Notes under the pieces: generated by a model
Databases searched by the model: none
Seen by the model: the letters and a program-made list of their open reading frames with translations, nothing else
Told to the model about the DNA's origin: nothing
In this document: positions 1 through 64,000 of the stretch, piece after piece
Layout: each line of letters begins with the position of its first letter
Numbering within the stretch: the first letter of the stretch is position 1
Origin: Methanocorpusculum labreanum Z
GTDB lineage: Archaea > Halobacteriota > Methanomicrobia > Methanomicrobiales > Methanocorpusculaceae
Reading direction: 5' to 3'
NCBI RefSeq assembly: GCF_000015765.1
Contig: NC_008942.1
Span: forward strand, 821,921-885,920
Length of the DNA stretch: 64,000 nucleotides
Position numbers and translations under genes: made by a program

Positions 1-2
1 AA

Positions 3-995
3 GATATAATTGGAAAATACCTCCATTATCTTCTTCGGTCATCTCACTTCAAGATATTTTACAATCGTATTTCATATGGTGTAAGAGTTGGTCAATGGGA
101 TTTACGATATAATGATTTGAAAAATCTGAAAATATATCTGCCAACATCCGACGAACAAAACCAAATCGTCCGCTATCTCAATGCAAAAGTCGCAAAAATC
201 AACCGCCTTATTTCTGCAAAGAAAAAAGAGATCGCGCTGCTGAAGGAGTATAAGCAGGCAATAATTACAAGGGCGGTTACGAAAGGGATCTGTGCGGGCG
301 TTCCCATGAAGGAGAGCGGGGTCGAGTGGATCGGGGAGATACCGGAGGGGTGGGAAGAAAGAAAATTGAAGTATTTATGCTCAATTAATACTGGGGACAA
401 AGACACAATTAATCGAAATGATGATGGGTTATATCCATTCTATGTACGTTCTCCAAAAATTGAGCATATTGACACATATTCATTTGATGGAGAAGCAGTG
501 TTAATGGCAGGAGACGGGGTTGGGGCTGGAAAAGTATTCCATTACGTTAGTGGCAAATTTGACTATCATCAAAGAGTCTACAATCTCCATTATTTCAAGG
601 ATGTATGTGGAAAATACATATATTATTATTTAAAAGAGAATTTCTGGAGAAAAATTGAGGAGGCAAGTGCAAAGTCTACCGTAGACTCAGTCAGACTTCC
701 AATGTTATTAGAGTTCCCAGTTGTATTTGGTCAAATAGGTGAACAACAACAGATTGTTTCGTATCTCGACGCAAAATGCTCTGCTATCGACGCGACGATC
801 CAGAAACGGGAGCTTGCTATCGAAAAGCTGACCGCGTATAATCAGAGCCTCATCTACGAGTGCGTCACAGGAAAAGTCGACGTTCGCGGGATACACGTTG
901 AAGAAGTTCCGGAAGCTGAATTGATTGAGGAAATGGACGAAGAAATTGTTGCCGAGTTCGATGATGAAACATCCGAAGAAGAGAATACTGAATAA
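3..995 (+). CDS. hsdS: Type I restriction enzyme specificity subunit HsdS (5'-truncated by window)
   Basis: The frame is open from the left edge with no stop, so the N-terminal part lies outside the window. What is visible is the end of the first target-recognition domain, a central conserved helix (reading DEQNQIVRYLNAKVAKINRL), a second recognition domain starting at GEIPEGWEERKLKY, and a second helix (EQQQIVSYLDAKCSAIDATI). The paired long helices followed by recognition domains are the HsdS pattern; the subunit chooses the DNA target for the HsdM/HsdR complex. A very acidic C-terminal tail follows. hsdR lies 70 bp downstream on the same strand; hsdM is presumably upstream, outside the window. 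Confidence 0.9.
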   Translation, partial: DIIGKYLHYLLRSSHFKIFYNRISYGVRVGQWDLRYNDLKNLKIYLPTSDEQNQIVRYLNAKVAKINRLISAKKKEIALLKEYKQAIITRAVTKGICAGVPMKESGVEWIGEIPEGWEERKLKYLCSINTGDKDTINRNDDGLYPFYVRSPKIEHIDTYSFDGEAVLMAGDGVGAGKVFHYVSGKFDYHQRVYNLHYFKDVCGKYIYYYLKENFWRKIEEASAKSTVDSVRLPMLLEFPVVFGQIGEQQQIVSYLDAKCSAIDATIQKRELAIEKLTAYNQSLIYECVTGKVDVRGIHVEEVPEAELIEEMDEEIVAEFDDETSEEENTE

Positions 996-1065
996 AATCA
1001 CCCCAAACAATAATCTCTCACAACAACATATTATGAATTACTGATAACTTTTAAAGAAAATAACA

Positions 1066-4017
1066 ATGCCAACCAACACAAAAGAAATCGGACTCGAAGA
1101 CTTGATCGTACAACATCTCACAAGTCAGAACGGATACGAACTGGGGATCGCAAGTGAATATATCCGGTCTTCGGCCTTTGATGAAGGAAGGCTGTTTAGA
1201 TTCCTTGAAACGACCCAGGGAACCAAACTCTCACAATACGGAATACTCGAAAGCGAGAAAAAAAGAGAACAACTTGCAACAAGAATACAAGGGGAAATTG
1301 AAAAACGCGGAACGATCGATGTACTCAGAAATGGTGTTAACTTCTATCCCGCTGGAAACATCGACCTCTACTACTTCCAGCCCTCAGAAAAAAATCCGGC
1401 TGCCAAAGCAAACTTTGAAAAAAATATCTTCAGTGTAACAAGACAACTGATGTATGCCCAGAGCGGCTCAAATGAAGCTCTCGACTTCTGCATATTCATC
1501 AACGGACTCCCGGTAATAACCGCTGAACTCAAAAACCAGTTCACCCATCAGAATTACGAAAACGCGATCGAACAATACAAAAAAGATAGAAATCCCCGTG
1601 AATTACTGTTTCACTTTGGAAGATGCATAGTTCACTTCGCAATTGATGACAGTGAAATTCACATGTGTACAAAACTGGAAGGCCAAAACTCCTGGTTCTT
1701 ACCCTTCAACAAAGGATACAAAGACGGAGCCGGCAACCCCCCAAATCCCGCAGGACTCAAAACAGACTACCTCTGGACCCATACACTCACAAAAAATGAA
1801 CTATCCGACATCATAGAAAACTATGCTCAGATACTTGAAGAAAAAGATCCTGACACAGGAAAAACAAAACGAAAACAAATATTCCCCAGATACCATCAGC
1901 TGTCAGTCGTCAGAGCCTTACTCGCCGACGCAAAAGAAAACGGAGTCGGGAAAAGATACCTCATTCAGCACTCCGCAGGAAGCGGAAAATCCAACTCCAT
2001 AGCCTGGCTTGCTCTTCAAATCGTATCACTTGAAAAAAATGGGAAAGCACTCTTCGATTCTGTCATCGTAATTACCGATAGAGTCAACCTCGACAACCAG
2101 ATAAAAGGAACCATCAAAGGCTTCACCCAGATGTCGAATACCATTGGTCATGCAGAGAGCGCCGAAGATCTAAGAAAACTCCTGACCAACGGAAAAAACA
2201 TCATTATCTCAACAATTCACAAATTCCCCTACATATTAGACAGCATTAAAGACGAACACAAAGGACAGAACTTCGCGATCATAATAGACGAAGCACATTC
2301 AAGCCAGAGCGGAAGGATGGCTGGATCAATGAACGTGGTTCTGAACAGCGCCCCTGAATACGAAAACGAAACAGAATCCATTGAAGACATAATCAACAAC
2401 ATAGTTGAAAAACGGAAAATGCTCAAAAATGCAAGCTATTTTGCATTTACCGCCACACCCAAAAACAAAACACTCGAAACATTCGGTGTTCCCTACGAAG
2501 ACGAAGGAAAAATCAAACACAGACCTTTCCACGAATACACCATGAAACAGGCAATTCAGGAAGGATTCATCCTTGACGTTCTTCAGAATTACACACCTGT
2601 AAAAAGCTACTTCAAACTTATAAAGAAAGTTGAAAATGATCCTGAGTTTGACAAAAGAAAAGCCCTGAAAAAATTAAAGGCACTCGTGGAAAGAGACATT
2701 TATCCAATCTCTCAGAAAGCAGAGATCATCGTTGAACACTTCCACACACAGGTGATTTCACCCGGGAAAATTCATGGAAAAGCCCGGTGTATGGTTGTCT
2801 GCAGGGACATCGACGCAGCTATAAAATACTACAACACAATAAGCAAAGCCCTTGAAAACAGAAAAAGTCAGTACAAAGCAATAATAGCATTTTCCGGCGA
2901 AAAAGAGATCGCCGGAGAAACATTCACCGAATCATCAATAAACAAATTCCCAAGCAGTCAAATCGAAAAGAAATTCAAAGAAGAACCTTATCGTTTCTTA
3001 GTAGTTGCAAACAAATTTCAGACCGGATACGACGAACCTCTTCTTCATACGATGTACGTTGACAAACCTCTCTCTGATATAAAAGCAGTCCAGACGTTAT
3101 CCAGACTCAACCGGGCATACCCTGGCAAATATGATACATTCGTCCTTGACTTTTTCAATGACAGCGATATAATCAAACAAGCCTTTGACAGATATTATAA
3201 GACCACCATACTCTCTGATGAAACAGATGTAAACAAACTCTATGATTTAATTAGAGAGATGGAAGATGCTGAAGTATTCACAACCAATGACGTGAATAAA
3301 GTTGTCACTGATTATCTCAGCGGAGTAGAAAGAAACAGATTTGATCCAACACTTGACTCCTGCGCTGCAAACTATGAAAATTATCTTGATCTGGACGGTC
3401 AGATTAAATTCAAGAGCTCAGTAAAATCATATCTGAGGACATATGGATTCCTTGCTTCGATTCTCCCTATTGGAAATCCAGAGTGGGAAAAACTATCAAT
3501 CTTCCTGAATTATCTGCTGCCAAAATTAAAGTCACCTGATGATGATGATCTCGCAAAAGGCATTCTGAGTGCGGTTGATCTGGAAAGTTATCGTGCTGAA
3601 GCTTTGACAACAATAAATATAATCCTCGAAGATGAAGACGCTGAAATAAATCCGATCCCGACAAAAGACCCTAAAGGAATAGTTGAGCCTGAAATGGATC
3701 GCTTATCACACATATTAGAAGAGTTCCAGAATCTCTGGGGTAACATCAAATGGAATGATAAAGACAGAATTATCAGAGACATCAAAGAAATTCCGGGACG
3801 TGTTGCAAAAGATGAAGCCTATCAGAATGCAATCAAAAACTCTGACAGAGAAAATGCACGTCTGGAAAGTGAGAGAGCACTGAAGAAAGTAATTGATTCT
3901 ATGATTGAAGATAATTTGGAACTTTACAGATTATATGTCGATAATCTATCTTTCAGGAAGGAGTTGGAGAGTCTGGTTTTCAACGCAACCTATGAGAAAG
4001 ACTGCTCAAAAGCATAG
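1066..4017 (+). CDS. hsdR: Type I restriction enzyme, motor/endonuclease subunit HsdR
   Basis: A 983-residue protein of full length for the family. It translocates DNA with ATP and cleaves at a distance when the HsdMS complex meets unmodified sites. Visible parts in order: PD-(D/E)XK nuclease with D140 and the ELK motif (E154, K156); Walker A SAGSGKSN at 303-310; DEAH box at 408-411 followed by a SAT-like FTATP motif; C-terminal helical part that docks on the methylase. The start ATG follows a short AT-rich leader after hsdS, so the two probably share a transcript. No frameshift or missing catalytic residue is seen, so restriction should be functional if hsdM is intact. Confidence 0.95.
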   Translation: MPTNTKEIGLEDLIVQHLTSQNGYELGIASEYIRSSAFDEGRLFRFLETTQGTKLSQYGILESEKKREQLATRIQGEIEKRGTIDVLRNGVNFYPAGNIDLYYFQPSEKNPAAKANFEKNIFSVTRQLMYAQSGSNEALDFCIFINGLPVITAELKNQFTHQNYENAIEQYKKDRNPRELLFHFGRCIVHFAIDDSEIHMCTKLEGQNSWFLPFNKGYKDGAGNPPNPAGLKTDYLWTHTLTKNELSDIIENYAQILEEKDPDTGKTKRKQIFPRYHQLSVVRALLADAKENGVGKRYLIQHSAGSGKSNSIAWLALQIVSLEKNGKALFDSVIVITDRVNLDNQIKGTIKGFTQMSNTIGHAESAEDLRKLLTNGKNIIISTIHKFPYILDSIKDEHKGQNFAIIIDEAHSSQSGRMAGSMNVVLNSAPEYENETESIEDIINNIVEKRKMLKNASYFAFTATPKNKTLETFGVPYEDEGKIKHRPFHEYTMKQAIQEGFILDVLQNYTPVKSYFKLIKKVENDPEFDKRKALKKLKALVERDIYPISQKAEIIVEHFHTQVISPGKIHGKARCMVVCRDIDAAIKYYNTISKALENRKSQYKAIIAFSGEKEIAGETFTESSINKFPSSQIEKKFKEEPYRFLVVANKFQTGYDEPLLHTMYVDKPLSDIKAVQTLSRLNRAYPGKYDTFVLDFFNDSDIIKQAFDRYYKTTILSDETDVNKLYDLIREMEDAEVFTTNDVNKVVTDYLSGVERNRFDPTLDSCAANYENYLDLDGQIKFKSSVKSYLRTYGFLASILPIGNPEWEKLSIFLNYLLPKLKSPDDDDLAKGILSAVDLESYRAEALTTINIILEDEDAEINPIPTKDPKGIVEPEMDRLSHILEEFQNLWGNIKWNDKDRIIRDIKEIPGRVAKDEAYQNAIKNSDRENARLESERALKKVIDSMIEDNLELYRLYVDNLSFRKELESLVFNATYEKDCSKA

Positions 4018-4370
4018 TTTCTGGAGTTAATCCTCTCACCATTTAACACTTTTAATATCCAAAATCAGCCATCCATCTGTCTATTTTTCTACTATCTTTC
4101 ACTCCTCCTCACAGGAGCCGCTGGGGCGGCGACAGGATTTGCCCGAACGTTCCCGATGAGGGATGAACCGGCGGGACGATAAGGACCGCCGAGTTCAAGT
4201 GAGGAAAAGCAAATCCGATTCTGGGAGCAAGCCAAAGGCTTGCGGGATTCGCGCCGATTCGCGGTTGGTTTTTATCTCTTGTGTCCGCACTAATGCCGTA
4301 CACGAAATCGAAGTACATCTCAACGTATGTCAGTTTTTTCGGTTGAGATCACGTAGCGTATATCCCATCT
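4018..4370. other. Intergenic region with family-2 repeat remnant
   Basis: This 350-bp gap has no convincing gene. It holds a GC-rich stretch at 4105-4200 and a partial family-2 element at 4220-4292 in minus orientation. The remnant keeps the GATTCGCGG end, the flanking TTATCTCTTGTGTCCGCAC and one small hairpin (GCAAGCC, loop AAA, GGCTTGC), but lacks the terminator-like end found in full copies. The flank at 4285-4320 (GTGTCCGCAC...GTACACGAAATC) reappears in inverted form near 57,327-57,365. Confidence 0.6.
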
Positions 4371-4398
4371 AAAAAAATGTAAAAAAAAGAAAAAAAAT
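4371..4398 (-). terminator. Poly-T terminator of the acyl-CoA synthetase gene
   Basis: Directly after the stop codon of the minus-strand synthetase gene the transcribed strand gives three T-runs interrupted by single bases. Archaeal RNA polymerase terminates at such U-tracts without needing a hairpin. Confidence 0.6.
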
Positions 4399-6158
4399 TA
4401 GTCCTTCTTTTCAGGGACTTCTTCGTGGTGTGCTTCCTGATATCTCTTCATCTCGAGATTGCGGAGCTCAACTCTCCGAACCTTTCCGGAGATCGTCTTT
4501 GGAAGCTCCTCCACGAACTCGATCGCACGCGGATACTTATACGGGGCGGTCGTCGTCTTGACATGGTTCTGCATCTCTTTGATCAGAACATCGGATCCCT
4601 TATATCCGTCTTTTAAGACGACAAACGCCTTGATGATCACGCCGCGGATCGGGTCGGGGCTGCCGACAACTGCCGACTCTTTGACTGCCGGGTGCTCGAT
4701 CAGCGCCGACTCGACTTCTGCCGGAGAAACACGGTATCCGGACGACTTGATCATATCATCGTCGCGGCCCATGAACCAGAAGTAGCCGTCTTCATCGACC
4801 GTCGCCTTGTCTCCCGTGTAATACCAGCCGTTGATAAACACCTTCGCGGTTGCCTTCGGGTCATCCAGATATTCCGTAAACAGACCGACCGGTGAGGGGT
4901 CGCTCGTCTTGATCGCGATCCTGCCCTCGACTCCCGGCGGGACCTTGTTGCCCATATCGTCGTGCAGTTCGATCTTCCAGCCCGGAGCCGGTTTGCCGAT
5001 CGAACCGGGTCTGACTTCCATGCACGGGAACGTGCCGATCACGGTCACCGTTTCCGTCTGACCGTATGCCTCGTAGATCTTCTTGCCGGTGCCTTCTTCC
5101 CAAACCCGGTTGACCTCCGGGTTCAGCGTCTCGCCTGCAGAGAGGCAGTGACGCAGCTCGGAAAAGTCGAAGGTCTCCAGATCCGCAAGGATCAGCATAC
5201 GGTAGATCGTCGGCGGGGCACAAAACGTCGTGATCTCGTATTTCTCGATCAGCGGCAGAAGCTCCGTCGCGTTGAACTTCCCGCGGTAGTCGTAGACGAA
5301 GACGCAGGCGCCTTCCATCCACGGACCATAGAACTTACCCCACGAGGATTTACCCCAGCCCATATCGGCGACCGTGAAGTGGAGATCGTTTTCCGTCAGA
5401 TCATACCAGAACCTGCCGGTCACGATGTGGCCGAGCGGATAGGCATGATTGTGCAGCACCATCTTCGGGTCCGCGGTCGTTCCCGACGAGAAGAAGATGA
5501 GCATAGGGTCCGTCGCTTTGGTGCGAACGCTCCGGACGATCGAACTGAGCTTGGTCGAGGCACGTGCCGGGTGAATCAGTTCCTTCTGATAGTTTATCCA
5601 TCCGGGCGCATCGCCGTCCGTTAAGAATTTGACATGCAGGGACGGGCAGTCGTTTGCGATCTCCTCGATCTTCCAGGCATTCTCGGTGTTCGTGACGATC
5701 ATCTTGAATCTGCCCTGGTTTATTCGGTATTTGAGGTCATGAGGAGTTAGAATGACCGGGGACGGGCAAATCACTGCGCCGATTTTGATTGCAGCAAGAG
5801 CAAAGGTCCACCACTCGGGGACACGCGGCAGGAGCAGCATGACTCTGTCGCCTTTGCCGATATGCTGTTTGAACATCATATTCGCGATCTGGTTGGACAG
5901 ATTCATCATCTGCCGGAAGGTGTAGTATTTTTCCTTTCCTTCCTGGTTTGTCCAGATCATGGCGAGTTTATTTCGATCTTTTTTCGCCCATGCATCTACA
6001 ACGTCGAAGCCGAAGTTGTAATACTCAGGCACCGCAATAGAGAACGTGGAATAGGTTTCCTCGTAGTCCATCATGTTGTGGGGCACAAATCCCTCGGATT
6101 TATGCTCGCGTTCGGCCGGACGATTACTGCGCCCGGCTTTGCGTGCCGTTTCGGTCAT
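4398..6158 (-). CDS. AMP-forming acyl-CoA synthetase (acetyl/medium-chain type)
   Basis: A 586-residue member of the acyl-adenylate-forming family. It activates a carboxylic acid with ATP to an acyl-AMP and then an acyl-CoA in the cytoplasm. Motifs: phosphate-binding SSGTTADPKM at 224-233, YGQTE at 365-369, YYTGDKATVDEDGYFWFMGR hinge region, and the catalytic lysine K559 in PKTISGKVRR. The hydrophobic pocket cannot be judged by eye, so acetate, propionate or a medium-chain acid are all possible; the sequence looks closer to medium-chain synthetases than to classical Acs. The N-terminal 20 residues are basic and low in complexity. The gene stands alone and convergent to hsdR. Confidence 0.88.
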   Translation of the reverse strand: MTETARKAGRSNRPAEREHKSEGFVPHNMMDYEETYSTFSIAVPEYYNFGFDVVDAWAKKDRNKLAMIWTNQEGKEKYYTFRQMMNLSNQIANMMFKQHIGKGDRVMLLLPRVPEWWTFALAAIKIGAVICPSPVILTPHDLKYRINQGRFKMIVTNTENAWKIEEIANDCPSLHVKFLTDGDAPGWINYQKELIHPARASTKLSSIVRSVRTKATDPMLIFFSSGTTADPKMVLHNHAYPLGHIVTGRFWYDLTENDLHFTVADMGWGKSSWGKFYGPWMEGACVFVYDYRGKFNATELLPLIEKYEITTFCAPPTIYRMLILADLETFDFSELRHCLSAGETLNPEVNRVWEEGTGKKIYEAYGQTETVTVIGTFPCMEVRPGSIGKPAPGWKIELHDDMGNKVPPGVEGRIAIKTSDPSPVGLFTEYLDDPKATAKVFINGWYYTGDKATVDEDGYFWFMGRDDDMIKSSGYRVSPAEVESALIEHPAVKESAVVGSPDPIRGVIIKAFVVLKDGYKGSDVLIKEMQNHVKTTTAPYKYPRAIEFVEELPKTISGKVRRVELRNLEMKRYQEAHHEEVPEKKD

Positions 6159-6226
6159 GGGGTTATAGTTTGCTTTATTTTATCATAAAGATAGAGGTGG
6201 GTTTTTTCACGACGGAAAAAAGAATG

Positions 6227-7048
6227 TCAGAATTTTGTATAATAGGTTTTGTGCTGCTGCCAGCCGGGATTCATGGTCCTGCGGCCCGGAGCATATTCCC
6301 ATGAGTATTTTATTGCGCCGGTAACGAACTTTTTTGCCTCTAATACGGCATCCCTGACCGGATAGCCGAGAGCGATGTGGGCCGCGATCGCGGACGCATA
6401 GCAGCAACCCGATCCGTGAACGTCCGTGAAAGGCGCGACTTCCCCTTCGACCAGCATGATGCCGTCTTTGTCGGCAAAGACGTCGGTCCCGAGCCGGAAA
6501 TGTGCGTGGCCGCCTTTGATCACCGCGGCCTTTGCCCCGTGATCTATGAACCAGTATGCCGCCTCTTCCATCGACTCAGACCCGGTGATGGTGATTCCCG
6601 AAAGGGCCGCGGCTTCGGGGATGTTCGGAGTTATCACGGTGGTCCGCGGCAGAAGTTCGGCAACGAGCCGCTCCTGGCCCGCCTCGTCGAGAAGCCGGTA
6701 TTCTTTTGTCGCGAGAAGCACCGGGTCGACGACGAGGTTTCGCCCTTCGGGAATGGAGGCGGCAACGATATTCACCGTCTCCGCATTTTTGAGCATGCCC
6801 GTTTTGTAGCAGCCGATAGGGAAATCCTCTTCGAGGGCGTCGATCTGCTTTTTGATGAAGGCGGCGGGAACGCTCGATGAATCGAGAACGTGCGTGGCGT
6901 TCTGGGCGGTCAGGGCCGCGATCACGGTCATCCCCCAGACGCCGCAGGCTGCCATGGTTTTCAGGTCGACCTGGATCCCTGCGCCGGCGGAGGGGTCGGA
7001 GCCTGCGATCGTGGCGGCGAAGGCCATCGTATTTTCGCGGGAATTCAT
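6227..7048 (-). CDS. thiD: Hydroxymethylpyrimidine/phosphomethylpyrimidine kinase
   Basis: Ribokinase-fold kinase that phosphorylates HMP and HMP-P in thiamine biosynthesis. The N-terminus carries the ThiD signature AGSDPSAGAGIQVDLKT, then GVWGMTVIAALTAQN, and the C-terminal anion-hole region DVHGSGCCYASAIAAH with its catalytic aspartate. The open frame continues upstream to 7171, but that would run into the divergent gene. ATG 7048, or ATG 7027 giving MAFAATIAGSD, is the more reasonable start; the nearest purine-rich AAGGAG lies rather far (18 nt) from 7048, so the choice is not firm. No TPP riboswitch is seen in the short intergenic space. Confidence 0.9.
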   Translation of the reverse strand: MNSRENTMAFAATIAGSDPSAGAGIQVDLKTMAACGVWGMTVIAALTAQNATHVLDSSSVPAAFIKKQIDALEEDFPIGCYKTGMLKNAETVNIVAASIPEGRNLVVDPVLLATKEYRLLDEAGQERLVAELLPRTTVITPNIPEAAALSGITITGSESMEEAAYWFIDHGAKAAVIKGGHAHFRLGTDVFADKDGIMLVEGEVAPFTDVHGSGCCYASAIAAHIALGYPVRDAVLEAKKFVTGAIKYSWEYAPGRRTMNPGWQQHKTYYTKF

Positions 7049-7103
7049 ATCAGATATATTAGTGTGCTCCTTTGAAAAAATAGTTCTTCGGGAGTTTAAC
7101 CTC

Positions 7104-8456
7104 ATGTCTTTATGGTCTGTCCCTTCACATCTATTTTGTATGGACGTGGAAGGCTTCGTTCGGCGGAGCATGCATAAGGATATCCCTGAAGGGGAGATCG
7201 AGAAACTTCTTCAGGAACGCATTCTGGATATAAAGAATATTGATGACGGGTTTGCACGGGATTTCGCACGGGCCGTCATCGAAGAGGTGAAGGTGACGAG
7301 CGGGCTGAAAGGCGATCTGTTCGAATACGAACACGCCGGCGTTTCGATGGGCGAGTTCGGTGTGGGCTCCCGCGGCTCGGGAGACTTTTACGCCCACCGA
7401 AAGATCGCCCACGTGATCGGGCAGACCTCCGCACAGGTCGGCGTCGATCAGATGGATGACGGCGGGGTCGTCGAGGCGAATGGCCAGTATATTATTACGA
7501 CGGTGGACGGGATGCACTCGCGCCTGTCGGATTTCCCGTTCCTTGCGGGATTCCATGCGACCCGGGCGACGCTTCGCGATGTGTATGTGATGGGTGCCCG
7601 CCCGGTGGGGCTGATCTCGGACGTGCACATCGCTGACGACGGTGACGTGGCGAAATTGTTCGACTATACGGCAGGTATCACGACGGTTTCGGACGCTTTG
7701 GGCGTGCCGCTTGTTGCAGGCTCGACGCTTCGGATCGGCGGGGACATGGTTCTCGGCGACCGGATGACGGGATGCGTGGGCGTTGTGGGCGTGGCAAATC
7801 ACGTGACGGCCCGCAGGTCTTCGGTTCCGGGGGATGTTCTTTTGATGACGCGGGGAGCAGGCGGCGGAACGATCGCGACGGCGGCGTTGTATTCCGGGAA
7901 CGCGGACGTGGTCGAGGAGACGATCAATCTGCATTTCCTGAAAGCCTGCGATGCGTTGATCCGGTCGGATGTGTTCCCGCATATCCACGCGATGACGGAT
8001 ATTACGAACGGGGGTCTCCGGGGCGATGTGTTCGAGATCGCGGAAACGGCGAAAGCGACGGTCGTTGTCGAGGATGCGCCGCTTCGGGGTCTTATCGCGC
8101 CGAAGGTGCTTGCTTTGCTGGATAAGCTGGGCATCGATTATCTGGGCGTGAGTCTGGATGCCCTTCTCGTGATCGTGCCGCCGGAGTATGCGGATGAGGT
8201 CATCCGGGTCGTCGGAACGGCGGACGTTCCGATGGAGCGGATCGGGTTCGTGCGTGAGGGTCCGGGTGTTTCCCGCCTGATCAAGGACGGTGTGGAGGGA
8301 GAGTTCCTGCCGAAGTTCCGTGAGGCTCCGTATACGCCGGTGAAGAAGGTGGTGGACCGGCCGGGCAGGGACTTCGAGGAGATGAAGAAGGGTATCGACC
8401 GGGCGGCGGACGCGGCACGGGCGAAGAAGGAACGGGTGCTGAAGAGACTATTATAA
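7104..8456 (+). CDS. AIR-synthase-related (PurM-like) protein
   Basis: About 450 residues with the two-domain PurM/HypE/ThiL/SelD architecture. The N-terminal half has the glycine-rich nucleotide-binding segments (GVSMGEFGVGSRGSGDFYAH, then TTVDGMHSRLSDFPF); the C-terminal half has MTDITNGGLRGDVFEIAE. Archaeal methanogens encode several such proteins of unsettled function (HypE-like or methanogenesis-marker type); I cannot tell which reaction it catalyses. Start: GGAG at 7091-7094 lies 9 nt before ATG 7104. An alternative ATG at 7140 (MDVEGFVRRS) matches the usual N-terminus but has no ribosome-binding site. Divergent from thiD with about 55 bp between starts, containing a TATA-like GATATATTAG near 7053. 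Confidence 0.8.
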   Translation: MSLWSVPSHLFCMDVEGFVRRSMHKDIPEGEIEKLLQERILDIKNIDDGFARDFARAVIEEVKVTSGLKGDLFEYEHAGVSMGEFGVGSRGSGDFYAHRKIAHVIGQTSAQVGVDQMDDGGVVEANGQYIITTVDGMHSRLSDFPFLAGFHATRATLRDVYVMGARPVGLISDVHIADDGDVAKLFDYTAGITTVSDALGVPLVAGSTLRIGGDMVLGDRMTGCVGVVGVANHVTARRSSVPGDVLLMTRGAGGGTIATAALYSGNADVVEETINLHFLKACDALIRSDVFPHIHAMTDITNGGLRGDVFEIAETAKATVVVEDAPLRGLIAPKVLALLDKLGIDYLGVSLDALLVIVPPEYADEVIRVVGTADVPMERIGFVREGPGVSRLIKDGVEGEFLPKFREAPYTPVKKVVDRPGRDFEEMKKGIDRAADAARAKKERVLKRLL

Positions 8457-8469
8457 GCGGACTGATCCA

Positions 8470-8720
8470 TAGGGGGCGATCTCACCGGAGCGAATATCTG
8501 ATTTGCGATTGCGAGTTCCTCGCAGAGTAGAGATGAGACCCCCGGATTAAATTAGGATATTTCCACCGCGTCGGGCTCCACGCCGAAGTCGCCCGCCCGC
8601 ACCCCACAAATAACCAAAGAAGAATCTCTTTTTTCTTTAATCGGTGTGAATTTGCCAGAATATATTATCGGGGTGCGGGGCCGCGACTCCGGCGCGGAGC
8701 CCGACGCGGTGGAAATATCC
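8470..8720. repeat. Hairpin mosaic block: degenerate module plus inverted pair of minimal family-1 cores
   Basis: At 8470-8520 there is a decayed linker/hairpin (GGAGCGAATATCTGATTTGCG). At 8555-8607 (minus) and 8670-8720 (plus) lie two minimal cores running from GGGGTGCGGG to GACGCGGTGGAAATATCC with no internal hairpin cassettes. They are inverted, with their GGGGTG ends facing each other across about 62 bp of AT-rich DNA. The right core touches the trailer of the small CRISPR array. These cores define the ends of the family. Confidence 0.75.
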
Positions 8721-8812
8721 TCTATGTTGGATTCAGGAGAAGAGGCAGACATTGACATTTTGGAATATTCATTGAATTCGTGTTTGCGATATACAATCTA
8801 AAAATGATTTGA

Positions 8813-8961
8813 GTGCCCGCGAGGGGCACGACCCGGTCCAGGACGGCCTTGTCAATGCTCTTGTCATTTCAATCCACGTGCCCACGGGGGGCACGATAGT
8901 AGATTCGCGTAATTTCGATACGGTTCCGTAATTTCAATCCACGTGCCATCTTGGACACGAC
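8813..8961 (-). CRISPR. Relic type I-C CRISPR array, two spacers
   Basis: Read on the minus strand: a degenerate first repeat (8961-8931), a 33-nt spacer (8930-8898), a near-perfect 32-nt repeat (8897-8866), a second 33-nt spacer (8865-8833), and a truncated last repeat (8832-8813) that keeps only its 5' half. The middle repeat differs from the main-array repeat by one terminal base and has the six-C form of the stem. The array lies downstream of cas7 in the same orientation as the effector operon. Its leader side (8962-9055) shows no resemblance to the main leader, so new acquisition here looks unlikely, although the two spacers could still be transcribed from the cas operon. Confidence 0.85.
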
Positions 8962-9055
8962 TCATATATTTTTGCCTATGTATCCAACATGGACAAAAAA
9001 TTTATTCTTATTTTCAGAATCGGAAAAAAGATTTGAACCTGTTCTTTCTCTATTA

Positions 9056-9979
9056 TTATCTTCCCTCGAAAATTTCAGGTTTCAGTCCCTCAAGATCATC
9101 AATTTTAATAGCATAATCATCAACGGACATCGGGGTTTCTTTCCTCTTTTCTACGTGTAATGTTCTGTGGACCTTTGCTGAAGAATACTGTCCACTCTTT
9201 GAGTTATGTTTCCACCATGCTACTTGAACGACTTCCATACTTCCTTCCGGGCGGGCGGATGAGGCATCATTCTCAAACAATGTCATTAAAGCCTCTTTGA
9301 TAGACTCGGCATCCTCATCAGAGAACCCTGTTTTTTCGGCAAGCTGACAATTGATACTGCCGTAAAACACATATAAACCAAAATCGACACGGTGTTTCAG
9401 ACCCATCGTATCAGAACCACGCTTATATGGATTCTTTTTGTCAGTTTCACCATTCACACTTTTGACGATCTGCTGAGAGGTAATTTCCACTGCATCTACG
9501 CTGAATGCCGGGTGAACTGAAACTGGGCCGCGGATCCCGATTGAGACGCATCCCTCCTCCCCATCTTCGGATTCGGAATCATTCTTCTGCTCATTCTTAT
9601 TTTTTTTATTCTGTTTCTTTCCCTTGTAGGCAAATACCTGACCAAAACTTCGGACATCTATCCATTCTTTGCAGGCAATTTTTTCAGCGTCATCCTTTTT
9701 GTTATCAGCTAATGCCGTTTTGAAGGCCTCACAACCATCCGCACGGTCCTTTAAACTCAGGAAAGAATCTGTTCTGCGGTCCAGAGACTGAACAAAAACG
9801 GGTTGCCCCATATCCTGTAACCGGTTTCTCAGCTTCCGCTTAATGCAGACGTCGGACATTTCGCCGATCCCGGCGAAGTTTGTACGCGGACAGTTGCCAT
9901 TCAAAGGATCTCCGTTCGGATTCGCATTCTTTGCCGAAATAACTACTGCAAAATCAATTTTGTTGTTAAGTGCTGTCAT
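9056..9979 (-). CDS. cas7: Type I-C Cascade backbone subunit Cas7 (Csd2)
   Basis: Cas7 forms the helical filament along the crRNA. The N-terminus IDFAVVISAKNANPNGDP is the Csd2 signature. A long low-complexity charged insertion (KKQNKKNKNEQKNDSESEDG, about residues 140-160) sits where the thumb loop is expected. The start at 9979 is fixed by GGAGGT 7 nt upstream, which overlaps the last codons of cas8c; the one-base gap suggests translational coupling. Last gene of the effector operon; the relic array follows. Confidence 0.93.
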   Translation of the reverse strand: MTALNNKIDFAVVISAKNANPNGDPLNGNCPRTNFAGIGEMSDVCIKRKLRNRLQDMGQPVFVQSLDRRTDSFLSLKDRADGCEAFKTALADNKKDDAEKIACKEWIDVRSFGQVFAYKGKKQNKKNKNEQKNDSESEDGEEGCVSIGIRGPVSVHPAFSVDAVEITSQQIVKSVNGETDKKNPYKRGSDTMGLKHRVDFGLYVFYGSINCQLAEKTGFSDEDAESIKEALMTLFENDASSARPEGSMEVVQVAWWKHNSKSGQYSSAKVHRTLHVEKRKETPMSVDDYAIKIDDLEGLKPEIFEGR

Positions 9980-9980
9980 G

Positions 9981-11930
9981 TTAATTACCTCCATTTGTAG
10001 AATCATCGTCAGTTATCTGTTCCGCCTCAAGTCTGGCCGTTTTCTTTGCTATCGCTTCTTTTCTCTCCTTATCGAACTGAGTCAGCTGGCTCTGGTAGCC
10101 AAGCAGATAGATGGGAGTGAGCGCCTCATCCGAAAAGCCGTCCGGCTGGATTTTAAACAGGTCAAGTATCGCATTCATGTCTGCTTCAAGTCTGTTCCCG
10201 AGCGAATTCGGGCTTGTAGTTCGAAACTTAGCCATATAAGGTAGAAGTTTTTCATAGAGCTTTTCCCATGTTTCAGCTGGATGCTGGCGGAATCTTGGAA
10301 TCATCCGCTCGGCATTTGTTTGCCGATAACCATTTCCGCTGCTTTTTATCGAAAATTCTTCGATCGTTCGTGCATACGCGAGTAACCTGCCAAACAGATA
10401 ATTTCGGTCGGTTTGCATTATGTCTAAATCCATTTTCCATACCTCATTGTAATGTTCGAAATCATTTCTTTCATTTTTTTGGTCATTGTAATACTTTCTG
10501 ATCAATGCACACGCAATGTTCAGCGTTTTATTCGTTTCCCACTGTTTGTCCGATTTTCCTGCAAGGATCAGTCTTGCCGCACGATTGGCGGAGGAATGAA
10601 CTAAATCATAAGGGATCGGTTTTCCCTCAATGATGCAGGGCATAATCCTCGAAACAGTTGCCTTCTTTATTTTTTTGGTTGATTCGGTTTCTCTGCCGTA
10701 TGCTGCAAAGAAAATATCATTCGGCGTCGGAACCCCGGTAATTGCTATACTTTTCCCCTCTTTCTCTCCATTATTTTTCTTTACATAATAGATTGGATAC
10801 CATTTTGTTGTCTGATACCAGTGACAAATACGTTTCAGAAATTCTGAACCCGCCAACTCCTGATAATAGGTAATGGAAAGACGACCCTTTGCTCCGTTCG
10901 TGGAATCAAGACCTATGACCACGACACTCGAGTCAGGAGTAAGTGACTGCGAATAACCGGAAAGAGCTGTGATCATACGTCGAGCAAATCCTTCGGCAGT
11001 ATCCGGGAGTTGCTCATCTGCCGGGATATTTGCATAAACATCATCCGGATCCCAGATTGCGGGAATGGGCTGATCTTTGGTTCCCCATACAACAAATACC
11101 TGATCTCCATTTTTATACCCCTGTTTGTCTATCAGCCATTTCAAAGCTTTATGTGCCTTTTGCGAGACATCGTAACTGAGACATAATGCTTCATCTCTTG
11201 TGGCGAACCGTCCGCGGAAAGTAAAATTCGATTCATCAGTTCCAGAGATAAGATATGCTCCATCACCTGGTCTGCGAACGGAACGTGGACTTAGACGGGA
11301 CACAGGGAGAGATTTTCCCGATGCATAACAGAGGGACTGAGGGCCTTTGCCAATCACCGAATTCAGATAATACGCAATATATCTGTTACGAAGGGAGACA
11401 TCTTTCCATCCTTCCTGGACATCGCCTTCATAGATATTAAATCTCACATAGAAATTCTGAGGACTACTCTCCATTTTTTCGTTGAGTAAGTGTGCATTCC
11501 TGAGGTCAGAAATGATCGTCCCTTTTTTCACATACCTTAAAATTGCCTGAGCTTTGGGGTGGGAATATTCCGATTCACACCAGTCTTCAAGCTGAATCAG
11601 ATATTTCTCAAAAAAATTTCCATCATTCTTCTTTGTATCTTGGAAATCTGGAGCAAGATACTTAAGATTATCAAATAACGGATGAGGGGTATTCCCACTA
11701 CTGCGTGCTTCCGACTCCATAGTACAGGGAATAATGATAGTCTTTGTCTCTTTCGGCGGGTCTATCGATACAGACTGAAAAGTACCATCCTCATCGATCG
11801 TTATCTCGATCTGAGTTTTTTGCGCGGTATGTCCAATTGGCAAAAGCGGCGCGTTGCCATCTGCATTGTCGATACCGACGGTATTTCCACAGTTCTCATA
11901 TGTCTCGTAGAGTTTGGTTATCCAGGTCAT
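9981..11930 (-). CDS. cas8c: Type I-C large subunit Cas8c (Csd1)
   Basis: 649 residues, normal for Csd1. Cas8c recognises the PAM and holds the target strand in the I-C Cascade; the I-C cas8c gene often also gives a small Cas11-like C-terminal product from an internal start. Features: conserved N-terminus with HTAQKTQIEITIDEDG; a mid-region reading SVVVIGLDSTNGAKGRLSITYY, typical for the family. ATG 11930 overlaps the cas5 stop by 4 nt (ATGA). Whether an internal cas11 start exists cannot be decided by eye. Confidence 0.93.
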   Translation of the reverse strand: MTWITKLYETYENCGNTVGIDNADGNAPLLPIGHTAQKTQIEITIDEDGTFQSVSIDPPKETKTIIIPCTMESEARSSGNTPHPLFDNLKYLAPDFQDTKKNDGNFFEKYLIQLEDWCESEYSHPKAQAILRYVKKGTIISDLRNAHLLNEKMESSPQNFYVRFNIYEGDVQEGWKDVSLRNRYIAYYLNSVIGKGPQSLCYASGKSLPVSRLSPRSVRRPGDGAYLISGTDESNFTFRGRFATRDEALCLSYDVSQKAHKALKWLIDKQGYKNGDQVFVVWGTKDQPIPAIWDPDDVYANIPADEQLPDTAEGFARRMITALSGYSQSLTPDSSVVVIGLDSTNGAKGRLSITYYQELAGSEFLKRICHWYQTTKWYPIYYVKKNNGEKEGKSIAITGVPTPNDIFFAAYGRETESTKKIKKATVSRIMPCIIEGKPIPYDLVHSSANRAARLILAGKSDKQWETNKTLNIACALIRKYYNDQKNERNDFEHYNEVWKMDLDIMQTDRNYLFGRLLAYARTIEEFSIKSSGNGYRQTNAERMIPRFRQHPAETWEKLYEKLLPYMAKFRTTSPNSLGNRLEADMNAILDLFKIQPDGFSDEALTPIYLLGYQSQLTQFDKERKEAIAKKTARLEAEQITDDDSTNGGN

Positions 11931-12640
11931 ATTTCCTCTGCCAACTCCTGGACCGACTGAAGATTATCTCCGATCGTAAACCTCTTCAGGCTGTAGTTTT
12001 TAATTTCCCGGGTAAATGTGCATTCACCTGGTGGAATGAAATCGATGACACCCCTCTTCATAACCGGATTCCAGAATCTGGCAATAAGTTTCCCATTCCC
12101 GCCTTCATCGGGATAGGTGAAGCCGTGAAACATTGTGCCAAAAGCGAGTTCGGAACAATCATCATATGCCCCCGGATCCCCGCCGAATGTGCATGGTTCA
12201 ACATACCCCTGACATTCCCGTGTTCCAAGAAAAATATCACGTCTGCCGCCTTTTTCAATCATTCTTTTTGCAATAGAATGATGTTTGTTTTCATCTCTGT
12301 CTTTTTCAAGTTCAGGTCGGTCGTAATTCCAGTCAAAGTGTGCCCTAACCTGATATCTTACATCAGTAAGATACGTGTAGATCGCAAGTTCATTTTCACT
12401 GGATGTGTATTTGATCGGGCGTATCCCTTTTGACTGGGTCTGGATCTGATTCATCACACGTACCGAGTCAATATACCACACAAAGGTGGGTTTCCAGTAC
12501 ACGCTTTCTAAAATCCCTTTCAATGCCTGATAGGTCGGGATCTGATAGGTGAATTTCTCCCCGCCAACACGTGTGAGCGGATCTGAAAATAGGGCCAGCT
12601 TGCCGTAAACCTGAAACTCGACGGTGTTTCTAAATATCAC
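11927..12640 (-). CDS. cas5: Cas5d, crRNA-processing Cascade subunit
   Basis: In I-C systems Cas5 replaces Cas6: it cuts pre-crRNA inside the repeat and caps the 5' handle. The 237-residue protein starts with a RAMP-like strand (FRNTVEFQVYGKLALFSDPL). Y48 and K119-H120 stand close to the positions of the catalytic Tyr, Lys and His known from the Bacillus halodurans protein (Y46, K116, H117). The glycine-rich GGRRDIFLGTRECQGYVEP follows. No Cas6 gene is seen in the locus, which agrees with this role. Overlaps cas8c by 4 nt and follows cas3 after a 28-nt gap. Confidence 0.92.
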   Translation of the reverse strand: MIFRNTVEFQVYGKLALFSDPLTRVGGEKFTYQIPTYQALKGILESVYWKPTFVWYIDSVRVMNQIQTQSKGIRPIKYTSSENELAIYTYLTDVRYQVRAHFDWNYDRPELEKDRDENKHHSIAKRMIEKGGRRDIFLGTRECQGYVEPCTFGGDPGAYDDCSELAFGTMFHGFTYPDEGGNGKLIARFWNPVMKRGVIDFIPPGECTFTREIKNYSLKRFTIGDNLQSVQELAEEI

Positions 12641-12668
12641 GTTTCCTTCTCTCCTCCTTAGAGTAAGC

Positions 12669-15173
12669 TTAAAAAATTAATTCTGCATCACTTGAGGAGA
12701 TCACGCCGTACTCTTCATCATAGGAAATCGACGATGTGTTGAGAGTGTAGGATCCGGTATCCCCAATAGGCGATATATCTTCCTTAGTGAGTAATTGCTC
12801 CAAATCACCATAAAGGTTTACTGAATATTGCTGAGCTTTCTTTAAAAGTCGGAGTTTTTCCGTATATGATGCTTTACTCCCAAGTTCCCTGATGATATCG
12901 CTACCTTCATCATAGGGCACAATTACGGTTGTTGTGTTCTGATCAATCACCTCAAAAAATTTTCCGGCAGTAGAAAAAGCCTGACAAAGATAATAGGGGG
13001 ACTGACGGGTCTGCAGGTGCTGATCTGTATTGTATGCCTGAATGCTTTTCTCGTTTACTGATAGAAGTTCAAATATTGATCGACCAAGCGGAAGATCCAT
13101 TTGTTTTTTGCTTATCATCTCTTTGGTAATTGGATATCCCATTTCCCCATCCCGCGAGGTAAAATACTTTTGATAATAGGTATCGATCATCTTCTGGGAT
13201 AGGATATCATTATCGAATCCCGCAGGATTTTTGGCAAAATCACTCAGAACATGCTCTGCGCTTTTTTTCCCGAGGTCAATGTCTTTGAGTCCTGAGAGTT
13301 TTTCATCAGAACTGTTTACGATGAATACATCCCGACATTGGACATCGCCATTACGATTGCATCTTCCTGCCGCCTGGGCAATACTATCGATTCCGGCAGC
13401 GGAACGGATGACGCAATCAAAGGAGATGTCCACTCCGGCTTCTATCAACTGAGTGCTTACGCAGATCATCCGGTGATTCTTTATCTTAAGATCGTCTTTT
13501 ATCCTCTCCAGGCGGTTCCGACGATGTGCCGGGCATAAATTAGTGCTTAAATAATAGAGAGAGAGATCTTTGTAGGTAGTGAAATCAGTCAGTTTTTTCG
13601 CAGATAAATGTGCATAGAGATTTTTCACTGCAGTTTTCGTATTGAGAATGACCAGAATCTTCTCATTATTCTCTAGCTTATCTTCCACAAATTCCGCAAG
13701 TTCAGGGGCAGAGTATCCATTCTGCAAACGTTCATCGCAGACATTGGTTCTCCGAAACTTGCCGAAATCGACTGATACCATATCGGCAGGAGCCGACAGG
13801 CGTATCGGGGGATTGACTTTATCGAGTTTCGGCTGTGTTGCGGTGCAGAGAATGATCGTAGTTCCGCATATTTCTGAGAGGAAATTCAGAGCTGTATTAA
13901 ACATGCGAAGACATTTTACCGGAATCATCTGGACTTCATCAAAAATTATAATACTGTTTGCGAGATTGTGCATCCTCCTGATTGAACCAGCTTTTCCGAG
14001 AAACAAGGTATTGAGCATCTGGACCGTTGTTGTAAGAATGATTGGGGAATCCCATCTCTCGGTAAGCAGACGATAGTTTCGTCCTTCATCAGCGCCGGTT
14101 ATACTTTCATCGTTTTCATCAAGAGGATCTTCATAGACCAGATTCGAATGATGTTCCAGAATCAAATCATCTTCACGGAGAGCTTCGCGGATAACCTTAG
14201 CATTCTGATCAATGATCGTAGTAAAGGGAATTACGTAGAATATCCTTTCTTTGTTCCATTCTGCGGCATGAGCCAAAGCATAACGCAGACTGGAGAGAGT
14301 TTTTCCTCCCCCGGTTGGTACATTCAGTCGGTAGATACCGCTGGTTTTTTTCCCGAATGCCTTACAGGAAAGCGAGATTTCTTTTCTTAATTCATCAATA
14401 TCGTATATTATGGGTTTTTGATCCAGGAATTCATCCAGATTTTCTGCAAGTTTTTCCCATTTCTCCACAGCGATTTTCGGTGTATCTTTAGTGACGATGT
14501 TATCTTCAAAACAAAATGAATCGAAACGGTCTGCATCTATGACGCAGCTTAGAAGATACCGGGCCAGCATTCCCCTGGTAAATGTGATTTCATCTCCGGA
14601 TATCCCTAATCTGGATCTGTTTTTTTCATTGAAGGTTTTGACTTCATCTACCGCTTTGAGAAACAGGGTTTCCAACTCATCTTGGGATACGCAGTCATTT
14701 TCAAAGTTGTGTATGCTTTCTTCAAAATAGATTTCTTTTTCAGGGTTAATCCTCTTGAAAAATAGATCCTGTCCTTCCAGATCAATGCAATCGATCAAGC
14801 CGCCATGGTGGGAACAAATACCCAGTGCTATGAGTTGTGCAGTGAATCTTTCAAAATTATCGGTTGATTTATCATATTTTTCAAAAATATATTTTGCCCC
14901 GGCGGTTGAGTGATTTATTTTTCCCCGATAGCGTTTTCTGATCTCCGGATCATTGATTTTCAGATATTCCTGAAACTCCTGTTTTGCCTTTCCCGTATCA
15001 TGAAGTAAACCACATAACGCTGCGAGATTTGGACAGCCGATTCCTTCTCCATATCCTTTACAGAGATCGGAGACCGTTGTGCTGTGTTCAGCTAATGTTT
15101 GTTCCAGCTTTGTTTCATGATTAATATGGGCAAGGTACATAATTTTTCCAAGTAGTATCACTTTATCCTGCAT
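12669..15173 (-). CDS. cas3: Cas3 HD nuclease-helicase
   Basis: Single-chain Cas3 with an N-terminal HD nuclease (H30 in AEHS; H58-D59 in GLLHDTGK) followed by an SF2 helicase (Walker A PTGGGKT, DEVQ box, CTATQP, C-terminal AAGRCNRNG motif VI). Recruited by Cascade, it unwinds and degrades target DNA. All motifs are intact. Two possible starts: ATG 15173 or ATG 15140 (MYLAHINHET); the second fits the usual family N-terminus. First gene of the minus-strand effector operon, divergent from cas4. Confidence 0.95.
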   Translation of the reverse strand: MQDKVILLGKIMYLAHINHETKLEQTLAEHSTTVSDLCKGYGEGIGCPNLAALCGLLHDTGKAKQEFQEYLKINDPEIRKRYRGKINHSTAGAKYIFEKYDKSTDNFERFTAQLIALGICSHHGGLIDCIDLEGQDLFFKRINPEKEIYFEESIHNFENDCVSQDELETLFLKAVDEVKTFNEKNRSRLGISGDEITFTRGMLARYLLSCVIDADRFDSFCFEDNIVTKDTPKIAVEKWEKLAENLDEFLDQKPIIYDIDELRKEISLSCKAFGKKTSGIYRLNVPTGGGKTLSSLRYALAHAAEWNKERIFYVIPFTTIIDQNAKVIREALREDDLILEHHSNLVYEDPLDENDESITGADEGRNYRLLTERWDSPIILTTTVQMLNTLFLGKAGSIRRMHNLANSIIIFDEVQMIPVKCLRMFNTALNFLSEICGTTIILCTATQPKLDKVNPPIRLSAPADMVSVDFGKFRRTNVCDERLQNGYSAPELAEFVEDKLENNEKILVILNTKTAVKNLYAHLSAKKLTDFTTYKDLSLYYLSTNLCPAHRRNRLERIKDDLKIKNHRMICVSTQLIEAGVDISFDCVIRSAAGIDSIAQAAGRCNRNGDVQCRDVFIVNSSDEKLSGLKDIDLGKKSAEHVLSDFAKNPAGFDNDILSQKMIDTYYQKYFTSRDGEMGYPITKEMISKKQMDLPLGRSIFELLSVNEKSIQAYNTDQHLQTRQSPYYLCQAFSTAGKFFEVIDQNTTTVIVPYDEGSDIIRELGSKASYTEKLRLLKKAQQYSVNLYGDLEQLLTKEDISPIGDTGSYTLNTSSISYDEEYGVISSSDAELIF

Positions 15174-15276
15174 AAACGAAGTAGTTTTGCAAAAACTTAC
15201 TGAAATTCGAAACGAGATAAAATTCTATAGTACTTCCCGGGATACTTTGAAGTATTCTCACTCTGTATTATCCATT
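15174..15276. promoter_or_regulatory. Divergent promoter region between cas3 and cas4
   Basis: About 100 bp separating the effector and adaptation operons. It contains the AT-rich ATAAAATTCTATAG (15217-15230), suitable as a TATA element for cas4, and an inverted repeat ATACTT-TG-AAGTAT at 15242-15255 between it and the cas4 start. The inverted repeat is a candidate operator for an unknown repressor; this is inference only. GTTTTGCAAAA near 15184 is a second short palindrome next to the cas3 start. Confidence 0.5.
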
Positions 15277-15951
15277 ATGAACCCGGACGACTACCTCATG
15301 TTAAGCGGGATCCAGCATTACGCCTTCTGTCCGCGTCAGTGGGCACTGATCCACGTAGAACAACTCTGGGCGGAAAACTCACTTACTTTCTCGGGAAAAC
15401 TGATGCACGACAATGCCGACGATCCCTTTTTCGTGGAGGCGCGGGGCGATACCCTCGTTTCCCGCAGCATTCCACTCGTATCCCACAATCTGAAAATCTA
15501 TGGGATCGCCGACGTCGTCGAGTTTCACCGCTCGCCATCCGGGGTACGTATTGCAAACAGAGACGGATTTTGGGAGGTCGTCCCCATTGAATACAAACGC
15601 GGAAAGAAAAAAGCGGATGACTGTGACGAGGTCCAGCTCTGCTGTCAGGCGATCTGCCTCGAAGAGATGTACGAAACGGAAATTCCTGCCGGATATCTGT
15701 ATTACGGAAAAACCCGGCATCGAACGGAGGTGATCTTTGACGAAGAATTACGGGAACGTGTCGTGTCTCTTATTCGGGAAATGTATGCACTCTACGAAAA
15801 CGGGATCACGCCCGCTGCCGAGCTGAAAAAGCAGTGTGACAGTTGTTCGATCCGGGATCTTTGCGTTCCAACTATATCTTCACGAAAAAAATCAGTCGAC
15901 CGGTATCTTGATTCGGTACTACAGGGGTATTCTCATGAGAAAACTACGTAA
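15277..15951 (+). CDS. cas4: Cas4 PAM-selecting exonuclease
   Basis: Cas4 trims prespacers and helps Cas1-Cas2 choose spacers with a correct PAM. The protein has the PD-(D/E)XK core (IADVVEF and PIEYKRGK) and the four cysteines of the Fe-S cluster: one in HYAFCPRQW near the start and three in CDSCSIRDLC near the end. The frame is open from 15187, but the family start MNPDDYLMLSGIQHYAFC begins at ATG 15277. Overlaps cas1 by 17 nt. In most I-C loci cas4 follows cas7 on the same strand; here it is the first gene of a divergent operon. Confidence 0.93.
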   Translation: MNPDDYLMLSGIQHYAFCPRQWALIHVEQLWAENSLTFSGKLMHDNADDPFFVEARGDTLVSRSIPLVSHNLKIYGIADVVEFHRSPSGVRIANRDGFWEVVPIEYKRGKKKADDCDEVQLCCQAICLEEMYETEIPAGYLYYGKTRHRTEVIFDEELRERVVSLIREMYALYENGITPAAELKKQCDSCSIRDLCVPTISSRKKSVDRYLDSVLQGYSHEKTT

Positions 15952-16969
15952 TGTTTTGTATGTGACAAATCCCAAGTCCTATCTTTCGCGGGACGGGGAA
16001 AGTATCGTTGTATCCGTTGAAAACCAGGAACTTGCCAGAGTCCCGATCCGTAATCTGGAGGGGGTCGTTTGTTTCGGGTATATGGGGGCAAGTCCGGGGA
16101 TGATGGCGCTCTGCACGGAAAATGATGTGGGCATGTGTTTTGTTTCGCCTTATGGAAAATTTATGGCACGGATCGGTGGAAATGTTTCGGGAAATGTGCT
16201 GCTCCGGAAACGTCAGTACGCCGTTTCGGATGATGAGGAAGCATCGAAAAAGATCGCGGCATACTGCATTCTCGGGAAACTGATGAACTGCCGGACGGTC
16301 CTTCAGCGGTTTTCCCGCGATTATCCGGATATGGTGTCGAGGGAGTTCGAGCAGAATTTCAAACGGCTGTCTGAGGGGATCCTCCAAATCCGAGCTGGGA
16401 CCTGTGGTTCGCTGAATGAGCTGAGAGGCTTTGAGGGGATCCTGTCTAAGTATTATTTTCACAGTTTCAATGATCTGATCCTGTCAACGGAACCGGAGTT
16501 CTCGTTTGAAAACAGGTCAAGGCGTCCTCCTCTGGATCGGGTGAATGCATTGCTTTCATTTTCCTATACGCTGATCGCGGCTGATTGTGCGTCTGCTCTG
16601 GAGTCGGTGGGTCTCGATCCGCAGGTCGGTTTTTTGCACCGGGTCCGGCCTGGAAGACCAAGTCTGGCTCTCGATCTGATGGAGGAGTTTCGCCCGTATC
16701 TTGGCGATAGGTTTGTGCTGAGTCTCATCAATAATCGGGTGGTGAAAGCCGATGATTTCGCGGTGAAGGAGAACGGAGCGGTTTTGCTGACGGATGATGC
16801 CCGAAAGACGGTCCTGCAGGCATGGCAGAAGCGAAAGAAGGAGGAGGTCATGCATGGGTATCTGGAGGAGAAGATGCCTGTGGGTCTTTTGCCCTATGCC
16901 CAGGCGATGCTTCTCGCCCGTTTTCTCCGGGGAGATATCGACGGGTATCCGCCGTTTGTGGTGAGGTGA
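15935..16969 (+). CDS. cas1: Cas1 integrase
   Basis: 344 residues, starting at ATG 15935 (MRKLRNVLYVTNPKSYL) inside the end of cas4. Cas1 catalyses spacer integration with Cas2. Metal ligands are present: E167 in LRGFEG, H235 in VGFLHRVRPG, and D247/E250 in LALDLMEEFRP. An N-terminal beta sandwich and C-terminal helical domain of usual size are implied by length. Three bases separate it from cas2. Confidence 0.95.
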   Translation: MRKLRNVLYVTNPKSYLSRDGESIVVSVENQELARVPIRNLEGVVCFGYMGASPGMMALCTENDVGMCFVSPYGKFMARIGGNVSGNVLLRKRQYAVSDDEEASKKIAAYCILGKLMNCRTVLQRFSRDYPDMVSREFEQNFKRLSEGILQIRAGTCGSLNELRGFEGILSKYYFHSFNDLILSTEPEFSFENRSRRPPLDRVNALLSFSYTLIAADCASALESVGLDPQVGFLHRVRPGRPSLALDLMEEFRPYLGDRFVLSLINNRVVKADDFAVKENGAVLLTDDARKTVLQAWQKRKKEEVMHGYLEEKMPVGLLPYAQAMLLARFLRGDIDGYPPFVVR

Positions 16970-16972
16970 GAG

Positions 16973-17263
16973 ATGTTTGTTTTGGTTACGTATGATGTGA
17001 ATACGGAGACGCCGGAGGGAAGACGCCGGCTTCGCCAGGTGGCACGGATCTGTAAAAATTACGGGGTCAGGGTGCAGAATTCGGTGTTTGAGTGTGTAGT
17101 GGATTCAGTGCAGCTGATGGAGTTGAAGTTCAAGATAGGAGAGGTTATTAATTCTGAGACGGATAGTGTTAGATATTATAATCTCGGAAAGCAGGGCAGG
17201 GATCATGTTGAGCATGTGGGCGCAAAGCCGGGTTTGAATGTGGATGATGCGCTGATTTTTTGA
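16973..17263 (+). CDS. cas2: Cas2
   Basis: 96 residues with the ferredoxin-like start MFVLVTYDVNTETPEGRRRL, including the conserved aspartate D8, and the RVQNSVFEC strand. Cas2 dimerises and bridges the two Cas1 dimers during spacer acquisition. Immediately followed by a T-run and the array leader. Confidence 0.95.
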   Translation: MFVLVTYDVNTETPEGRRRLRQVARICKNYGVRVQNSVFECVVDSVQLMELKFKIGEVINSETDSVRYYNLGKQGRDHVEHVGAKPGLNVDDALIF

Positions 17264-17458
17264 ATCTTTTTTTCGCGAAGGTGTTGTGCCCATGATTTTT
17301 CCGGGGGGTTCGCGGTGTCTGCAGTTTTTGGTTTGTTTTTTGGTGTGAGTTATTTCTGATTTATTTCCATATGAAAATCCACGTTTGCGTGTGGAATCTT
17401 CTTCAGAGGGGGAAGGGAGAGGATTATATGCGTGGAGTTATAGTATATTAGATTTAGA
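17264..17458 (+). promoter_or_regulatory. CRISPR leader of the main array
   Basis: 195 bp without a gene between cas2 and the first repeat. It opens with a T-rich tract (17254-17274) that may end the cas transcript, contains the small palindrome CACG-TTTG-CGTG near 17390, a GA-rich stretch (17405-17420), and the TATA-like AGTTATAGTATATTA close to the first repeat. This is the end where new spacers should enter, which agrees with the perfectly uniform repeats there. Confidence 0.7.
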
Positions 17459-18719
17459 GTCGTGCCCCCGTGGGCACGTGGATTGAAATGCTGCGAGGAT
17501 ATTCTGTTCGCGCTGGATCAGAGTCGTGCCCCCGTGGGCACGTGGATTGAAATCCAAATTCAAAGGCATGAACTGGGTGATCCGACCTGTCGTGCCCCCG
17601 TGGGCACGTGGATTGAAATTGTTGTTTTCAAAATTATCGCATTAACTAATCTATCATCTTGTCGTGCCCCCGTGGGCACGTGGATTGAAATTGTTGTCTC
17701 TGACGACCTCTTCGCGTGGCAAAAGTCGTGCCCCCGTGGGCACGTGGATTGAAATGATACGATTGAATCCAAAGCCACGACGATCAAGTCGTGCCCCCGT
17801 GGGCACGTGGATTGAAATTACCGGTAATACATACGTCGCTAAACAGTGGTAGTCGTGCCCCCGTGGGCACGTGGATTGAAATACAGTGTATGTACCTGAA
17901 TATCCTTGAACTGTAGTCGTGCCCCCGTGGGCACGTGGATTGAAATATACTGGGCGCCGTATCCGGACACAACCGCCCCGCGTCGTGCCCCCCGTGGGCA
18001 CGTGGATTGAAATTTGCGATCTGATTATAAGACATACCTTTTTTATGTCGTGCCCCCCGTGGGCACGTGGATTGAAATATATATATGGTGTTGGAATCAT
18101 CAAAACCATCAGTCGTGCCCCCCGTGGGCACGTGGATTGAAATCAAGACAAAGAGGACAAAATGACAACCGATCCCGGTCGTGCCCCCCGTGGGCACGTG
18201 GATTGAAATCTGTTTCCTTCGGTGGGACTGGTGCCACATCTGAGTCGTGCCCCCCGTGGGCACGTGGATTGAAATATCTCCTTTCTTGTATAGTAATAAT
18301 AGTATTCAAGTCGTGCCCCCCGTGGGCACGTGGATTGAAATATGTCTTCTTTGTTCTGTGTCATTCTAATCTCCAGTCGTGCCCCCCGTGGGCACGTGGA
18401 TTGAAATCTTCGACGCCTGATATACCGTTAAGTTTAGACGTCGTGCCCCCCGTGGGCACGTGGATTGAAATCAAGACTCGCGTATAGATATAGCCGAAAT
18501 ATAGTCGTGCCCCCCGCGGGCACGTGGATTGAAATGAATCTGAGTTCATGCCGCGGGTAAAGCGGTATCGTCGTGCCCCTTGTGGGCACGTGGATTGAAA
18601 TCTCAACATCAACGAGGGAGATATCCTTGGAGTCCGTCGTGCCCCCTGTGGGCACGTGGATTGAAATAATGATGGGCGCAGTATCGATGCATTCGCCGCG
18701 TTGTGCCCCTCGTGGGCAC
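17459..18719 (+). CRISPR. Main type I-C CRISPR array: 20 repeats, 19 spacers
   Basis: Repeats begin GTCGTGCCCC and end GCACGTGGATTGAAAT, so the 5' handle and the stem (GTGCCCCC/GGGGGCAC-like) fit type I-C. Repeat starts: 17459, 17523, 17589, 17661, 17725, 17788, 17852, 17916, 17982, 18047, 18112, 18178, 18244, 18310, 18376, 18440, 18504, 18570, 18636, 18700. Repeats 1-8 are 31 nt (five C); repeats 9-16 are 32 nt (six C); 17-19 carry substitutions; the last keeps only its first ~20 nt. Spacers are 32-36 nt except the third (41 nt). I recognise no spacer source. Confidence 0.98.
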
Positions 18720-18982
18720 TCCAATCATTTTTACATACTGTATCTCAACTCAAACCTTACACGAAATCGATGAACATCCCAAAATGTCAATGCAACTCTT
18801 TTCTACAGAATCAAGCATAGAGGATATCTCCACCGCGGGCCGACTCGCAAGTCTAACGACTTGCTCAGCTAAGATCGCCGACTATGCCGTCGATCCGCCT
18901 CCGCGCCGGATCGCAAGTCTATCAACTTGCTCAGCTGAGGCCGCCCCTGTGGGGCAGCCCGCAGTCACCTCCCGCACCCCGA
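18720..18982. repeat. Array trailer plus family-1 hairpin mosaic (minus orientation)
   Basis: 18720-18821 is the trailer and is homologous, inverted, to the trailer of the relic array (around 8721-8810). Shared blocks include CAATCATTTTT, CCAAAATGTCAATG and CATAGAGGATAT. It runs directly into a family-1 element from 18822 to about 18982, with three hairpin modules (GCAAGTC.TAACGACTTGC-type, twice, and GCCCCTGTGGGGC) and an end reading CCCGCACCCC. No gene is supported here; a frame through it reads MSMQLFSTESSIEDIS, similar to MSMSASSPESNIEDIS from the relic trailer, but this is explained by the DNA homology. Confidence 0.75.
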
Positions 18983-19073
18983 CATATGATGAGGGACGCC
19001 TGCCTATCCCGTGGTAAACGTATGTCCCCCCCATAAACAAAACCTGATTACCCAATCCTCCCAATATACTACC

Positions 19074-19478
19074 ATGGATCCGATACCTCAGGCATCATAC
19101 AATCACCGCCTCACCATGAAAGAGGAGGACTACCTCGAAGCGATCCTCAACGTCTCCCTCACCAAAGGATACGCCAAAAGCCGCGACGTAGCCGCCGAAC
19201 TTGACGTCGGACCCTCGTCCGTTGGGGAAATGTTTGCAAAACTCGATAAAAAAGGCCTTGTCGTGTATCGAAAATACGAAGGCGTTACCCTCACCGAATC
19301 CGGCAGGATCATCGCCGAACAGGTCAAATTCCGCCACGACGTCTTAGTCGAGTTTCTGGAAATGGTCGGGGTTCCCTGCGACATCGCCAACAAAGACGCC
19401 TGTTTTATGGAACATGAACTCAGCACCGTAACGATCCAGAAGATCCGTGAGTTCGTCGCCGCAAAAAAACGAAACTAA
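19074..19478 (+). CDS. DtxR/MntR-family metal-dependent transcriptional regulator
   Basis: 134 residues: N-terminal winged helix (MKEEDYLEAILNVSLTKGYA, SRDVAAELDVGPSSVGEMFA, KKGLVVYRKYEGVTLTESG) and the dimerisation/metal domain (FRHDVLVEFLEMVGVPCDIA, CFMEHELS). There is no C-terminal SH3-like domain, as in MntR. ATG 19074 (MDPIPQAS) gives the normal family length; longer in-frame starts would begin in the upstream repeat. Divalent iron or manganese is the likely ligand. The feo operon 1.2 kb downstream is an obvious candidate target, by inference. Confidence 0.85.
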   Translation: MDPIPQASYNHRLTMKEEDYLEAILNVSLTKGYAKSRDVAAELDVGPSSVGEMFAKLDKKGLVVYRKYEGVTLTESGRIIAEQVKFRHDVLVEFLEMVGVPCDIANKDACFMEHELSTVTIQKIREFVAAKKRN

Positions 19479-19592
19479 TTCTTTTATCCTATTCCTTACA
19501 CGGCACGATCTCGACCGAACTTAAACGAAATGATTTTGTATCCTCAATCATGGTGAAGGATTATTGATTTTTGCGGACCCATGAAATAATTC

Positions 19593-19785
19593 AACCGCGA
19601 ATCTCCGCGAATTCCCGCGAATCGCATTTTTCTTGCGTCGTCGTGCTCTGCTCCGGCTTATGCGTGCAAATCGAAGATTTGCGTGCCGCCTCAAACAGGC
19701 TTTGCCTGTTTGGGCTTCGCCTACGCAGGAATCGCACGCCGCCTGGAAAAATGCTATGGGAAAAACCGGCGTGCCGGTTTTTCTT
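19593..19785 (+). repeat. Family-2 palindromic element, copy A (left arm of GxxExxY cassette)
   Basis: Starts AACCGCGAATCTCCGCGAAT, continues with the conserved GCTCTGCTCCGGC, and ends in a terminator-like hairpin (ACCGGC-GT-GCCGGT followed by T-run). Compared with copies C and E it has about 54 extra bases (19660-19713) carrying two small hairpins (GCAAATC-GAA-GATTTGC and CAAACAGGC-TTT-GCCTGTTTG). It is the inverted partner of 20266-20457. The 19479-19592 gap before it holds nothing else I can identify. Confidence 0.8.
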
Positions 19786-19826
19786 TAGGGAAAATCATAT
19801 ATTTTTGAAAGAAAATAAAAAGAATC

Positions 19827-20264
19827 ATGGATCATATTGTGGAAAACCCCGAGATTCTCTATCCAGATGAAGTTCACAAAATAATCGGCTGTGCCATGAC
19901 CGTCTATAATACCTTGGGACGCGGATTTTTGGAATCCGTCTATCAGGACGCCCTGGAAGTAGAACTGGAATTGCAGGAAATTCCCTTTGAACACAAAAAA
20001 CATCTGAATATTTTCTATAAAGGCGTGAAACTTCCGAGTTATTATCAGGCGGATGTTGTCTGTTATAATAAGATCATCCTTGAGCTGAAAACTGAGACGG
20101 AGTTAGTCAAAGAGGACGAGGCACAGCTCATCAATTATCTGAAAGCGACCGGAATCAAACTTGGGATTCTCATAAATTTTGGAAAAAAACGGAAACTCGA
20201 ATGGCGTCGAGTCATATATTCCGATGAACGATATCTGAATAATGCTAATATTCCAAGCGAGTAA
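19827..20264 (+). CDS. GxxExxY protein (PD-(D/E)XK nuclease-like)
   Basis: 145 residues with the family signature GFLESVY at 33-39, a conserved YQADVVCYNKIILELKTE segment (D...ELK resembles a PD-(D/E)XK active site) and LGILINFG near the end. The family is widespread in environmental bacteria and archaea; its function is not established, and a nuclease role is inference from the fold motif. The gene lies exactly between two inverted family-2 elements: 41 bp from the left one and 1 bp from the right one. It therefore looks like the cargo of a small element. Confidence 0.85.
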   Translation: MDHIVENPEILYPDEVHKIIGCAMTVYNTLGRGFLESVYQDALEVELELQEIPFEHKKHLNIFYKGVKLPSYYQADVVCYNKIILELKTETELVKEDEAQLINYLKATGIKLGILINFGKKRKLEWRRVIYSDERYLNNANIPSE

Positions 20265-20265
20265 A

Positions 20266-20457
20266 AGAAAAACCCGCACGCGGGTTTTTCCCTAGCATTT
20301 TTCCAGACGGCGTGCGATTCCTGCGCAGGCGAAGCCCAAACAGGCAAAGCCTGTTTGAGGCGGCACGCAAATCTTCGATTTGCACGCATAAGCCGGAGCA
20401 GAGCACGACGACGCAAGAAAAATGCGATTCGCGGGAATTCGCGGAGATTCGCGGTTA
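20266..20457 (-). repeat. Family-2 palindromic element, copy B (right arm of GxxExxY cassette)
   Basis: Inverted relative to copy A and nearly identical over its whole length, including the two extra hairpin modules (20332-20389). The terminator-like stem here is ACCCGC/GCGGGT instead of ACCGGC/GCCGGT, so the two arms of the stem changed together. It starts directly after the GxxExxY stop codon and ends at the CGCGGTTAAAT edge, about 40 bp before the feoB-associated small gene. Confidence 0.8.
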
Positions 20458-20497
20458 AATAATCTCATGTATCCACACCAACCCCGATTAAATCCCC

Positions 20498-20656
20498 TTA
20501 TTTCTGATTCATCTTACACATGCTGCAGTTTTTGCATGATTTTGCTCTGCAGCCGCATGCTTCCCCCCGCAGATTCTTCTTCACCGCCCACAGAAACAAA
20601 AGAACGATTCCTGCCGCGATAAAAATAAAAAGGATCGTCCAGAATCCTTCAGGCAA
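20498..20656 (-). CDS. FeoB-associated Cys-rich membrane protein
   Basis: A 52-residue frame starting at TTG 20656, overlapping the last codons of feoB. One membrane helix ([19 protein letters not shown]) is followed by a basic turn and a cysteine-rich tail (CGC...C..C..C, five to six Cys). Small proteins of exactly this layout follow feoB in many genomes and probably help ferrous iron transfer; the role is not proven. TTG is the only sensible start because no ATG precedes the helix. Confidence 0.8.
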
Positions 20657-22598
20657 AACCAAGAAGGACACCCCCCTGATACACGATGAAGGAAACGATC
20701 CACGCGATCACGCACATGCCTACTGCCGCAAGCCCCGTCATCTTCCACGAGCGGGTCTCCTGCCGGATCGTAAACATCGCCGCAAGACAGGGCATATAGA
20801 GCAGGATGAACACCATGAACGAGTAGGCCGAAAGCGGCGTAAAGACGTTCATCAGCACATCGCCTAGCCCTTCTTCGCCCACGCCGTAAAGCGTCCCAAA
20901 TGCTCCGACAACCACTTCTTTTGCAAGAAGACCCATCAGGATCGCGACTCCCGCCTCGGCGAATCCGAACCCGAGCGGTGCAAAGATCGGGGCGATCGTT
21001 GACCCCGCCATACCTATCAGCGAATCAGCCGAAGCATACTCGACGCCGAACGGCAGAGAAGCAAGCAGCCACATCAGCAGCACCGCCGGGAAAATGATCA
21101 CCCCGGCTTTGCGCAGAAACTCCCAGGACTTCTCTCCGGCATGGATCAAAACACCTTTGATTGTCGGAAGCCGGTAAGGCGGCATCTCCAGAACGAAAGC
21201 CGAAGACTCGCCCTTAAAGAGCGTCTTTCGAAGCAGAAGCCCGGTGATCAGCGCCACGAAAATGCCCAGCAGATACAGGGAAAACATCACGAGCCCCTGG
21301 ATTTCAGCCGCGAAGAAGATCCCAACAAGCAGAAGATACACGGGCAGCCGTGCCCCGCAGGACATAAACGGCGTGATCAGGATCGTTAAGAACCGTTCGC
21401 GTTTTGTCTCCAGCGTCCGGGTCGCCATAATTGCCGGCACGCTGCACCCGAATCCGAGGATCATCGGGATGAAGGATTTTCCATGCAGACCAAGTTTGTG
21501 CATGACCCGGTCCATGATAACGGCAACCCGTGCCAGATATCCCGAATCCTCTAAAATCGCGAGAAGCAGGAACAACAGGAAGATATTCGGCAGAAAGATC
21601 ACGACCGACCCAACGCCGCCGATGATCCCGTCGCAAACCAGAGACGTGACCCAGTCGGGAGCGGCGATATCGGCAAGACCCGCCGATGCCGCCTCTCCAA
21701 GCAGCCCGAACCCTTCGTCGATCAGATCCATGACCGGAGCGCCGACCGCGAACACGATCTGGAAGATCAGATACATCACGGCGAGAAAAATCGGGAACCC
21801 GAGCCATCTGCTGGTCACGAGCCTGTCGATCCTCTCCGACTGGTTTTTGCCGCCGGCATCCATATGATCCACGCTCTCGTGCAGAAGACCGGCGATGAAT
21901 CCATACCGCTGATCCGCAAAGATCTCTCCGGGCTTCGTCCCGTAGATGCCTGCAAGGTGGGTCCTGATCGATTCGATTTTGGGTTCTGCCGAGCCGTGGA
22001 TAAGAGCCTGGATCGCAGACCAGCGCGATCCGGTGATTTTGGTTGCTTCGCCGATATGTTCCTCAAGCTCGTGGTCGTACCGGATGGTCTTTTCAGGGGG
22101 AGCGGGGCGTGCAAGGATCGCTTTGATGAGCTCGTCTTTTCCGGTTTCATCGATCGCTTCGATCCGTATGACCGGGATGCCGAGCATTTCGCTGAGAAGA
22201 CCTGTATTGATGACGACGCCTTCCGCGTCCGCATACCGGTTCATGTTCAAAACAAGGATCATCGGGACGCCGAGTTCGATCAGCTGGAGCGTGACGTACA
22301 GATTCCTCTCCAGATGTGCGGCGTCAGCGATGTTGACGACGACGTCGGGTTTTTCGTGTAAGAGATAACCGACCGCGATCTCTTCTTCGAGCGATCGTCC
22401 GCTCAGACTGTAGGTTCCAGGCAGATCCACGATCTCGAGTGTCGTATCGTCGTAAACGATCCGTCCCTCTTTCTTTTCGATCGTGACGGTCTTACCCGGC
22501 CAGTTTCCCACATGGTGACGCATCCCGGTGAGGTTATTGAAAAGGGTCGTCTTCCCGCAGTTCGGGTTGCCGGCTAATGCAACGGTGATTTTTTTCAT
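20649..22598 (-). CDS. feoB: Ferrous iron transport protein B
   Basis: 649 residues. Cytosolic G domain at the N-terminus with G1 GNPNCGKTT and G3 DLPGTYSL, a G4 at [12 protein letters not shown] (NMNRYAD in place of NKxD, as in many FeoB), then the nucleoside-recognition Gate segments: [20 protein letters not shown] and the cysteine-containing GFGCSVPAI. Transports Fe2+ across the cytoplasmic membrane. Overlaps feoA by 4 nt (ATGA) and the small Cys-rich gene by 8 nt, so the three form one operon. Confidence 0.95.
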
Positions 22599-22840
22599 AC
22601 GGCGGCCACGCAGATGTCTGCGGCATCATCTTTTCGTATGGCGAGCTGACATCCTCTGACTGAGATCATCATCGGGTCTCCAAGCGGGGCGACGCCGGTG
22701 ACCCGCACGCAGCAGCCGCGGGTAAGTCCGAGTTCGAGAAGTCTGCTCTGGAAGCCGAGGTTTGTTCCATCGATAAATCCAAGGATCGATGCGGATTTTC
22801 CTTTCGGAATATCACATAACCGTACTGATTCAGTTTGCAT
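22595..22840 (-). CDS. feoA: Ferrous iron transport protein A
   Basis: 81 residues with the SH3-like FeoA fold ([38 protein letters not shown]). FeoA binds FeoB and supports transport. The upstream sequence GATATACG (about 22866-22872) lies near 30 bp before ATG, as expected for a leaderless archaeal transcript. Confidence 0.92.
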
Positions 22841-23008
22841 ACAAATTACTCTCTTCTTCGGGACGTATATCGGAGCGCCGAAGGAGTTTTGGAGCCTTTT
22901 TTCCGCCCTGAAAAATTACGGCAAATCGGGCCGAAAACCGAAATTTTGCGCAGGATCCGTGAGCTTTGGTGGGCTTTATATCCCCGCAGATCAACCTAGT
23001 ACTGCTCT
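22841..23008. promoter_or_regulatory. Divergent promoter region feoA / MFS transporter
   Basis: 168 bp between divergent genes. TATA-like GATATACG faces feoA; CTTTATATCC (22974-22983) lies about 26-30 bp before the MFS start, also fitting a leaderless transcript. GGGCCGAAAACCGAAA at 22928 is a small direct repeat. A site for the DtxR-type regulator would be expected here, but I see no clear DtxR-like palindrome. Confidence 0.4.
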
Positions 23009-24421
23009 ATGACCGAGGTCATCACCGATCCGCTGCGCCAGAAATTGCTTTTATTAGCTGTCGGCATTGCGGTTTTCGTGGACGCTCTCGACGGCTCGGT
23101 CGTAAATATCGCTCTTCCGGTGATCGCGGCGGAATTCGGGGCGGACACCGGAACGATCTCCTGGGTGAGTCTGGCGTACCTTCTGACGCTTGCGGGTCTC
23201 ATCCTGATCTTCGGCAAACTTGCCGACCGCGGATATGTAAAAATCCTCTTCATCGCAGGCTTTGTTCTCTTTACGCTCTGCTCGATCGTCTGCGGCTTAT
23301 CACCCGATCTTTCGTTTCTGATAGTCGCCCGGATCTTCCAGGGGGTAGGCGCCGCGATGATCGCCGCGTCCACGCCGATGATCTGCGTGAAGTATCTCCC
23401 GGCAAATATGCTCGGCGTCTCGATGGGGGTTTTGACCGCGGCGAGTTCCATCGGGTTTGCGGTTGGTCCGGCGATCGGCGGCGTGATCACCCAGTTCCTT
23501 TCCTGGCACTGGATCTTTTTCATCAATATTCCGATCGGGATCTTCGCCGTTTTGTTTGCGGTGAAAATCATCCCGCGTGCCCGTGTCCCGGAGCGTTCCT
23601 CCTTCGATTTCGCCGGAGCGGCCGCTCTCTTCTGTCTGATGGTCGCAGGCGTTTTCGCGCTGGAGCGTTTTCCCCATCTGGGCATCTCCGATCCGCTGAT
23701 CATCGCGTCGGTCTGCGTATGCGTTGTTTCGCTGATCATTTTCTGTGCAGCCGAGCTGAGAAGCAGTCACCCGGTCCTGAACATCCGCGTGTTCAAAAAG
23801 CGGCCGCTGACGTTTGTCGTGACGGCGTTTCTCGTCAGCCAGATCACCAGTGCCGGCTTTTTCTATCTGCTGCCGTTCTATCTTTCGGCAGGGATGAACT
23901 TTGATTCGGCAACAAGCGGGCTGGTGCTTTTTATCCCGCCTGCGATCACCGCAGCGCTGAGTATCCCGCTCGGTCACTGGTCGGATGTTACCGAACGGCG
24001 CATCTTCGCGGTCGCCGCGTTCGGTGTTCTCGCCGTGACCAGTTTGATCTACGCGTTCATCGTTCCCGCATGGGGTCTGATCCCGCTTGCGGGAAGTCTT
24101 GTTCTCATGGGTCTTGTCTGGGGTATCGGCGGCGGACCTGCGTCCAGCCGGGTCGTTGAACAGATGCCGAAAGGGGAAGAAGGGACCGGCTCTTCGCTGA
24201 TGATGACGACGATGTACTTCGGCTGCGTTGTCGGGATCGCGCTATATGCTGCGGTATTCACCGCGGCAACGTCAACTGCCGGCGGGATCGTTTCATTTGC
24301 CGATCTGGATTACGCGACGTTTATGTACGGATTCCATATCACAAACGCGGTCGGTTTTTTCGTCGCCGCCGCGGCGCTGATCCTCTCGGCCGTCGTAAAA
24401 GATCCGCCGCGGGCCAAATAG
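23009..24421 (+). CDS. MFS efflux transporter, DHA2 (EmrB/QacA) type
   Basis: 470 residues, mostly hydrophobic, about 14 membrane segments. Motif D1-like DALDGSVVNIALPVIAAEFG in helix 1, motif A GKLADRGYVK between helices 2 and 3, and motif C-like GFAVGPAIGGVI in helix 5 place it in the drug:H+ antiporter-2 group. It probably exports an organic compound; the substrate cannot be told. Divergent from feoA. Confidence 0.88.
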   Translation: MTEVITDPLRQKLLLLAVGIAVFVDALDGSVVNIALPVIAAEFGADTGTISWVSLAYLLTLAGLILIFGKLADRGYVKILFIAGFVLFTLCSIVCGLSPDLSFLIVARIFQGVGAAMIAASTPMICVKYLPANMLGVSMGVLTAASSIGFAVGPAIGGVITQFLSWHWIFFINIPIGIFAVLFAVKIIPRARVPERSSFDFAGAAALFCLMVAGVFALERFPHLGISDPLIIASVCVCVVSLIIFCAAELRSSHPVLNIRVFKKRPLTFVVTAFLVSQITSAGFFYLLPFYLSAGMNFDSATSGLVLFIPPAITAALSIPLGHWSDVTERRIFAVAAFGVLAVTSLIYAFIVPAWGLIPLAGSLVLMGLVWGIGGGPASSRVVEQMPKGEEGTGSSLMMTTMYFGCVVGIALYAAVFTAATSTAGGIVSFADLDYATFMYGFHITNAVGFFVAAAALILSAVVKDPPRAK

Positions 24422-24495
24422 AACAAGCACTTACGCGTTGTTGAGGTGGATTCAATACTGGAAGGGTAAGGTTGGATATGGACACATGAAATACT

Positions 24496-24634
24496 GAACC
24501 GCGAATCTCCGCGAATTAACGCGAATCGCATTATTCTTGCGCCGTCGTGCTCTGCTCCGTCTGATCGCCTGCGCAGGAATCGCACGCCGTCTGGAAAAAT
24601 GCTGACGGAAAAACCCGCGTGCGGGTTTTTCTTT
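24496..24634 (+). repeat. Family-2 palindromic element, copy C
   Basis: Short form (about 139 bp) without the extra hairpin modules. Begins AACCGCGAATCTCCGCGAAT and ends with the ACCCGC-GT-GCGGGT hairpin and T-run, which may also end transcription of the MFS gene upstream. The 24422-24495 flank contains GAATCCACC/CCAACCTTACC-like sequence shared in inverted form with the outer flanks of copies D and F. Confidence 0.75.
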
Positions 24635-24828
24635 GATCATTATAATTTTTGCTCATAAGACTGATGATATGTTTTCAAATCAGATGATTCAATTAACCAA
24701 TCTGGAATTATCATTGATGATGAATGTTATTGGGAAATGGAATAACTATTCATAGCATATTCAACGAAAGCATTCGAGGAATATTGGACACACTCGTATC
24801 CATTATAAAATAAGATTATAGAATCACT

Positions 24829-26610
24829 TCATAAATTAATTGACTTTTCAAATACCTTTTTACCAGTTGTTAAGAGAGTTAACACTACCGTGTATTCACC
24901 TACTAGTATTCTTGGCGTAGCAATAATAACGGAAAAACCATTCCTTCCCCCCGATCTAATTACTTTCATTGTGGAAAATATACGTGGGTTACGAAGTTGA
25001 TTAAATGCAAATATTGCTCTTTGTGGAATTTCCTTTGTAGTTATTTCTACAGAAAGTTGCGTATCTATTGGTAAATTTGTTTGACCCGAGATTTCTAGTT
25101 TACCAGCTTTCTGCTTTATTATAAAATTATTTATTTCAGGATCCTGACGAACAAAGGCTAATCTCACATAAATATCATTTTCTGTAGAGTCAATAAGATT
25201 GCATATTTTGTCCACAATTCCGGGTGTTGAATTGTTTGCATCAAGCAGTATCATTGATTCAGATTCTATTTTGTCCAAATTATCCGTACTTACTTTCCCA
25301 ATGCCATGTTGAGTCGGTGAGTAGTAGAATTGTCTTACATCTCCATACTTAGATGTACTTGGCATCTGAAGAATTAATAAATACGTCATTCCTACTTCAA
25401 GAGATTTTAAGAGTTCATATGGGAAGGTATAAATATAATCATCATTTTGGATGGAAATTGGAAAATAATCTATTAATTTATCTTTTGTACATAACCAAGC
25501 GAGTAATGATGGCTGCTTTGTTAGTGCATTTCCCCGAACATATGTTTGAACCCCTGGAATTAGAGGTGATGTATTGCTTGTTGCGGTAAGGAATGGTGTT
25601 TTTAGCGTTATTAAGAACGTTTTATAATCATGAAATGGTTGTGTGTTAATCGGATAAGGAGAAACGATGAATTTTAATATCCCTCCTTCATGCACCAATC
25701 TATTTCTCACATCACGATCAGTGAATGTATCTCGTGGATTCCAAAGGGTCGCCCATGAAAAATCATTAAGAACTGGTATCTGAAGGAATTTTTCCCCATG
25801 CTTACCAATAGGGAGAAACTCATTTTGAGTCAATGGTGTATTAGTGCTCCCGTTTTTCGTGAGATACAAGTAAACAGAATCACTATCTAAATAAGTTGAC
25901 GTTCCATTTATCTGAAGCGTCTCATGAGTATAGAGATTATCAGTGTTCCCAGCTATCGTTAGTTGCTTTAATATTTCTGTTTGCTGTGATGAAATTGGAG
26001 TGCTACTATCTCTTGTTAATAATTTAATCTGATATGATATGTCATGGAATACTGCAGAAACCAATTCCTGTGTATTGGCATATTTTTTAATATGATGATT
26101 CTTTTTGATTTTAGCTTTGAATTTGATGAGTTTTTTAGCATTAACATCTTTATCAACATATATTGGATGTATCACTGCCTTTTCTTCATCAATGCAATAA
26201 GCAAGAATACGAATTTTTTCGTTTTTTAATGCATTATCATATTCGATTTCTGTATATGATTTTCCATTGAGTTCACCATTATTTCCGTTATCACTGATAT
26301 ATGGCGAACCATATCGCATCCCAATGACTAAAACAAATATTTTTGCTTCATCTAATTCTCCAAGACATGTATCCAAGGGTGATTCAGGTCTGGCTCCGAA
26401 TTCTTCCATTGCAATTGGGATTAATCCCATCTGCTGAATGAGAAGAGTTATTGCAAATCTTTCACTTTGAAGATCATCTTTCGTGGAACTGAGAAATACT
26501 GGAATGGAGAGGTTGTCAAATTTATTATCACCCACGGTATTTCGTATGTAATCTTCGATTGTTTCTTCTGCTTCTTGCTTTATATTTAGATTATTACTAT
26601 TAATCATCAT
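24829..26610 (-). CDS. DUF4062 domain protein in an AT-rich island
   Basis: 593 residues. The N-terminal ~150 residues form a DUF4062 (TIR-like fold) domain: SIPVFLSSTKDDLQSERFAI, the acidic EEFGARPESP, VIGMRYGSP and SYTEIEYDNAL. The rest is beta-rich with no motif I know. TIR-like domains in prokaryotes often work in defence by cleaving NAD+; a defence role here is inference. Base composition is much more AT-rich than the neighbours, and the gene stands alone between two family-2 elements, which suggests horizontal gain. Confidence 0.75.
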   Translation of the reverse strand: MMINSNNLNIKQEAEETIEDYIRNTVGDNKFDNLSIPVFLSSTKDDLQSERFAITLLIQQMGLIPIAMEEFGARPESPLDTCLGELDEAKIFVLVIGMRYGSPYISDNGNNGELNGKSYTEIEYDNALKNEKIRILAYCIDEEKAVIHPIYVDKDVNAKKLIKFKAKIKKNHHIKKYANTQELVSAVFHDISYQIKLLTRDSSTPISSQQTEILKQLTIAGNTDNLYTHETLQINGTSTYLDSDSVYLYLTKNGSTNTPLTQNEFLPIGKHGEKFLQIPVLNDFSWATLWNPRDTFTDRDVRNRLVHEGGILKFIVSPYPINTQPFHDYKTFLITLKTPFLTATSNTSPLIPGVQTYVRGNALTKQPSLLAWLCTKDKLIDYFPISIQNDDYIYTFPYELLKSLEVGMTYLLILQMPSTSKYGDVRQFYYSPTQHGIGKVSTDNLDKIESESMILLDANNSTPGIVDKICNLIDSTENDIYVRLAFVRQDPEINNFIIKQKAGKLEISGQTNLPIDTQLSVEITTKEIPQRAIFAFNQLRNPRIFSTMKVIRSGGRNGFSVIIATPRILVGEYTVVLTLLTTGKKVFEKSINL

Positions 26611-26988
26611 CTTTTACTGGTCAAAACTTGAATGCGAGAAGTTGTATTTTCTATTTTGGTTGGGAAATATGATAAAACTACTTGCTATGAATCAAAATTT
26701 GATAATAATTCCCCTTATTACAAAAAATATGATTTTTCGGTTATGCTATCATAAGGTGCATCAAAGATACACTATAAAATCCCAGATGCACCTTCATTGC
26801 CCAAATTCTAAACAGAGTTGTTTATATAAATCTCTACGTACTCAAAACAATACAAGCCCTCATTTACATTCAAACTTACATTTGTTGAGCGGGGTGACTT
26901 GTTCATCAACCAGCCCAAATCACCTTTTCATGAAATGATTATATTTGGAGACTTGCCATCAGATGAATGAGGGAGATAAATTCAATGA
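26611..26988. other. AT-rich intergenic region, no supported gene
   Basis: The 5' side of the DUF4062 gene. A 98-codon frame exists here, but its composition (many Asn, His, Ser, Lys without structure) and lack of a ribosome-binding site argue against a gene. AATATGATAAAAC and TTGTATTTTC are possible promoter elements for the DUF4062 gene. Confidence 0.5.
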
Positions 26989-27125
26989 AAAAAAAACCGG
27001 CACGCCGGTTTTTTCGACAGCATTTTTCAAGTGAGGGTGCGATTCCTGCGTAGGCGATGAGCCGGAGCAGAGCACCCGAACGTAAGGAAAATGCGATTCG
27101 CGGGAATTCGTGGTGATTCGCGGTT
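26989..27125 (-). repeat. Family-2 palindromic element, copy D
   Basis: Starts with the terminator-like hairpin (ACCGGC-AC-GCCGGT) and ends GATTCGCGGTTGG with the conserved outer flank TTTTTATCTCATCTGTGCGCAC. Middle part reads GGTGCGATTCCTGCGTAGGCG and GCCGGAGCAGAGCACCC, the short form. It lies between the DUF4062 island and tRNA-Pro, opposite in direction to copy C on the other side of the island. Confidence 0.75.
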
Positions 27126-27279
27126 GGTTTTTATCTCATCTGTGCGCACCTAACCTTACCCCCTCCCGAATTGGATTAACACTAACACTGCAGAACTCCT
27201 ATTGAGAAAAATCCGGGATTTTTTCGGCCGGCAAAACCGCAACTTAATAAAGAGAGGAGAGCCAATATAAGTGGAGCAA

Positions 27280-27352
27280 GGGGCCGTAGGGTAGCCTGGA
27301 ATCCTAGGAGACTGGGGGTCTTCTGACTCGCGTTCAAATCGCGGCGGCCCCA
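27280..27352 (+). tRNA. tRNA-Pro (anticodon GGG)
   Basis: 73 nt. Acceptor GGGGCCG/CGGCCCC, anticodon stem GGAGA/TCTTC with loop CTGGGGG (anticodon GGG at 27314-27316), T arm TCGCG-TTCAAAT-CGCGG, discriminator A. No encoded CCA. AACTTAATAAAG about 30-40 bp upstream is a suitable TATA box. No intron. Confidence 0.95.
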
Positions 27353-27373
27353 TACCTGTTTTGGAGAGTTTTT

Positions 27374-28231
27374 ATGAAGTTGGCACCGGAATGCAGGACC
27401 TGTCTTCTGACAAAAGTCCGTTCGCAGTCAGAACTCGTTACAAATGACGAGGAGGTTTTAGCGAGAGTCACCGCCGAATGCACGGAGGTATACGATCGCT
27501 ATCTTGAAAATGATCCGCGGGCGGCCGTCGCTGCAGGCGAGGTCCACCGTACCTGTTATCGGCTGATCGGATCAAACGATCCGTATACGGAGATGAAACG
27601 CCAGGACAATGCGGCGGCGGAAAAGGTTGCGGCCTCTGTCCTTCCGAAACTTCACACCCTGCATGACTACATGACGGCTGCGATCATCGGCAATACCATC
27701 GATTACGGCGTGACCGGGCATGAGATCTCGACCGATCTGGCGGCATTTTTCGAAAAAATGCTGGCAAAAGGCCTGGCGCTCGATGACTCGGAGGAGTTTT
27801 TTAAACTGGCCGGACGGGTGGTCTACTTCACCGACAACTGCGACGAGGTCATCTTCGACAAACTGTTCTGCAAAGAACTGCGAAAGAACGGGTCGCACGT
27901 GACGATCGTCGTGAAGGAAAAACCGATGTTAAACGACGTGGCGGTAGAAGAAGCGGTGGATATCCGGCTCGGGGATGCGGCTGACGTTCTTCTTCACGCG
28001 GGCGGCGGGGCGCAGATTGGGACGCATCCTCCGTATTTCCCGCCCAAGGTCCGTGACGCGGTCGATTCCGCGACACTGATCATTTCAAAAGGTCTTGCAA
28101 ACTACGAGAGCCTGACTGAGTATGAGGTCCGGCCGCCGGTTGCCTACCTGATGATGGTGAAATGCGACGCGGTCGGCAGGGATATTGGGGCAAAAAAAGG
28201 CGATATGATCGCTGTTTTGAGACGTCAGTAG
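27374..28231 (+). CDS. DUF89 family metal-dependent phosphatase-like protein
   Basis: 285 residues. N-terminal CRTCLL cysteine pair and helical cap, core motif VVYFTDNCDEVIFDKLF (metal-binding Asp/Asn), then SKGLANYESLTE near the C-terminus. DUF89 proteins are cobalt/manganese-dependent phosphatases thought to remove damaged phosphometabolites (damage-control phosphatases). The archaeal short form has the CxxC at its start. Starts 22 bp after tRNA-Pro and overlaps the end of convergent ywbE by 7 bp. Confidence 0.88.
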   Translation: MKLAPECRTCLLTKVRSQSELVTNDEEVLARVTAECTEVYDRYLENDPRAAVAAGEVHRTCYRLIGSNDPYTEMKRQDNAAAEKVAASVLPKLHTLHDYMTAAIIGNTIDYGVTGHEISTDLAAFFEKMLAKGLALDDSEEFFKLAGRVVYFTDNCDEVIFDKLFCKELRKNGSHVTIVVKEKPMLNDVAVEEAVDIRLGDAADVLLHAGGGAQIGTHPPYFPPKVRDAVDSATLIISKGLANYESLTEYEVRPPVAYLMMVKCDAVGRDIGAKKGDMIAVLRRQ

Positions 28232-28419
28232 ATCTCCTGCACCCGGCCGACCGATCCGTCGGTGAGCCTGACTTTTATCCCGTGGGGGTGGGTTTGTGAG
28301 TTTGTCAGGATCTCTGCGACCCGCCCGAACGTAAGCGCACCCGTCGGCTGATCTTTTTTCAGGATTATTGCCACCGCATCTCCCGGATGAATATTACTGC
28401 GCAGATTTCCCTTTTTCAT
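28225..28419 (-). CDS. YwbE family small protein
   Basis: 64 residues (MKKGNLRSNIHPGDAVAIIL, then LTFGRVAEILTNSQTHPHGI and VRLTDGSVGRVQEIY), matching the small beta-rich YwbE/DUF2196 family throughout. Function unknown; an RNA- or nucleic-acid-binding SH3-like barrel is plausible. Convergent with the DUF89 gene. Confidence 0.88.
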   Translation of the reverse strand: MKKGNLRSNIHPGDAVAIILKKDQPTGALTFGRVAEILTNSQTHPHGIKVRLTDGSVGRVQEIY

Positions 28420-28634
28420 GATCTTGGATACTGGTTGGACGTCTGAGATAAAAAGGATCGTATCCGGGCAGAAGAAACGAATGATCCGGCTTTTTTTCAG
28501 TTATGGTCAGGAATCGGGACGAAACCAGAAGAATCCAAAGTGTTTTCCGGGAAAATACGGTATCTTTGGGTACTCCATCCAAACACTATTAATAGAAGAA
28601 CTCCTAATGCATGGTTAACGGAGTTGTTTCAATC

Positions 28635-29039
28635 ATGGCCTCGGGTAAATCAAAAAACGACAAAAAGGCGAGTAAGGAAGCTTCCAAGAAACTCGTGAAG
28701 AAAACGAAGACGGCAAAGAAGACATTAAAGCAGCTCAAGAAAGAGAAGCAGGCGGCCGAAAGTCTCCTTAACTACTGCCGGTCCATGAGCAACTACTTTG
28801 CCGAACAGGCAGCTCTTGAAGGCATGCTTGAGGAGTCGGCCGAACAGGGAGTCGGTGAAACGATCTGCGAAACCAGAGACAGTTTCCTCAAAGGCTTCCA
28901 TGAATCCAACGAGTATGCCGACGCTCTTGCAGCCTACCGAAGCAGATTCCACGAAGAGTCCGCCGTTTCCGAAGAGATCCCGGAGCTTTCGGCCGAAGAC
29001 ACCCTGCCGGAAAGCGAATCCGAAACTCAGGAATACTGA
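28635..29039 (+). CDS. Hypothetical protein with Lys-rich N-terminus
   Basis: 134 residues from ATG 28635 (MASGKSKNDKKASKEAS), supported by GGAG 11 nt upstream; an earlier in-frame ATG at 28611 is possible. The first 45 residues are almost all Lys, Ala, Ser and Thr and probably contact nucleic acid. The middle is helical (LLNYCRSMSNYFAEQAALEG), and the last 35 residues are strongly acidic. I do not recognise a family. The opposite charges at the two ends suggest an intrinsically flexible protein. Confidence 0.6.
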   Translation: MASGKSKNDKKASKEASKKLVKKTKTAKKTLKQLKKEKQAAESLLNYCRSMSNYFAEQAALEGMLEESAEQGVGETICETRDSFLKGFHESNEYADALAAYRSRFHEESAVSEEIPELSAEDTLPESESETQEY

Positions 29040-29325
29040 GTTCACAAAAATCTCACTTTTTTTCGCCGTGCAGAGTTCCGCAAAACAACCGAAACGCTCA
29101 TCCGGGTTACGCCGGGGGCCGGATCGGGCAGATATTTTCATGTGGTTTTGAAATTTTGTCGTCAGAACATGCGCGCAACTTCGACAAACGTTGAATTCCT
29201 CTGTAGACGATCGCAGAACAAATACCTCAAACCACAGAGTATATATCAAATCTACATGATAAATAATGTATAATTCGGATTTGCGGGGTAAGCCTCGCAA
29301 ACGAGATACCTACTGGAGTACCGAC
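29040..29325 (+). promoter_or_regulatory. Upstream region of acd with 5' leader hairpin
   Basis: 286 bp. GAGTATATATC (29237-29247) and ATGTATAATTC (about 29266-29276) are TATA-like. A 9-bp stem with TAAG loop (TTTGCGGGG/CCTCGCAAA) spans 29280-29301, just before GGAG (29315) and ATG 29326. If transcription starts at the first TATA the hairpin lies in the leader and may affect translation; this is inference. Confidence 0.45.
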
Positions 29326-31389
29326 ATGACAGTCAAAGCTACCACAATGCTCTCTGAAGCAGACGGATATGACCTTCTGCGTCAGTTTAATGTACCTGCT
29401 CCGGCCTTTGAGATCGTCCAAACTCCGGACGATGCTGCAAAAGCCGCAACAAAAATCGGTTATCCCGTAGTAATGAAAATCGTCTCCCCCCAGATCATCC
29501 ACAAAAGCGATGCGGGCGGAGTGATTGTCGGGATCAAAACGGATGCTGAAGCAAAAGAAGCATTCAATAAAATCGTAACCTCTGCAAAAGCCTATGATGC
29601 TTCGGCAGAGATCAAAGGCGTCATCGTTGAAGAGATGGCAAAATCCGGCCTCGAGCTGATCATCGGCGGTAAAATCGATCCGGCATTCGGACGCGTTCTT
29701 ACCTTCGGTCTCGGCGGCACCCTGGTCGAGTTCTATAAAGATGTCGGGATCCGTCTGCTGCCCTGCGACGATGAAGATATCAGAAGTCTGATCCACCAGA
29801 TCAAAGCATATACGCTCATCAGAGGATACCGCGGTCAGGCCCCGCTGGATGAGGAGTTCCTCTTCCAGACATTAAAGAACGCCTGCGACTTCTTTGAGAA
29901 AAACGTGAATGTCGTCGAGTTCGATATCAACCCCCTCAGACTCTACGAGAAGGGCGGCTGCGCAGTTGATGCACGCGTCATTGTTCAGGACGAACCGGTC
30001 GAACTTCCGGCGCACTACGATCCTGCAAAGATCGTACCGCTTGACTACTATAAGCCGAGAAGCGTCGCTGTGATCGGTGCATCCGATGACCCGACCAAAA
30101 TGGGATACGCGGTGTTCCGCAATATTCTCCAGTTCCCGGGCAAAGTCTATCCGGTGAACAATAAACGCGACGAGATCCAGGGTGTCAAATGCTACCCGAC
30201 TCTCTCCGATATCCCCGGCCACGTGGATATGGTCGTTATCACCGTTCCTGCTCAGCTCGTTCCGGCGATCATGAGCGAGTGCGGTCTCAAAGGCGTGAAG
30301 ATGGCGGTCGTGATCACCGCAGGATTCAAGGAGATGGACGAGGATGGTCGTGCGCTTGAGACCCGTATGGTCGAGATCGCCAAAAACTACGGCATTCGTA
30401 TCGTCGGTCCAAACTGTCTTGGTCTGATCCTTCCGCCCTTCAAACTCGATACAACGTATGTTTCCACTTCGCCTCTGCCGGGAGACATCGCGTTCATTTC
30501 CCAGTCCGGAGCTATCGTCAACGCAGTCGTAGGAATATCCCTTTCAGAAGGCTCCGAGATGGGGTACTCCGAGGTCGTTTCGGTCGGTAACCAGTGTGAT
30601 CTGGACTTCCTGGACTACATGAGTTATGCAGCCCGCGACCCGCACACCAAATCGATCATCCTCTACGTCGAAGAGATCAAAAACGGTGTAGCATTCATGG
30701 AGATGGCAAAAGAGATCACCCAGACAAAACCGATCGTCGCGATCAAAGCCGGATCTTCAAAGAGAGGTCAGGCCGCAGCCGCTTCCCACACCGGTTCCCT
30801 TTCCGGTTCGTTCGACGTCTACATGGAGGCCTTCAGAAAGTGCGGTGTTGTTCCGGTCAAGACCCTTCCGGGCGCATTCCAGGTCGCAAAGGCCCTTGGC
30901 GATCTGAAAAAGCCGCTGACCGGCCGTCGTGCTGTCGTAATCACCAATGCCGGTGGATTTGCCGTTCTTTCCAATGACTACGCCGAGACCTGGGGCATCG
31001 AGATCATCGATCTGCCCAAGCACATCATCGATGAGCTGAACACCTTCCTCCCGCCGTTCTGGAACAAGAACAACCCGATCGATCTCTTAGGCGATGCCAC
31101 CGAGGCACGTTTCAGAGGCGTCTTCGATGTTCTGTGCAAGAACGAGGATCTCTGGGATATGGCGATCCTCGTCAACTTCCCGAACAAGGTTCTGGCACCC
31201 GACCGGGTCGCCCAGATCCTGATCGACAACTCGAAACGCACGGACAATCTGCTGGTTGGAACCTTCGTCGGTGGAGACTGCTTAAAGCCGGGTGTCGATC
31301 TCTTGAAGAAGAACAATATCCTGGTCTTCGAGGAGCTGGAGTTTACCTACCGTGCCCTCGGACACCTGAGCTGGACTGCAGATCGCTGA
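29326..31389 (+). CDS. acd: ADP-forming acetyl/acyl-CoA synthetase, single-chain beta-alpha fusion
   Basis: 687 residues. N-terminal ATP-grasp (beta) domain (GYPVVMKIVSPQIIHKSDAG, GLELIIGGKIDPAFGRVLTF, VNVVEFDINPLRL), then a CoA-binding domain (SVAVIGASDDPTKMGYAVFR) and the ligase domain with FISQSGAIVNAV and the phosphorylatable histidine in AAASHTGSLSG. It makes acetate plus ATP from acyl-CoA, ADP and phosphate, or the reverse. The ATP-grasp domain comes first, the reverse of the alpha-beta order in many single-chain homologues. Start ATG 29326 follows GGAG by 7 nt; upstream in-frame codons read through the leader hairpin and are rejected. Confidence 0.92.
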   Translation: MTVKATTMLSEADGYDLLRQFNVPAPAFEIVQTPDDAAKAATKIGYPVVMKIVSPQIIHKSDAGGVIVGIKTDAEAKEAFNKIVTSAKAYDASAEIKGVIVEEMAKSGLELIIGGKIDPAFGRVLTFGLGGTLVEFYKDVGIRLLPCDDEDIRSLIHQIKAYTLIRGYRGQAPLDEEFLFQTLKNACDFFEKNVNVVEFDINPLRLYEKGGCAVDARVIVQDEPVELPAHYDPAKIVPLDYYKPRSVAVIGASDDPTKMGYAVFRNILQFPGKVYPVNNKRDEIQGVKCYPTLSDIPGHVDMVVITVPAQLVPAIMSECGLKGVKMAVVITAGFKEMDEDGRALETRMVEIAKNYGIRIVGPNCLGLILPPFKLDTTYVSTSPLPGDIAFISQSGAIVNAVVGISLSEGSEMGYSEVVSVGNQCDLDFLDYMSYAARDPHTKSIILYVEEIKNGVAFMEMAKEITQTKPIVAIKAGSSKRGQAAAASHTGSLSGSFDVYMEAFRKCGVVPVKTLPGAFQVAKALGDLKKPLTGRRAVVITNAGGFAVLSNDYAETWGIEIIDLPKHIIDELNTFLPPFWNKNNPIDLLGDATEARFRGVFDVLCKNEDLWDMAILVNFPNKVLAPDRVAQILIDNSKRTDNLLVGTFVGGDCLKPGVDLLKKNNILVFEELEFTYRALGHLSWTADR

Positions 31390-31511
31390 TCTGCACGATC
31401 TGGTCTGCCTCTCATTTTTTTATATCCATTTTTTGTGGTATGAATCTCTCAACCCCCAATCATTTTTTTTGATTTCGTGTAAGAGATGGTGTATATCCAT
31501 GAGAAAGAACC

Positions 31512-31646
31512 AACCGCGAATCTCCGCGAATTAACGCGAATCGCATTTTCCTTACGTTCGGGTGCTCTGCTCCGGCTGATCGCCTGCGCAGAATCGCACC
31601 CTCTCTTGAAAAATGCTACAGGAAAAACCGGCGTGCCGGTTTTTCT
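31512..31646 (+). repeat. Family-2 palindromic element, copy E
   Basis: Short form; AACCGCGAATCTCCGCGAAT to the ACCGGC-GT-GCCGGT hairpin and T-run. Together with copy F, 47 bp away and inverted, it forms a pair with nothing between, i.e. the same arrangement as around the GxxExxY gene but empty. Confidence 0.75.
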
Positions 31647-31693
31647 GTTGTTTCGTTATTTTCTCGATTACACAAAAAGCGATGATTAAGGTG

Positions 31694-31829
31694 AGAAAAA
31701 CCCGCACGCGGGTTTTTCCGTCAGCATTTTACCAGACGGCGTGCGATTCTGCGCAGGCGATCAGCCGGAGCAGAGCACGACGGCGCAAGAAAAATGCGAT
31801 TCGCGTTAATTCGCGGAGATTCGCGGTTA
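31694..31829 (-). repeat. Family-2 palindromic element, copy F
   Basis: Inverted partner of copy E. Its terminal stem is ACCCGC/GCGGGT while that of E is ACCGGC/GCCGGT, so the pair shows the same E-type/F-type difference as copies A and B. The outer flank (31830-31905, CGAATTGGATTGAGGATAAC) is shared with the flank of copy D at about 27166-27190. No gene lies in 31390-31968. Confidence 0.75.
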
Positions 31830-31948
31830 AATTATCTCTTGTCTCCACACCCAGTAATACCCTTCTCGAATTGGATTGAGGATAACGCCGCGTAACTTCT
31901 CTTCAAAAAAATCGTTCCTTTCGCGTGCTTTTCACACTGCTTCAAACG

Positions 31949-31968
31949 TTCGCGTAAAAAAAAAGAAA
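31949..31968 (-). terminator. Poly-T terminator of the symporter gene
   Basis: Just after the stop codon the minus strand reads TTTCTTTTTTTTTACGCG, a U-tract terminator typical for archaea. Confidence 0.6.
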
Positions 31969-33543
31969 TTACTCTTTTGACTGTTCAGTCGAAGAGTGTG
32001 GTTCATCCTTTGGATGAAGATACATGCCTGTGTAGGTCAGATCAAGTGCCTTCTCGGAATTCTTCTTCGTAAGCAGACTGACGATAACCATCGCGGCGAT
32101 TGAACAGAGCAGTGAATAGATTGAGAAGTGCATCGGCAGCTTGTCGATGAAGTTGTAGTACGCGCCGAACGCGAGACAGGTGATAAGACCAACGAGCATA
32201 CTCGCAATCGCGCCCGCTGCGGTCGCCCGTCTCCAGTAGAGACCGGCGATCATTGGCACGGCGAATGCTGAAAGCATCAGGCCGATACCGAGCCAGATCA
32301 GGAAGGCGAGCATCTCCGGCGGGTTGATTGCCAGAATCAGCGAGATGACTGCCGCCAGAAGAACGCAGATCTGACTCACGAGAACCACCTGACGTTCGCT
32401 TGCCATCGGTTTGAGCATCGTCTTGAAGATATCCCAGGAGAAGGTCGTTCCAACCGTCAGCATAAGCCGGTCGGTCGTCGACATAACTGCCGAGAGAACG
32501 ATCACCGCAAACAGACCCGTGATCAGGATGCTTGGACTTGCCGCCTGAATACCATACATCAGTGCAAAGTCCGCGACCCGTCCGCCTTCCGGCACAATCC
32601 CGGAAAGGAGGCCGTCCGCCTGCATGGATCTGACCGCCATACCGCAGATCTTGATCAAAAGCATGATCACGAGGTAGATCGAGAATGCCACAAGCGGCGC
32701 CCACTTGAAGTAGGACGTTTTTCTCGCAGCAAACACGTTCGAGAGAACGTGCGGTGCACAGGCGAGACCTACAATCAGCAGCACGCCAAACGAGAACAGA
32801 TATTCAGGTGTACAATAGGCGTATGCTTCCGTGCTTCCCGACGGGAACCAGGGCATGACCAGATTCGGATCGATCGTTGCGAGAACCGTGTTAATATGCT
32901 CGAGACCTCCTGCATAGGTCAGGATGAACGGTGCTACGAGAATCACGCCGAAGATAAGAATCAGACCCTGAACGAGTCCCGTCCAGGAGACGGCATACAG
33001 GCCGCCGATAACGGTATATGCGGTGATGATGACCCCTGCGATCAGCAGGGCCTGCCAGTGTTCCAGCCCGAACGCCCAGATCAAAACGATACTGATGGCG
33101 GTGTACTGCCCGACGAGATATACCAGTGAAACTGCAATGCTTGCGATTGCAGAAAGAGTGCGAAGCTCCCGCGTATTTTCATATCTGAGTGCAAAATAAT
33201 CCACAATGGTCATGCACCCGCTTTTTCTGCCGATCTTATTGAGTTTTGAACCAAAGAAGATGATACAAAACGCCGCCGACAATGGAACGAAAATCTGTTC
33301 CCAAATGCCCGGCCAGCCTGACGCAAACCCAAACCCGCTGGTTCCAACAAGCGTCATACCGCTGCAGATCGAACAGACGATCAACAGGGTAAACAGCCAG
33401 AACCCGAGACTTCTGCCGGCCAGCATATAGTCTTCTGAATTTTTGATCTTCTTCGATGCCCATACGCCGATACCGAGTAAAACTACAAAGTAAACAGCGA
33501 TGAGCGCGATCGTAATAAATGTGCTTCCTTCAGCCAGTGCCAT
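31969..33543 (-). CDS. Sodium:solute symporter (SSS family)
   Basis: 524 residues, about 13 membrane segments. Helix 1-2 region reads GVWASKKIKNSEDYMLAGRS and helix 2-3 CSGMTLVGTSGFGFASGWPG, the SSS signature (as in PanF/PutP). It imports a small solute with Na+; the substrate (pantothenate, proline, acetate or another acid) cannot be told. C-terminus is hydrophilic and acidic. Translated after the small accessory gene with only 2 nt between; AAGGAG inside the small gene's end may serve as ribosome-binding site. Confidence 0.9.
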   Translation of the reverse strand: MALAEGSTFITIALIAVYFVVLLGIGVWASKKIKNSEDYMLAGRSLGFWLFTLLIVCSICSGMTLVGTSGFGFASGWPGIWEQIFVPLSAAFCIIFFGSKLNKIGRKSGCMTIVDYFALRYENTRELRTLSAIASIAVSLVYLVGQYTAISIVLIWAFGLEHWQALLIAGVIITAYTVIGGLYAVSWTGLVQGLILIFGVILVAPFILTYAGGLEHINTVLATIDPNLVMPWFPSGSTEAYAYCTPEYLFSFGVLLIVGLACAPHVLSNVFAARKTSYFKWAPLVAFSIYLVIMLLIKICGMAVRSMQADGLLSGIVPEGGRVADFALMYGIQAASPSILITGLFAVIVLSAVMSTTDRLMLTVGTTFSWDIFKTMLKPMASERQVVLVSQICVLLAAVISLILAINPPEMLAFLIWLGIGLMLSAFAVPMIAGLYWRRATAAGAIASMLVGLITCLAFGAYYNFIDKLPMHFSIYSLLCSIAAMVIVSLLTKKNSEKALDLTYTGMYLHPKDEPHSSTEQSKE

Positions 33544-33545
33544 CT

Positions 33546-33686
33546 TTAGTCGTCATTCTCCTTAGGGAATGTGATGCCCCAAATTAATAGGAGAATGATA
33601 CATAAAATGATGGCTCCGCCAACAGTGAAAACCGTGATATCGGGTAATCCTAGTATCATACCCATAAGCGTGCTACGTGTTGACAT
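33546..33686 (-). CDS. Symporter small accessory protein
   Basis: 46 residues from ATG 33686 (MSTRSTLMGMILGLPDITVF), with inner ATGs at 33665 and 33659 also possible. One membrane helix (VGGAIILCIILLLIWGITFP) follows LGLPDITVF, and the tail ends KENDD. Tiny proteins of this layout directly precede SSS symporters in archaea and are annotated as symporter small accessory proteins; they presumably associate with the transporter. The coupling to the symporter (2-nt gap) supports this. Confidence 0.85.
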   Translation of the reverse strand: MSTRSTLMGMILGLPDITVFTVGGAIILCIILLLIWGITFPKENDD

Positions 33687-33814
33687 ATAACACGATCGGT
33701 TCTATTGCGGCTTGCCTTCTGGGAGAGAGTGAAAAAAGCCGCCAAAAACGCTTTATTCCACGGCTTTTGAAACCGGCTCACGAAACAGGCGCATGACCGC
33801 GCAAAAAAAGAACG

Positions 33815-34291
33815 TTACAGAAGTTCCCGGCTTTCAGGGACTTCATACTGCTGAAGAACGCTTTTCTTCAGATCGATGACCGCCTTATCAAGAGGGACGG
33901 CGAACAAGAACTTCGGCGCATCGGCAAATCCGTGCAGACCGAAGATGACGTAAAAGGGATTTCCTTCGGCTGCTGCATACGCGAGATATTTTTCGTAGAT
34001 CTCCTGGGTTGTCCAGGGCAGGTAGGCCTCGCCGTCTTCCCCGACAAACATACGGCTCCGGTAGCAGGTGACCAGATCATAGCGTTTCTCGTCGGCATTT
34101 CTAAGGGCGAGAAGATCCGGTTCGCCCGGGCTTCTCTCCTCGCGGCCGGTCGCCGACCATGTGCTTCCAAGCCGTTTGATCACGTAATCGCGAAACGCCA
34201 GAGCTACCAGAGGGTTGCCGTCATCGGGTTCCGTGTCTTTGTCCGGATACCACACACCGAGTGCCCGTTCGATATTGCCTAAAAATCCCAT
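33815..34291 (-). CDS. Hypothetical protein linked to glutamine-synthetase-like gene
   Basis: 158 residues. Contains GEPDLLALR and YDLVTCYRSRMFV, which could be a degenerate PD-(D/E)XK-like core, followed by a helical segment and FYVIFGLHGFADAPKFLFAV. No family recognised. It starts 6 nt after the stop of the GS-like gene on the same strand, so the two are likely co-transcribed. Confidence 0.6.
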   Translation of the reverse strand: MGFLGNIERALGVWYPDKDTEPDDGNPLVALAFRDYVIKRLGSTWSATGREERSPGEPDLLALRNADEKRYDLVTCYRSRMFVGEDGEAYLPWTTQEIYEKYLAYAAAEGNPFYVIFGLHGFADAPKFLFAVPLDKAVIDLKKSVLQQYEVPESRELL

Positions 34292-34297
34292 GTCAGA

Positions 34298-35779
34298 TCA
34301 GTTGATGTGGAGATACTGCTCCGCACATTCCGTGAAGAGGGTCTCGTCCCTGCGAAGTCTTTCAGAAAGACAACTGTCATTATACGCTCTCAGTTTTGCC
34401 GCCTGGTCGTCGATGACTCCCGGCGGGAAGATGTCGTCTCTTTCGAGCAGTTTTCGTTTGGAAATCAGCGCATCGGCCGATTCTGTGCAGCTGATCGGCA
34501 GCCGGCGCAGAGTTTTAAGGAACGACGTGCACTCCTCATTGAAGATATTTCTCGATGCATAGAGTTCGTCTGCTTTGGTGAGGGCACCGTTCATGCCGAG
34601 ACCGTGGATCGCCCCGCAGATCAAACAGGCGATCATTTCGTAGATGCAGGCCGAACCGTCGGCGACCCTGAATTCCAGGGTCTGTCTGGTAGCTTTTTCG
34701 GATCTTCTCTTAAGGCCGAAGTTTGCATCAGCCGCCATATCGACTCCGTCGACCCAGCCAAGCGGGACGCGGACCACGACCGATCGGTTCTGTTCTCCCC
34801 AGCAGATGTAGGTCGGTGCGTTTTGGTTCGGCACAAGTCTCAGATATGAAGTAGGAACGGTGTTCCCAAATCCGGTAGCCGCATCGCTGATGTCCAGAAT
34901 CCCGACGATCATCCGCTTTGCCGTGTCGGAAAGTTTTCCCTCTTTGATCAGTACGTTCGTGCCGTTTTTCTCAGCAAGGAGGTGGATATGCAGACCGGAA
35001 CCCGATCTGTCTATGGCGATCTTCGGCGCAAACGAGACCTCGACCTCGTACTTAACGCTGAGTCTTCTGAGAATCCATTTTGCAATGAGGATCTGTTCGA
35101 CGGCGAGGATCGGGCTTGTCAGCAGGAACTCGATCTCGTGCTGCTCGTAATAATAGCCGTCTTTTGTAAAAGAACCCGCTTCGGCATGGCCGTATTTGAT
35201 CTTCCCGCCGGCACGGGCGATCATAAGCATGGCTTCGGTCCGCATCTCGCAGAATCTGCAGAAGGGGCCCGATTCGTGATACCCGATCCTGTTGCTTCGG
35301 TGATAGAAGGTCTCCTCTTTGGAGATGATATAGTATTCAAGTTCGCCGAGGCATTTGAACTCCATCCCGGTGTGTTTTTTGAATGATGCTTCTGCCTGGC
35401 GAAGGATGTGTTCCGGCGAGGAGGCAAGCGGATGCCCGTTCCCGTCGTAATAGGAACAGAGGATGTTCAGGGTTTTGGCCTCTGCAAAAGGATCCATGAA
35501 CGCCGTCCCGTATCTTGGGATAACGTAGAGATCGGAACTGTCTGCCTCGATAAAAGAGAAAAGTTTGCTGCCGTCGACCCGTTCGCCTTCGGAGAGGATC
35601 GTATCAAGCTGCTCTTTTGACGATACGGCGAAGTTCAGGGTTTTGAGTTTCCCGTCGCCGCCGGCATAGCGGAAGTTAACCATCTCAACATGGTTTTCTT
35701 CGCAAAAACGGAGGATGTCATCTTTTGTAAAATACTCAGGATTTTTTTTCAAAAACTGCACTAAGTCGTTTGGGTTCAT
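34298..35779 (-). CDS. Glutamine synthetase family protein (GlnA-like)
   Basis: 493 residues from ATG 35779, chosen because GGAGGT lies 4 nt upstream; an ATG 21 nt earlier lacks such a site. N-terminal beta-grasp part (VEMVNFRYAGGDGKLKTLNF), catalytic part with GELEYYIIS, AEAGSFTKDGYYYEQHEIEF, GSGLHIHLL (ATP/NH4 site) and LEFRVADGSA. The spacing of motifs is that of GS, but the sequence is divergent from GlnA-I; it may use another amine than ammonia or have weak activity. Divergent from PAN. Confidence 0.85.
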   Translation of the reverse strand: MNPNDLVQFLKKNPEYFTKDDILRFCEENHVEMVNFRYAGGDGKLKTLNFAVSSKEQLDTILSEGERVDGSKLFSFIEADSSDLYVIPRYGTAFMDPFAEAKTLNILCSYYDGNGHPLASSPEHILRQAEASFKKHTGMEFKCLGELEYYIISKEETFYHRSNRIGYHESGPFCRFCEMRTEAMLMIARAGGKIKYGHAEAGSFTKDGYYYEQHEIEFLLTSPILAVEQILIAKWILRRLSVKYEVEVSFAPKIAIDRSGSGLHIHLLAEKNGTNVLIKEGKLSDTAKRMIVGILDISDAATGFGNTVPTSYLRLVPNQNAPTYICWGEQNRSVVVRVPLGWVDGVDMAADANFGLKRRSEKATRQTLEFRVADGSACIYEMIACLICGAIHGLGMNGALTKADELYASRNIFNEECTSFLKTLRRLPISCTESADALISKRKLLERDDIFPPGVIDDQAAKLRAYNDSCLSERLRRDETLFTECAEQYLHIN

Positions 35780-35800
35780 CAGGACCTCCGCATCATTCAT

Positions 35801-35964
35801 AATATATTAATATGGGTTCTTTTGGTACTTAAGGAGACTGGGTTTTTTAAGTATCGAACCGGTTTTTTTCATATTTCGTCCGATGGCAAAAACAGCCCGG
35901 CAGAAGGCTGTGTGCTCATATGCGATAGACTTTAAATCACAAAATCTAAACATATCTACACTAC
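35801..35964. promoter_or_regulatory. Divergent promoter region GS-like gene / PAN
   Basis: CATAATATATTAATATG at 35798-35814 is a TATA-type sequence facing the GS-like gene. GACTTTAAATCAC (about 35929-35941) lies 24-36 bp before the PAN start and fits a leaderless or very short-leader PAN transcript. Confidence 0.5.
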
Positions 35965-37254
35965 ATGGAAGAAGAAATACCATCACCCAATACCGGTCGC
36001 TCACGCGAATCGAACATCTCCCCCAACGCCCTCGACTTCGGGGACCTCAACGACCAATACGCCAAGTTACGGGACGAAGCTCTTTTCCTGAAAAAAGAGA
36101 ACGACTCTCTCCATAAAATAATCAAAACGACAAAAACCGAAAACGAGTCCCTCAGGCTGGAGAACAACAAGATCCGGATGGACAATGCGCAGCTCAAGAA
36201 GGAGAATGCGCAGCTCAAACGCCTGCCGCTGTTTGTCGCGGTTGTTTTGGAGAAGCTCGGCGAGAATGAGCTTTATCTGCGCCAGCTCGGCAACAATCAG
36301 GAGTATGTGACCCAGGCGAACCCGCTGATCTACGCAGAGGTCAAGGCAGGGACCAAAGTTGCCGTCAACAACACTCTCTCGGTCGTGAAGATCCTTGGAA
36401 ACACCATCGACGAGCGGGTCCGCGTGATGGAGCTTGAAGAGAAGCCCGCGATCACCTTCGCCGACATCGGCGGTCTGAAAAACGAGATCATCGAGGTGCG
36501 TGAGGCGGTCGAATATCCGCTTACCCGTCCCGAGTCCTTCGAGAAGTTTGGTGTCGTCCCGCCCAAAGGCGTCCTCCTCTACGGCCCGCCCGGAACCGGC
36601 AAGACGCTGATCGCAAAAGCGGTCGCCAATAATGCCGGCGTTCCGTTCCTGAGAATGGCAGGTTCCGAGCTTGTCCACAAATACATCGGTGAAGGCGCCC
36701 AGCTGGTTCGCGATCTCTTCGAGATGGCCCGTGATCTTGCCGAGAAAAACAACGGGGTCGTTGTCTTCATCGACGAGATCGACGCGGTCGGCAGTATGCG
36801 GACCAACGACGGAACGTCCGGTTCTGCTGAGGTTCAGAGAACCTTAATGCAGCTTCTCGCCGAGATGGACGGGTTCAACAACCGCGGCAATATCCGGATC
36901 ATGGCGGCGACAAACCGCCCTGATATGCTGGATGCAGCCCTCCTCCGTCCGGGAAGATTCGACCGGCTGATCAAGATCCCGGCCCCCGACAATGCTGCAC
37001 GGATGCAGATCTTTAAGGTCCACATGAAGAAGATGGAAGCAGCCGGCTCCCTTTCCGGCATCGATTACGACGAACTGGTGCGTATGACCGAAGGTCTGAC
37101 CGGCGCCGAGATCGAAGCGATCTGCCGCGAGGCGGGAATGCTTGCCATCAGAAACAACGAAGATCTTATCACCGGCATGAACTTCGTCCAGGCGATCCGC
37201 AAGGTCAAGCACCAGGACAAGGATGAAGAGCGCCGGGACATAATGTATATCTAA
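35965..37254 (+). CDS. pan: Proteasome-activating nucleotidase PAN
   Basis: 429 residues. N-terminal coiled coil (about 30-88), OB subdomain, AAA+ module with Walker A GPPGTGKT at 207-214 and Walker B VVVFIDEIDA (D270, E271). The pore-loop and arginine-finger region (NRPDMLDAALLRPGRFDRLI) is complete. The C-terminus ends M-Y-I, a hydrophobic-Tyr-X tail that opens the 20S gate. It unfolds substrates for the archaeal proteasome. The stop overlaps the next start by one base. Confidence 0.96.
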   Translation: MEEEIPSPNTGRSRESNISPNALDFGDLNDQYAKLRDEALFLKKENDSLHKIIKTTKTENESLRLENNKIRMDNAQLKKENAQLKRLPLFVAVVLEKLGENELYLRQLGNNQEYVTQANPLIYAEVKAGTKVAVNNTLSVVKILGNTIDERVRVMELEEKPAITFADIGGLKNEIIEVREAVEYPLTRPESFEKFGVVPPKGVLLYGPPGTGKTLIAKAVANNAGVPFLRMAGSELVHKYIGEGAQLVRDLFEMARDLAEKNNGVVVFIDEIDAVGSMRTNDGTSGSAEVQRTLMQLLAEMDGFNNRGNIRIMAATNRPDMLDAALLRPGRFDRLIKIPAPDNAARMQIFKVHMKKMEAAGSLSGIDYDELVRMTEGLTGAEIEAICREAGMLAIRNNEDLITGMNFVQAIRKVKHQDKDEERRDIMYI

Positions 37255-37673
37255 TGCGTCTGGTCTGTATTGGAAAAGCAGGTGTGGATCTCTACCGGAC
37301 CCTCTCGGACTCCGAGACGAGCCGGCACATCCTCCGGTTTTATCACCCGAAAGAGACACCCTGGGGTGTAGTTCTTGAGGTTGCGACCGTTTCCAGCGGA
37401 CTCGCTCTGGCAAGCGAACTTCGCTGGTACATCATGCGGTATATGACCGAGGTGCTCTTCGAGGACACGGAGCATGCCGTGTACCTCACCCGCGATCTGG
37501 CACGAGAGGTGTATGAAACCCGATCGGCCGCGTTAATCGACGGCTGGAATATTTCCTTCAGCGTCATAATCATGGAAGACGGCAGTTCGGCCCGCGTCCC
37601 AGACGGCGTGCCGATTCCCGACGGTGTCGTCCAGCGATTCCGTGTATGGGGTCTGGCACGTGAACATCCATAA
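37254..37673 (+). CDS. Conserved protein coupled to PAN (DUF5804-like)
   Basis: 139 residues. MRLVCIGKAGVDLYRTLSDS, then SGLALASELRWYIMRYMTEV. Its start shares a base with the PAN stop (TAATG), indicating translational coupling. It resembles a small euryarchaeal family (I believe DUF5804) also found after PAN; this assignment is from memory and not certain. A cofactor role for PAN is inference. Confidence 0.6.
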   Translation: MRLVCIGKAGVDLYRTLSDSETSRHILRFYHPKETPWGVVLEVATVSSGLALASELRWYIMRYMTEVLFEDTEHAVYLTRDLAREVYETRSAALIDGWNISFSVIIMEDGSSARVPDGVPIPDGVVQRFRVWGLAREHP

Positions 37674-37711
37674 GTTACAATAAGTCTGAATACCAATGGA
37701 GTAATACGAGT

Positions 37712-38035
37712 ATGGCACTTCATCTTTCTTTTACTTTGGATCCCGAACTGGCGGAACGGGTCGATATATTTGCAAGGAAACAGGAGCTGGAGCGAAACGA
37801 GGCCCTTCTGCGTCTGATCGAAGGGGGTCTCATGCAGGCCGAGCAGGCAGGGATCGTGTCGCCGCCGCGGGAACGAAGTTTTAAAGAGACGGCACGCATG
37901 CAGAAAAACATCGATATGCTGGTTCGAAACATCGATGAACTGAAAAAAGAGGTCCGGGTGATGCACCATCTGCTCAACCTCCAAAAGGAAGCCGCAGCTT
38001 CAAAACCCTCACGCCGCGGGTTCTTTAAAAAATAA
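37712..38035 (+). CDS. Small protein with ribbon-helix-helix-like N-terminus and coiled coil
   Basis: 107 residues. LHLSFTLDPELAERVDIFAR looks like a ribbon-helix-helix start (beta strand then helix). The middle 65-95 (NIDMLVRNIDELKKEVRVMH) is coiled coil; the tail is basic (SRRGFFKK). Could be a DNA-binding or membrane-associated adaptor. Follows the PAN operon with a 38-bp gap. Confidence 0.55.
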   Translation: MALHLSFTLDPELAERVDIFARKQELERNEALLRLIEGGLMQAEQAGIVSPPRERSFKETARMQKNIDMLVRNIDELKKEVRVMHHLLNLQKEAAASKPSRRGFFKK

Positions 38036-38041
38036 GTTTTT

Positions 38042-38791
38042 TTATTCGGTAACGACGACCCGGTCTTCCAGCAGGAACGGACTTTTACGTAAAGAAAGAG
38101 AGAGCAGATACGGGTAGTTCCTGCTCAAATACTCCATGTGTTCCAGCCATGCGGTCGTGAGCTGACAGTAAACACGATTCACGTCGCCTGAAAGGTGAGC
38201 GAGATCGGACGCCGGCAGAGAGTGGATATCCTTTCTGCTGGCAAGTTCTTCTCCCAGATGGAAAAGATCCTGCATGAGTTTCGAGACGGTGTTATGCTCG
38301 AGAAGCACCGGGTTTTCGATCAGCCGCAGCAGAAAGTCGTGATTTTTCATAAAGAGATCTCTGACCTCGGTCAGATCGTCGGCGCTCGGGATCGTGCGGG
38401 TGCATAATTTTGCGGCTTGTTCCTTTGCCGCTTTGTACTGCTCTTTGGTCCAGGTATTTGTGACCAGCATCGTCTCGCGAAGCGTTTCTGGCGCTGTGTC
38501 CCACTGAACCATCTTGCGAAGCAGGGTATCGCCCATCTCAGTGAAAAAGAGGCCGATGACCATCCGGGTTTTTTCCCGCTGCTCACGTTTCGCCCGCATG
38601 GTCAGCAGACGGTTGATGATCAGCGTTACGATCAGAATGTTGATCGGGAGAAAACCCAGGCTGTTGAAGATGTACGACATGGTGTTGCTTTCCCCGTTGT
38701 CACCAAAGAACAGGAATTTAATCGCATACACACAGATCGAGATCGCGATCAGCATACAGGCGAGGCGTGCCTCCCACGAGAACTTTTTCAT
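38042..38791 (-). CDS. Membrane protein of unknown function
   Basis: 249 residues. Two N-terminal membrane helices (ARLACMLIAISICVYAIKF; LGFLPINILIVTLIINRLL), then a long soluble helical domain (REQREKTRMVIGLFFTEMGD, LIENPVLLEHNTVSKLMQDL). No family recognised. Overlaps the upstream isomerase-like gene by 4 nt (ATGA), so the two are one unit. Confidence 0.65.
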   Translation of the reverse strand: MKKFSWEARLACMLIAISICVYAIKFLFFGDNGESNTMSYIFNSLGFLPINILIVTLIINRLLTMRAKREQREKTRMVIGLFFTEMGDTLLRKMVQWDTAPETLRETMLVTNTWTKEQYKAAKEQAAKLCTRTIPSADDLTEVRDLFMKNHDFLLRLIENPVLLEHNTVSKLMQDLFHLGEELASRKDIHSLPASDLAHLSGDVNRVYCQLTTAWLEHMEYLSRNYPYLLSLSLRKSPFLLEDRVVVTE

Positions 38792-39513
38792 ACGTATCCC
38801 CTCTCTTCCAGAGCGGAAATGCTTTCAAGCGCTCCTTCCAGCGTCTCCACTTCGATGACCGGGTGGCATACCCTGTTTTCCCGCACCTTCGTCATCACGG
38901 CATCGAAATCGATGTTGCCGGTTCCAATAGCCGAGTGGCTGTCGTGTTTACCGTCGTTGTCATGGAGGTGAATGTGGGAGAACGGCACCTCCAGAAACTC
39001 GGGCAGGACACTGCACTCGTTGGCATGCCCCACATCCAGACAGAAAAGAGCGCCGTCCAGCAGGTCGATGTCGTCCGGGGTCTTGAGATAGAAGTAGCCC
39101 CAGTTCCCCATGTTTTCAATAAAGTAGGTCACCCCGTAATCGGTCGCATCCGACCGGATCTGTGCAAGGGACGCTCGCAGGTTTTTACCGGCAAGCTCTC
39201 GCTCATATTCCCATGCGATGTATCCCGGGTGGATCACGACCGGAGCGTCGACCTCGGCCGCAATCGAAAACGTGTCCCGGATGACCTCGACTGCGGCCCG
39301 GCGAATGGGTTCCAGGACCGAGGCAAGATTCACACCCCGGGATGGAGCATGGATGCTGTACGTATAGGTGTATGAGTGAAGGAGTTCGGCGTCCGTGAGC
39401 AGATGGGGGCCGTCGTCCATGATCTCGACATAATCCGTGTAGGGAGCAAGAGTGTCAAGCACATTGGCCAGAGGGTCCGAGTGAAGGCAGTGCGTCGAGA
39501 TTGAATAATCCAT
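38788..39513 (-). CDS. Sugar phosphate isomerase/epimerase-like TIM-barrel protein
   Basis: 241 residues from ATG 39513 (MDYSISTHCLHSDPLANVLD). The longer open frame up to 39780 runs through a repeat and is not coding. AP-endonuclease-2 type TIM barrel: YSIHAPSRGVNL, VVIHPGY, TYFIENMGNW, CLDVGHAN, HIHLHDNDGKHDSH carry the metal-binding His, Glu and Asp residues of the family. Reaction unknown; isomerisation of a sugar or polyol is likely. Confidence 0.82.
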   Translation of the reverse strand: MDYSISTHCLHSDPLANVLDTLAPYTDYVEIMDDGPHLLTDAELLHSYTYTYSIHAPSRGVNLASVLEPIRRAAVEVIRDTFSIAAEVDAPVVIHPGYIAWEYERELAGKNLRASLAQIRSDATDYGVTYFIENMGNWGYFYLKTPDDIDLLDGALFCLDVGHANECSVLPEFLEVPFSHIHLHDNDGKHDSHSAIGTGNIDFDAVMTKVRENRVCHPVIEVETLEGALESISALEERGYV

Positions 39514-39649
39514 ATGATTACTTATTGCCGGTGCTGGCAAAAAATGATTCGCACCGTATATTCTTCGGCGCTTGTGCGAATGATTGAATCCTGAATTTGA
39601 CAGTTGGCAAATATACTTCTCCCACATCTCACTTCGTTTATCTGATAAT

Positions 39650-39896
39650 GGGGTGCGGGGAAGTGACAGCGGGCTGCCCCGCATGGGCGGCCTTAGCTGA
39701 GCAAATCTCTGATTTGCGATCCGGCGTGGAGCCCGACGCGGTGTAAATATCGTATGTTCAGGGCTCACATATAGGGCCATAGCAGATAGGATATCACCAC
39801 CGCGTCGGGCTCCACGCCGTGTCGCAAGTCTATCGACTTGCTCTGCTAAGATCGGCCGCTTTCAGTGTCCATCTCGCAGTTCCCTCCCGCACCCCA
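39650..39896. repeat. Inverted pair of family-1 hairpin mosaic elements
   Basis: Left element 39650-39751 (plus): GGGGTGCGGGG, modules CTGCCCCGCATGGGCGG and GCAAATCTCTGATTTGC, linker CTTAGCTGAG, end GACGCGGTGTAAATATC. Right element 39789-39896 (minus): ends with CCCGCACCCC and carries GCAAGTC-TAT-CGACTTGC. Their GCGGTG ends face each other across 37 bp. The rest of the 39514-40125 gap has no supported gene; 39900-40125 contains the promoter of the next gene. Confidence 0.75.
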
Positions 39897-40125
39897 TAAT
39901 TAGAAACGAGAGCGTTTATCAAGGCCTTTGAAAAATGCTCAGGGGTACTCGTTATGTGGTATTTCCACTTACTGTTAAATTCAGGTTGAATCAACAAAAT
40001 TATCTCCTGCCCACCGCATTCTGTTACAAACGATCGGTGATTCCTGCTGGTTTTTACCGGCGACTGCCTTCCTCTCCACAAGGGCACCCGCCAACTCTTT
40101 ATCATTCCCGCACAAACACATAGGC

Positions 40126-40848
40126 ATGAATCCAGATGGGGAAACCGGAACGGCGCTACTATACCGTATCCTGAAGCGCATCTTCTATCTGGTCGTCCCT
40201 ATTCTGGTCTATCTTGTTCTGCTCGTTGTTTTCTGGTTCGTCTATCCCCCGCCGACGGGCGTATTTACTCTGCCGCCAAGCACCGAGTATCTCGCCCTTG
40301 TCGGTCTCATGGGGGCGTATCTTGTCCCGCCGTTTGGGAAAGAAACGATCGTCCCTCTGGCACTCGGGCTTGGCTATCCGATATGGGTCATCTTCCTTGG
40401 CGTTGTCGGGATGGACATCGTTACGGCAACCTTCGTCTCATTAAACTTCGACCTGCTGCTCAAAGTCCCGCTTATCGGCAGATGGATCCGGTGGGTCATG
40501 CGGACTGCCGACAAGGTGCGGGTTTCCAAACCATGGATTGAACAGCTTTCAAGCGCCGGCCTGTTGCTCTTCATGTATATCCCGCTGCAGGGATCCGGCT
40601 CGATCACCTGTTCGGTTCTTGGCCGGCTGCTTGGTTACAAACCGGCAGTAAGTCTGGGGCTGGTCGTTATCGGGAGTATTCTTTCCACGCTGACGGTCGC
40701 AATTGGGGCATCCTCGGTGATCCAGTTATGGTACATTAACCCGCTTCTGGGTGTTGCCGCCGCACTCGCCATTTTAGCGGCGATTTTGGTGATTGCATAC
40801 TTCTGGAGCAGATTCACGAAGAGGTTTTATCGCTCGGAGGGGGTATGA
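40126..40848 (+). CDS. Small multidrug-export-type membrane protein, copy 1
   Basis: 240 residues, five to six membrane helices. Conserved GAYLVPPFGKETIVPLALGLGY and LFMYIPLQGSGSITCSVLGR match the Sm_multidrug_ex family (COG2426). The family name is historic; real substrates are unknown. Followed by a paralogue overlapping 4 nt. Confidence 0.78.
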   Translation: MNPDGETGTALLYRILKRIFYLVVPILVYLVLLVVFWFVYPPPTGVFTLPPSTEYLALVGLMGAYLVPPFGKETIVPLALGLGYPIWVIFLGVVGMDIVTATFVSLNFDLLLKVPLIGRWIRWVMRTADKVRVSKPWIEQLSSAGLLLFMYIPLQGSGSITCSVLGRLLGYKPAVSLGLVVIGSILSTLTVAIGASSVIQLWYINPLLGVAAALAILAAILVIAYFWSRFTKRFYRSEGV

Positions 40849-41528
40849 ACGAAGAGATCCCTCCATATTACACCCCTTCGCTGAAGATACGGCTGGCGAT
40901 GACCTTTGGGATGTTCGGGCTTCTTGCTGTTTTCATCATCTGGCTTTTTGCGTATCTGCCGACCGATCAGTTCATTCTCGGCGTCTCCTTGTTTGCACTC
41001 TACATGGCACCGGGAGCAGGAAAAGAAAGTGTCGTCCCGGTGATGATGGGATTTGGTTTTCCCTGGTGGGTGGTGCTTGCAGGTATCGTCATAATCGACA
41101 TGACGCTTGCGGTGTTGATCTCGTTTAACTTCGATCTGTTGCTGAAGATACCGATCCTTGGTCAGGTTCTGATGTTTTTTACCGGAAAAACAAATAATCT
41201 CCTGCAGAGAAAACCATGGATCAAAGGTCTTTCCGTTGGAGGTCTGCTTATTTTCATGTATGTTCCTTTCATGGGGTCGAGTGCGATCGACACCTCGATC
41301 ATCGGAAGACTGCTTTCGATCCATCCAAAGATCATCCTGCCGATCGTGCTTGTTGGAAGCATCCTTGCGACCCTGACGATGGCATTTGGCGCATCTGCGA
41401 TCATTAATCTCTGGTTCGTTCACCCGCTGTATGCAATCGGAGCGGTAGCTGGAGTGATCGCCTGCGGTGCTCTGATTTATTTCGGCTGGAAAAAATTTAC
41501 TGCACGCAGGTTTCCAAAAAAAGAGTGA
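40845..41528 (+). CDS. Small multidrug-export-type membrane protein, copy 2
   Basis: 227 residues, same layout as the preceding gene: LYMAPGAGKESVVPVMMGFGFPWW, FNFDLLLKIPILG, FMYVPFMGSSAIDTSIIGR and GSILATLTMAFGASAIINLW align with it throughout. A tandem duplication with clear divergence; the pair may form a heterodimer (inference). Confidence 0.78.
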   Translation: MNEEIPPYYTPSLKIRLAMTFGMFGLLAVFIIWLFAYLPTDQFILGVSLFALYMAPGAGKESVVPVMMGFGFPWWVVLAGIVIIDMTLAVLISFNFDLLLKIPILGQVLMFFTGKTNNLLQRKPWIKGLSVGGLLIFMYVPFMGSSAIDTSIIGRLLSIHPKIILPIVLVGSILATLTMAFGASAIINLWFVHPLYAIGAVAGVIACGALIYFGWKKFTARRFPKKE

Positions 41529-41534
41529 ACCGGA

Positions 41535-41867
41535 CTATCTTTTCAGATAGACGATCCAGCCGAGTGCAACACCCATAACCGAGGTTATGATGTAGAAGGC
41601 CAGGTAAACCAGCGCCGAGTCATTATAATAAATAAACAGGGTCGGGACGAAGGCTAAAGCCGATATGAGGGGGTGAAGGATAGCGGTCTTCTGGATGCCG
41701 CAGACAAGACCGAACACGATGCCTGAAATGAGACAGGCAAGCGGGTTTATGACGAGGAGCAGAAACCAGACCGGGCCGTCTGTCTGAAGAAACAGAGGAG
41801 GCAGGAGGTAGTATATGAGGAGCAGGAAGACGATTGTGCCGGCAAGAGCCGGAATGAGCGGTTTCAT
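41535..41867 (-). CDS. Small membrane protein, three to four helices
   Basis: 110 residues, nearly all hydrophobic: IPALAGTIVFLLLIYYLLPP, PVWFLLLVINPLACLISGIV, LVYLAFYIITSVMGVALGWI. No family recognised. Three bases after the next upstream small membrane gene, so probably one operon; convergent to the multidrug pair. Confidence 0.65.
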   Translation of the reverse strand: MKPLIPALAGTIVFLLLIYYLLPPLFLQTDGPVWFLLLVINPLACLISGIVFGLVCGIQKTAILHPLISALAFVPTLFIYYNDSALVYLAFYIITSVMGVALGWIVYLKR

Positions 41868-41870
41868 GAT

Positions 41871-42053
41871 CTATTTATTGAAGAGGAGGAGCGCTGCACC
41901 ATACATGGTGACCCCGATGGAGAGCATAATGATCGCGGATTCAGGCTGGATTTTGTGCATGAGAGACAAGACGAGCACCGCAATTCCCATTGCAAGACCC
42001 ACTGCCGTGCAGATGAGTCTTGGGTGGTTGACCGTTGTATTTTCCTGTGTCAT
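41871..42053 (-). CDS. Small membrane protein, two helices
   Basis: 60 residues with two helices (LICTAVGLAMGIAVLVLSLM and AIIMLSIGVTMYGAALLLF). Unknown function. Upstream, 42054-42307 carries no gene and the promoter of tRNA-Arg (TTTATATCG near 42256). Confidence 0.55.
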   Translation of the reverse strand: MTQENTTVNHPRLICTAVGLAMGIAVLVLSLMHKIQPESAIIMLSIGVTMYGAALLLFNK

Positions 42054-42307
42054 GGATACTCATATGTTCCTTCTTCCATATGAAAAGAACGGGATTTTTT
42101 GTGAAAGCGTTGGTCGCACTGATTTTAGGATATGTCCGGCATCTGCGCTCCCCGCCGTCTGCAGAGAGTATTTGCAGGTATGGCAGGCATCTCAGGCACA
42201 CAACGGCAGGAAAACTCTTTGAAAGGCGTGGTTTCCAGCCGATGAAAACGGTGGCTTTATATCGTTCGAAAGGCTATGTAGTAGAGCACTTAGTGTGTAA
42301 AGCACAG

Positions 42308-42379
42308 GTCCCGGTAGGGTAGAGGATATCCTAGAAGCCTGCGGAGCTTTTGACCGGGGTTCAAGTCCCCGCCGGGACG
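42308..42379 (+). tRNA. tRNA-Arg (anticodon GCG)
   Basis: 72 nt. Acceptor GTCCCGG/CCGGGAC, anticodon stem GAAGC/GCTTT with loop CTGCGGA (anticodon GCG), T arm CGGGG-TTCAAGT-CCCCG, discriminator G. No encoded CCA, no intron. Confidence 0.95.
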
Positions 42380-42384
42380 TATCA

Positions 42385-42420
42385 GCCGATCTGTTTGAGA
42401 TCGGCAGCGTCCATTTTTTT
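42385..42420 (+). terminator. Hairpin terminator after tRNA-Arg
   Basis: Perfect 8-bp stem GCCGATCT/AGATCGGC with GTTTG loop, then a run of seven T. Confidence 0.7.
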
Positions 42421-42520
42421 GTTTTTTATCTGTTACAATGACTCGTCAGCTTTTGCCGACGGATTTCATTTAGATTCTGGAAAACGCTAAAAAAAGTATA
42501 AATATTTTCGTTTGCTCTGC

Positions 42521-43297
42521 TCACTTTGCCGGGAGCAGTGCAAAGGAGACAGTAAGGGTGGAGCCTTCAAGGACTGCGCTCGTGCTTTCCACGTCGCGGT
42601 TTGATCCTTCTGCCAGGATCGCACCCATAAGGGAACAGACAGGGCAGCCAACCATGGTGCAGCATTTCGGGGAGGCTGACTGCAAAGAAAGACAGGTCTT
42701 CTTCATCGTAAATTCTTCAAGAGTTATTATCACTGATTTGTCGGTCGTTGCTGTGGTGACCTTATCGGCAAGCGAGAGGGTATCGTTTAGAACCTCCGAG
42801 ATGCAGGTTCCAAGCTGGGAAATACTTCCGGTCGGGACAACAAGTTTATCCTCGCATTTTAACTGGCTGAGCAGGGCTTCGCCCGTTGCCCGATACTGGA
42901 TACCATACCAGTCATTTACCGAGACGAACGTCATATCCTTCGGCATTTCCGGGATCGTCCCTCCGGTAACGGGGTTGACTTGAACATGCTCGCCTGATGG
43001 GAGGGTCCGGTAGACACTGTTGCTTGTGACCCCGAGATCTGCGAGGATCGTTGCAAGGTTGAGTGTTGGCGTGACCGGCAGCATCTCGGTGAGTTTTACC
43101 GGGAGAGGGCGGCGGTCGGCGAGGGTCAGCATAAGGACGCCGGTGATGAGAAGCATGAATCCGGCGAGAAGCAGAAGCGCGCTGGTCATGTCGCCGCGGT
43201 TCGTGAAGATATATGCGGTAAAGGTCAGTATTGCAGCAAGAAACAATACAATCGGTGCGAAGTATGCCGAGGTTATAAGTGTTGATTTGAGTTTCAT
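42521..43297 (-). CDS. Membrane protein, last gene of MoxR/DUF58 operon
   Basis: 258 residues. Two N-terminal helices (TSAYFAPIVLFLAAILTFTA; SALLLLAGFMLLITGVLMLT), then a soluble part with a Cys-rich end segment (KCCTMVGCPVCSLMGAILAE). I do not recognise the family. The CC...C..C motif might bind a metal. Overlaps the upstream gene by 4 nt. Confidence 0.65.
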   Translation of the reverse strand: MKLKSTLITSAYFAPIVLFLAAILTFTAYIFTNRGDMTSALLLLAGFMLLITGVLMLTLADRRPLPVKLTEMLPVTPTLNLATILADLGVTSNSVYRTLPSGEHVQVNPVTGGTIPEMPKDMTFVSVNDWYGIQYRATGEALLSQLKCEDKLVVPTGSISQLGTCISEVLNDTLSLADKVTTATTDKSVIITLEEFTMKKTCLSLQSASPKCCTMVGCPVCSLMGAILAEGSNRDVESTSAVLEGSTLTVSFALLPAK

Positions 43298-43728
43298 TTG
43301 TTAGCTCCCTTGACTTCTTTTTTCAGACGGTATTCTCTGATAAACAGGATATAGATGACAACAATAACGAAGATTCCTGACGCGAGCACCGGGAGAACTA
43401 CCGATATCTGCAGAGCGAATATGCATCCGGCAGCACCCGCAAGAAGACTTATGAGGATTATGTTCAGCCTCATCGGTGTTTCAGTGCATGCAGTAATTGC
43501 CAGAATCAGGAAAAAGATCAGAAGACCTGTCACCAGTACATACCCGGATGTGAGCACGAGCGGGAAGCCCGTCGCCGTCATAAACAGGATCTTTCGTTCG
43601 GGAGATATTTTGATCAGCGTGCAGATGAGGAACGCCGCTGCCAGGATCACGGCGATGATCCTCTGATCATTTGCAGCACCAATAACTGCAACGATCGCCA
43701 TTAGTATCGAGAATACTATTTTATTCAT
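43294..43728 (-). CDS. Membrane protein with four to five helices
   Basis: 144 residues, hydrophobic throughout (IVFSILMAIVAVIGAANDQR, LVTGLLIFFLILAITACTET). Unknown. Starts directly next to the DUF58 stop; sixth or seventh gene of the operon. Confidence 0.6.
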   Translation of the reverse strand: MNKIVFSILMAIVAVIGAANDQRIIAVILAAAFLICTLIKISPERKILFMTATGFPLVLTSGYVLVTGLLIFFLILAITACTETPMRLNIILISLLAGAAGCIFALQISVVLPVLASGIFVIVVIYILFIREYRLKKEVKGANK

Positions 43729-44991
43729 TCAGACCATCTCCAGATCATTTGCCCCGGCACGGGTTAGGGCATTACGCACTTCTTCTTCGCGAGAAGTTCC
43801 GGCAACCCCTACAACAAACACCGTTACATGACGATTTTTCATCTTTGTTTCCGAAATAAAATATGTCAGATGACTCAGATCTCCGTGCGCTGTGGTGACA
43901 AAAGTGACGTGTGTCTCATTTTCCATATCCATCACGATGTTTTTCACGACATTTTCAAAATCAGTAGGATAACGTCCGGCATACTGCTGCTCCAAATCGG
44001 AAATGCGTTGTTCAAAATCAGTCATGATCTTACCAGGTTTATCTGTTTCCATCAATGCATACGGATGACTGAGTCGAAATACATAGTCCGTAGGACGGAT
44101 ACTGCCGGCACGTTTGAGCATGGCATTGATTTCATGGGTGAGACCTGAGCGGGTTATTCCCAAATACATGGCGCCGGAGAAGAAAATAACCGGAAAATCA
44201 TCTCCGATTTTAATTCCCTCCAAAGCACCGATGACCGTCTCGGCAAAATGAATACATGTTTCTTTTGAGGCACCGAGCGGGGGAATATCTGCAATTAATG
44301 CAGGCAGACCGCCGGATGCATCCGATTTCAGGCGAACATAGAGATCTCTGTGCTTACTTGAGAGCTTCCAGTCGATATCTCTGATGTTATCCCCATCCGA
44401 GTAGGGGCGCAGAGATCTAATATCAAAACCCTGGAGAAGTGCGTGTCTGTCATATTCTTTAGCTCCCCATCCTGCCCCATGCCCAATGATCGTGTATGTT
44501 TGCGAGATCCCGGTTGGGTACATAGTGAACTTAGGAAGCCCGGCGTTTCGGGCAAACAGAAGTGTACGGGCGAAAAACATGTCGCTGCATGTAATCTGTA
44601 TCCCTCTAAAATACGAATCACCGATGACCGGTATTCTCACTGCATATGTCGCTCTTCCTTCGATGAACTTTGTCGAGCCTGAAATCAGAACAGAACCTGT
44701 CGGGGGAACGTCTTCGAATGAAGCCGTCAATTGTTTAATTACAACAGTAATCGACGATGTTATGTTAACAATCGAATTCTGATGAAGAATCTGCTTGTCG
44801 ACATCACGGGTTACATTAAGAGAGAGAACAAGGGTACGCAGTTTTGCGTGGAAAATGCCTGCCTGAATTACCAGAACGACCAGAATTCCAAGACCCGCAC
44901 CTACTGCTTCCGATGAATTCATCAGCCAGGCATACCCAAAACAAAAAAGAGTAAACAGTAATAGAGTACTGGTCAGCGGGGTCGGATGCAT
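43729..44991 (-). CDS. DUF58 domain protein
   Basis: 420 residues. Two N-terminal membrane helices, beta-rich middle, then the DUF58 signature IRSLRPYSDGDNIRDIDWKL followed by SSKHRDLYVR and a VWA-like C-terminal domain (PALIADIPPLG, HVTVFVVGV). DUF58 proteins accompany MoxR ATPases and probably act as their VWA partner. Three bases after the moxR stop. Confidence 0.88.
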   Translation of the reverse strand: MHPTPLTSTLLLFTLFCFGYAWLMNSSEAVGAGLGILVVLVIQAGIFHAKLRTLVLSLNVTRDVDKQILHQNSIVNITSSITVVIKQLTASFEDVPPTGSVLISGSTKFIEGRATYAVRIPVIGDSYFRGIQITCSDMFFARTLLFARNAGLPKFTMYPTGISQTYTIIGHGAGWGAKEYDRHALLQGFDIRSLRPYSDGDNIRDIDWKLSSKHRDLYVRLKSDASGGLPALIADIPPLGASKETCIHFAETVIGALEGIKIGDDFPVIFFSGAMYLGITRSGLTHEINAMLKRAGSIRPTDYVFRLSHPYALMETDKPGKIMTDFEQRISDLEQQYAGRYPTDFENVVKNIVMDMENETHVTFVTTAHGDLSHLTYFISETKMKNRHVTVFVVGVAGTSREEEVRNALTRAGANDLEMV

Positions 44992-44994
44992 GGA

Positions 44995-45960
44995 TTATCT
45001 CACCGGAACACTTTCCAGAATATCTGAGATAACCCGCTGAATTGTGATGCCGCCAAGAACCGCTTCGCGTTTGAGGATCAGACGGTGATTGAAGCAATAG
45101 ATTGCCAGAAATTTAACATCATCGGGTATCACATAATCACGACCGTGAATCGCCGCATATGCCATTGCGCTTCGCAGAAGACTAAGGGAACCACGGGTGC
45201 TGATACCAAGTTTCACGTCGTTATGGAGCCTGGTTGCCATAATCAAATCACCGATATAGGCAAGGATATCGTCGCTTGCATAAACGTTTTTAACCGTTTC
45301 CTGCATGGTAAGAATATCTGTCAGAGTCGTTATTGCTTCACAGCTCTGCTCTAAGGTATCCATATACAACCCGCGGTCGATGCCTTTTCGGAGAATGGAG
45401 ACTTCATCGCCTACATTAAGATACTGGATCTGATAGCTGAGAGTAAAGCGGTCCTTCTGCGATTCGATAAGATTGAACGTCCCTTCCATTTCGTACGGGT
45501 TCTGCGTCGCAATGACCACGAACGGGTAGGGGAGAGGGAAGGTGAGATTATCGACAGTGACCTGACGCTCGGCTAGTGCTTCGAGCAACGCACCCTGCGC
45601 CTTTGGTGTCATTCGGTTGATCTCGTCCACGAGAAACACATTGGAGAAGATCGGACCTTTTTCAAAGCTGAAATCACCCTGGCTTTGAAGATATTTCTGA
45701 ACCCCTATGACATCCATCGGAAGGACATCCACAGCCCCCTGCAGACGGCCGAATTTTCCTCCGATATTCTGCGCAAATATTTTACATATTGTGGTCTTTG
45801 CGGTCCCCGGAATCCCTTCCATGAGTAGTGCGCCGTCCGTCAACAATGTAATGGACAGGAGATCCAGAAGATTATCATAGCCAACGATGAATTTATGCAG
45901 TTGTTCTTTCAGTTGTTCGTGAAATATATGTACTTTATCGATGTTTTGCTGTTCTGTCAT
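44995..45960 (-). CDS. MoxR-type AAA+ ATPase
   Basis: 321 residues from ATG 45960 (MTEQQNIDKVHIF); the open frame extends 35 codons further into DUF4350 and is rejected. Walker A MEGIPGTAKTT, Walker B NVFLVDEINRM, sensor NPYEMEGTFNL. MoxR ATPases are chaperones that insert metals or mature membrane/secreted complexes with VWA partners. ATGA overlap with the DUF4350 gene. Confidence 0.92.
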   Translation of the reverse strand: MTEQQNIDKVHIFHEQLKEQLHKFIVGYDNLLDLLSITLLTDGALLMEGIPGTAKTTICKIFAQNIGGKFGRLQGAVDVLPMDVIGVQKYLQSQGDFSFEKGPIFSNVFLVDEINRMTPKAQGALLEALAERQVTVDNLTFPLPYPFVVIATQNPYEMEGTFNLIESQKDRFTLSYQIQYLNVGDEVSILRKGIDRGLYMDTLEQSCEAITTLTDILTMQETVKNVYASDDILAYIGDLIMATRLHNDVKLGISTRGSLSLLRSAMAYAAIHGRDYVIPDDVKFLAIYCFNHRLILKREAVLGGITIQRVISDILESVPVR

Positions 45961-46805
45961 TGGCGGATTCTCCGTATGCCGATTATGGCTGCAAGAATTA
46001 AAATGATGGTAAGCAGGGCAGTGCCGATGGAGGGATATCTGTGCATTATCTGAAGGAGAGGACATAGTCCACCACCATCAGTCGTCGCTGAGTTGGTTTG
46101 GTCAATTATTATGTCTTCATTTATGAGAGCATCGATGACCTGCATATTTTCGGTATGAGTACGCACAAGCATACTGTTGATAAAAACCGAAGGGTCGGCA
46201 ATGACGACTACACGCCCATTACCTATATTTTCTGATGCGATAAGTGAATAAACTTTCAGTGTTTCATTGCTGTCCGGGATATTGTTTCCGTTTGTGTCTA
46301 TCCATGAGAGATAGGAGGTGGAAGCGATGACATCGCCCCCAGTGACATACCCCGGGTAGTTGAACGTGAGGGTCGTGACATTGGATCCGAAAAGATCTCC
46401 CTCGACCGTCCCTCGGAATATGCCCATGTCCTTATACTCCATGCTGGTGGATCTGACCGGTTCATTATGGACACGAATAGAACTGCCAACCTCTTCAAGA
46501 AATATGTTTGCATTCCCGCTCTGGTCGGCGATTATGACCGTGTTGCCCTGATACAGGTAGTCGGCAAGGCCCGTAAACTCGGTTCCGGGTGCGATGATCA
46601 GGAGTGTGCTGCCCGACTCCGCGGAGCGGAGATCATCATAGCTGTAAACACACTGTTTATCGGCTGCCATTCCGAAAAAATCGGAGGTGCCGTTCCAGTT
46701 GATGTTGTACCGGCTGTATTCCTCATCGGTCGTGGCAAACTGTGCGGTCGCTATTAGTCCGACGATGATGATTAGGAGGATGGCTATGATGACTCGTTTT
46801 CTCAT
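45957..46805 (-). CDS. DUF4350 domain protein
   Basis: 282 residues. N-terminal signal/anchor helix (VIIAILLIIIVGLIATAQF), extracytoplasmic domain with YNINWNGTSDFFGM, STLLIIAPGTEF, VVVIADPSVFINSML, then a C-terminal membrane helix and RRIRQ tail. This is the DUF4350 (ABC-type permease-associated, GATase-like fold) layout usual next to MoxR/DUF58. ATGA overlaps on both sides. Confidence 0.8.
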   Translation of the reverse strand: MRKRVIIAILLIIIVGLIATAQFATTDEEYSRYNINWNGTSDFFGMAADKQCVYSYDDLRSAESGSTLLIIAPGTEFTGLADYLYQGNTVIIADQSGNANIFLEEVGSSIRVHNEPVRSTSMEYKDMGIFRGTVEGDLFGSNVTTLTFNYPGYVTGGDVIASTSYLSWIDTNGNNIPDSNETLKVYSLIASENIGNGRVVVIADPSVFINSMLVRTHTENMQVIDALINEDIIIDQTNSATTDGGGLCPLLQIMHRYPSIGTALLTIILILAAIIGIRRIRQ

Positions 46806-47872
46806 GCGTTTTGTTCCAGAAGTATTTTAGCAAGTTCTTTGAGTCTGATGATATCGGAAACACTGGCATGTTTTGAGTATCTGACACGTTCGTAGAGTTC
46901 CACATACTCTTTCACGAGCGGTGTTCCTTCTGTGATTTTCAAGAGATCACGCGGGGTGAGCGCATCACTTTTCATAATCCCATGACTTTCTGCGATCGAT
47001 GCTGCTATGAGTTTAAATTGTTCGGCGTGGCTCAGGTTGACCGGAGTATTTTCCAGGTCTTTTTCTGTATCTGTTTCTCCGTTGGATTCTCTCATATTAT
47101 CTTCTATATCATGAGTTTCCCAAGATTCATTTTGTTCTGGTCCATCATCTGCCGTAGTGAATAATGGTGCTTCATCACTCGTTGGAATCTTAGTGGTATT
47201 CTCCATTTTACCACGCTTTGCCCGTTTTTTTATCCATATAACGAGGCCGACAACGATAAGCAGTATGGCAACTCCTGCAGAAATCCATGATATAGTTACC
47301 AGATCATAATCAGGACTTTCTGGTACGGATCCATTTTGCATCGGCGTGTCGGTTGGTTCTACCTGCAGTGATTCAGTGGGTGTGACACTTTGCTCCGTCT
47401 GAAGAGCTGCGATCTGCGCACTTACTCCGTCAATTGCAGATGAGGCGTTCTGTAAGTCGGCAGAGATCTGGATAAAATCCGGTGAATCTCTAGACAATGA
47501 TTCTGACGCATTTTCTACGTTAAGAATGATTGTTTCAAGTTCATTTTGGTTCTCTAAAGGTACAGATGTGGCATTCATCTCCGTAAGCAGTACCTGCAGT
47601 TCCGTAATCTGCATCTGAAGATCTAAACTGATATTGCCCGTATCCACCGGGGTCGCAATCAATGATGATGCCGAATTATTCAAAGATACCGAAACTGCTG
47701 AAAGTCCTGCTATGATCCCGGCATAGGTACCTGAGGTATTACCTTCCACGAGCACCTCATCGGCAGCAGGATATGTGATGTTGTCATACGTCTCATCAGC
47801 AGCCGCAAAACCGCAGGATCCTCCGGCTATGAGGAAGATCACCAGAAGAAGTGTCAGAATATTATGTTTCAT
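46802..47872 (-). CDS. Secreted/anchored protein with DUF4129-like C-terminus
   Basis: 356 residues from ATG 47872, preceded by GAGGG. Signal peptide (MKHNILTLLLVIFLIAGGSC), coiled extracellular part rich in Ser/Thr/Asn, one membrane helix (VAILLIVVGLVIWI), basic stop-transfer, acidic linker, then a cytoplasmic domain with LTPRDLLKITEGTPLVKEYV and LYERVRYSKHASVSDIIRL. That last domain is the DUF4129 type commonly present in MoxR clusters. Overlaps the neighbouring gene by 11 nt. Confidence 0.7.
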   Translation of the reverse strand: MKHNILTLLLVIFLIAGGSCGFAAADETYDNITYPAADEVLVEGNTSGTYAGIIAGLSAVSVSLNNSASSLIATPVDTGNISLDLQMQITELQVLLTEMNATSVPLENQNELETIILNVENASESLSRDSPDFIQISADLQNASSAIDGVSAQIAALQTEQSVTPTESLQVEPTDTPMQNGSVPESPDYDLVTISWISAGVAILLIVVGLVIWIKKRAKRGKMENTTKIPTSDEAPLFTTADDGPEQNESWETHDIEDNMRESNGETDTEKDLENTPVNLSHAEQFKLIAASIAESHGIMKSDALTPRDLLKITEGTPLVKEYVELYERVRYSKHASVSDIIRLKELAKILLEQNA

Positions 47873-49589
47873 TATAACCCTCAATTATCAGTTTGGAAAG
47901 AGTTTCCATTCTCTTCATTTGTTCACGTGTCACAATCACATTTGCGTAATGCAGATACTCATATGTAGACATAAAGTCCCGTATATATTCTGTGGATACG
48001 GTTATGCCCTTCAGAATTTCCCTCGGGGTCAGAACAGCGATGTTTTGGATACGTTCGACTGATGCGAGAAAAACAACAGTTGTTGTATAGATCCGGCGGA
48101 GTTCGTCCAGATCGTCTGCATCTTTTTCATTTTTGAATATTTCTTTGATCACTTTGATAATCGCAGGCTCAGATGCGATGATTTGCTGCGGGATAATTCC
48201 TGCCTTACCGGTTTGCTTTTGAGATGGTTTTCTTCTTACGGCAAAGCGAACTATCAGGATGATCAGCACGCCGCCGATAATAGCCAAAATAATGTAGTAA
48301 ATGGTTGGATTAAGGATCGTGACAGGATACAGCTCGCTCGTGTTTCCTTCGAGCGGAAACGAGGGATCATCGAAGACCGCGTAGAAAGCATAACCCCCAT
48401 CAATGAGTTCAGCAGAAACGTTCCAAATACCGTTTGCATTGGTGATACCTGTACCGATGTTGATGTGATCCTCAGAGTAGACGGTAACAGGCGCTCCGAC
48501 GACCGGGATATCGTCTTCGGTCCGTAGAGAACCGTAGAGAGTCAGTTTTCGGTGGAGCTCTCCGTTTTCCTGTTCATCTTTGAGAATCGTAACGACCGAA
48601 GGCTTCGAAAGGATAGTGATGTAAACCGGCTTTGAAGTGATGCCTTCGGACTGGACGGTGACTGCATGGATTCCTTCGGATATCCGGCCGATCGTCATGC
48701 TCTTTGCAAAGACCCCTTCAGTATCTTTTGCTACAGTACCCCAGAGATTCGTATCCCAATAAATTGATAATATTGAACCTGTGTTACTCGCGATACCTGA
48801 GACGAGGATTTTATCCCCGTAGTATCCTTTGACCGGGTAGACTGTAAGGGTGATCAAGCCTGATGTGTCAGTATTGATACTTGAACCGGACGTATCTTTG
48901 ATGATGAGTTTACCCGATGAATCCGTTGTTATGGTGATTTTCCCCGAGGTGGCATCAGTAATGATCTGATTTATCAGTAATACTGAATCCTGCAGCTGAC
49001 TCACGTCTAATCCATAATATGCGGCGATCTGTGCCATGATGTCAGCAGAATCGGCGTAGTTCATTGCCGTCAGGGCGAGTTCGTTTCGGATGAGGAGTGA
49101 TTCTGCTTCAAGACTGAATGATCCGAGAATATTTCCTTCGGCAGCGTATTGTTTTTTTAACTCGTCGATCTCTTCGAGACGCACTACATCATTCAGGATG
49201 ATCTGGATGGAGGTGTCGAGAGATGAAGCTTCCTTTTTGTACGTGTTGATGTCGGTTTTGGTCAGACTTATTTTTACGATGTTAGTGCCAAGGCGGCTGA
49301 CCGAGTTTTCATACGCGGCAAGATAGCGAGCAGCATATTCCGGATCATCAATACTTATTTGATAAACCGAGTCGTAGGAAAGGCCGATGATATCTTCCAT
49401 CAACGGCAGAATGGTCTCGGCCTCTTCCGTGGTCATGACGGCTATCGACGAGGGGTCGGTGTGATCGGATGTGCTGGTGTTTCCTTCGGCAGCGTAGAGA
49501 AGCGTGCCGCTTCCGGCAAGCAGTGCTGCAAGCATTACTACAGCGATGACGGCAAGTATTGCGGCAGCTGCAGCGAGGTTTTGCCTCAT
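47862..49589 (-). CDS. Surface protein with Ig-like domains and DUF4129-like C-terminus
   Basis: 575 residues from ATG 49589 (MRQNLAAAAAILAVIAVVML). Signal peptide, helical extracellular part, then Ig/carboxypeptidase-regulatory-like beta domains (LTVYPVKGYYGDKILVSGIA; LTLYGSLRTEDDIPVVGAPV), one membrane helix (YYIILAIIGGVLIILIVRFA) and a cytoplasmic tail with LTPREILKGITVSTEYIRDF. The tail matches the last domain of the next gene, so the two are paralogous in that part. Likely a surface component matured by the MoxR system. Confidence 0.7.
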   Translation of the reverse strand: MRQNLAAAAAILAVIAVVMLAALLAGSGTLLYAAEGNTSTSDHTDPSSIAVMTTEEAETILPLMEDIIGLSYDSVYQISIDDPEYAARYLAAYENSVSRLGTNIVKISLTKTDINTYKKEASSLDTSIQIILNDVVRLEEIDELKKQYAAEGNILGSFSLEAESLLIRNELALTAMNYADSADIMAQIAAYYGLDVSQLQDSVLLINQIITDATSGKITITTDSSGKLIIKDTSGSSINTDTSGLITLTVYPVKGYYGDKILVSGIASNTGSILSIYWDTNLWGTVAKDTEGVFAKSMTIGRISEGIHAVTVQSEGITSKPVYITILSKPSVVTILKDEQENGELHRKLTLYGSLRTEDDIPVVGAPVTVYSEDHINIGTGITNANGIWNVSAELIDGGYAFYAVFDDPSFPLEGNTSELYPVTILNPTIYYIILAIIGGVLIILIVRFAVRRKPSQKQTGKAGIIPQQIIASEPAIIKVIKEIFKNEKDADDLDELRRIYTTTVVFLASVERIQNIAVLTPREILKGITVSTEYIRDFMSTYEYLHYANVIVTREQMKRMETLSKLIIEGYNET

Positions 49590-49852
49590 TTTGCGATGAT
49601 CTCCACGATTTTCATGATGATGATGACGGCAAAGATGCCGACGCCGGCGATCCCAATCAGGCGCTGCCAGCGTGCACTTTTCGGCCGAAGGGTGGTGACA
49701 ACGAAGAACTCGGTGATTATCAAAAAGCCGATGAGCCAGAGTACAAAAAAGATCTCGATATTGATGGTTCGTGCGAGGATCATGATCGCGGCTACTGTGC
49801 CCATCCATGCTGTCAGGATGAGTGCTGCGGTCTGGGTTTTCGCGGGAGCCAT
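49586..49852 (-). CDS. Small membrane protein, first gene of the operon
   Basis: 88 residues, three hydrophobic helices (AALILTAWMGTVAAIMILA; FFVLWLIGFLIITEFFVV; LIGIAGVGIFAVIIIMKIV). Unknown. ATGA overlap with the surface-protein gene; the promoter would be in 49853-49900, where the hairpin mosaic begins. Confidence 0.65.
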   Translation of the reverse strand: MAPAKTQTAALILTAWMGTVAAIMILARTINIEIFFVLWLIGFLIITEFFVVTTLRPKSARWQRLIGIAGVGIFAVIIIMKIVEIIAK

Positions 49853-49896
49853 AGATAATGTATTGATTTGGTGTATTTAGGGTAATAGATTTTGGT

Positions 49897-50340
49897 TTGC
49901 GGCTCATCGACTGCGTCGATGAGCTCAGCTGAGCAAGTTTTCGAAGAAAACTTGCGAGTGCGGGTCGGACACGAAGCGGACGACCTTAGCTGAGGCGGGC
50001 GGCCCACAGGGCGGCCTCAGCGGAGGCGGATTGACGGCGCAGCCGGCAATCTTAGCGGAGCAATTTTCCGAAGGAAACTTGCGACCAAATCTTTGATTTG
50101 CGACTGCGGATTGACGGCGCAGCCGGCAATCTTAGCGGAGCAATTTTCCGAAGGAAACTTGCGACCAAATCTTTGATTTGCGACTGCGGATTGACGGCGC
50201 AGCCGGCAATCTTAGCGGAGCAATTTTCCGAAGGAAACTTGCGACCAAATCTTTGATTTGCGACTGCGGGTCGACGACGCAGTCGTCGAGCTTAGCTGAG
50301 CAAACCGTAGGTTTGCGAACGCGGACCGGAGATGCGATGC
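49897..50340 (+). repeat. Hairpin mosaic block 1 of the defence island
   Basis: 444 bp without a gene. Begins with a 10-bp stem GCTCATCGAC-TGC-GTCGATGAGC, then GCAAGTTTTC-GAA-GAAAACTTGC, GGCCCACAGGGCGGCC, the 80-bp triplicate, GACGAC-GCA-GTCGTC and GCAAACC-GTA-GGTTTGC. Linkers read CTTAGCTGAG, CTCAGCGGAG or CTTAGCGGAG. All in plus orientation. Confidence 0.8.
50026..50265 (+). repeat. Three tandem copies of an 80-bp mosaic unit
   Basis: Units 50026-50105, 50106-50185 and 50186-50265 are identical by eye. Each holds three hairpins: GATTG..GCAGCC..CAATC, GCAATTTTCC-GAA-GGAAACTTGC (one mismatch) and AAATC-TTT-GATTT, plus one CTTAGCGGAG linker. Perfect identity points to very recent amplification. 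Confidence 0.9.
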
Positions 50341-50376
50341 GCATGATGATTCAGATGTGCGCTATGTGTTAAGGGA

Positions 50377-50661
50377 TTAAAGCAATCCCTTTTCGCGGTA
50401 GATATTTGCAATCCCCTCATGCTCAATTTTCCATGAAATCATCTCAAGGAAATCCGCTTTGGAGATGTGAAGCTGAGCTGCCATCTGTGCCTGAAGGAAA
50501 TCAGTGAGTTCCTGATCATTATGACTCATGTGGGTTTTTACAGCGGCAATTTCCCCATTATCCTCAAAGTAATATCGCGGATGCTTCTGCCTGCCGGCTT
50601 CCACGATAAAACCCTTTTTCTTCATAGCTTTCTTTACTGTCTCTGCCTTCAATACCGCCAT
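50377..50661 (-). CDS. HicA-like small toxin candidate
   Basis: 94 residues from ATG 50661 (a start at 50682 overlapping the upstream gene is possible). AMKKKGFIVEAGRQKHPRYY looks like the HicA beta-beta fold with its histidine, followed by GEIAAVKTHMSHNDQELTDF and a helical C-terminus longer than in standard HicA. HicA toxins are small mRNA-binding ribonucleases. The partner would be the gene immediately upstream. Assignment is tentative. Confidence 0.5.
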   Translation of the reverse strand: MAVLKAETVKKAMKKKGFIVEAGRQKHPRYYFEDNGEIAAVKTHMSHNDQELTDFLQAQMAAQLHISKADFLEMISWKIEHEGIANIYREKGLL

Positions 50662-50665
50662 GAGA

Positions 50666-51148
50666 TCACATCCACACGGCATCTTTAAAGCGTTCGCCGC
50701 GGGCCTTTGCAGCTGGGGAGAGGTTTAGAGCAGGGTTGTTGAAAAACCCGAATCCATCTGAAAACTGTAGTTGCGCTTCTTCAATAGCCTCTTTGACGTT
50801 TGGAGATGAAACAAGGATCGAGTATTCTGTATTTGCCAGTTGGATATAGCCGTTTTCTGCAATATTCAATGTTAACGGCAAGGGTTTTTTCAGCTTTTTC
50901 ATCTCTTCGCCAATGAATACGGATTGGAGAAATATAACGCCATACTCTTCTCCTTTGTCTCCAATCTCTACGGTATCCAGGAGAATATTAAGCACATCGT
51001 CGTAGGTCTGATGTTCACGTTTACGAGAGAGGATGCGCTGTTTTGTTTTGGGGTAAACGGGCATCTGTGTCCGTTTTTTGTCTCCATCTATCGCCTGCAT
51101 GATCGTATCTGATAATGGGAAGGGGAAGATAATAGGTTTTGCTGTCAT
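50666..51148 (-). CDS. Hypothetical protein paired with HicA-like gene
   Basis: 160 residues. N-terminal part has PVYPKTKQRILSRKREHQTYD and DVLNILLDTVEI, resembling antitoxin DNA-binding helices; C-terminal half is beta-rich (LPLTLNIAENGYIQLANTEY). Ends 4 bp before the HicA-like ATG. Probable antitoxin or regulator by position, not by recognised family. Confidence 0.5.
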   Translation of the reverse strand: MTAKPIIFPFPLSDTIMQAIDGDKKRTQMPVYPKTKQRILSRKREHQTYDDVLNILLDTVEIGDKGEEYGVIFLQSVFIGEEMKKLKKPLPLTLNIAENGYIQLANTEYSILVSSPNVKEAIEEAQLQFSDGFGFFNNPALNLSPAAKARGERFKDAVWM

Positions 51149-51180
51149 GGAATCGTCAATACGGTCGTTTCTCTGTTTAG

Positions 51181-51392
51181 GGGGCGGGGACCTTTAGGTC
51201 CCTTAGCCGAGGCGGATCGACGGCGCAGCCGGCGATCTTAGCTGAGCAAACAGAATGTTTGCGAGCGGGCGGGTTGGATGCGAGCGAAGCGAAGCAGACG
51301 ACCTCAGCCGAGCAAGTCGATAGACTTGCGAGCAAATCTCTGATTTGCGACCAAGGCTTTGCGTTGCGAGTCGGCCCGCGGTGGAGATGTCC
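51181..51392 (+). repeat. Hairpin mosaic block 2
   Basis: Modules in order: GGGACC-TTTA-GGTCCC, GATCGACGGCGCAGCCGGCGATC-type, GCAAACA-GAA-TGTTTGC, GGTTGGATGCGAGCG..CGACC, GCAAGTC-GAT-AGACTTGC, GCAAATC-TCT-GATTTGC, then the family end GCGGTGGAGATGTCC. Linkers CTTAGCCGAG, CTTAGCTGAG, CTCAGCCGAG. Confidence 0.8.
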
Positions 51393-51404
51393 TCTTTTGC
51401 CGGG

Positions 51405-51600
51405 GTCGCTATTTGTTTCCAATATGCCAGAGCAAAAACAATAAAACAATAATACATGTCACCGTAAATGTCACGGTAAATATTGGCCAATCTGCTATCT
51501 GGTGGTAAGATCATCTATACGGGTACGGGTTGTCTAACGGTTTTTACGCAGCTCAAATATTTGCCGTGCGGATTTGGTGAACGGGCATGCCGGCTTTGTC
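51405..51600 (+). pseudogene. 3'-end remnant of an AlbA-type ATP-binding gene and its flank
   Basis: AATATGCCAGAGCAAAAACA and ATGTCACCGTAA correspond to the last codons of the gene ending at 55102 (AATATGCCGGGGCAAAAACA and ATGTCACGGTAA). Homology continues about 145 bp downstream (CTGCTATCTGG, GGTTGTCTAACGG, TTTACGCAGCTCAAATATTT). Only this tail remains; a family-1 element end directly abuts it on the left. Confidence 0.7.
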
Positions 51601-51947
51601 TTACGAGTGGGGCGAAGCCTTCGCGTCAGGGGTGTCTTTGTAATCTGAAGAGAATCGTTTCATCCTCCAGAAATCCTGTGGTGAATTTTGCAAAATCAGG
51701 ATCATACCAAATATTGATATCATTTTTGGTATGAGGTCATAAAATTCCATACTGCGTATTTTTGCTCTTAGCAGAAGTCCTTCATCATAACCGACTATCT
51801 CATTAGCCGTATTCACCAGCATATGCAGCTTGATCGTGCTGTCAAAACCAGACAGATGAGATAATAAGCAATACTGCGAGGATGCGTTTTTTTGGTTATT
51901 CAACAGTGATGTTCGCGAAAATGACAGTGTATTAGCCCATAGGCAGC
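51601..51947. other. Gene-poor gap before hepT
   Basis: A 100-codon minus-strand frame (51601-51903) crosses this gap. Parts such as STIKLHMLVNTANEIVGYDE and FYDLIPKMISIFGMI look protein-like, so a decayed gene is possible, but there is no ribosome-binding site and no family match. I see nothing else here. Confidence 0.35.
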
Positions 51948-52289
51948 TTATATCTCGTCTTTATTCAGGATCCTGATCAGGAATACATAGAGATCTTCAA
52001 TATCTGTATTTGCGACGGTCCAAACTACCTCAGGATCTATGCGAAAATACTGATGGAACATAACGTTTCGAAAATCCTTGATCTCCTGCCAGGGTATTTC
52101 ATCATGTTCTTTTTTGAACTCCTTGGAAATATGGGTGGTTGCCTCTCCGATGATCTCCAGAGAATGGACAACAAGATCCAATTTGTCTTCATCCAGAAAG
52201 AATGCCTCTTTTTTGACCGAACTGGTAATTTTTCGTATTTTTTCACAGCGCTGAAGCATGTGGTCCAGATAGATATACTCGGATTTCAT
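51948..52289 (-). CDS. hepT: HepT-type HEPN RNase toxin
   Basis: 113 residues, all-helical. The RNase motif Rx4H is R74...H79 in FRNVMFHQYF, and H79-Q-Y81 gives the RX4HXY form. In characterised HepT/MntA pairs the tyrosine of this motif is AMPylated by MntA, which neutralises the toxin. Start overlaps the mntA stop by 4 nt. Confidence 0.88.
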   Translation of the reverse strand: MKSEYIYLDHMLQRCEKIRKITSSVKKEAFFLDEDKLDLVVHSLEIIGEATTHISKEFKKEHDEIPWQEIKDFRNVMFHQYFRIDPEVVWTVANTDIEDLYVFLIRILNKDEI

Positions 52290-52615
52290 GCCTCTGCCTT
52301 ATTTGCTTCAAACAGTATCATATCGCGTTCTATGTAGGGGCGAAGTGACGGTGCCAGCCATCGTACGGGAACTAAATCGACCGTTCTTCCAAACAGATCT
52401 TCCAGATACTGTTTGAAGGCGAAAAATTCCCGAAGAGGGACCCCGCCTGTTTTGAATGCATACAATACATCTACATCTGAGTCGGGCGTGTCTTCTTCCC
52501 GACTCACGGAGCCGAAGATTCCGATCGTTTCAATGCCGAAACGCTCGCGTATCTCCGGAAGGTTTGCCTCTAATTTCGTGAGTACCTCCTTTTTGATGCT
52601 TGCGTATTCGGACAT
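52286..52615 (-). CDS. mntA: MntA-type minimal nucleotidyltransferase antitoxin
   Basis: 109 residues from ATG 52615 (MSEYASIKKEVL). GSX10DXD motif complete: G35, S36, D47, D49, and a further acidic strand VDLVPV. It should AMPylate HepT. First gene of the pair; 52616-52834 upstream holds the promoters of this pair and of the divergent zeta operon. Confidence 0.88.
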   Translation of the reverse strand: MSEYASIKKEVLTKLEANLPEIRERFGIETIGIFGSVSREEDTPDSDVDVLYAFKTGGVPLREFFAFKQYLEDLFGRTVDLVPVRWLAPSLRPYIERDMILFEANKAEA

Positions 52616-52834
52616 GATACAGGTATATGGTACTTTGTCGGTGGATGGTAATGAGGTTTTGCCTGCCTCAGGCATGGCATACTTTTAATGGAAATAATAA
52701 ACTATGTACAAACGTGTTTGATCAAAGATGAAAGATACTACGATTTTTTTACGTGCATCTCCTGCAGAATTCAGGCAAAAGATATATGTGAGTTTGAATC
52801 TTAATGAATACATATAGAACAGGAGGTGCAGCAT

Positions 52835-53143
52835 ATGATACGAAGAGGTAAAGCATCCCGCAGAATATATGAAATCACGGATAAAAATCTCAAAATGACA
52901 GTACATGATGCAGTCCCAAAGCGGGGCACCGGTGATACAGGCGGATCTGCAGGTTTGGCGGATACACACGCAGCGCGGGTGATATGTATCACAAAGCCGC
53001 AGCTATCCAGAGCGTCTTTGGGAATCTGTGCAGCGATATCTCAGGAGAATATGACCTTCAGCACAGATTATCATACAATAGATGCAGTTTTAATGAAGAT
53101 GACGCAAAAAACTGCTGATGTGCTTAATTTGAACAATTCATGA
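52835..53143 (+). CDS. Candidate antitoxin for the zeta-type kinase
   Basis: 102 residues from ATG 52835, with AGGAGG 8 nt upstream, the clearest ribosome-binding site of the island. N-terminus is basic (MIRRGKASRRIYEITDKNLK); KNLKMTVHDAVPKRGTG and the C-terminal TDYHTIDAVLMKMTQKTADV are mixed alpha/beta. No known family recognised. It overlaps the zeta gene by 4 nt (ATGA) and lies in the usual antitoxin position. Confidence 0.6.
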   Translation: MIRRGKASRRIYEITDKNLKMTVHDAVPKRGTGDTGGSAGLADTHAARVICITKPQLSRASLGICAAISQENMTFSTDYHTIDAVLMKMTQKTADVLNLNNS

Positions 53144-53838
53144 ACTATTTTTTCATTTTTGCAGGACCGAACGGGTCGGGCAAATCCACTGTGATCGGGA
53201 ATTTTGCAGCATCTCCATTCAGCTTTTATGATTCGAATGATGCATTATATATCAATGCGGACTATTATGCCAAATTGGATCCTGTCGTTAAAGCTATGCC
53301 GGAAGGCAGAGAGAAGGATCTGGCTGCATGGCACGGGACAAATGCATGGCGCACGAAGGCATTGAGGGACAGGCATCACAACATTAAATGGGAGACGGTT
53401 TTTTCTCATCCGGGAAGAATGGATGTTATTAGAGAAGCAAAGGAACTGGGGTATTTCGTTATACTGGTGTATGTGACAACGATCGATCCGGCCATAAATG
53501 TGGAACGTGTACTGATGCGTGCTGCACAGGGAGGACACGGTGTTCCCGAAGAGAAGATACGCAGCAGGTATGAACGGTCGGTGAAGCTGCTGCCGGATAT
53601 GCTTGATCTGGCGGATGAAGCATTGGTCTATGACAATTCTTATCATAAATCTCCTCCTGGATTGATCTTTGGAAAGATCGGGGGCGAATATATGGTTTTG
53701 AACAGAGATAAAATGGATGCGGCGCTGTTTTCATGGGTCCGCCGGAATCTTGTCGAGCCTCTGGAAGAAAAGTCGAGATTCTGTTTAGTCTTAAATGAGG
53801 AGATCTCCAATCTTTTTATCCGGGACCATTATCCGTAG
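53140..53838 (+). CDS. Zeta-toxin family P-loop kinase
   Basis: 232 residues. Walker A GPNGSGKST at 9-17, INADYYAKLDP (substrate Asp), a kinase core with KWETVFSHPGRMDVIREAKE, and ERVLMRAAQGGHGVPEEKIR (arginine lid). Zeta toxins phosphorylate UDP-N-acetylglucosamine; in an archaeon without peptidoglycan the target would instead be surface-sugar metabolism, or the protein acts on something else. Confidence 0.82.
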   Translation: MNYFFIFAGPNGSGKSTVIGNFAASPFSFYDSNDALYINADYYAKLDPVVKAMPEGREKDLAAWHGTNAWRTKALRDRHHNIKWETVFSHPGRMDVIREAKELGYFVILVYVTTIDPAINVERVLMRAAQGGHGVPEEKIRSRYERSVKLLPDMLDLADEALVYDNSYHKSPPGLIFGKIGGEYMVLNRDKMDAALFSWVRRNLVEPLEEKSRFCLVLNEEISNLFIRDHYP

Positions 53839-53880
53839 AGCAGCATTTTTTTCACGGAGACTCTGAACAGATAGAACTGA

Positions 53881-54038
53881 CGAGGCGGGGCCTTAGATCC
53901 CTTAGCTGAGGCAGATCGACGGCGCAGCCGGCGATCTTAGCTGAGGCGGGCCGGTCCATAGGACCGGGCTTAGCGGAGCAAATCTCTGATTTGCGACCAA
54001 GGCTTTGCCTTACGAGTCGGCCCGCGGCGGGAGTATCT
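53881..54038 (+). repeat. Hairpin mosaic block 3
   Basis: Modules: GGGGCC-TTA-GATCCC, GATCGACGGCGCAGCCGGCGATC-type, CCGGTCC-ATA-GGACCGG, GCAAATC-TCT-GATTTGC, AAGGC-TTT-GCCTT. Linkers CTTAGCTGAG (twice) and CTTAGCGGAG. The family end GCGGCGGGAGTATCT runs straight into the broken AlbA-type gene. Confidence 0.8.
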
Positions 54039-55102
54039 GTTCAGGTGATGAATCCATCGCTGCCCCTCAGCATATTTTGAATTCTCTCATATTGAAAGGT
54101 CAGAATATGACCTTTGACGCACTGCCAAGTCCATAGAAACTCTCTGATGTAAGTTTCACCTATCTTAAAGCCACATTCAAAAACAGGCTGAATGAACCTG
54201 AAATAACAGATCGTGACCTGGCTTCATTTGGTCTCATTTTATCTGACGGGCGGCTGACGTATGCCGGAGCATTGCTTTGCGACCAGTATATTGTCAGCCA
54301 GTCACGCATATTCTGCACCCGGTGGAAACATCTCACAAAAGGAACCGTTGGGGAAGATGCTTTGGATGACAAAGAGTATGAGGGGAATCTTCTCTCTCTT
54401 CTTGAAAATGCAGAAGTGTTCATTAAGAATAATTCTAAAAAATCATGGGGCGTTAGTGAAATGCAGCGTGATGAGCATGAAGATTATCCTCATTCTTCAG
54501 TTCGCGAAGCTCTGATCAACGCCATTATACATCGGGACTATCAGATCATCGGTTCAGAAATACATATTGATATGTATCCGGACCGGGTTGAGATTACTTC
54601 TCCGGGAGGAATGCCGGATGGTTCCAAAATTCAGGCACTTGATGTTTCCACGATCCCGTCGATGAGGAGAAATATGATCATCTCTGATGTGTTTGGCCGA
54701 CTGCGTATAATGGAGAGGCGCGGCAGCGGTCTTAGCAGAATAATTGATGGATACAATGATTTTGAGGTTAAACCGGCATTCTATTCTGAATCTTCCTATT
54801 TCCGTGTTACGCTGCCAAATAAGAATTATTCTGTGCAGGATACTGCCGTATCTTCCTTTATCCAGCCCCGTGTTATGTTATCTCCTTCGGAAGAGAAAGT
54901 GTTGGAACTTATTGCGGTTAATCCTGCCATTACGGGAGAAAGGATAGCCGAAAATCTTGATGTGTCTTTACGTCATGCAAAGAGGTTATTGGCGGAGTTG
55001 AAGGAAAAGGGTGCTATTCAGCGTATTGGTTCTGCTAAATCCGGTCATTGGGAGATTCTTATCAATATGCCGGGGCAAAAACACCAATACATGTCACGGT
55101 AA
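54035..55102 (+). pseudogene. Broken AlbA/ATP-binding transcriptional regulator-like gene
   Basis: The frame reads AAPQHILNSLILKGQNMTFD, an in-frame TAG at 54134-54136, then FTYLKATFKNRLNEPEITDR, LTYAGALLCDQ, SRIFCTRWK, SSVREALINAIIHRDY, ITSPGGMPDG, RRGSGLSRII and a C-terminal winged helix (GERIAENLDVSLRHAKRLLA). This is the C-terminal two thirds of an AlbA-domain/divergent GHKL-ATPase protein. The N-terminal AlbA DNA-binding part is missing: the mosaic element lies where it should be. A shortened product from an internal start (near 54272 or later) is possible. Confidence 0.75.
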
Positions 55103-55250
55103 ATGTCACGGTAAATGTCACCGTAAATAGCAGCCAGTCTGCTATCTGGCGGTAAGATCATCTATACAGTTACGGGTTGTCTAACGGTTTTTACGCAGCT
55201 CAAATATTTGCCGTGCTGATTGGGTGAACGAGTATACCGGCTTTGTCTTG
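55092..55250. repeat. Direct copy of the 51,455-51,600 sequence with 12-bp tandem repeats
   Basis: Three consecutive ATGTCAC(G/C)GTAA units start in the last codons of the gene (two units in the other copy). Then CTGCTATCTGGCGGTAAGATC, GGTTGTCTAACGG and GCTCAAATATTTGCCGTGC match 51495-51580 closely. Together with the gene tail the duplicated stretch is about 180 bp. Confidence 0.85.
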
Positions 55251-55252
55251 TG

Positions 55253-55308
55253 AACAAGCGAGGGCTTGAAGCCCGAAGCGGAGAGCAAATCTTTGATTTG
55301 CGCCCCCC
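55253..55308 (+). repeat. Hairpin mosaic block 4 (short)
   Basis: Two modules only: GCGAGGGCTTGAAGCCCGAAGC and GCAAATC-TTT-GATTTGC, followed by a C-run. Plus orientation. Linkers are reduced. Confidence 0.7.
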
Positions 55309-55394
55309 CTTCTCCCTCTCCCACCCCAGATGATGAACCTGATTTTGTCACCAATACTATATACTTTTAGTGACATAATGATACATACTATAAT

Positions 55395-56000
55395 ATGTAT
55401 AATGATACCTATCATGAAAAAATCCGGGAGAGAATAACCACATCAAAGAGAGGCACAATATTCGTCATCTCTGATTTTGCCGACATCTCCCCGACCCCCA
55501 CGATAAAAAAAGTATTATCACGGCTAGTTCAAGACAAAACGATTCGCCGGATCATGCGGGGAATATACGAATATCCCATCTACAATGCATTCCTTGATGA
55601 ATACGTCGCTCCCTCACCTCATGGGATAGCAAAAGCGCTTGCACGCAATTTTGGCTGGACCATTGTCCCCTATGAAGATGCTGCCCTGAATATGCTCGGG
55701 ATCTCTACCCAAGTCCCTGCTTCATGGACGTATGCTTCTGACGGCCCCTACAAAAAATACGCATATGGAAATGTCACGATACAATTCAAGCATACCTCAA
55801 ATAAAGACATCACGAATCTTTCAGCAAAATCCGCACTGATCATTCAGGCATTGAAAGCGATCGGCAGGGATAACATGAATGATACATTCATCAAACAATT
55901 CTCCGATATGCTCACGCTGAATGAAAAAGAATCCTTATTGGAGGATACAAAACGCTCATCTGCCTGGATCTCCGGAACGATCAGACAGATATGTGCATAA
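55395..56000 (+). CDS. abiEi: AbiEi-type antitoxin (type IV TA / DUF6088)
   Basis: 201 residues. N-terminal winged helix (RITTSKRGTIFVISDFADIS, KKVLSRLVQDKTIRRIMRGI), then the AbiEi C-terminal domain (PHGIAKALARNFGWTIVPYE). It represses its own operon and counters AbiEii without a stable complex. ATACTATAATATG upstream is a TATA-type element. Six bp before abiEii. Confidence 0.85.
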   Translation: MYNDTYHEKIRERITTSKRGTIFVISDFADISPTPTIKKVLSRLVQDKTIRRIMRGIYEYPIYNAFLDEYVAPSPHGIAKALARNFGWTIVPYEDAALNMLGISTQVPASWTYASDGPYKKYAYGNVTIQFKHTSNKDITNLSAKSALIIQALKAIGRDNMNDTFIKQFSDMLTLNEKESLLEDTKRSSAWISGTIRQICA

Positions 56001-56006
56001 AGAACC

Positions 56007-57020
56007 ATGAAAAATATTGGAAAACGTCCGGCAGAAGACCGTGAAGCATTATTCAGGAACACTGCTGACAAGATGGGGATCAATGAGGCGATTATTGAGA
56101 AAGACTTCTGGGTCTGCTGGATGCTGGATTATCTTTTTCACGACTGCCCCTGGAAAAATACTCTGACATTCAAAGGAGGCACGAGCTTATCAAAAGCATA
56201 CGGGCTGATCGATCGTTTTTCTGAAGATATTGATCTGATCCTTGACTGGTGTATTCTGGATTATGATAAAGACGAACCCTGGAAGGATCGGACAAAGAAT
56301 CAGCAGGATCACTTTAACAAAGAGGCAAATCACCGTGCCGAAGAGTTTCTCAAGGATATATTTCTCCCGCAGATCACAAATGATCTATCGGAGGAACTTG
56401 GCATTTCTGTCGATATGGGGATCCTGGCTGACGATAAACAGACAATAACCTTCAGGTATCCACATGGTTTTTCCGATGCATCTATCCTTCAGGAGATCCG
56501 TCTGGAGATAGGGCCTCTTGCTGCATGCACTCCATCCGGCTGGGAGACGATCCAGCCGTATTCTGCCGAAAAATATCCGAATCTCTTTGGGCAAAAGTCA
56601 ACCGATGTTCTAACCGTGCATCCGGAACGGACGTTCTGGGAAAAGATCCTTATCCTTCATAGCGTGGCAAATCTTCCAAAAGGAAAGCCGGTTCCCTTAC
56701 GATATTCACGTCATTATTATGATGTCGTGAAAATGGGAGATTCGAAGGTAAAAGCCAAGGCATTTGCCGATCTGGATCTATTAGAGATGGTAACTAAATT
56801 CAAAATGAAATTTTATCCTCTTTCATGGGCAAACTATGAGCAGGTTTTCGCTGGTGAGATCCGGCTGCTGCCTTCGGATGTTCATATGGCGGCTCTAAAG
56901 TCTGATTATTCCCGTATGCAGAGTATGATGTACGGGGATGTTTTGGATTTTGAGGAAATTCTTGAAAAGTTAGGGGCACTTCAGGAAGAGATTCAACAAT
57001 TGATGAAGACCAGATCTTAA
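56007..57020 (+). CDS. abiEii: AbiEii nucleotidyltransferase toxin
   Basis: 337 residues. N-terminal EKDFWVCWMLDYLF, nucleotidyltransferase motif KGGTSLSKAY at 56-65 with FSEDIDLIL (D74, D76), then VHPERTFWEKILILH. AbiEii-type enzymes act on tRNA or other RNA 3' ends and stop growth in phage-infected cells. With abiEi it forms an abortive-infection module. Confidence 0.9.
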   Translation: MKNIGKRPAEDREALFRNTADKMGINEAIIEKDFWVCWMLDYLFHDCPWKNTLTFKGGTSLSKAYGLIDRFSEDIDLILDWCILDYDKDEPWKDRTKNQQDHFNKEANHRAEEFLKDIFLPQITNDLSEELGISVDMGILADDKQTITFRYPHGFSDASILQEIRLEIGPLAACTPSGWETIQPYSAEKYPNLFGQKSTDVLTVHPERTFWEKILILHSVANLPKGKPVPLRYSRHYYDVVKMGDSKVKAKAFADLDLLEMVTKFKMKFYPLSWANYEQVFAGEIRLLPSDVHMAALKSDYSRMQSMMYGDVLDFEEILEKLGALQEEIQQLMKTRS

Positions 57021-57031
57021 ATATGACAAGC

Positions 57032-57280
57032 GAAGGCGGGGTGAGCCGTTAGGCTCGCCCTCAGCGAAGCAAACCGTAGGTTTGCGATTAAGGCGGGCTG
57101 CCCCGCAGGGGCGGCCTCGGCCGAGGCGGATTGACGGTGCAGCCGGCAATCTTAGCGGAGCAAGTTTTCGAAGGAAACTTGCGACCAAGGCTTTGCCTTG
57201 CGAGCAAATCTTTGATTTGCGAACAAGCGAGGATCGAAGACCCGAGTCGGAGAGCAAGTCGACAGACTTGCGAACCCCCC
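57032..57280 (+). repeat. Hairpin mosaic block 5
   Basis: Modules: GAGCC-GTTA-GGCTC, GCAAACC-GTA-GGTTTGC, CTGCCCC-GCA-GGGGCGG, GATTG..GCAGCC..CAATC, GCAAGTTTTC-GAA-GGAAACTTGC, AAGGC-TTT-GCCTT, GCAAATC-TTT-GATTTGC, GGATCGAAGACCC, GCAAGTC-GAC-AGACTTGC. Linkers CTCAGCGAAG, CTCGGCCGAG, CTTAGCGGAG. Nine modules, the richest block. Confidence 0.8.
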
Positions 57281-57299
57281 TTCCCGGCGAACCGGATCG

Positions 57300-57592
57300 A
57301 ATTTGTTTAAGCGGGATTCTTTGGATGTACTTTGGTTTCTTGTACGGCATACGTGCGGACGCATGAGAATTCCGCCGCGAATCATTATGCTTCGCTTTGC
57401 TCTCCGACTCGGGCATTTTGTCCGCGGGCATCATATTGTTGACGTCAACAAACTGATGTGATACTCTCCATTTTACTGATTCAAACGAAATTTTCGCTGT
57501 ATTCCCGCCCGGCCAAAAATTCCGCATCCATGCCAAATATCTGACTTCGAACTATCCGGTTAAACCGGACAGTTGGGATTTCATTTAAAAGA
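57300..57592. other. Family-2 remnant and gene-free gap before RhuM
   Basis: 57320-57385 (GATGTACTTTGG...TTGTACGGCAT...GTGCGGACGCATGAGA...CGCGAATC) is a decayed family-2 start and flank, homologous in inverted form to 4240-4320. 57390-57592 carries no recognisable gene. Confidence 0.5.
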
Positions 57593-58672
57593 TTATCTAT
57601 TTTCATTACACTCACTATCTTTGCTGGAATCAGATTTAGGGATATATACTAGCTTTTTTAGCACATCTTCCAACTCATCTTCATCCTGCGCAGTTTCCCG
57701 CTCCAGCTCCCGTGCCTCGAACACCTCGAACTCCCGGGATGCCTTACTCTTCGCCCGCTCCATCGAAACCTTCCCGGCACTCGTAAGAATACTCATATCA
57801 TTCAGCCGGAGAATCGCTTCCAGCTTCACCTCCCAGTCATGCATCGTCATAACCTTTCTGGAACGTGCCTGCTGCTCCGCATACTCCAGAAACTGATTCA
57901 CCAGCGAATTCATCGTCGTGATCTCCTCACTCGAAAGATAATTCTTCGCCGTCAAAACATCAGCCAGACGAATCTTCCCGTTTGGACTCTCCTTCCATGT
58001 CGAAAGCCCCATATGCGGCAGATCGGCATTCGCCCGCAAAACCATGATCTCCGCCGCCGTATGACCGTGAACCGCAAAATGGATCTTATTCTGCACCGCT
58101 GCAAAAAACTTCTTCGCAGCAGGATGATTCTTATCATAATCCACACTCAGCGCGTAAATATCCCGAACCTTCAGATACAACCGCTTCTCTGACGCACGAA
58201 TCGCACGAATCCGCTCAAGCAGCTCATCGAAATAATCCTGACCAAACCCTGCGGGCTCCTTTAAACGCTCATCATCAAGAACAAACCCTTTCACCACATA
58301 CTCCTGCAAAAGCTTCGTTGCCCACTTCCTAAACTGCGTCCCGCGGGCAGACCTCGCACGATATCCTACCGCCAAAATCATCTCCAGATTATAGCAGACG
58401 ATCGAACGGACGACCGACCGACCGCCCTCATCCTGCTCCACATCAAAAACCCGGGTGACTCTCTCCGGCTCAAGCTCACCCTCCTCGAAAATATTCGCGA
58501 TATGTTCACTCACCGTCTTTGGCGACCTATCATACAAATCAGCAATCAAACGCTGAGATAGCCACACCGACCCCTCATACAGTCGAACCTGAACACGCGT
58601 ATTCCCCCCGTCCGTATTATACAGCAGAAACTCAGATAGCTCCTCGACAGGGGTGAGACCCTTTCCGCTCAT
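57593..58672 (-). CDS. RhuM family (virulence-protein-like) protein
   Basis: 359 residues. VRLYEGSVWLSQRLIADLYD, SPKTVSEHIANIFEEGEL, YNLEMILAVGYRARSARGTQ and FRKWATKLLQEYVVKGF are the RhuM/COG3943 signature (KilA-N/BRO-like DNA-binding region). Such genes are frequent in defence and toxin-antitoxin islands; function unknown. C-terminal 60 residues are charged coil. ATGA overlap with the small upstream gene. Confidence 0.82.
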   Translation of the reverse strand: MSGKGLTPVEELSEFLLYNTDGGNTRVQVRLYEGSVWLSQRLIADLYDRSPKTVSEHIANIFEEGELEPERVTRVFDVEQDEGGRSVVRSIVCYNLEMILAVGYRARSARGTQFRKWATKLLQEYVVKGFVLDDERLKEPAGFGQDYFDELLERIRAIRASEKRLYLKVRDIYALSVDYDKNHPAAKKFFAAVQNKIHFAVHGHTAAEIMVLRANADLPHMGLSTWKESPNGKIRLADVLTAKNYLSSEEITTMNSLVNQFLEYAEQQARSRKVMTMHDWEVKLEAILRLNDMSILTSAGKVSMERAKSKASREFEVFEARELERETAQDEDELEDVLKKLVYIPKSDSSKDSECNENR

Positions 58673-58953
58673 ACATCCACCCCAAGCTTCGAAAGAAAAC
58701 CTGCCGGTCTCTTCTCTGTTTTTGCGAGATCTCCCTCAAGAACCCTGACCAACGCTTTCAGATAGGTCACTTCATCGAGCAGGCTCCAGGAGCGCAGGAG
58801 CCTCTCTTCTATTATCTCACCTTCCTTCATCAGCTCAAGCTGGTTTTTCCGATTTTCTTTCCCATTTGTATAGAGCCTGCCTGAATATACATTTTTTTTG
58901 AAAAAGAGCGGCTTTGGTTGTTCCAGAAGTGTTTTGGGAATATCATTCATCAT
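58669..58953 (-). CDS. Small protein coupled to RhuM gene
   Basis: 94 residues (MMNDIPKTLLEQPKPLFFKK; LLRSWSLLDEVTYLKALVRV). No family recognised. It overlaps the RhuM start by 4 nt and lies in the antitoxin-like first position. Promoter AATATAAAT near 59008. Confidence 0.5.
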   Translation of the reverse strand: MMNDIPKTLLEQPKPLFFKKNVYSGRLYTNGKENRKNQLELMKEGEIIEERLLRSWSLLDEVTYLKALVRVLEGDLAKTEKRPAGFLSKLGVDV

Positions 58954-59032
58954 ATCTGACCTCCTGTCCGGGTATCTCCGAACGTGTAATCAATCTATGA
59001 TTTAACGCAATATAAATACCTGACCGCGCGGT

Positions 59033-59241
59033 GGCGGGGTGAGCCGATAGGCTCGCCCTTAGCCAAGCAAATCTCTGATTTGCGACTGCGGGCTGACCCG
59101 AAGGGGCGGCCTCAGCGGAGGCGGATCGACGGCGCAGCCGGTGATCTTAGCGGAGGCGGGGACCTTTAGGTCCCTCAGCCGAGCAAACAGAATGTTTGCG
59201 ACCAAATCTCTGATTTGCGAGCCCGACGCGGTAGAGTATCT
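59033..59241 (+). repeat. Hairpin mosaic block 6
   Basis: Modules: GAGCC-GATA-GGCTC, GCAAATC-TCT-GATTTGC, CTGACCCGAAGGGGCGG, GATCGACGGCGCAGCCGGTGATC-type, GGGACC-TTTA-GGTCCC, GCAAACA-GAA-TGTTTGC, AAATC-TCT-GATTT, end GACGCGGTAGAGTATCTC. The flank after it (CTATTTTCGAG, CCAGGTAGTTCATCTTC) recurs after block 7. 59242-59506 has no supported gene. Confidence 0.8.
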
Positions 59242-59506
59242 CTATTTTCGAGACCCCTACACGATTCCAGGTAGTTCATCTTCATCTGCAGCAGAACATA
59301 CCATATCTGAAATGAGTGATTGCCATGAGAATGAAGACCGAGCAGGGAGTGAGAATGGGAGATTAAAAAAAAAAGAGTTGGTTTGGTGGGTTTAGAGGGG
59401 TTTAGCTTAGAATGGACACATGAGATGGGTAATAGATATTCGATACCTCCACTTTCAGGTCACCGGAGCACAAACCCAAAGTGGAGGGGGGCCGGTTTCC
59501 CGGCCT

Positions 59507-59755
59507 TCACTTTCTTTCCCGTTTCCGGCGCTCTTCCTCAAGTTCCTCTTCATGCCATTTGTTCATTTCCTTAATGACGATGCGGCGCTGGAGTTCGGAC
59601 GGCTTGATGCCTTCCTTTTTTGCACGGCGGTAGAACCATTCCTTGTTTTTCATCGGGATCCTGGTTGAGATCCGGCCGTTGTATTCGACGGGCGTTTCCA
59701 TGATGACCTGGCTCATTTTGAGACAGATCCGGGTAGTAGATTCGTCTTGAATCAT
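59507..59755 (-). CDS. Small basic protein, possible DNA-binding
   Basis: 82 residues from ATG 59755, with AAGGAG 5 nt upstream. Contains NGRISTRIPMKNKEWFYRRA and GIKPSELQRRIVIKEMNKWH, resembling a ribbon-helix-helix repressor, followed by a Glu/Arg-rich helical tail. No partner toxin adjacent. The region upstream is a structured, gene-free segment. Confidence 0.55.
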   Translation of the reverse strand: MIQDESTTRICLKMSQVIMETPVEYNGRISTRIPMKNKEWFYRRAKKEGIKPSELQRRIVIKEMNKWHEEELEEERRKRERK

Positions 59756-59814
59756 TCTTTCTCCTTGTTGTGTTCTCTTTGGAACAATGCCTGCGTAAGG
59801 CAGGTTATTCAATG

Positions 59815-60060
59815 TCGATTCATGCCGGTTGACCCAGCGGCACGCCTTTTTTGTCGAGAGAGGGACAGAGTACCCTCTTCGTGTTTTCCGTTGACCGGCA
59901 CGATTCCCGCGCCGGCATGTTCATTCAGAGAATGAAAAAAGGCTTCAGGGTTCACCCGTGGCAGAGGGAGTAGTATGTGTGATACCTGACTCCATGCTCC
60001 TAGCAGCTTGCCGTCCCGCAGGACTCGTGCTCCGGGCTAGCCCCTGCCTTTTTTCATTTA
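59815..60060. ncRNA. Structured gene-free segment, candidate non-coding RNA(s)
   Basis: Two parts. (1) 59821-59919 is closed by 8-base arms CATGCCGG and CCGGCATG with an inner stem AGAGGG/CCCTCT. (2) 59931-60058 is bounded by a perfect 13-base inverted repeat, AATGAAAAAAGGC and GCCTTTTTTCATT, so a T-run terminates it in either direction; inside are GTCC-TGCG-GGAC and TGCT-CCT-AGCA hairpins. I tested by eye for SRP RNA, RNase P RNA and 5S RNA motifs and found none. Strand is undecided. Confidence 0.45.
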
Positions 60061-60442
60061 CCTGATGTTGTTAATACTTAGTTGGTTTTTTAGATATTTA
60101 ATGGTTATTTTTTGCGTATTACGATAATTTTACGGGTATTTGTCTGTTTTAGTGTTGAGATTCGTTCTAAGATGTTATAAACCCCAGACCGCGCGGTGCG
60201 ATAATGCCCCGGGAAGGAGGAAAAATTGGGTGCTCAGTGAGAGAGATGGGTTACGAAAAATGCAGAAAAACCGGCTGGAAGCTTATGGAATATTGTTGGT
60301 CTGTTTTTTGATCAGGGAGGTTTGTCTGCCCGGATAGGAGAGATCAGGATGGAAAACGGTTAGAGCTGTCTGAAGGAGGAGGGAGGGGGTGTATGGATGC
60401 ATGTGTGGGCACGATTTTTGTGCGGATAGGGAAGAGCGCGTG
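60061..60442. other. Gene-free region
   Basis: No supported gene. Short frames here lack ribosome-binding sites and family resemblance. CAGACCGCGCGGTGCG at 60185 resembles CTGACCGCGCGGTGGCG just before block 6, perhaps a former element flank. Confidence 0.4.
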
Positions 60443-60663
60443 CGGGGTGAGCCGACAAGCGAGGGTCGTAGACCCGAGTCGGAGAGCAAACCGAAGGTTT
60501 GCGAACAGGCTCGCCCTTAGCTGAGGCGGGTTGGACACGAAGTGGACGACCTTAGCCGAGGCGGATCGGTCCATAGGGCCGGTCTCAGCGGAGCAAATCT
60601 TTGATTTGCGACCAAGTCGATAGACTTGCGATCCGGCGCGGAGCGACCCGCGGTGGAGATATC
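60443..60663 (+). repeat. Hairpin mosaic block 7, with nested module
   Basis: GAGCC...GGCTC hairpin interrupted in its loop by 50 bp (60458-60507) that carry GGGTC-GTA-GACCC and GCAAACC-GAA-GGTTTGC. Then GGTTGGACACGAAGTGGACGACC-type, CGGTCC-ATA-GGGCCGG, GCAAATC-TTT-GATTTGC, GCAAGTC... AGACTTGC, end CCCGCGGTGGAGATATCC. Linkers CTTAGCTGAG, CTTAGCCGAG, CTCAGCGGAG. Confidence 0.82.
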
Positions 60664-60738
60664 CTATTTTCGAGGCACATACACGTTTCCAGGTAGTTCA
60701 TCTTCTGCAGAATATTCATGGGTAGCAGGATCCGTTTT

Positions 60739-60852
60739 TGGGGTGAGGGGGGTGACGCAGCTGACGACCTTAGCCGAGGCGGGCTCTGCCCCGCAGGGGT
60801 GACCTCAGCCGAGCAAATCAGGAATTTGCTCTCCACTTCGGATCTATGACCC
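60739..60852 (+). repeat. Hairpin mosaic block 8 (right end of the island)
   Basis: Starts GGGGTGAGGGGGGTGACGC; modules AGCTGACGACC, CTCTGCCCC-GCA-GGGGTG and GCAAATC-AGG-AATTTGC (one mismatch). Linkers CTTAGCCGAG and CTCAGCCGAG. Lacks the usual GCGGTGGAGATATCC end. 60853-61028 holds nothing identifiable. Confidence 0.7.
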
Positions 60853-61028
60853 TTTCTTGAATCTCCACGAATTATTGTATGAATAACCACACATCAGATG
60901 GGCTAAATATTACACACGCATAAACCAGTTACATAAAACAAATCTAAAACACAAATCCATATTATGACTCAGGGTACAGTATTCAAATAGGAGTAGTTTC
61001 ATTTGAATAACTTCCATTTTTTACTATT

Positions 61029-62597
61029 CTATTCTCTCTTATTATTCCACAGCAATTTTCTATCCAGGCTGGGAGGAAATATCCTGAGTATATTTTTTCG
61101 CTCTCCTTTATTTAATACCGCACACCATAAAATGACGCAGTAAACTGTAGCAATCGAGCCTCCGGCGAGGAACGTTGGTACAATTCCGCTAATGGAAACA
61201 ACCTGCATGAATAAGAATCCAAGCACCAACAGGATGAGGAGTGCAACGTAACCGGGGAATGCGGGCTTGACAAATGTGATGAGAGGGGCTTTGAGAATGT
61301 GAGCTGCGTATATAGGACCAAATAATCCGTCTGTTATGAGAGTTGTTATAGTAGTGGCAAGAGCTATACCGTAAATCCCCATATTAAATACAAGCGATAA
61401 AGTAAGAGCTAGTATGACATTAAACCCACCTGCCACAAGATATATGAGGCCTGGAGTGCGAACACGAATGTAGGCAGCTGTAATTGACCCACAACATGAA
61501 AACTGGACCATAAATATAGAGGCAATTACAGTAATCCATACAAGCAAGGAGAGGTCTGCGTAGTTTTGACCAACCCATATTGTCATTAACTGGGACGAAA
61601 ATACACAGACAAGCCCTACAAGAAGTGCGGTTAACAGGGTTACTATTTTTACAGAGAAGGCTGTAAATGTTACCATACTCTCTTTGTTATCTTTAGCACG
61701 GTATGAGAATATCATCGGCGAAAAGCAGGTAGTTATCAAACCAAGAAGACCAACTATGAGTGTATTCCATGTGAGAACCAGAGAAAATTCAGTAGCGACG
61801 ATGGATCCAAGTACTATGTTAGTAATTATTAATGCCGCTTGATTTCTCAGGACAACACCCATTCGTAATATTGCTAACCAAAATGCAGTGCTTAGTATTT
61901 CTTTCAGATGGAATAGAGAAAATGCTGTGATAGAGATATTAAGGAAAGGACATATTTTTCTGGAAAATACAATGGAGAGAAATAATGCCATGCATGCAGC
62001 TATTAGATATGATAATCCAACAAAGGGAAGTGTTGGTTCGAGTAAGGTGAATAGGAGAACCACAGATATAATTTGTGCGATAAGGTTGGTATTGTTCACA
62101 TGGTTTTTGAGGTCGATACGATTATATGCGAATAATATCACACTGAAATTGCTGCTCCAAGCCCTGATAAGGACAGATATTATCACAAGAGCGAATAACC
62201 AGATTACATCAGTTGCAACTGTATCTCCAATATTAAATATTGTTGGAGATAAAAGTGCAAAGATTAGTCCAATGGGGGTTACTATGAGAAGAATCACCAG
62301 TGTTCCAATGAGGGAGGTGTTAAAAGTAATTACTGCTTTTTTTCGATCTCCGCGCTGGAGGTCAATGGTGAGATAGCGTGATATTGCTTCATTAACTACA
62401 TCTATAAATAGAGTGATAAAACTGGTAAAAGATGTGGCAAGAGGAATCAATCCATAGGCTGATTCACCAAGAGTCTCAAGAAAAAATGGAACTAAGGCAA
62501 GACCTATGACCAGATTGATGGTCAAATATGCTAAATTTGAAAGCAGATTTTTTGGTAATTGCTTTTGAAATTGGATATCAAGTGTTTTCTCGGACAT
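61029..62597 (-). CDS. Oligosaccharide flippase family membrane protein (Wzx-like)
   Basis: 522 residues, 12-14 membrane helices. N-terminal LPKNLLSNLAYLTINLVIG and FLETLGESAYGLIPLATSFT are the polysaccharide-biosynthesis/MATE-like flippase signature. It likely moves lipid-linked oligosaccharides to the outside for S-layer glycans. AT-rich and together with the next gene suggests a surface polysaccharide locus extending to the right. Confidence 0.82.
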   Translation of the reverse strand: MSEKTLDIQFQKQLPKNLLSNLAYLTINLVIGLALVPFFLETLGESAYGLIPLATSFTSFITLFIDVVNEAISRYLTIDLQRGDRKKAVITFNTSLIGTLVILLIVTPIGLIFALLSPTIFNIGDTVATDVIWLFALVIISVLIRAWSSNFSVILFAYNRIDLKNHVNNTNLIAQIISVVLLFTLLEPTLPFVGLSYLIAACMALFLSIVFSRKICPFLNISITAFSLFHLKEILSTAFWLAILRMGVVLRNQAALIITNIVLGSIVATEFSLVLTWNTLIVGLLGLITTCFSPMIFSYRAKDNKESMVTFTAFSVKIVTLLTALLVGLVCVFSSQLMTIWVGQNYADLSLLVWITVIASIFMVQFSCCGSITAAYIRVRTPGLIYLVAGGFNVILALTLSLVFNMGIYGIALATTITTLITDGLFGPIYAAHILKAPLITFVKPAFPGYVALLILLVLGFLFMQVVSISGIVPTFLAGGSIATVYCVILWCAVLNKGERKNILRIFPPSLDRKLLWNNKRE

Positions 62598-62651
62598 GCT
62601 AAACGTTTCATATTTTCAATATTTCAATGAATTAGGTGGGCAAAACACAAC

Positions 62652-64000
62652 CTATGATGGGACCAAATAATCAATTACTCCACTTGAACACACAATATTA
62701 TAGTTAGAATTATAGATAATTTCTTGCTTATATACTCTCCAAGGAATTAAAGTAACCCAATCCTTATTTGAAACAGATAACTGTGGCAATCCCCAATTAA
62801 CAACCATATCCTTATTTACAGGCGTTAAATTTCCCTTTAGCAAAGGAAGAATATCACAATCATCCGTGAAAACACTGTAACTATCTCGTATTAATCCAAT
62901 ACGGATTGGATTATTTTTAGTTATAATTGCCAAACCAATTGCACCTGTCGTATACACATCTGAAGAAATAGGTTGTGTTGAATATACATAAGACCACAAT
63001 CCGATTTCAGATATTTGCGGGTATGATTCAAATTTACTTGGTTCATCTAGGTTAGTTACAAATGTAAATGCTATCAACACAACAGTCAAAATAATAAATA
63101 TCGTCGCAAGCACCTGCCCAATTTTTTTGAGCTTTACATCTTGTTTTAATGTGCACACCCTTGCAAAGATGAGGACAGAAGGGGTGATTAGCATCAACAA
63201 AGCACCTAAGTTTACAACTAGAATTATTCGTGTCAAAATAAATATAATGATTCCCAGCAATATTGTTATAAGAATAATATCAATTGAGTCTATTGTCTTA
63301 TTTTTACTTAAATATATTTTTAACAGCCAATGACCATAAATAATAATGACTAAAGCACAGGTAGTAAAACGTAAAATCTGAAGAATAGCGATTTCATATG
63401 TTGATGTGAAGTAATATGGTGCTAATGGAGAAATAGAAGCGGACTCGCTAACTCCAAGAAATTGATAAGCATAGATTAGAAATTTATCAATACTTGAAAT
63501 ACCGAATTCATTCATAGTGCCGATAGCATTATAAAATATATAATAATACGTATTTAACTCGAATATCATAAGGCCTGAAATGATCATGAGGAGGAGTATA
63601 TGTGATTTTGGAATAATATAGCGAATATCCAAATTATAGAATTTCACACGGATGAACTGAATTAGCACTACCGCTGTAAAACAAAATATAAGAGAAAATA
63701 CCATTGCCATATAATTGTATGAGATATAATTTAATGAGAGAAGAACAATTATTAAACAGATGAATATTGAATTTTTATATGAATTTTCCCCTATTTTATT
63801 CTCTAAGTCCATAAATATAAGATAAATTATAAGGAAGTAGAGAATCATACCAATGGTATGGATCCAATACACGTTATAATCTGAAGTTGAAATAGAGCAA
63901 AATAAACATCCCATTAATATTGTTGCTAAAATAATATTTTTGGATATCCTATACAATATAAGACACACAATTGCTGATAATGGGATGATAGATATGGGTA
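62652..64000 (-). CDS. Polytopic membrane protein (5' part outside window)
   Basis: The frame is open through the right edge: codons before the first internal GTG read PISIIPLSAI, still hydrophobic. At least eleven membrane helices, then an outside domain with YPQISEIGLWSYVYSTQPIS and KGNLTPVNKDMVVNWGLPQL. The layout (many helices plus C-terminal soluble domain) is that of archaeal glycosyltransferase-like membrane proteins, but I see no catalytic motif. AT-rich. Confidence 0.6.
   Translation of the reverse strand, partial: PISIIPLSAIVCLILYRISKNIILATILMGCLFCSISTSDYNVYWIHTIGMILYFLIIYLIFMDLENKIGENSYKNSIFICLIIVLLSLNYISYNYMAMVFSLIFCFTAVVLIQFIRVKFYNLDIRYIIPKSHILLLMIISGLMIFELNTYYYIFYNAIGTMNEFGISSIDKFLIYAYQFLGVSESASISPLAPYYFTSTYEIAILQILRFTTCALVIIIYGHWLLKIYLSKNKTIDSIDIILITILLGIIIFILTRIILVVNLGALLMLITPSVLIFARVCTLKQDVKLKKIGQVLATIFIILTVVLIAFTFVTNLDEPSKFESYPQISEIGLWSYVYSTQPISSDVYTTGAIGLAIITKNNPIRIGLIRDSYSVFTDDCDILPLLKGNLTPVNKDMVVNWGLPQLSVSNKDWVTLIPWRVYKQEIIYNSNYNIVCSSGVIDYLVPS

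Follow-up and report, generated by a model that had tools for sequence, protein, structure and literature searches.

Mirror-image heptad arrays around GxxExxY genes suggest a small mobile element of a type not recognised before

Results

The unit in the window

The window analysed here is a 64,000-nt stretch (G000:C1:821921-885920) of the 1,804,962-bp genome of Methanocorpusculum labreanum Z; G- and L-numbers below are our handles for genomes and loci. A gene for a 145-aa protein of the PD-(D/E)XK superfamily, family GxxExxY (TIGR04256 / PF13366), lies on the plus strand at 19827..20264. It is enclosed by arm A (19572..19786, plus strand) and arm B (20264..20477, minus strand), both of which point at the gene. 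The arms are 94% complementary over 197 nt (19572-19768 versus 20281-20477), or 94.9% over 215 nt when one gap is allowed. The open reading frame starts 41 nt past arm A, and arm B begins no more than 2 nt from the stop codon. The inner ends carry palindromic hairpins, read from the sequence: the terminator-like GAAAAACCGGCGTGCCGGTTTTTC at 19760..19783 in arm A and GAAAAACCCGCACGCGGGTTTTTC at 20267..20290 in arm B. An earlier sequence-only reading of this DNA had described a nearly identical inverted pair, tight around the gene and with terminator-like inner hairpins, and all of this is borne out.

The outer portion of each arm consists of three CGCGAAT heptads with a period of 10, directed to the gene. 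They occupy 19596-19602, 19606-19612 and 19616-19622 in arm A and, as ATTCGCG on the plus strand, 20427-20433, 20437-20443 and 20447-20453 in arm B. Diverged sequences resembling the ends of a MITE lie further out, identified by eye and with approximate ends: a left end-like flank AGGACTTACGCGGTGTTGTGATCTTGACCGA... at 19490..19571 (plus strand) and AGGAGTTACGCGGTGTTGG at 20478..20504 (minus strand). Rfam searches gave no match near the gathering cut-off over the unit and no match over neighbouring GxxExxY loci, hence these sequences belong to no known RNA family.

Two other features of the window are of note. A CRISPR array with genes that are cas3-, cas4-, cas1- and cas2-like by sequence occupies 12669-18720, about 850 bp short of arm A; the nearby Cas4 is related to the GxxExxY fold. 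At 4244-4289 on the minus strand there is a diverged outer module, CCAACCGCGAATCGGCGCGAAT, which resembles the arms of another M. labreanum GxxExxY gene (L091).

The GxxExxY protein

The protein matches TIGR04256 with 141.2 bits (cut-off 35) over model positions 2-116 of 116, and PF13366 (PDDEXK_3) with 145 bits. E22, Y25, D62, E72, K74, Q86 and Y90, which form the GxxExxY motif, the D, the ExK and the QxxxY, are invariant in 17 sequences; in an alignment of 59 sequences the D, Q and Y are invariant and the E and K are conserved in at least 90%. By score, motif and conserved active site the protein is thus a clear member of the family. Its AlphaFold2 model (pLDDT 89.6) is best matched by Cas4 SSO0001 (E 4.8e-5) and lambda exonuclease, with RecE weaker; the TM-scores are modest (<=0.5), so the likeness to Cas4 and lambda exonuclease is a statement about the fold class. 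A sequence search of the PDB with the protein gave no meaningful match. A GxxExxY call has been reported at a locus where CRISPRone gave cas4 (PMC8934634). The literature searched, mostly non-subscription journals, gave neither a function nor a repeat association for TIGR04256 or PF13366. The array strings likewise had no match in mostly non-subscription journals, where shorter strings returned unrelated text such as primers.

Arm pairs in the M. labreanum genome

The census of outer modules in M. labreanum, drawn from genome stretches around arm and gene copies, gave 54 arms, which form 23 pairs, all of them inward-facing, and 8 solo copies; the pairing is far from chance. Most pairs are empty, and in 13 of the 23 the outer modules are separated by 176-183 bp. 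Three pairs enclose a GxxExxY gene, with 620-727 bp between the modules, and three more enclose genes for YdjM (1169 bp), a DUF4062 protein (2492 bp) and a PD-Lambda-4_A protein (4714 bp). All five GxxExxY genes of the genome are surrounded by inverted arms, two of them by arms of other sequence (CGCGAATCGGCGCGAAT arms at L091 and CACGAAA-type arrays at L092).

The window contains both gene-less and loaded pairs. Arms E (~31505..31646, plus strand) and F (~31694..31849, minus strand) are 47 nt apart and form the empty inverted pair that had been read there before. Copies C and D, earlier taken as solitary, turned out to be an inward-facing pair: arm C at 24480 (plus strand) and arm D at 27135 (minus strand) face each other with ~2.5 kb between them and bracket a gene on the minus strand (24829..26610) for a 593-aa protein with an N-terminal DUF4062. 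With its outer TIRs this loaded unit spans 24426..27200 (2775 bp).

Elsewhere in the genome, a family-2 inverted pair (L352, G000:C1:966651-971541) stands 4.7 kb apart around a gene for a 1278-aa PD-Lambda-4_A-like protein, to which PADLOC assigned PD-Lambda-4_A with E 1.7e-78. Three of the M. labreanum GxxExxY units adjoin a multi-copy gene whose ~165-aa product has no Pfam match (copies at L346 10995-11501 and L348 9054-9545 in G000; also in G016 and G014). An HTH or HNH-like gene lies near it, and the surroundings resemble integrated-element neighbourhoods. That GxxExxY units might be neighbours of rRNA operons was considered and rejected, since the flank they have in common proved to be a multi-copy protein gene.

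Units are present in M. labreanum and absent from sister species

In G016, G012, G003 and G014 dtxR and feoB, with a small Cys-rich ORF, are adjacent; in M. labreanum the entire A/B unit sits between them. The 2775-bp C/D unit is missing from the orthologous MFS-tRNA spacer in G016, G012, G003 and G020, and the empty pairs L066, L067 and L070 each have contiguous unoccupied sites in 2-3 relatives. At L071, L073, L079 and L080 searches with the joined flanks returned broken matches, and these sites were left out of the unoccupied-site evidence. Hence units vary in presence between sister species, while gene-less and cargo-bearing pairs of the same arms are multi-copy. Loss is possible in principle; insertion is the simpler reading, since the sites are independent and the unoccupied spacers clean. 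The occupied sites are unrelated intergenic places with no single conserved cognate site, and the earlier suggestion of a homing unit is therefore unsupported.

Many arm pairs, and the C/D unit at both ends, are surrounded by an outer TIR, TAGGASTTACGCGGTGTT. At L070 an 8-bp duplication, ACCTGAA(A/T), borders this TIR; it is the one clean target duplication, the others being degraded or unclear. Patterns of the TIR were found in 12 of the 25 Methanocorpusculum genomes, some of them in short copies (~130 bp in G017), which identifies the TIR as a separate MITE family. As many pairs lie inside this MITE, the latest jump of the window's unit may have gone via the outer MITE's transposase. No insertion with exact ends at the heptads was found. 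For the transposon-like unit with emptied copies that had been proposed, the absence from four sisters and the gene-less and loaded pairs speak in favour, but the outer TIR could explain the movement without GxxExxY; the search for empty sites and duplications found the former in the sisters, while the only clean duplication belongs to the TIR.

These observations could be explained by a DDE-type transposase that acts in trans on TAGGASTTACGCGGTGTT and carries the arms and the gene as passengers, with GxxExxY uninvolved. The outer position of the TIR, its bordering duplication at L070 and its short stand-alone copies in other species speak for this, and the arm units share with the MITEs of DDE transposons (PMC10969869) their shortness, multiple copies, inverted ends and intergenic location. 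However, the TIR is missing from L065, L068, L091 and L352, and the link between heptad arrays and GxxExxY exists without it, in many phyla where it was not seen. There the arrays fit the gene rather than the genome, and that they follow the protein would be left unexplained. We therefore regard a passenger role for the gene as unlikely.

Heptad arrays at GxxExxY loci across phyla

A contig scan with the GxxExxY alignment A2 (A1 was too diverse as a query) yielded 80 loci from a dozen phyla, namely those closest to the Methanocorpusculum proteins. In a motif-free test, which preceded any choice of motif, gene-spanning inverted repeats were present in 37% of 72 scored loci versus 0.5% of 365 control positions. 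The association of GxxExxY genes with inverted repeats extends across phyla.

The arms in these phyla are short arrays of heptads, roughly C[AG]C[GA][AG]A[TG] (CACGAAG, CGCGAAT, CGCAGAT, CACAGAT, CACGGAT and others), and the usual array at the 80 loci has three heptads at a 9- or 10-bp period. Counted with a regular expression derived from the same 80 loci, gene-directed arrays occur at 66-68% of flanks, away-pointing ones at 21-24%, and control windows contain ~4% per strand; at 74 of the 80 loci an array is present on one or both sides. The motif-free test and the concordance tests below do not depend in this manner on the choice of expression and loci. A TIGR04256 search of ten whole genomes found 30 loci, several of which also belong to the 80-locus set; 26 of them carry one or more arrays, 21 of these on both sides. 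Arms or arrays were not detected at five GxxExxY loci (L025, L026, L036, L037 and L029), so the genes do not always lie inside an inverted pair, as had been proposed for a check in related genomes.

The arrays at L120, L129, L157, L171 and the Geobacter loci L321-L325 often start with (TT)ATCCAC or ATCCACAGATT. These starts are close to the DnaA-box consensus TTATCCACA, possibly by coincidence.

Arrays match each other and the protein lineage

The two arrays of a locus match each other. The distance between upstream and downstream arrays is 0.48 within a locus and 1.84 when permuted, and none of 2000 permutations was as low. In the ten genomes the array distance is 0.37 within a locus versus 2.21 between GxxExxY genes of one genome; for example, the three GxxExxY genes of Geobacter have CGCGGAG/CGCAGAG, CACGGAG and CACGAAG arrays, respectively.

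Heptad type also follows the protein. The Mantel r between the two is 0.37, and for pairs from different phyla only it is 0.30 versus a maximum of 0.18 in within-phylum permutation. The nearest protein from a foreign phylum has the same heptad type in 39 of 74 cases (8.8 expected), and on the protein tree heptad type requires 23 changes, whereas none of 300 within-phylum shuffles needed fewer than 35. These permutations and shuffles show that host ancestry does not explain the match. Each gene and its arrays move and evolve as one. The simplest cause of the matching would be that each protein binds its own heptads.

Gene-less arrays in other genomes

In Herpetosiphon 429 array matches stand against 2 GxxExxY genes; the corresponding numbers are 203 and up to 7 for a Syntrophobacteraceae MAG and 15 and 3 for Geobacter. 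Reversed patterns, used as controls, gave 0 array matches. The five Geobacter doublets that were read are inverted, ~80-130 bp long and mostly unlike in their interiors.

In six Herpetosiphon species (G046, G051-G055; L291, L307-L314, L319) a GxxExxY gene and its arrays are kept at one site. The number of arrays at the aligned site varies between species, and no clean insertion end was found in the alignments. Besides this site, the genome contains arrays of this type by the hundred at dispersed positions. A gene that stays in place while its arrays vary matches what has been reported for RAYT genes and REPINs (PMC3116915). Vertical inheritance in relatives free of such repeats had been named as evidence against a mobile unit; in Herpetosiphon the gene is indeed vertical at one site in six species, but it is accompanied by arrays.

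Phased short intergenic repeats in several phyla have been published before, as the multicopy sets of Geobacter metallireducens and the TAACTGA repeats (PMC2700814, PMC4679880). The heptads named in these papers, GGACCGG, MTYCTGA and TAACTGA, differ from ours, and the repeats are interpreted there as regulatory elements; the passages concerned draw no link to a nuclease gene. Some of the published Geobacter sets may overlap with the GxxExxY heptad arrays.

Cargo and defence genes

Other genes are enclosed by 14 inward-facing pairs of GxxExxY genes (L042-L055) in Methanocorpusculum G002, G007, G010, G018 and G023. The cargo comprises DpnI (three times), MmeI-type IIG enzymes (three), a C5 methylase with a restriction enzyme, GmrSD, type I R-M systems (two), an HSDR_N protein, an IetA-like ATPase, a predicted lipoprotein and an HTH protein. 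An A-type and a B-type gene are clear in at least 11 of the 14 pairs and less clear in L045, L049 and L053; the two types are ~60% identical, and members of one type mostly 78-100%. The cassette at one site differs between genomes: it holds the lipoprotein in G010 and type I R-M in G018, and it is missing from G002 and G011. Heptad arrays were not found at these convergent pairs, so their tie to the arm-type units consists of the gene family and the layout, not of the repeats. Convergent cargo pairs as a general feature were rejected: a second gene copy is present at 3 of the 80 loci, always in tandem.

GxxExxY could also be a recombination-promoting nuclease, like lambda exonuclease or Rpn. 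The repeats would then be substrates of homologous recombination, and cargo, in many cases defence genes, would be swapped at fixed or dispersed sites. The predicted fold, which resembles lambda exonuclease and RecE, would suit this role, as would the mostly restriction-modification content of the convergent pairs, the different cargo at one site and the PD-Lambda-4, DUF4062 and YdjM genes between M. labreanum arms. Yet most arm pairs are empty, have a fixed spacing and lie at many unrelated sites, for which homologous exchange alone is insufficient. Moreover, the cargo-bearing gene pairs are without heptad arrays, and such a model does not call for heptad type to match the protein. We hold this reading to be rather improbable.

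The defence genes among neighbours and cargo, together with the closeness of the arrays to the gene, would also fit an immune or housekeeping nuclease whose arrays serve as self-recognition or operator sites. PADLOC, however, has no model that matches GxxExxY, and the mirror-image arrays, the dozens to hundreds of gene-less copies and the presence or absence between species fit a mobile repeat better. Of the explanations considered, we give this one little credence.

Discussion

We lean, with modest confidence, towards the view that the GxxExxY gene and its matched inverted arrays form a mobile nuclease-plus-repeat system, similar to REPIN/RAYT and run by a PD-(D/E)XK protein. According to this mechanism, the gene and the heptad arrays of both arms would make up one matched unit, a nuclease with its cognate end repeats. 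The Cas4/lambda-exonuclease-like protein would bind at both ends to the heptads, phased at roughly one turn of the helix, and would nick or resect the DNA there. The inverted pair with its contents, whether nothing, the GxxExxY gene or a cargo gene, would then be copied or recombined elsewhere. That the protein moves the units would be a step beyond heptad binding, for which REPIN/RAYT serves as the working analogy.

The layout and copy pattern resemble REPIN/RAYT. In both cases inverted short repeats flank the gene (PMC3116915, PMC2817692, PMC8266576), there are many intergenic gene-less inverted doublets of the same repeat (here in M. labreanum, Herpetosiphon and Geobacter), the repeat type is paired with the gene lineage, and the gene may stay vertical while the repeats are many. 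However, the enzyme there is an HUH Y1 transposase and here a PD-(D/E)XK protein resembling Cas4 and lambda exonuclease. The repeats there are tagged palindromes (GTAG or CGTC) and here phased triplets of non-palindromic heptads, and the GxxExxY gene is often present in more than one copy. The units are therefore not members of REPIN/RAYT, from which they differ in enzyme and repeat form. Several findings count against the mechanism that we favour: in Herpetosiphon the gene keeps its site by vertical inheritance, arrays could not be detected at some GxxExxY genes, the window's unit and many pairs have an outer TIR from another MITE family, to which the only clean target duplication can be ascribed, and no insertion was found to end exactly at the heptads.

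A wider reading, which we put forward tentatively and hold to be less probable than the mechanism itself, would make GxxExxY proteins the enzymes of a pan-prokaryotic class of mobile DNA that has no name yet and is bounded by phased heptad triplets. A given protein would read its own heptad and spread gene-less doublets in trans, and the inverted ends would shuttle R-M and other defence genes. In the gut-type Methanocorpusculum the shuttling ends would be the A/B pair of GxxExxY genes themselves.

The layout of a gene with miniature inverted repeats is already known; the enzyme class, the repeat form and the breadth appear to be new. Our results give a testable role to a common protein family, GxxExxY, and to arrays of the CACGAAT/CGCAGAT type, which are strewn across many genomes. 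If the proposed mechanism is true, a mobile-repeat system would be run by a minimal enzyme similar to Cas4 and lambda exonuclease. The units also suggest a candidate carrier for small archaeal defence genes.

Follow-up and report, generated by a model that had tools for sequence, protein, structure and literature searches.

How does one hairpin come to lie inside the loop of another? Methanocorpusculum labreanum Z raises this question at one place of the 64,000-nucleotide stretch analysed here (the window), which falls within a single 1,804,962-bp contig of a genome that has been annotated with 0 transposable elements (PMC2686161). The original prediction, made for positions 60449-60512, read the site as a hairpin module that had been inserted exactly into the loop of another hairpin and had left a 3-bp ACA target duplication. 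It suggested that modules move as units and choose hairpin apices as their targets.

The nested hairpin and its array

The described parts are present base for base. The arms GAGCC (60449-60453) and GGCTC (60508-60512) are in place, ACA stands on either side of the insert (60455-60457 and 60505-60507), the extra 50 nt (60458-60507) hold two full hairpins, and compact sister blocks are found on the + strand at 57040-57059 (loop GTTA) and 59038-59057 (loop GATA). The outer stem exceeds the earlier GAGCC/GGCTC description, given that GGTGAGCC (60446-60453, preceded by GCGG at 60442-60445) pairs with GGCTCGCC (60508-60515). Between these arms, all on the + strand, lie GACA, the remnant of the original loop (60454-60457; GTCA, GTTA or GAGA in other copies), and the inserted double-hairpin cassette, here called U, which runs from AGCGAGGG to GCGAACA (60458-60507, 50 nt) and consists of a first hairpin, GGGTC-GTA-GACCC (60463-60475), and a second of type B, GCAAACC-GAA-GGTTTGC (60486-60502). 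Folding predictions give the nested hairpin the shape of a three-way junction on the + strand, with an energy of -37.9 kcal/mol (z -3.6; equalled by 2 of 200 shuffles), and reach -30.9 kcal/mol on the minus strand; for the block 60430-60660 the z is -4.7 and none of 200 shuffles folds as well. The nesting is beyond chance because six genomes contain the same nested unit, 72 nt long, in 16 distinct contexts, next to 31 contexts with the compact form.

An array at 60442-60664 opens with the nested hairpin and continues on the + strand with the linker CTTAGCTGAG (60516-60525), a type-A hairpin GTTGGACAC-GAA-GTGGACGAC (60530-60550), the linker CTTAGCCGAG (60551-60560), a further type-A hairpin ATCGGTCC-ATA-GGGCCGGT (60565-60583), the linker CTCAGCGGAG (60584-60593) and the type-B hairpins GCAAATC-TTT-GATTTGC (60593-60609) and CAAGTC-GATA-GACTTG (60613-60628). 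Its right end (60630-60664) is common to a module-free core element of other species of the genus. A second, short array on the same strand (60769-60831) has two linkers and hairpins at 60783-60803 and 60811-60831. Type-A cassettes are built from GCGG, an 8-10 bp stem and the linker CTYAGCNGAG, and type-B cassettes from GAG, CAANNN-loop-NNNTTG and CGA. The stem sequences are diverse yet complementary, with a covariation score above all 500 shuffles (25 type-A 21-mers and 16 type-B hairpins), and each of the slid controls has fewer paired cells and lower covariation. Mispairs in distinct type-A hairpins, counted over related and hence non-independent sequences, are biased by strand (G.T 85 versus A.C 10; A.G/G.A 102 versus C.T 5), and one strand is therefore the folded strand.

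A structured RNA, in which the three-way junction is under selection for an RNA function and owes nothing to mobility, would account for the better folding of the + strand, the covariation, the strand-biased G.T and G.A mispairs and the position of some arrays downstream of a stop codon and ahead of a likely terminator. However, the arrays have no preferred orientation to their flanking genes (20, 18, 17 and 13 in the four classes), so they are no general feature of sense 3'-UTRs, and the idea that every array acts as a sense-strand 3'-UTR element is rejected. Wholesale swaps of hairpins at orthologous sites, the presence of the same insert in unrelated outer stems and the lack of any Rfam match above the gathering score in 49000-61500 also speak against an RNA function, which we consider unlikely as the explanation of the nested form. 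Beside the array, the non-coding stretch 59800-60215 is highly conserved (94-98% in G020) and adjoins the palindrome GACCGCGCGGTG, which occurs again at ~59020, as well as a TATA-like box; it is possibly a conserved RNA gene without a match in Rfam. Several arrays at 53140-58672, a segment with 96-99% identity to M. parvum XII (G005), have toxin-antitoxin or defence-like genes on either side (zeta-toxin-like AAA, DUF6088, AbiEii, RhuM). The window also has a CRISPR array (17461-18719), the repeats of which have CGTGCCC/GGGCACG arms.

The arrays form a clade-restricted, REP/BIME-like mosaic in which the grammar is fixed and the stems covary. High numbers of the linker CTYAGCNGAGGCGG (9-71 copies) are confined to six of the 25 genus genomes; elsewhere (150 genomes of the order) it is at background. 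No match was obtained in a search of phage DNA with a 431-nt block or in viral contigs with the exact cassette patterns, and in the literature on Methanocorpusculum repeats, mostly openly available papers, we found no description of these arrays. U was found in two contigs deposited as 'Acholeplasmataceae' and 'Clostridia' bins (L205, L208), which are probably mis-binned because they carry Methanocorpusculum genes, arrays or core elements. The array ends are parts of the module-free core element, GGGGTGCGG...CGCGGTGGAGATATCC, which further species have without modules, often as head-to-head pairs. It is found at 8560-8720 of the window and in L158, L159 and L172, often head-to-head at a distance of ~50 nt, and in more species than the modules are; it looks like an ancestral palindromic element in which the arrays grew.

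Recurrent loop insertion and its junctions

Loop nesting is real and recurrent in Methanocorpusculum. The search for a second module-in-loop case, on which the original prediction had staked its claim, returned U in three further, unrelated hairpin loops and a different cassette, V, in a fifth. U fills the loops of GTTGGCGAC-GAA-GTCGACGAC (L111, L130, L133), GTTGGACGC-TGAA-GCGGACGAC (L099, L125) and a CCCTT..AAGGG hairpin (L130, with an empty copy in L144), and one copy (L129) has two tandem U inside the GGTGAGCC loop. V, a double-hairpin cassette of 56 nt unlike U, occupies GGC-GATNA-GCC loops, one in each arm of an inverted element (19572-19786/20264-20477), at 20332-20387 on the + strand (GGC-G^ATNA-GCC) and at 19662-19717 on the minus strand. 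Empty copies of its target element lie at 31694-31849 and 26987-27126 on the + strand and at 31512-31646 and 24479-24634 on the minus strand. U and V have a common architecture and both begin AAGC.

The modules do behave as units, as had been proposed. An active choice of hairpin apices is conjectural, given that U also stands in tandem and at non-loop GATTC^GCG sites and that the nested unit at 60446-60515 most likely came preassembled. Within the window, further U cassettes on the + strand are found in tandem position after a type-B hairpin (57226-57272) and, as a U-type copy, outside a type-A loop (55257-55302). U also occurs head-to-tail with the junction ACA^AGCGAGG, and its ends are therefore preset. 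When U is removed and the flanks are joined, a hairpin apex results at 18 of 38 non-tandem sites versus 157 of 1186 random nearby positions (13%). Once relatives are collapsed, apices account for ~4 of the 8 target families (p about 0.014), an enrichment that is suggestive, not overwhelming. Independent loop events are few, at about five target families, and detection favours loop over stem insertions because a stem insertion destroys the arms used in the search.

The 3-bp target duplication does not stand. Left and right trinucleotides agree in only 7/16 nested GGTGAGCC copies and differ in the other 9, which is not the constant-length target-site duplication of a MITE or transposon; empty sites in relatives and paralogues, the other mark of such elements, are present. 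The right trinucleotide is ACA in 16/16 copies and the left one is ACA in 7, TCA in 7, TTA in 1 and AGA in 1, which resembles the variation among the final three bases of compact loops. The constant ACA on the right is the end of the cassette itself, and ACA also forms the boundary of head-to-tail U copies (GCGA-ACA-AGCGAGG). A check of the flanks for a constant duplication of 2-4 bp was equally unsuccessful, with junction repeats of 1, 3, 4 or 5 bp at other targets; these lengths arise because U and V begin AAGC and the targets begin A, AAG or AAGCG. The ACA pair at 60455-60507 is explained without transposition. A transposition of U straight into this loop, with a 3-bp ACA duplication as its trace, would agree with ACA on both sides here and with the existence of other loop insertions, but the variable left trinucleotide next to a constant right one, the same ACA between head-to-tail copies and the finding of the nested unit preassembled elsewhere at 94-100% identity make this earlier reading highly improbable. 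Most likely, 60446-60515 received a ready-made nested unit, with no new loop insertion there.

Empty copies, filled copies and turnover

Empty sites, which the original prediction had called for, were found at paralogous and orthologous places, although no orthologous empty locus was found for 60446-60515 itself. A short repeated gene is followed by the GTTGGACGC hairpin, which is empty in four cases (G009, G020 and two in G023) and filled in two (G009 and G005); further copies have no array at this place. Two sets of orthologous loci, whose flanks are ~77-95% identical, begin with a nested hairpin in one species and a compact one in the others: nested in L053 against compact in L013 and L089, and nested in L095 against compact in L197 and L123, one species of the second set having a compact GGTGAGCC-GACA hairpin. 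At such places the arrays themselves, in both hairpin content and length, have diverged far more than the flanking DNA. M. parvum XII (G005) has DNA 96-99% identical to 54000-59141 of the window, but its array there has several extra modules.

The filled and empty copies and the orthologous loci make the compact form the likely source of the nested one and show that whole cassettes are exchanged. The opposite polarity, in which the long form is ancestral and the compact form is its deletion product, draws on the short direct repeats around U, which could recombine, and on the presence of nested forms in six of six module-rich genomes. No compared site shows the long form to be ancestral, however. 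Compact forms outnumber nested ones and their loops are more diverse (31 copies, 9 loop types), the GTTGGCGAC hairpin is compact in 23/26 copies (strict pattern), and the L053 and L095 orthologous loci have compact hairpins in the other species, including the compact GGTGAGCC-GACA hairpin. Hence, we hold deletion to be very unlikely.

Routes to nesting and their relation to known systems

We favour, at a probability of roughly 45%, a reading in which the composite of type-A hairpin and U arrived preassembled, arrays recombine, and loop insertions arise through a break at the apex followed by copying repair. On this view the site would be a single member of a mosaic array, with U occupying the apical loop of a common type-A hairpin, and the composite would have entered the array at 60442-60664 ready-made. 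Arrays would gain, lose and exchange whole hairpins through recombination or copying between repeated cassettes. An extruded hairpin may break at its unpaired apex, and a neighbouring cassette would be copied in during repair, with 1-5 matching bases deciding where the junctions fall; the resulting composites would then spread via array recombination. Insertions at the apex would survive because both stems stay able to pair. We infer the apex break, the copying repair and the lack of a dedicated transposase. The many U sites that are non-loops (tandem, GATTC^GCG) count against break and copying, and the precise cassette ends (AGCGAGGG on the left and GAACA on the right, in three targets) are no harder to reconcile with a site-specific process than with microhomology repair.

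A dedicated enzyme would account better for these precise ends. Y1/RAYT transposase (PF01797) was found in 0/25 genus genomes, with control genomes positive, and reverse transcriptase (PF00078), which a retrotransposed element would need in its host, is absent in four of the six module-rich genomes (G000, G009, G010 and G023); both were rejected as drivers, being absent from module-rich genomes or unlinked. The sole candidate enzyme seen, and a putative one, is GxxExxY, a PD-(D/E)XK protein (PF13366/TIGR04256) of 145 aa encoded at 19827-20264 between 197-bp inverted repeats that are 94% complementary (19572-20477). Inverted repeats flank 21/24 tested GxxExxY loci in the genus (at least 100 bp in 14), compared with 1/150 random window positions, 4/68 module loci and 0/25 core loci. 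The same repeat is also found as inverted pairs that lack the gene, for example at 31512-31849, and outside the genus GxxExxY has short repeats only (27-31 bp; 3/6 loci over the cut-off).

The cassettes might accordingly be non-autonomous mobile elements served in trans by a dedicated enzyme with a specificity for folded single strands or cruciforms, with the GxxExxY nuclease as one candidate. The precise cassette ends in several targets, the shared architecture and AAGC start of U and V, the inverted repeats around the GxxExxY genes and the presence of V in those repeats argue for it. Against it stand the absence of a fixed target duplication, the lack of a Y1 transposase in the genus and the copy number of GxxExxY, which does not follow module number: there are 2-5 copies in module-rich genomes and 9-18 in the module-poor G006, G011, G012 and G013. 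We regard a dedicated enzyme as possible, though somewhat unlikely. A fuller version, in which a nuclease, possibly GxxExxY, cuts folded hairpins at the apex and double-hairpin cassettes are inserted or exchanged there with precise ends and no fixed duplication, the grammar being kept as the hairpins turn over, is in our estimate decidedly unlikely. In the four genomes with 9-18 copies per genome, GxxExxY genes are often oppositely oriented neighbours a few kb apart; most other complete genus genomes have 1-5 copies.

Hairpins that lie one inside another have precedents in REPs and organelles. REPs have been recorded inside other palindromes, larger or smaller (PMC3733652), palindromes of Volvox organelles are often inserted within one another (PMC2670323), and the GC clusters of yeast mitochondria merge and shuffle (PMC4478555). 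The Methanocorpusculum arrays resemble REP/BIME elements in being many-copy short intergenic palindromes with conserved linkers, mosaic arrays and covarying stems; as in the 20-40 bp palindromes of REP arrays, cassettes are joined by a short linker, CTYAGCNGAG. They differ in that two-hairpin cassettes nest in the loops of other cassettes and whole hairpins are replaced at orthologous sites. Their catalogued cassette feet are GCGG (type A) and GAG (type B), not the GTAG/CGTC tag, and RAYT, as noted above, is absent from all 25 genomes. With mitochondrial double-hairpin elements, GC clusters and Volvox palindromes, U and V share mobile-looking palindromic units of ~40-50 nt that merge and nest, and the two adjacent hairpins of the mitochondrial elements are found in both cassettes, which is a likeness, not homology. 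The organelle palindromes are eukaryotic and have no sequence relation to the present ones, whereas here an archaeal chromosome has a fixed linker grammar and loop-edge insertion with empty sister copies.

The insertion sequences IS1397, IS621 and ISPsy8 target REPs (PMC1525189) and, like the present cassettes, have a palindrome as the preferred target; they carry transposase genes and defined ends, whereas the insert described here is geneless, 50-56 nt long and leaves no constant duplication. Integron attC arrays are variable hairpins that are read as one folded strand, as these arrays are, but the Methanocorpusculum arrays are without cassette genes.

The capture of hairpins inside hairpin loops is a simple accretion route to branched nucleic-acid structures, and the empty and filled sister copies make this accretion directly observable. 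The arrays keep their structure and grammar while their sequence is replaced at orthologous places, in a genome without annotated transposable elements, and the driver, whether an enzyme or plain replication and repair, thereby becomes testable.
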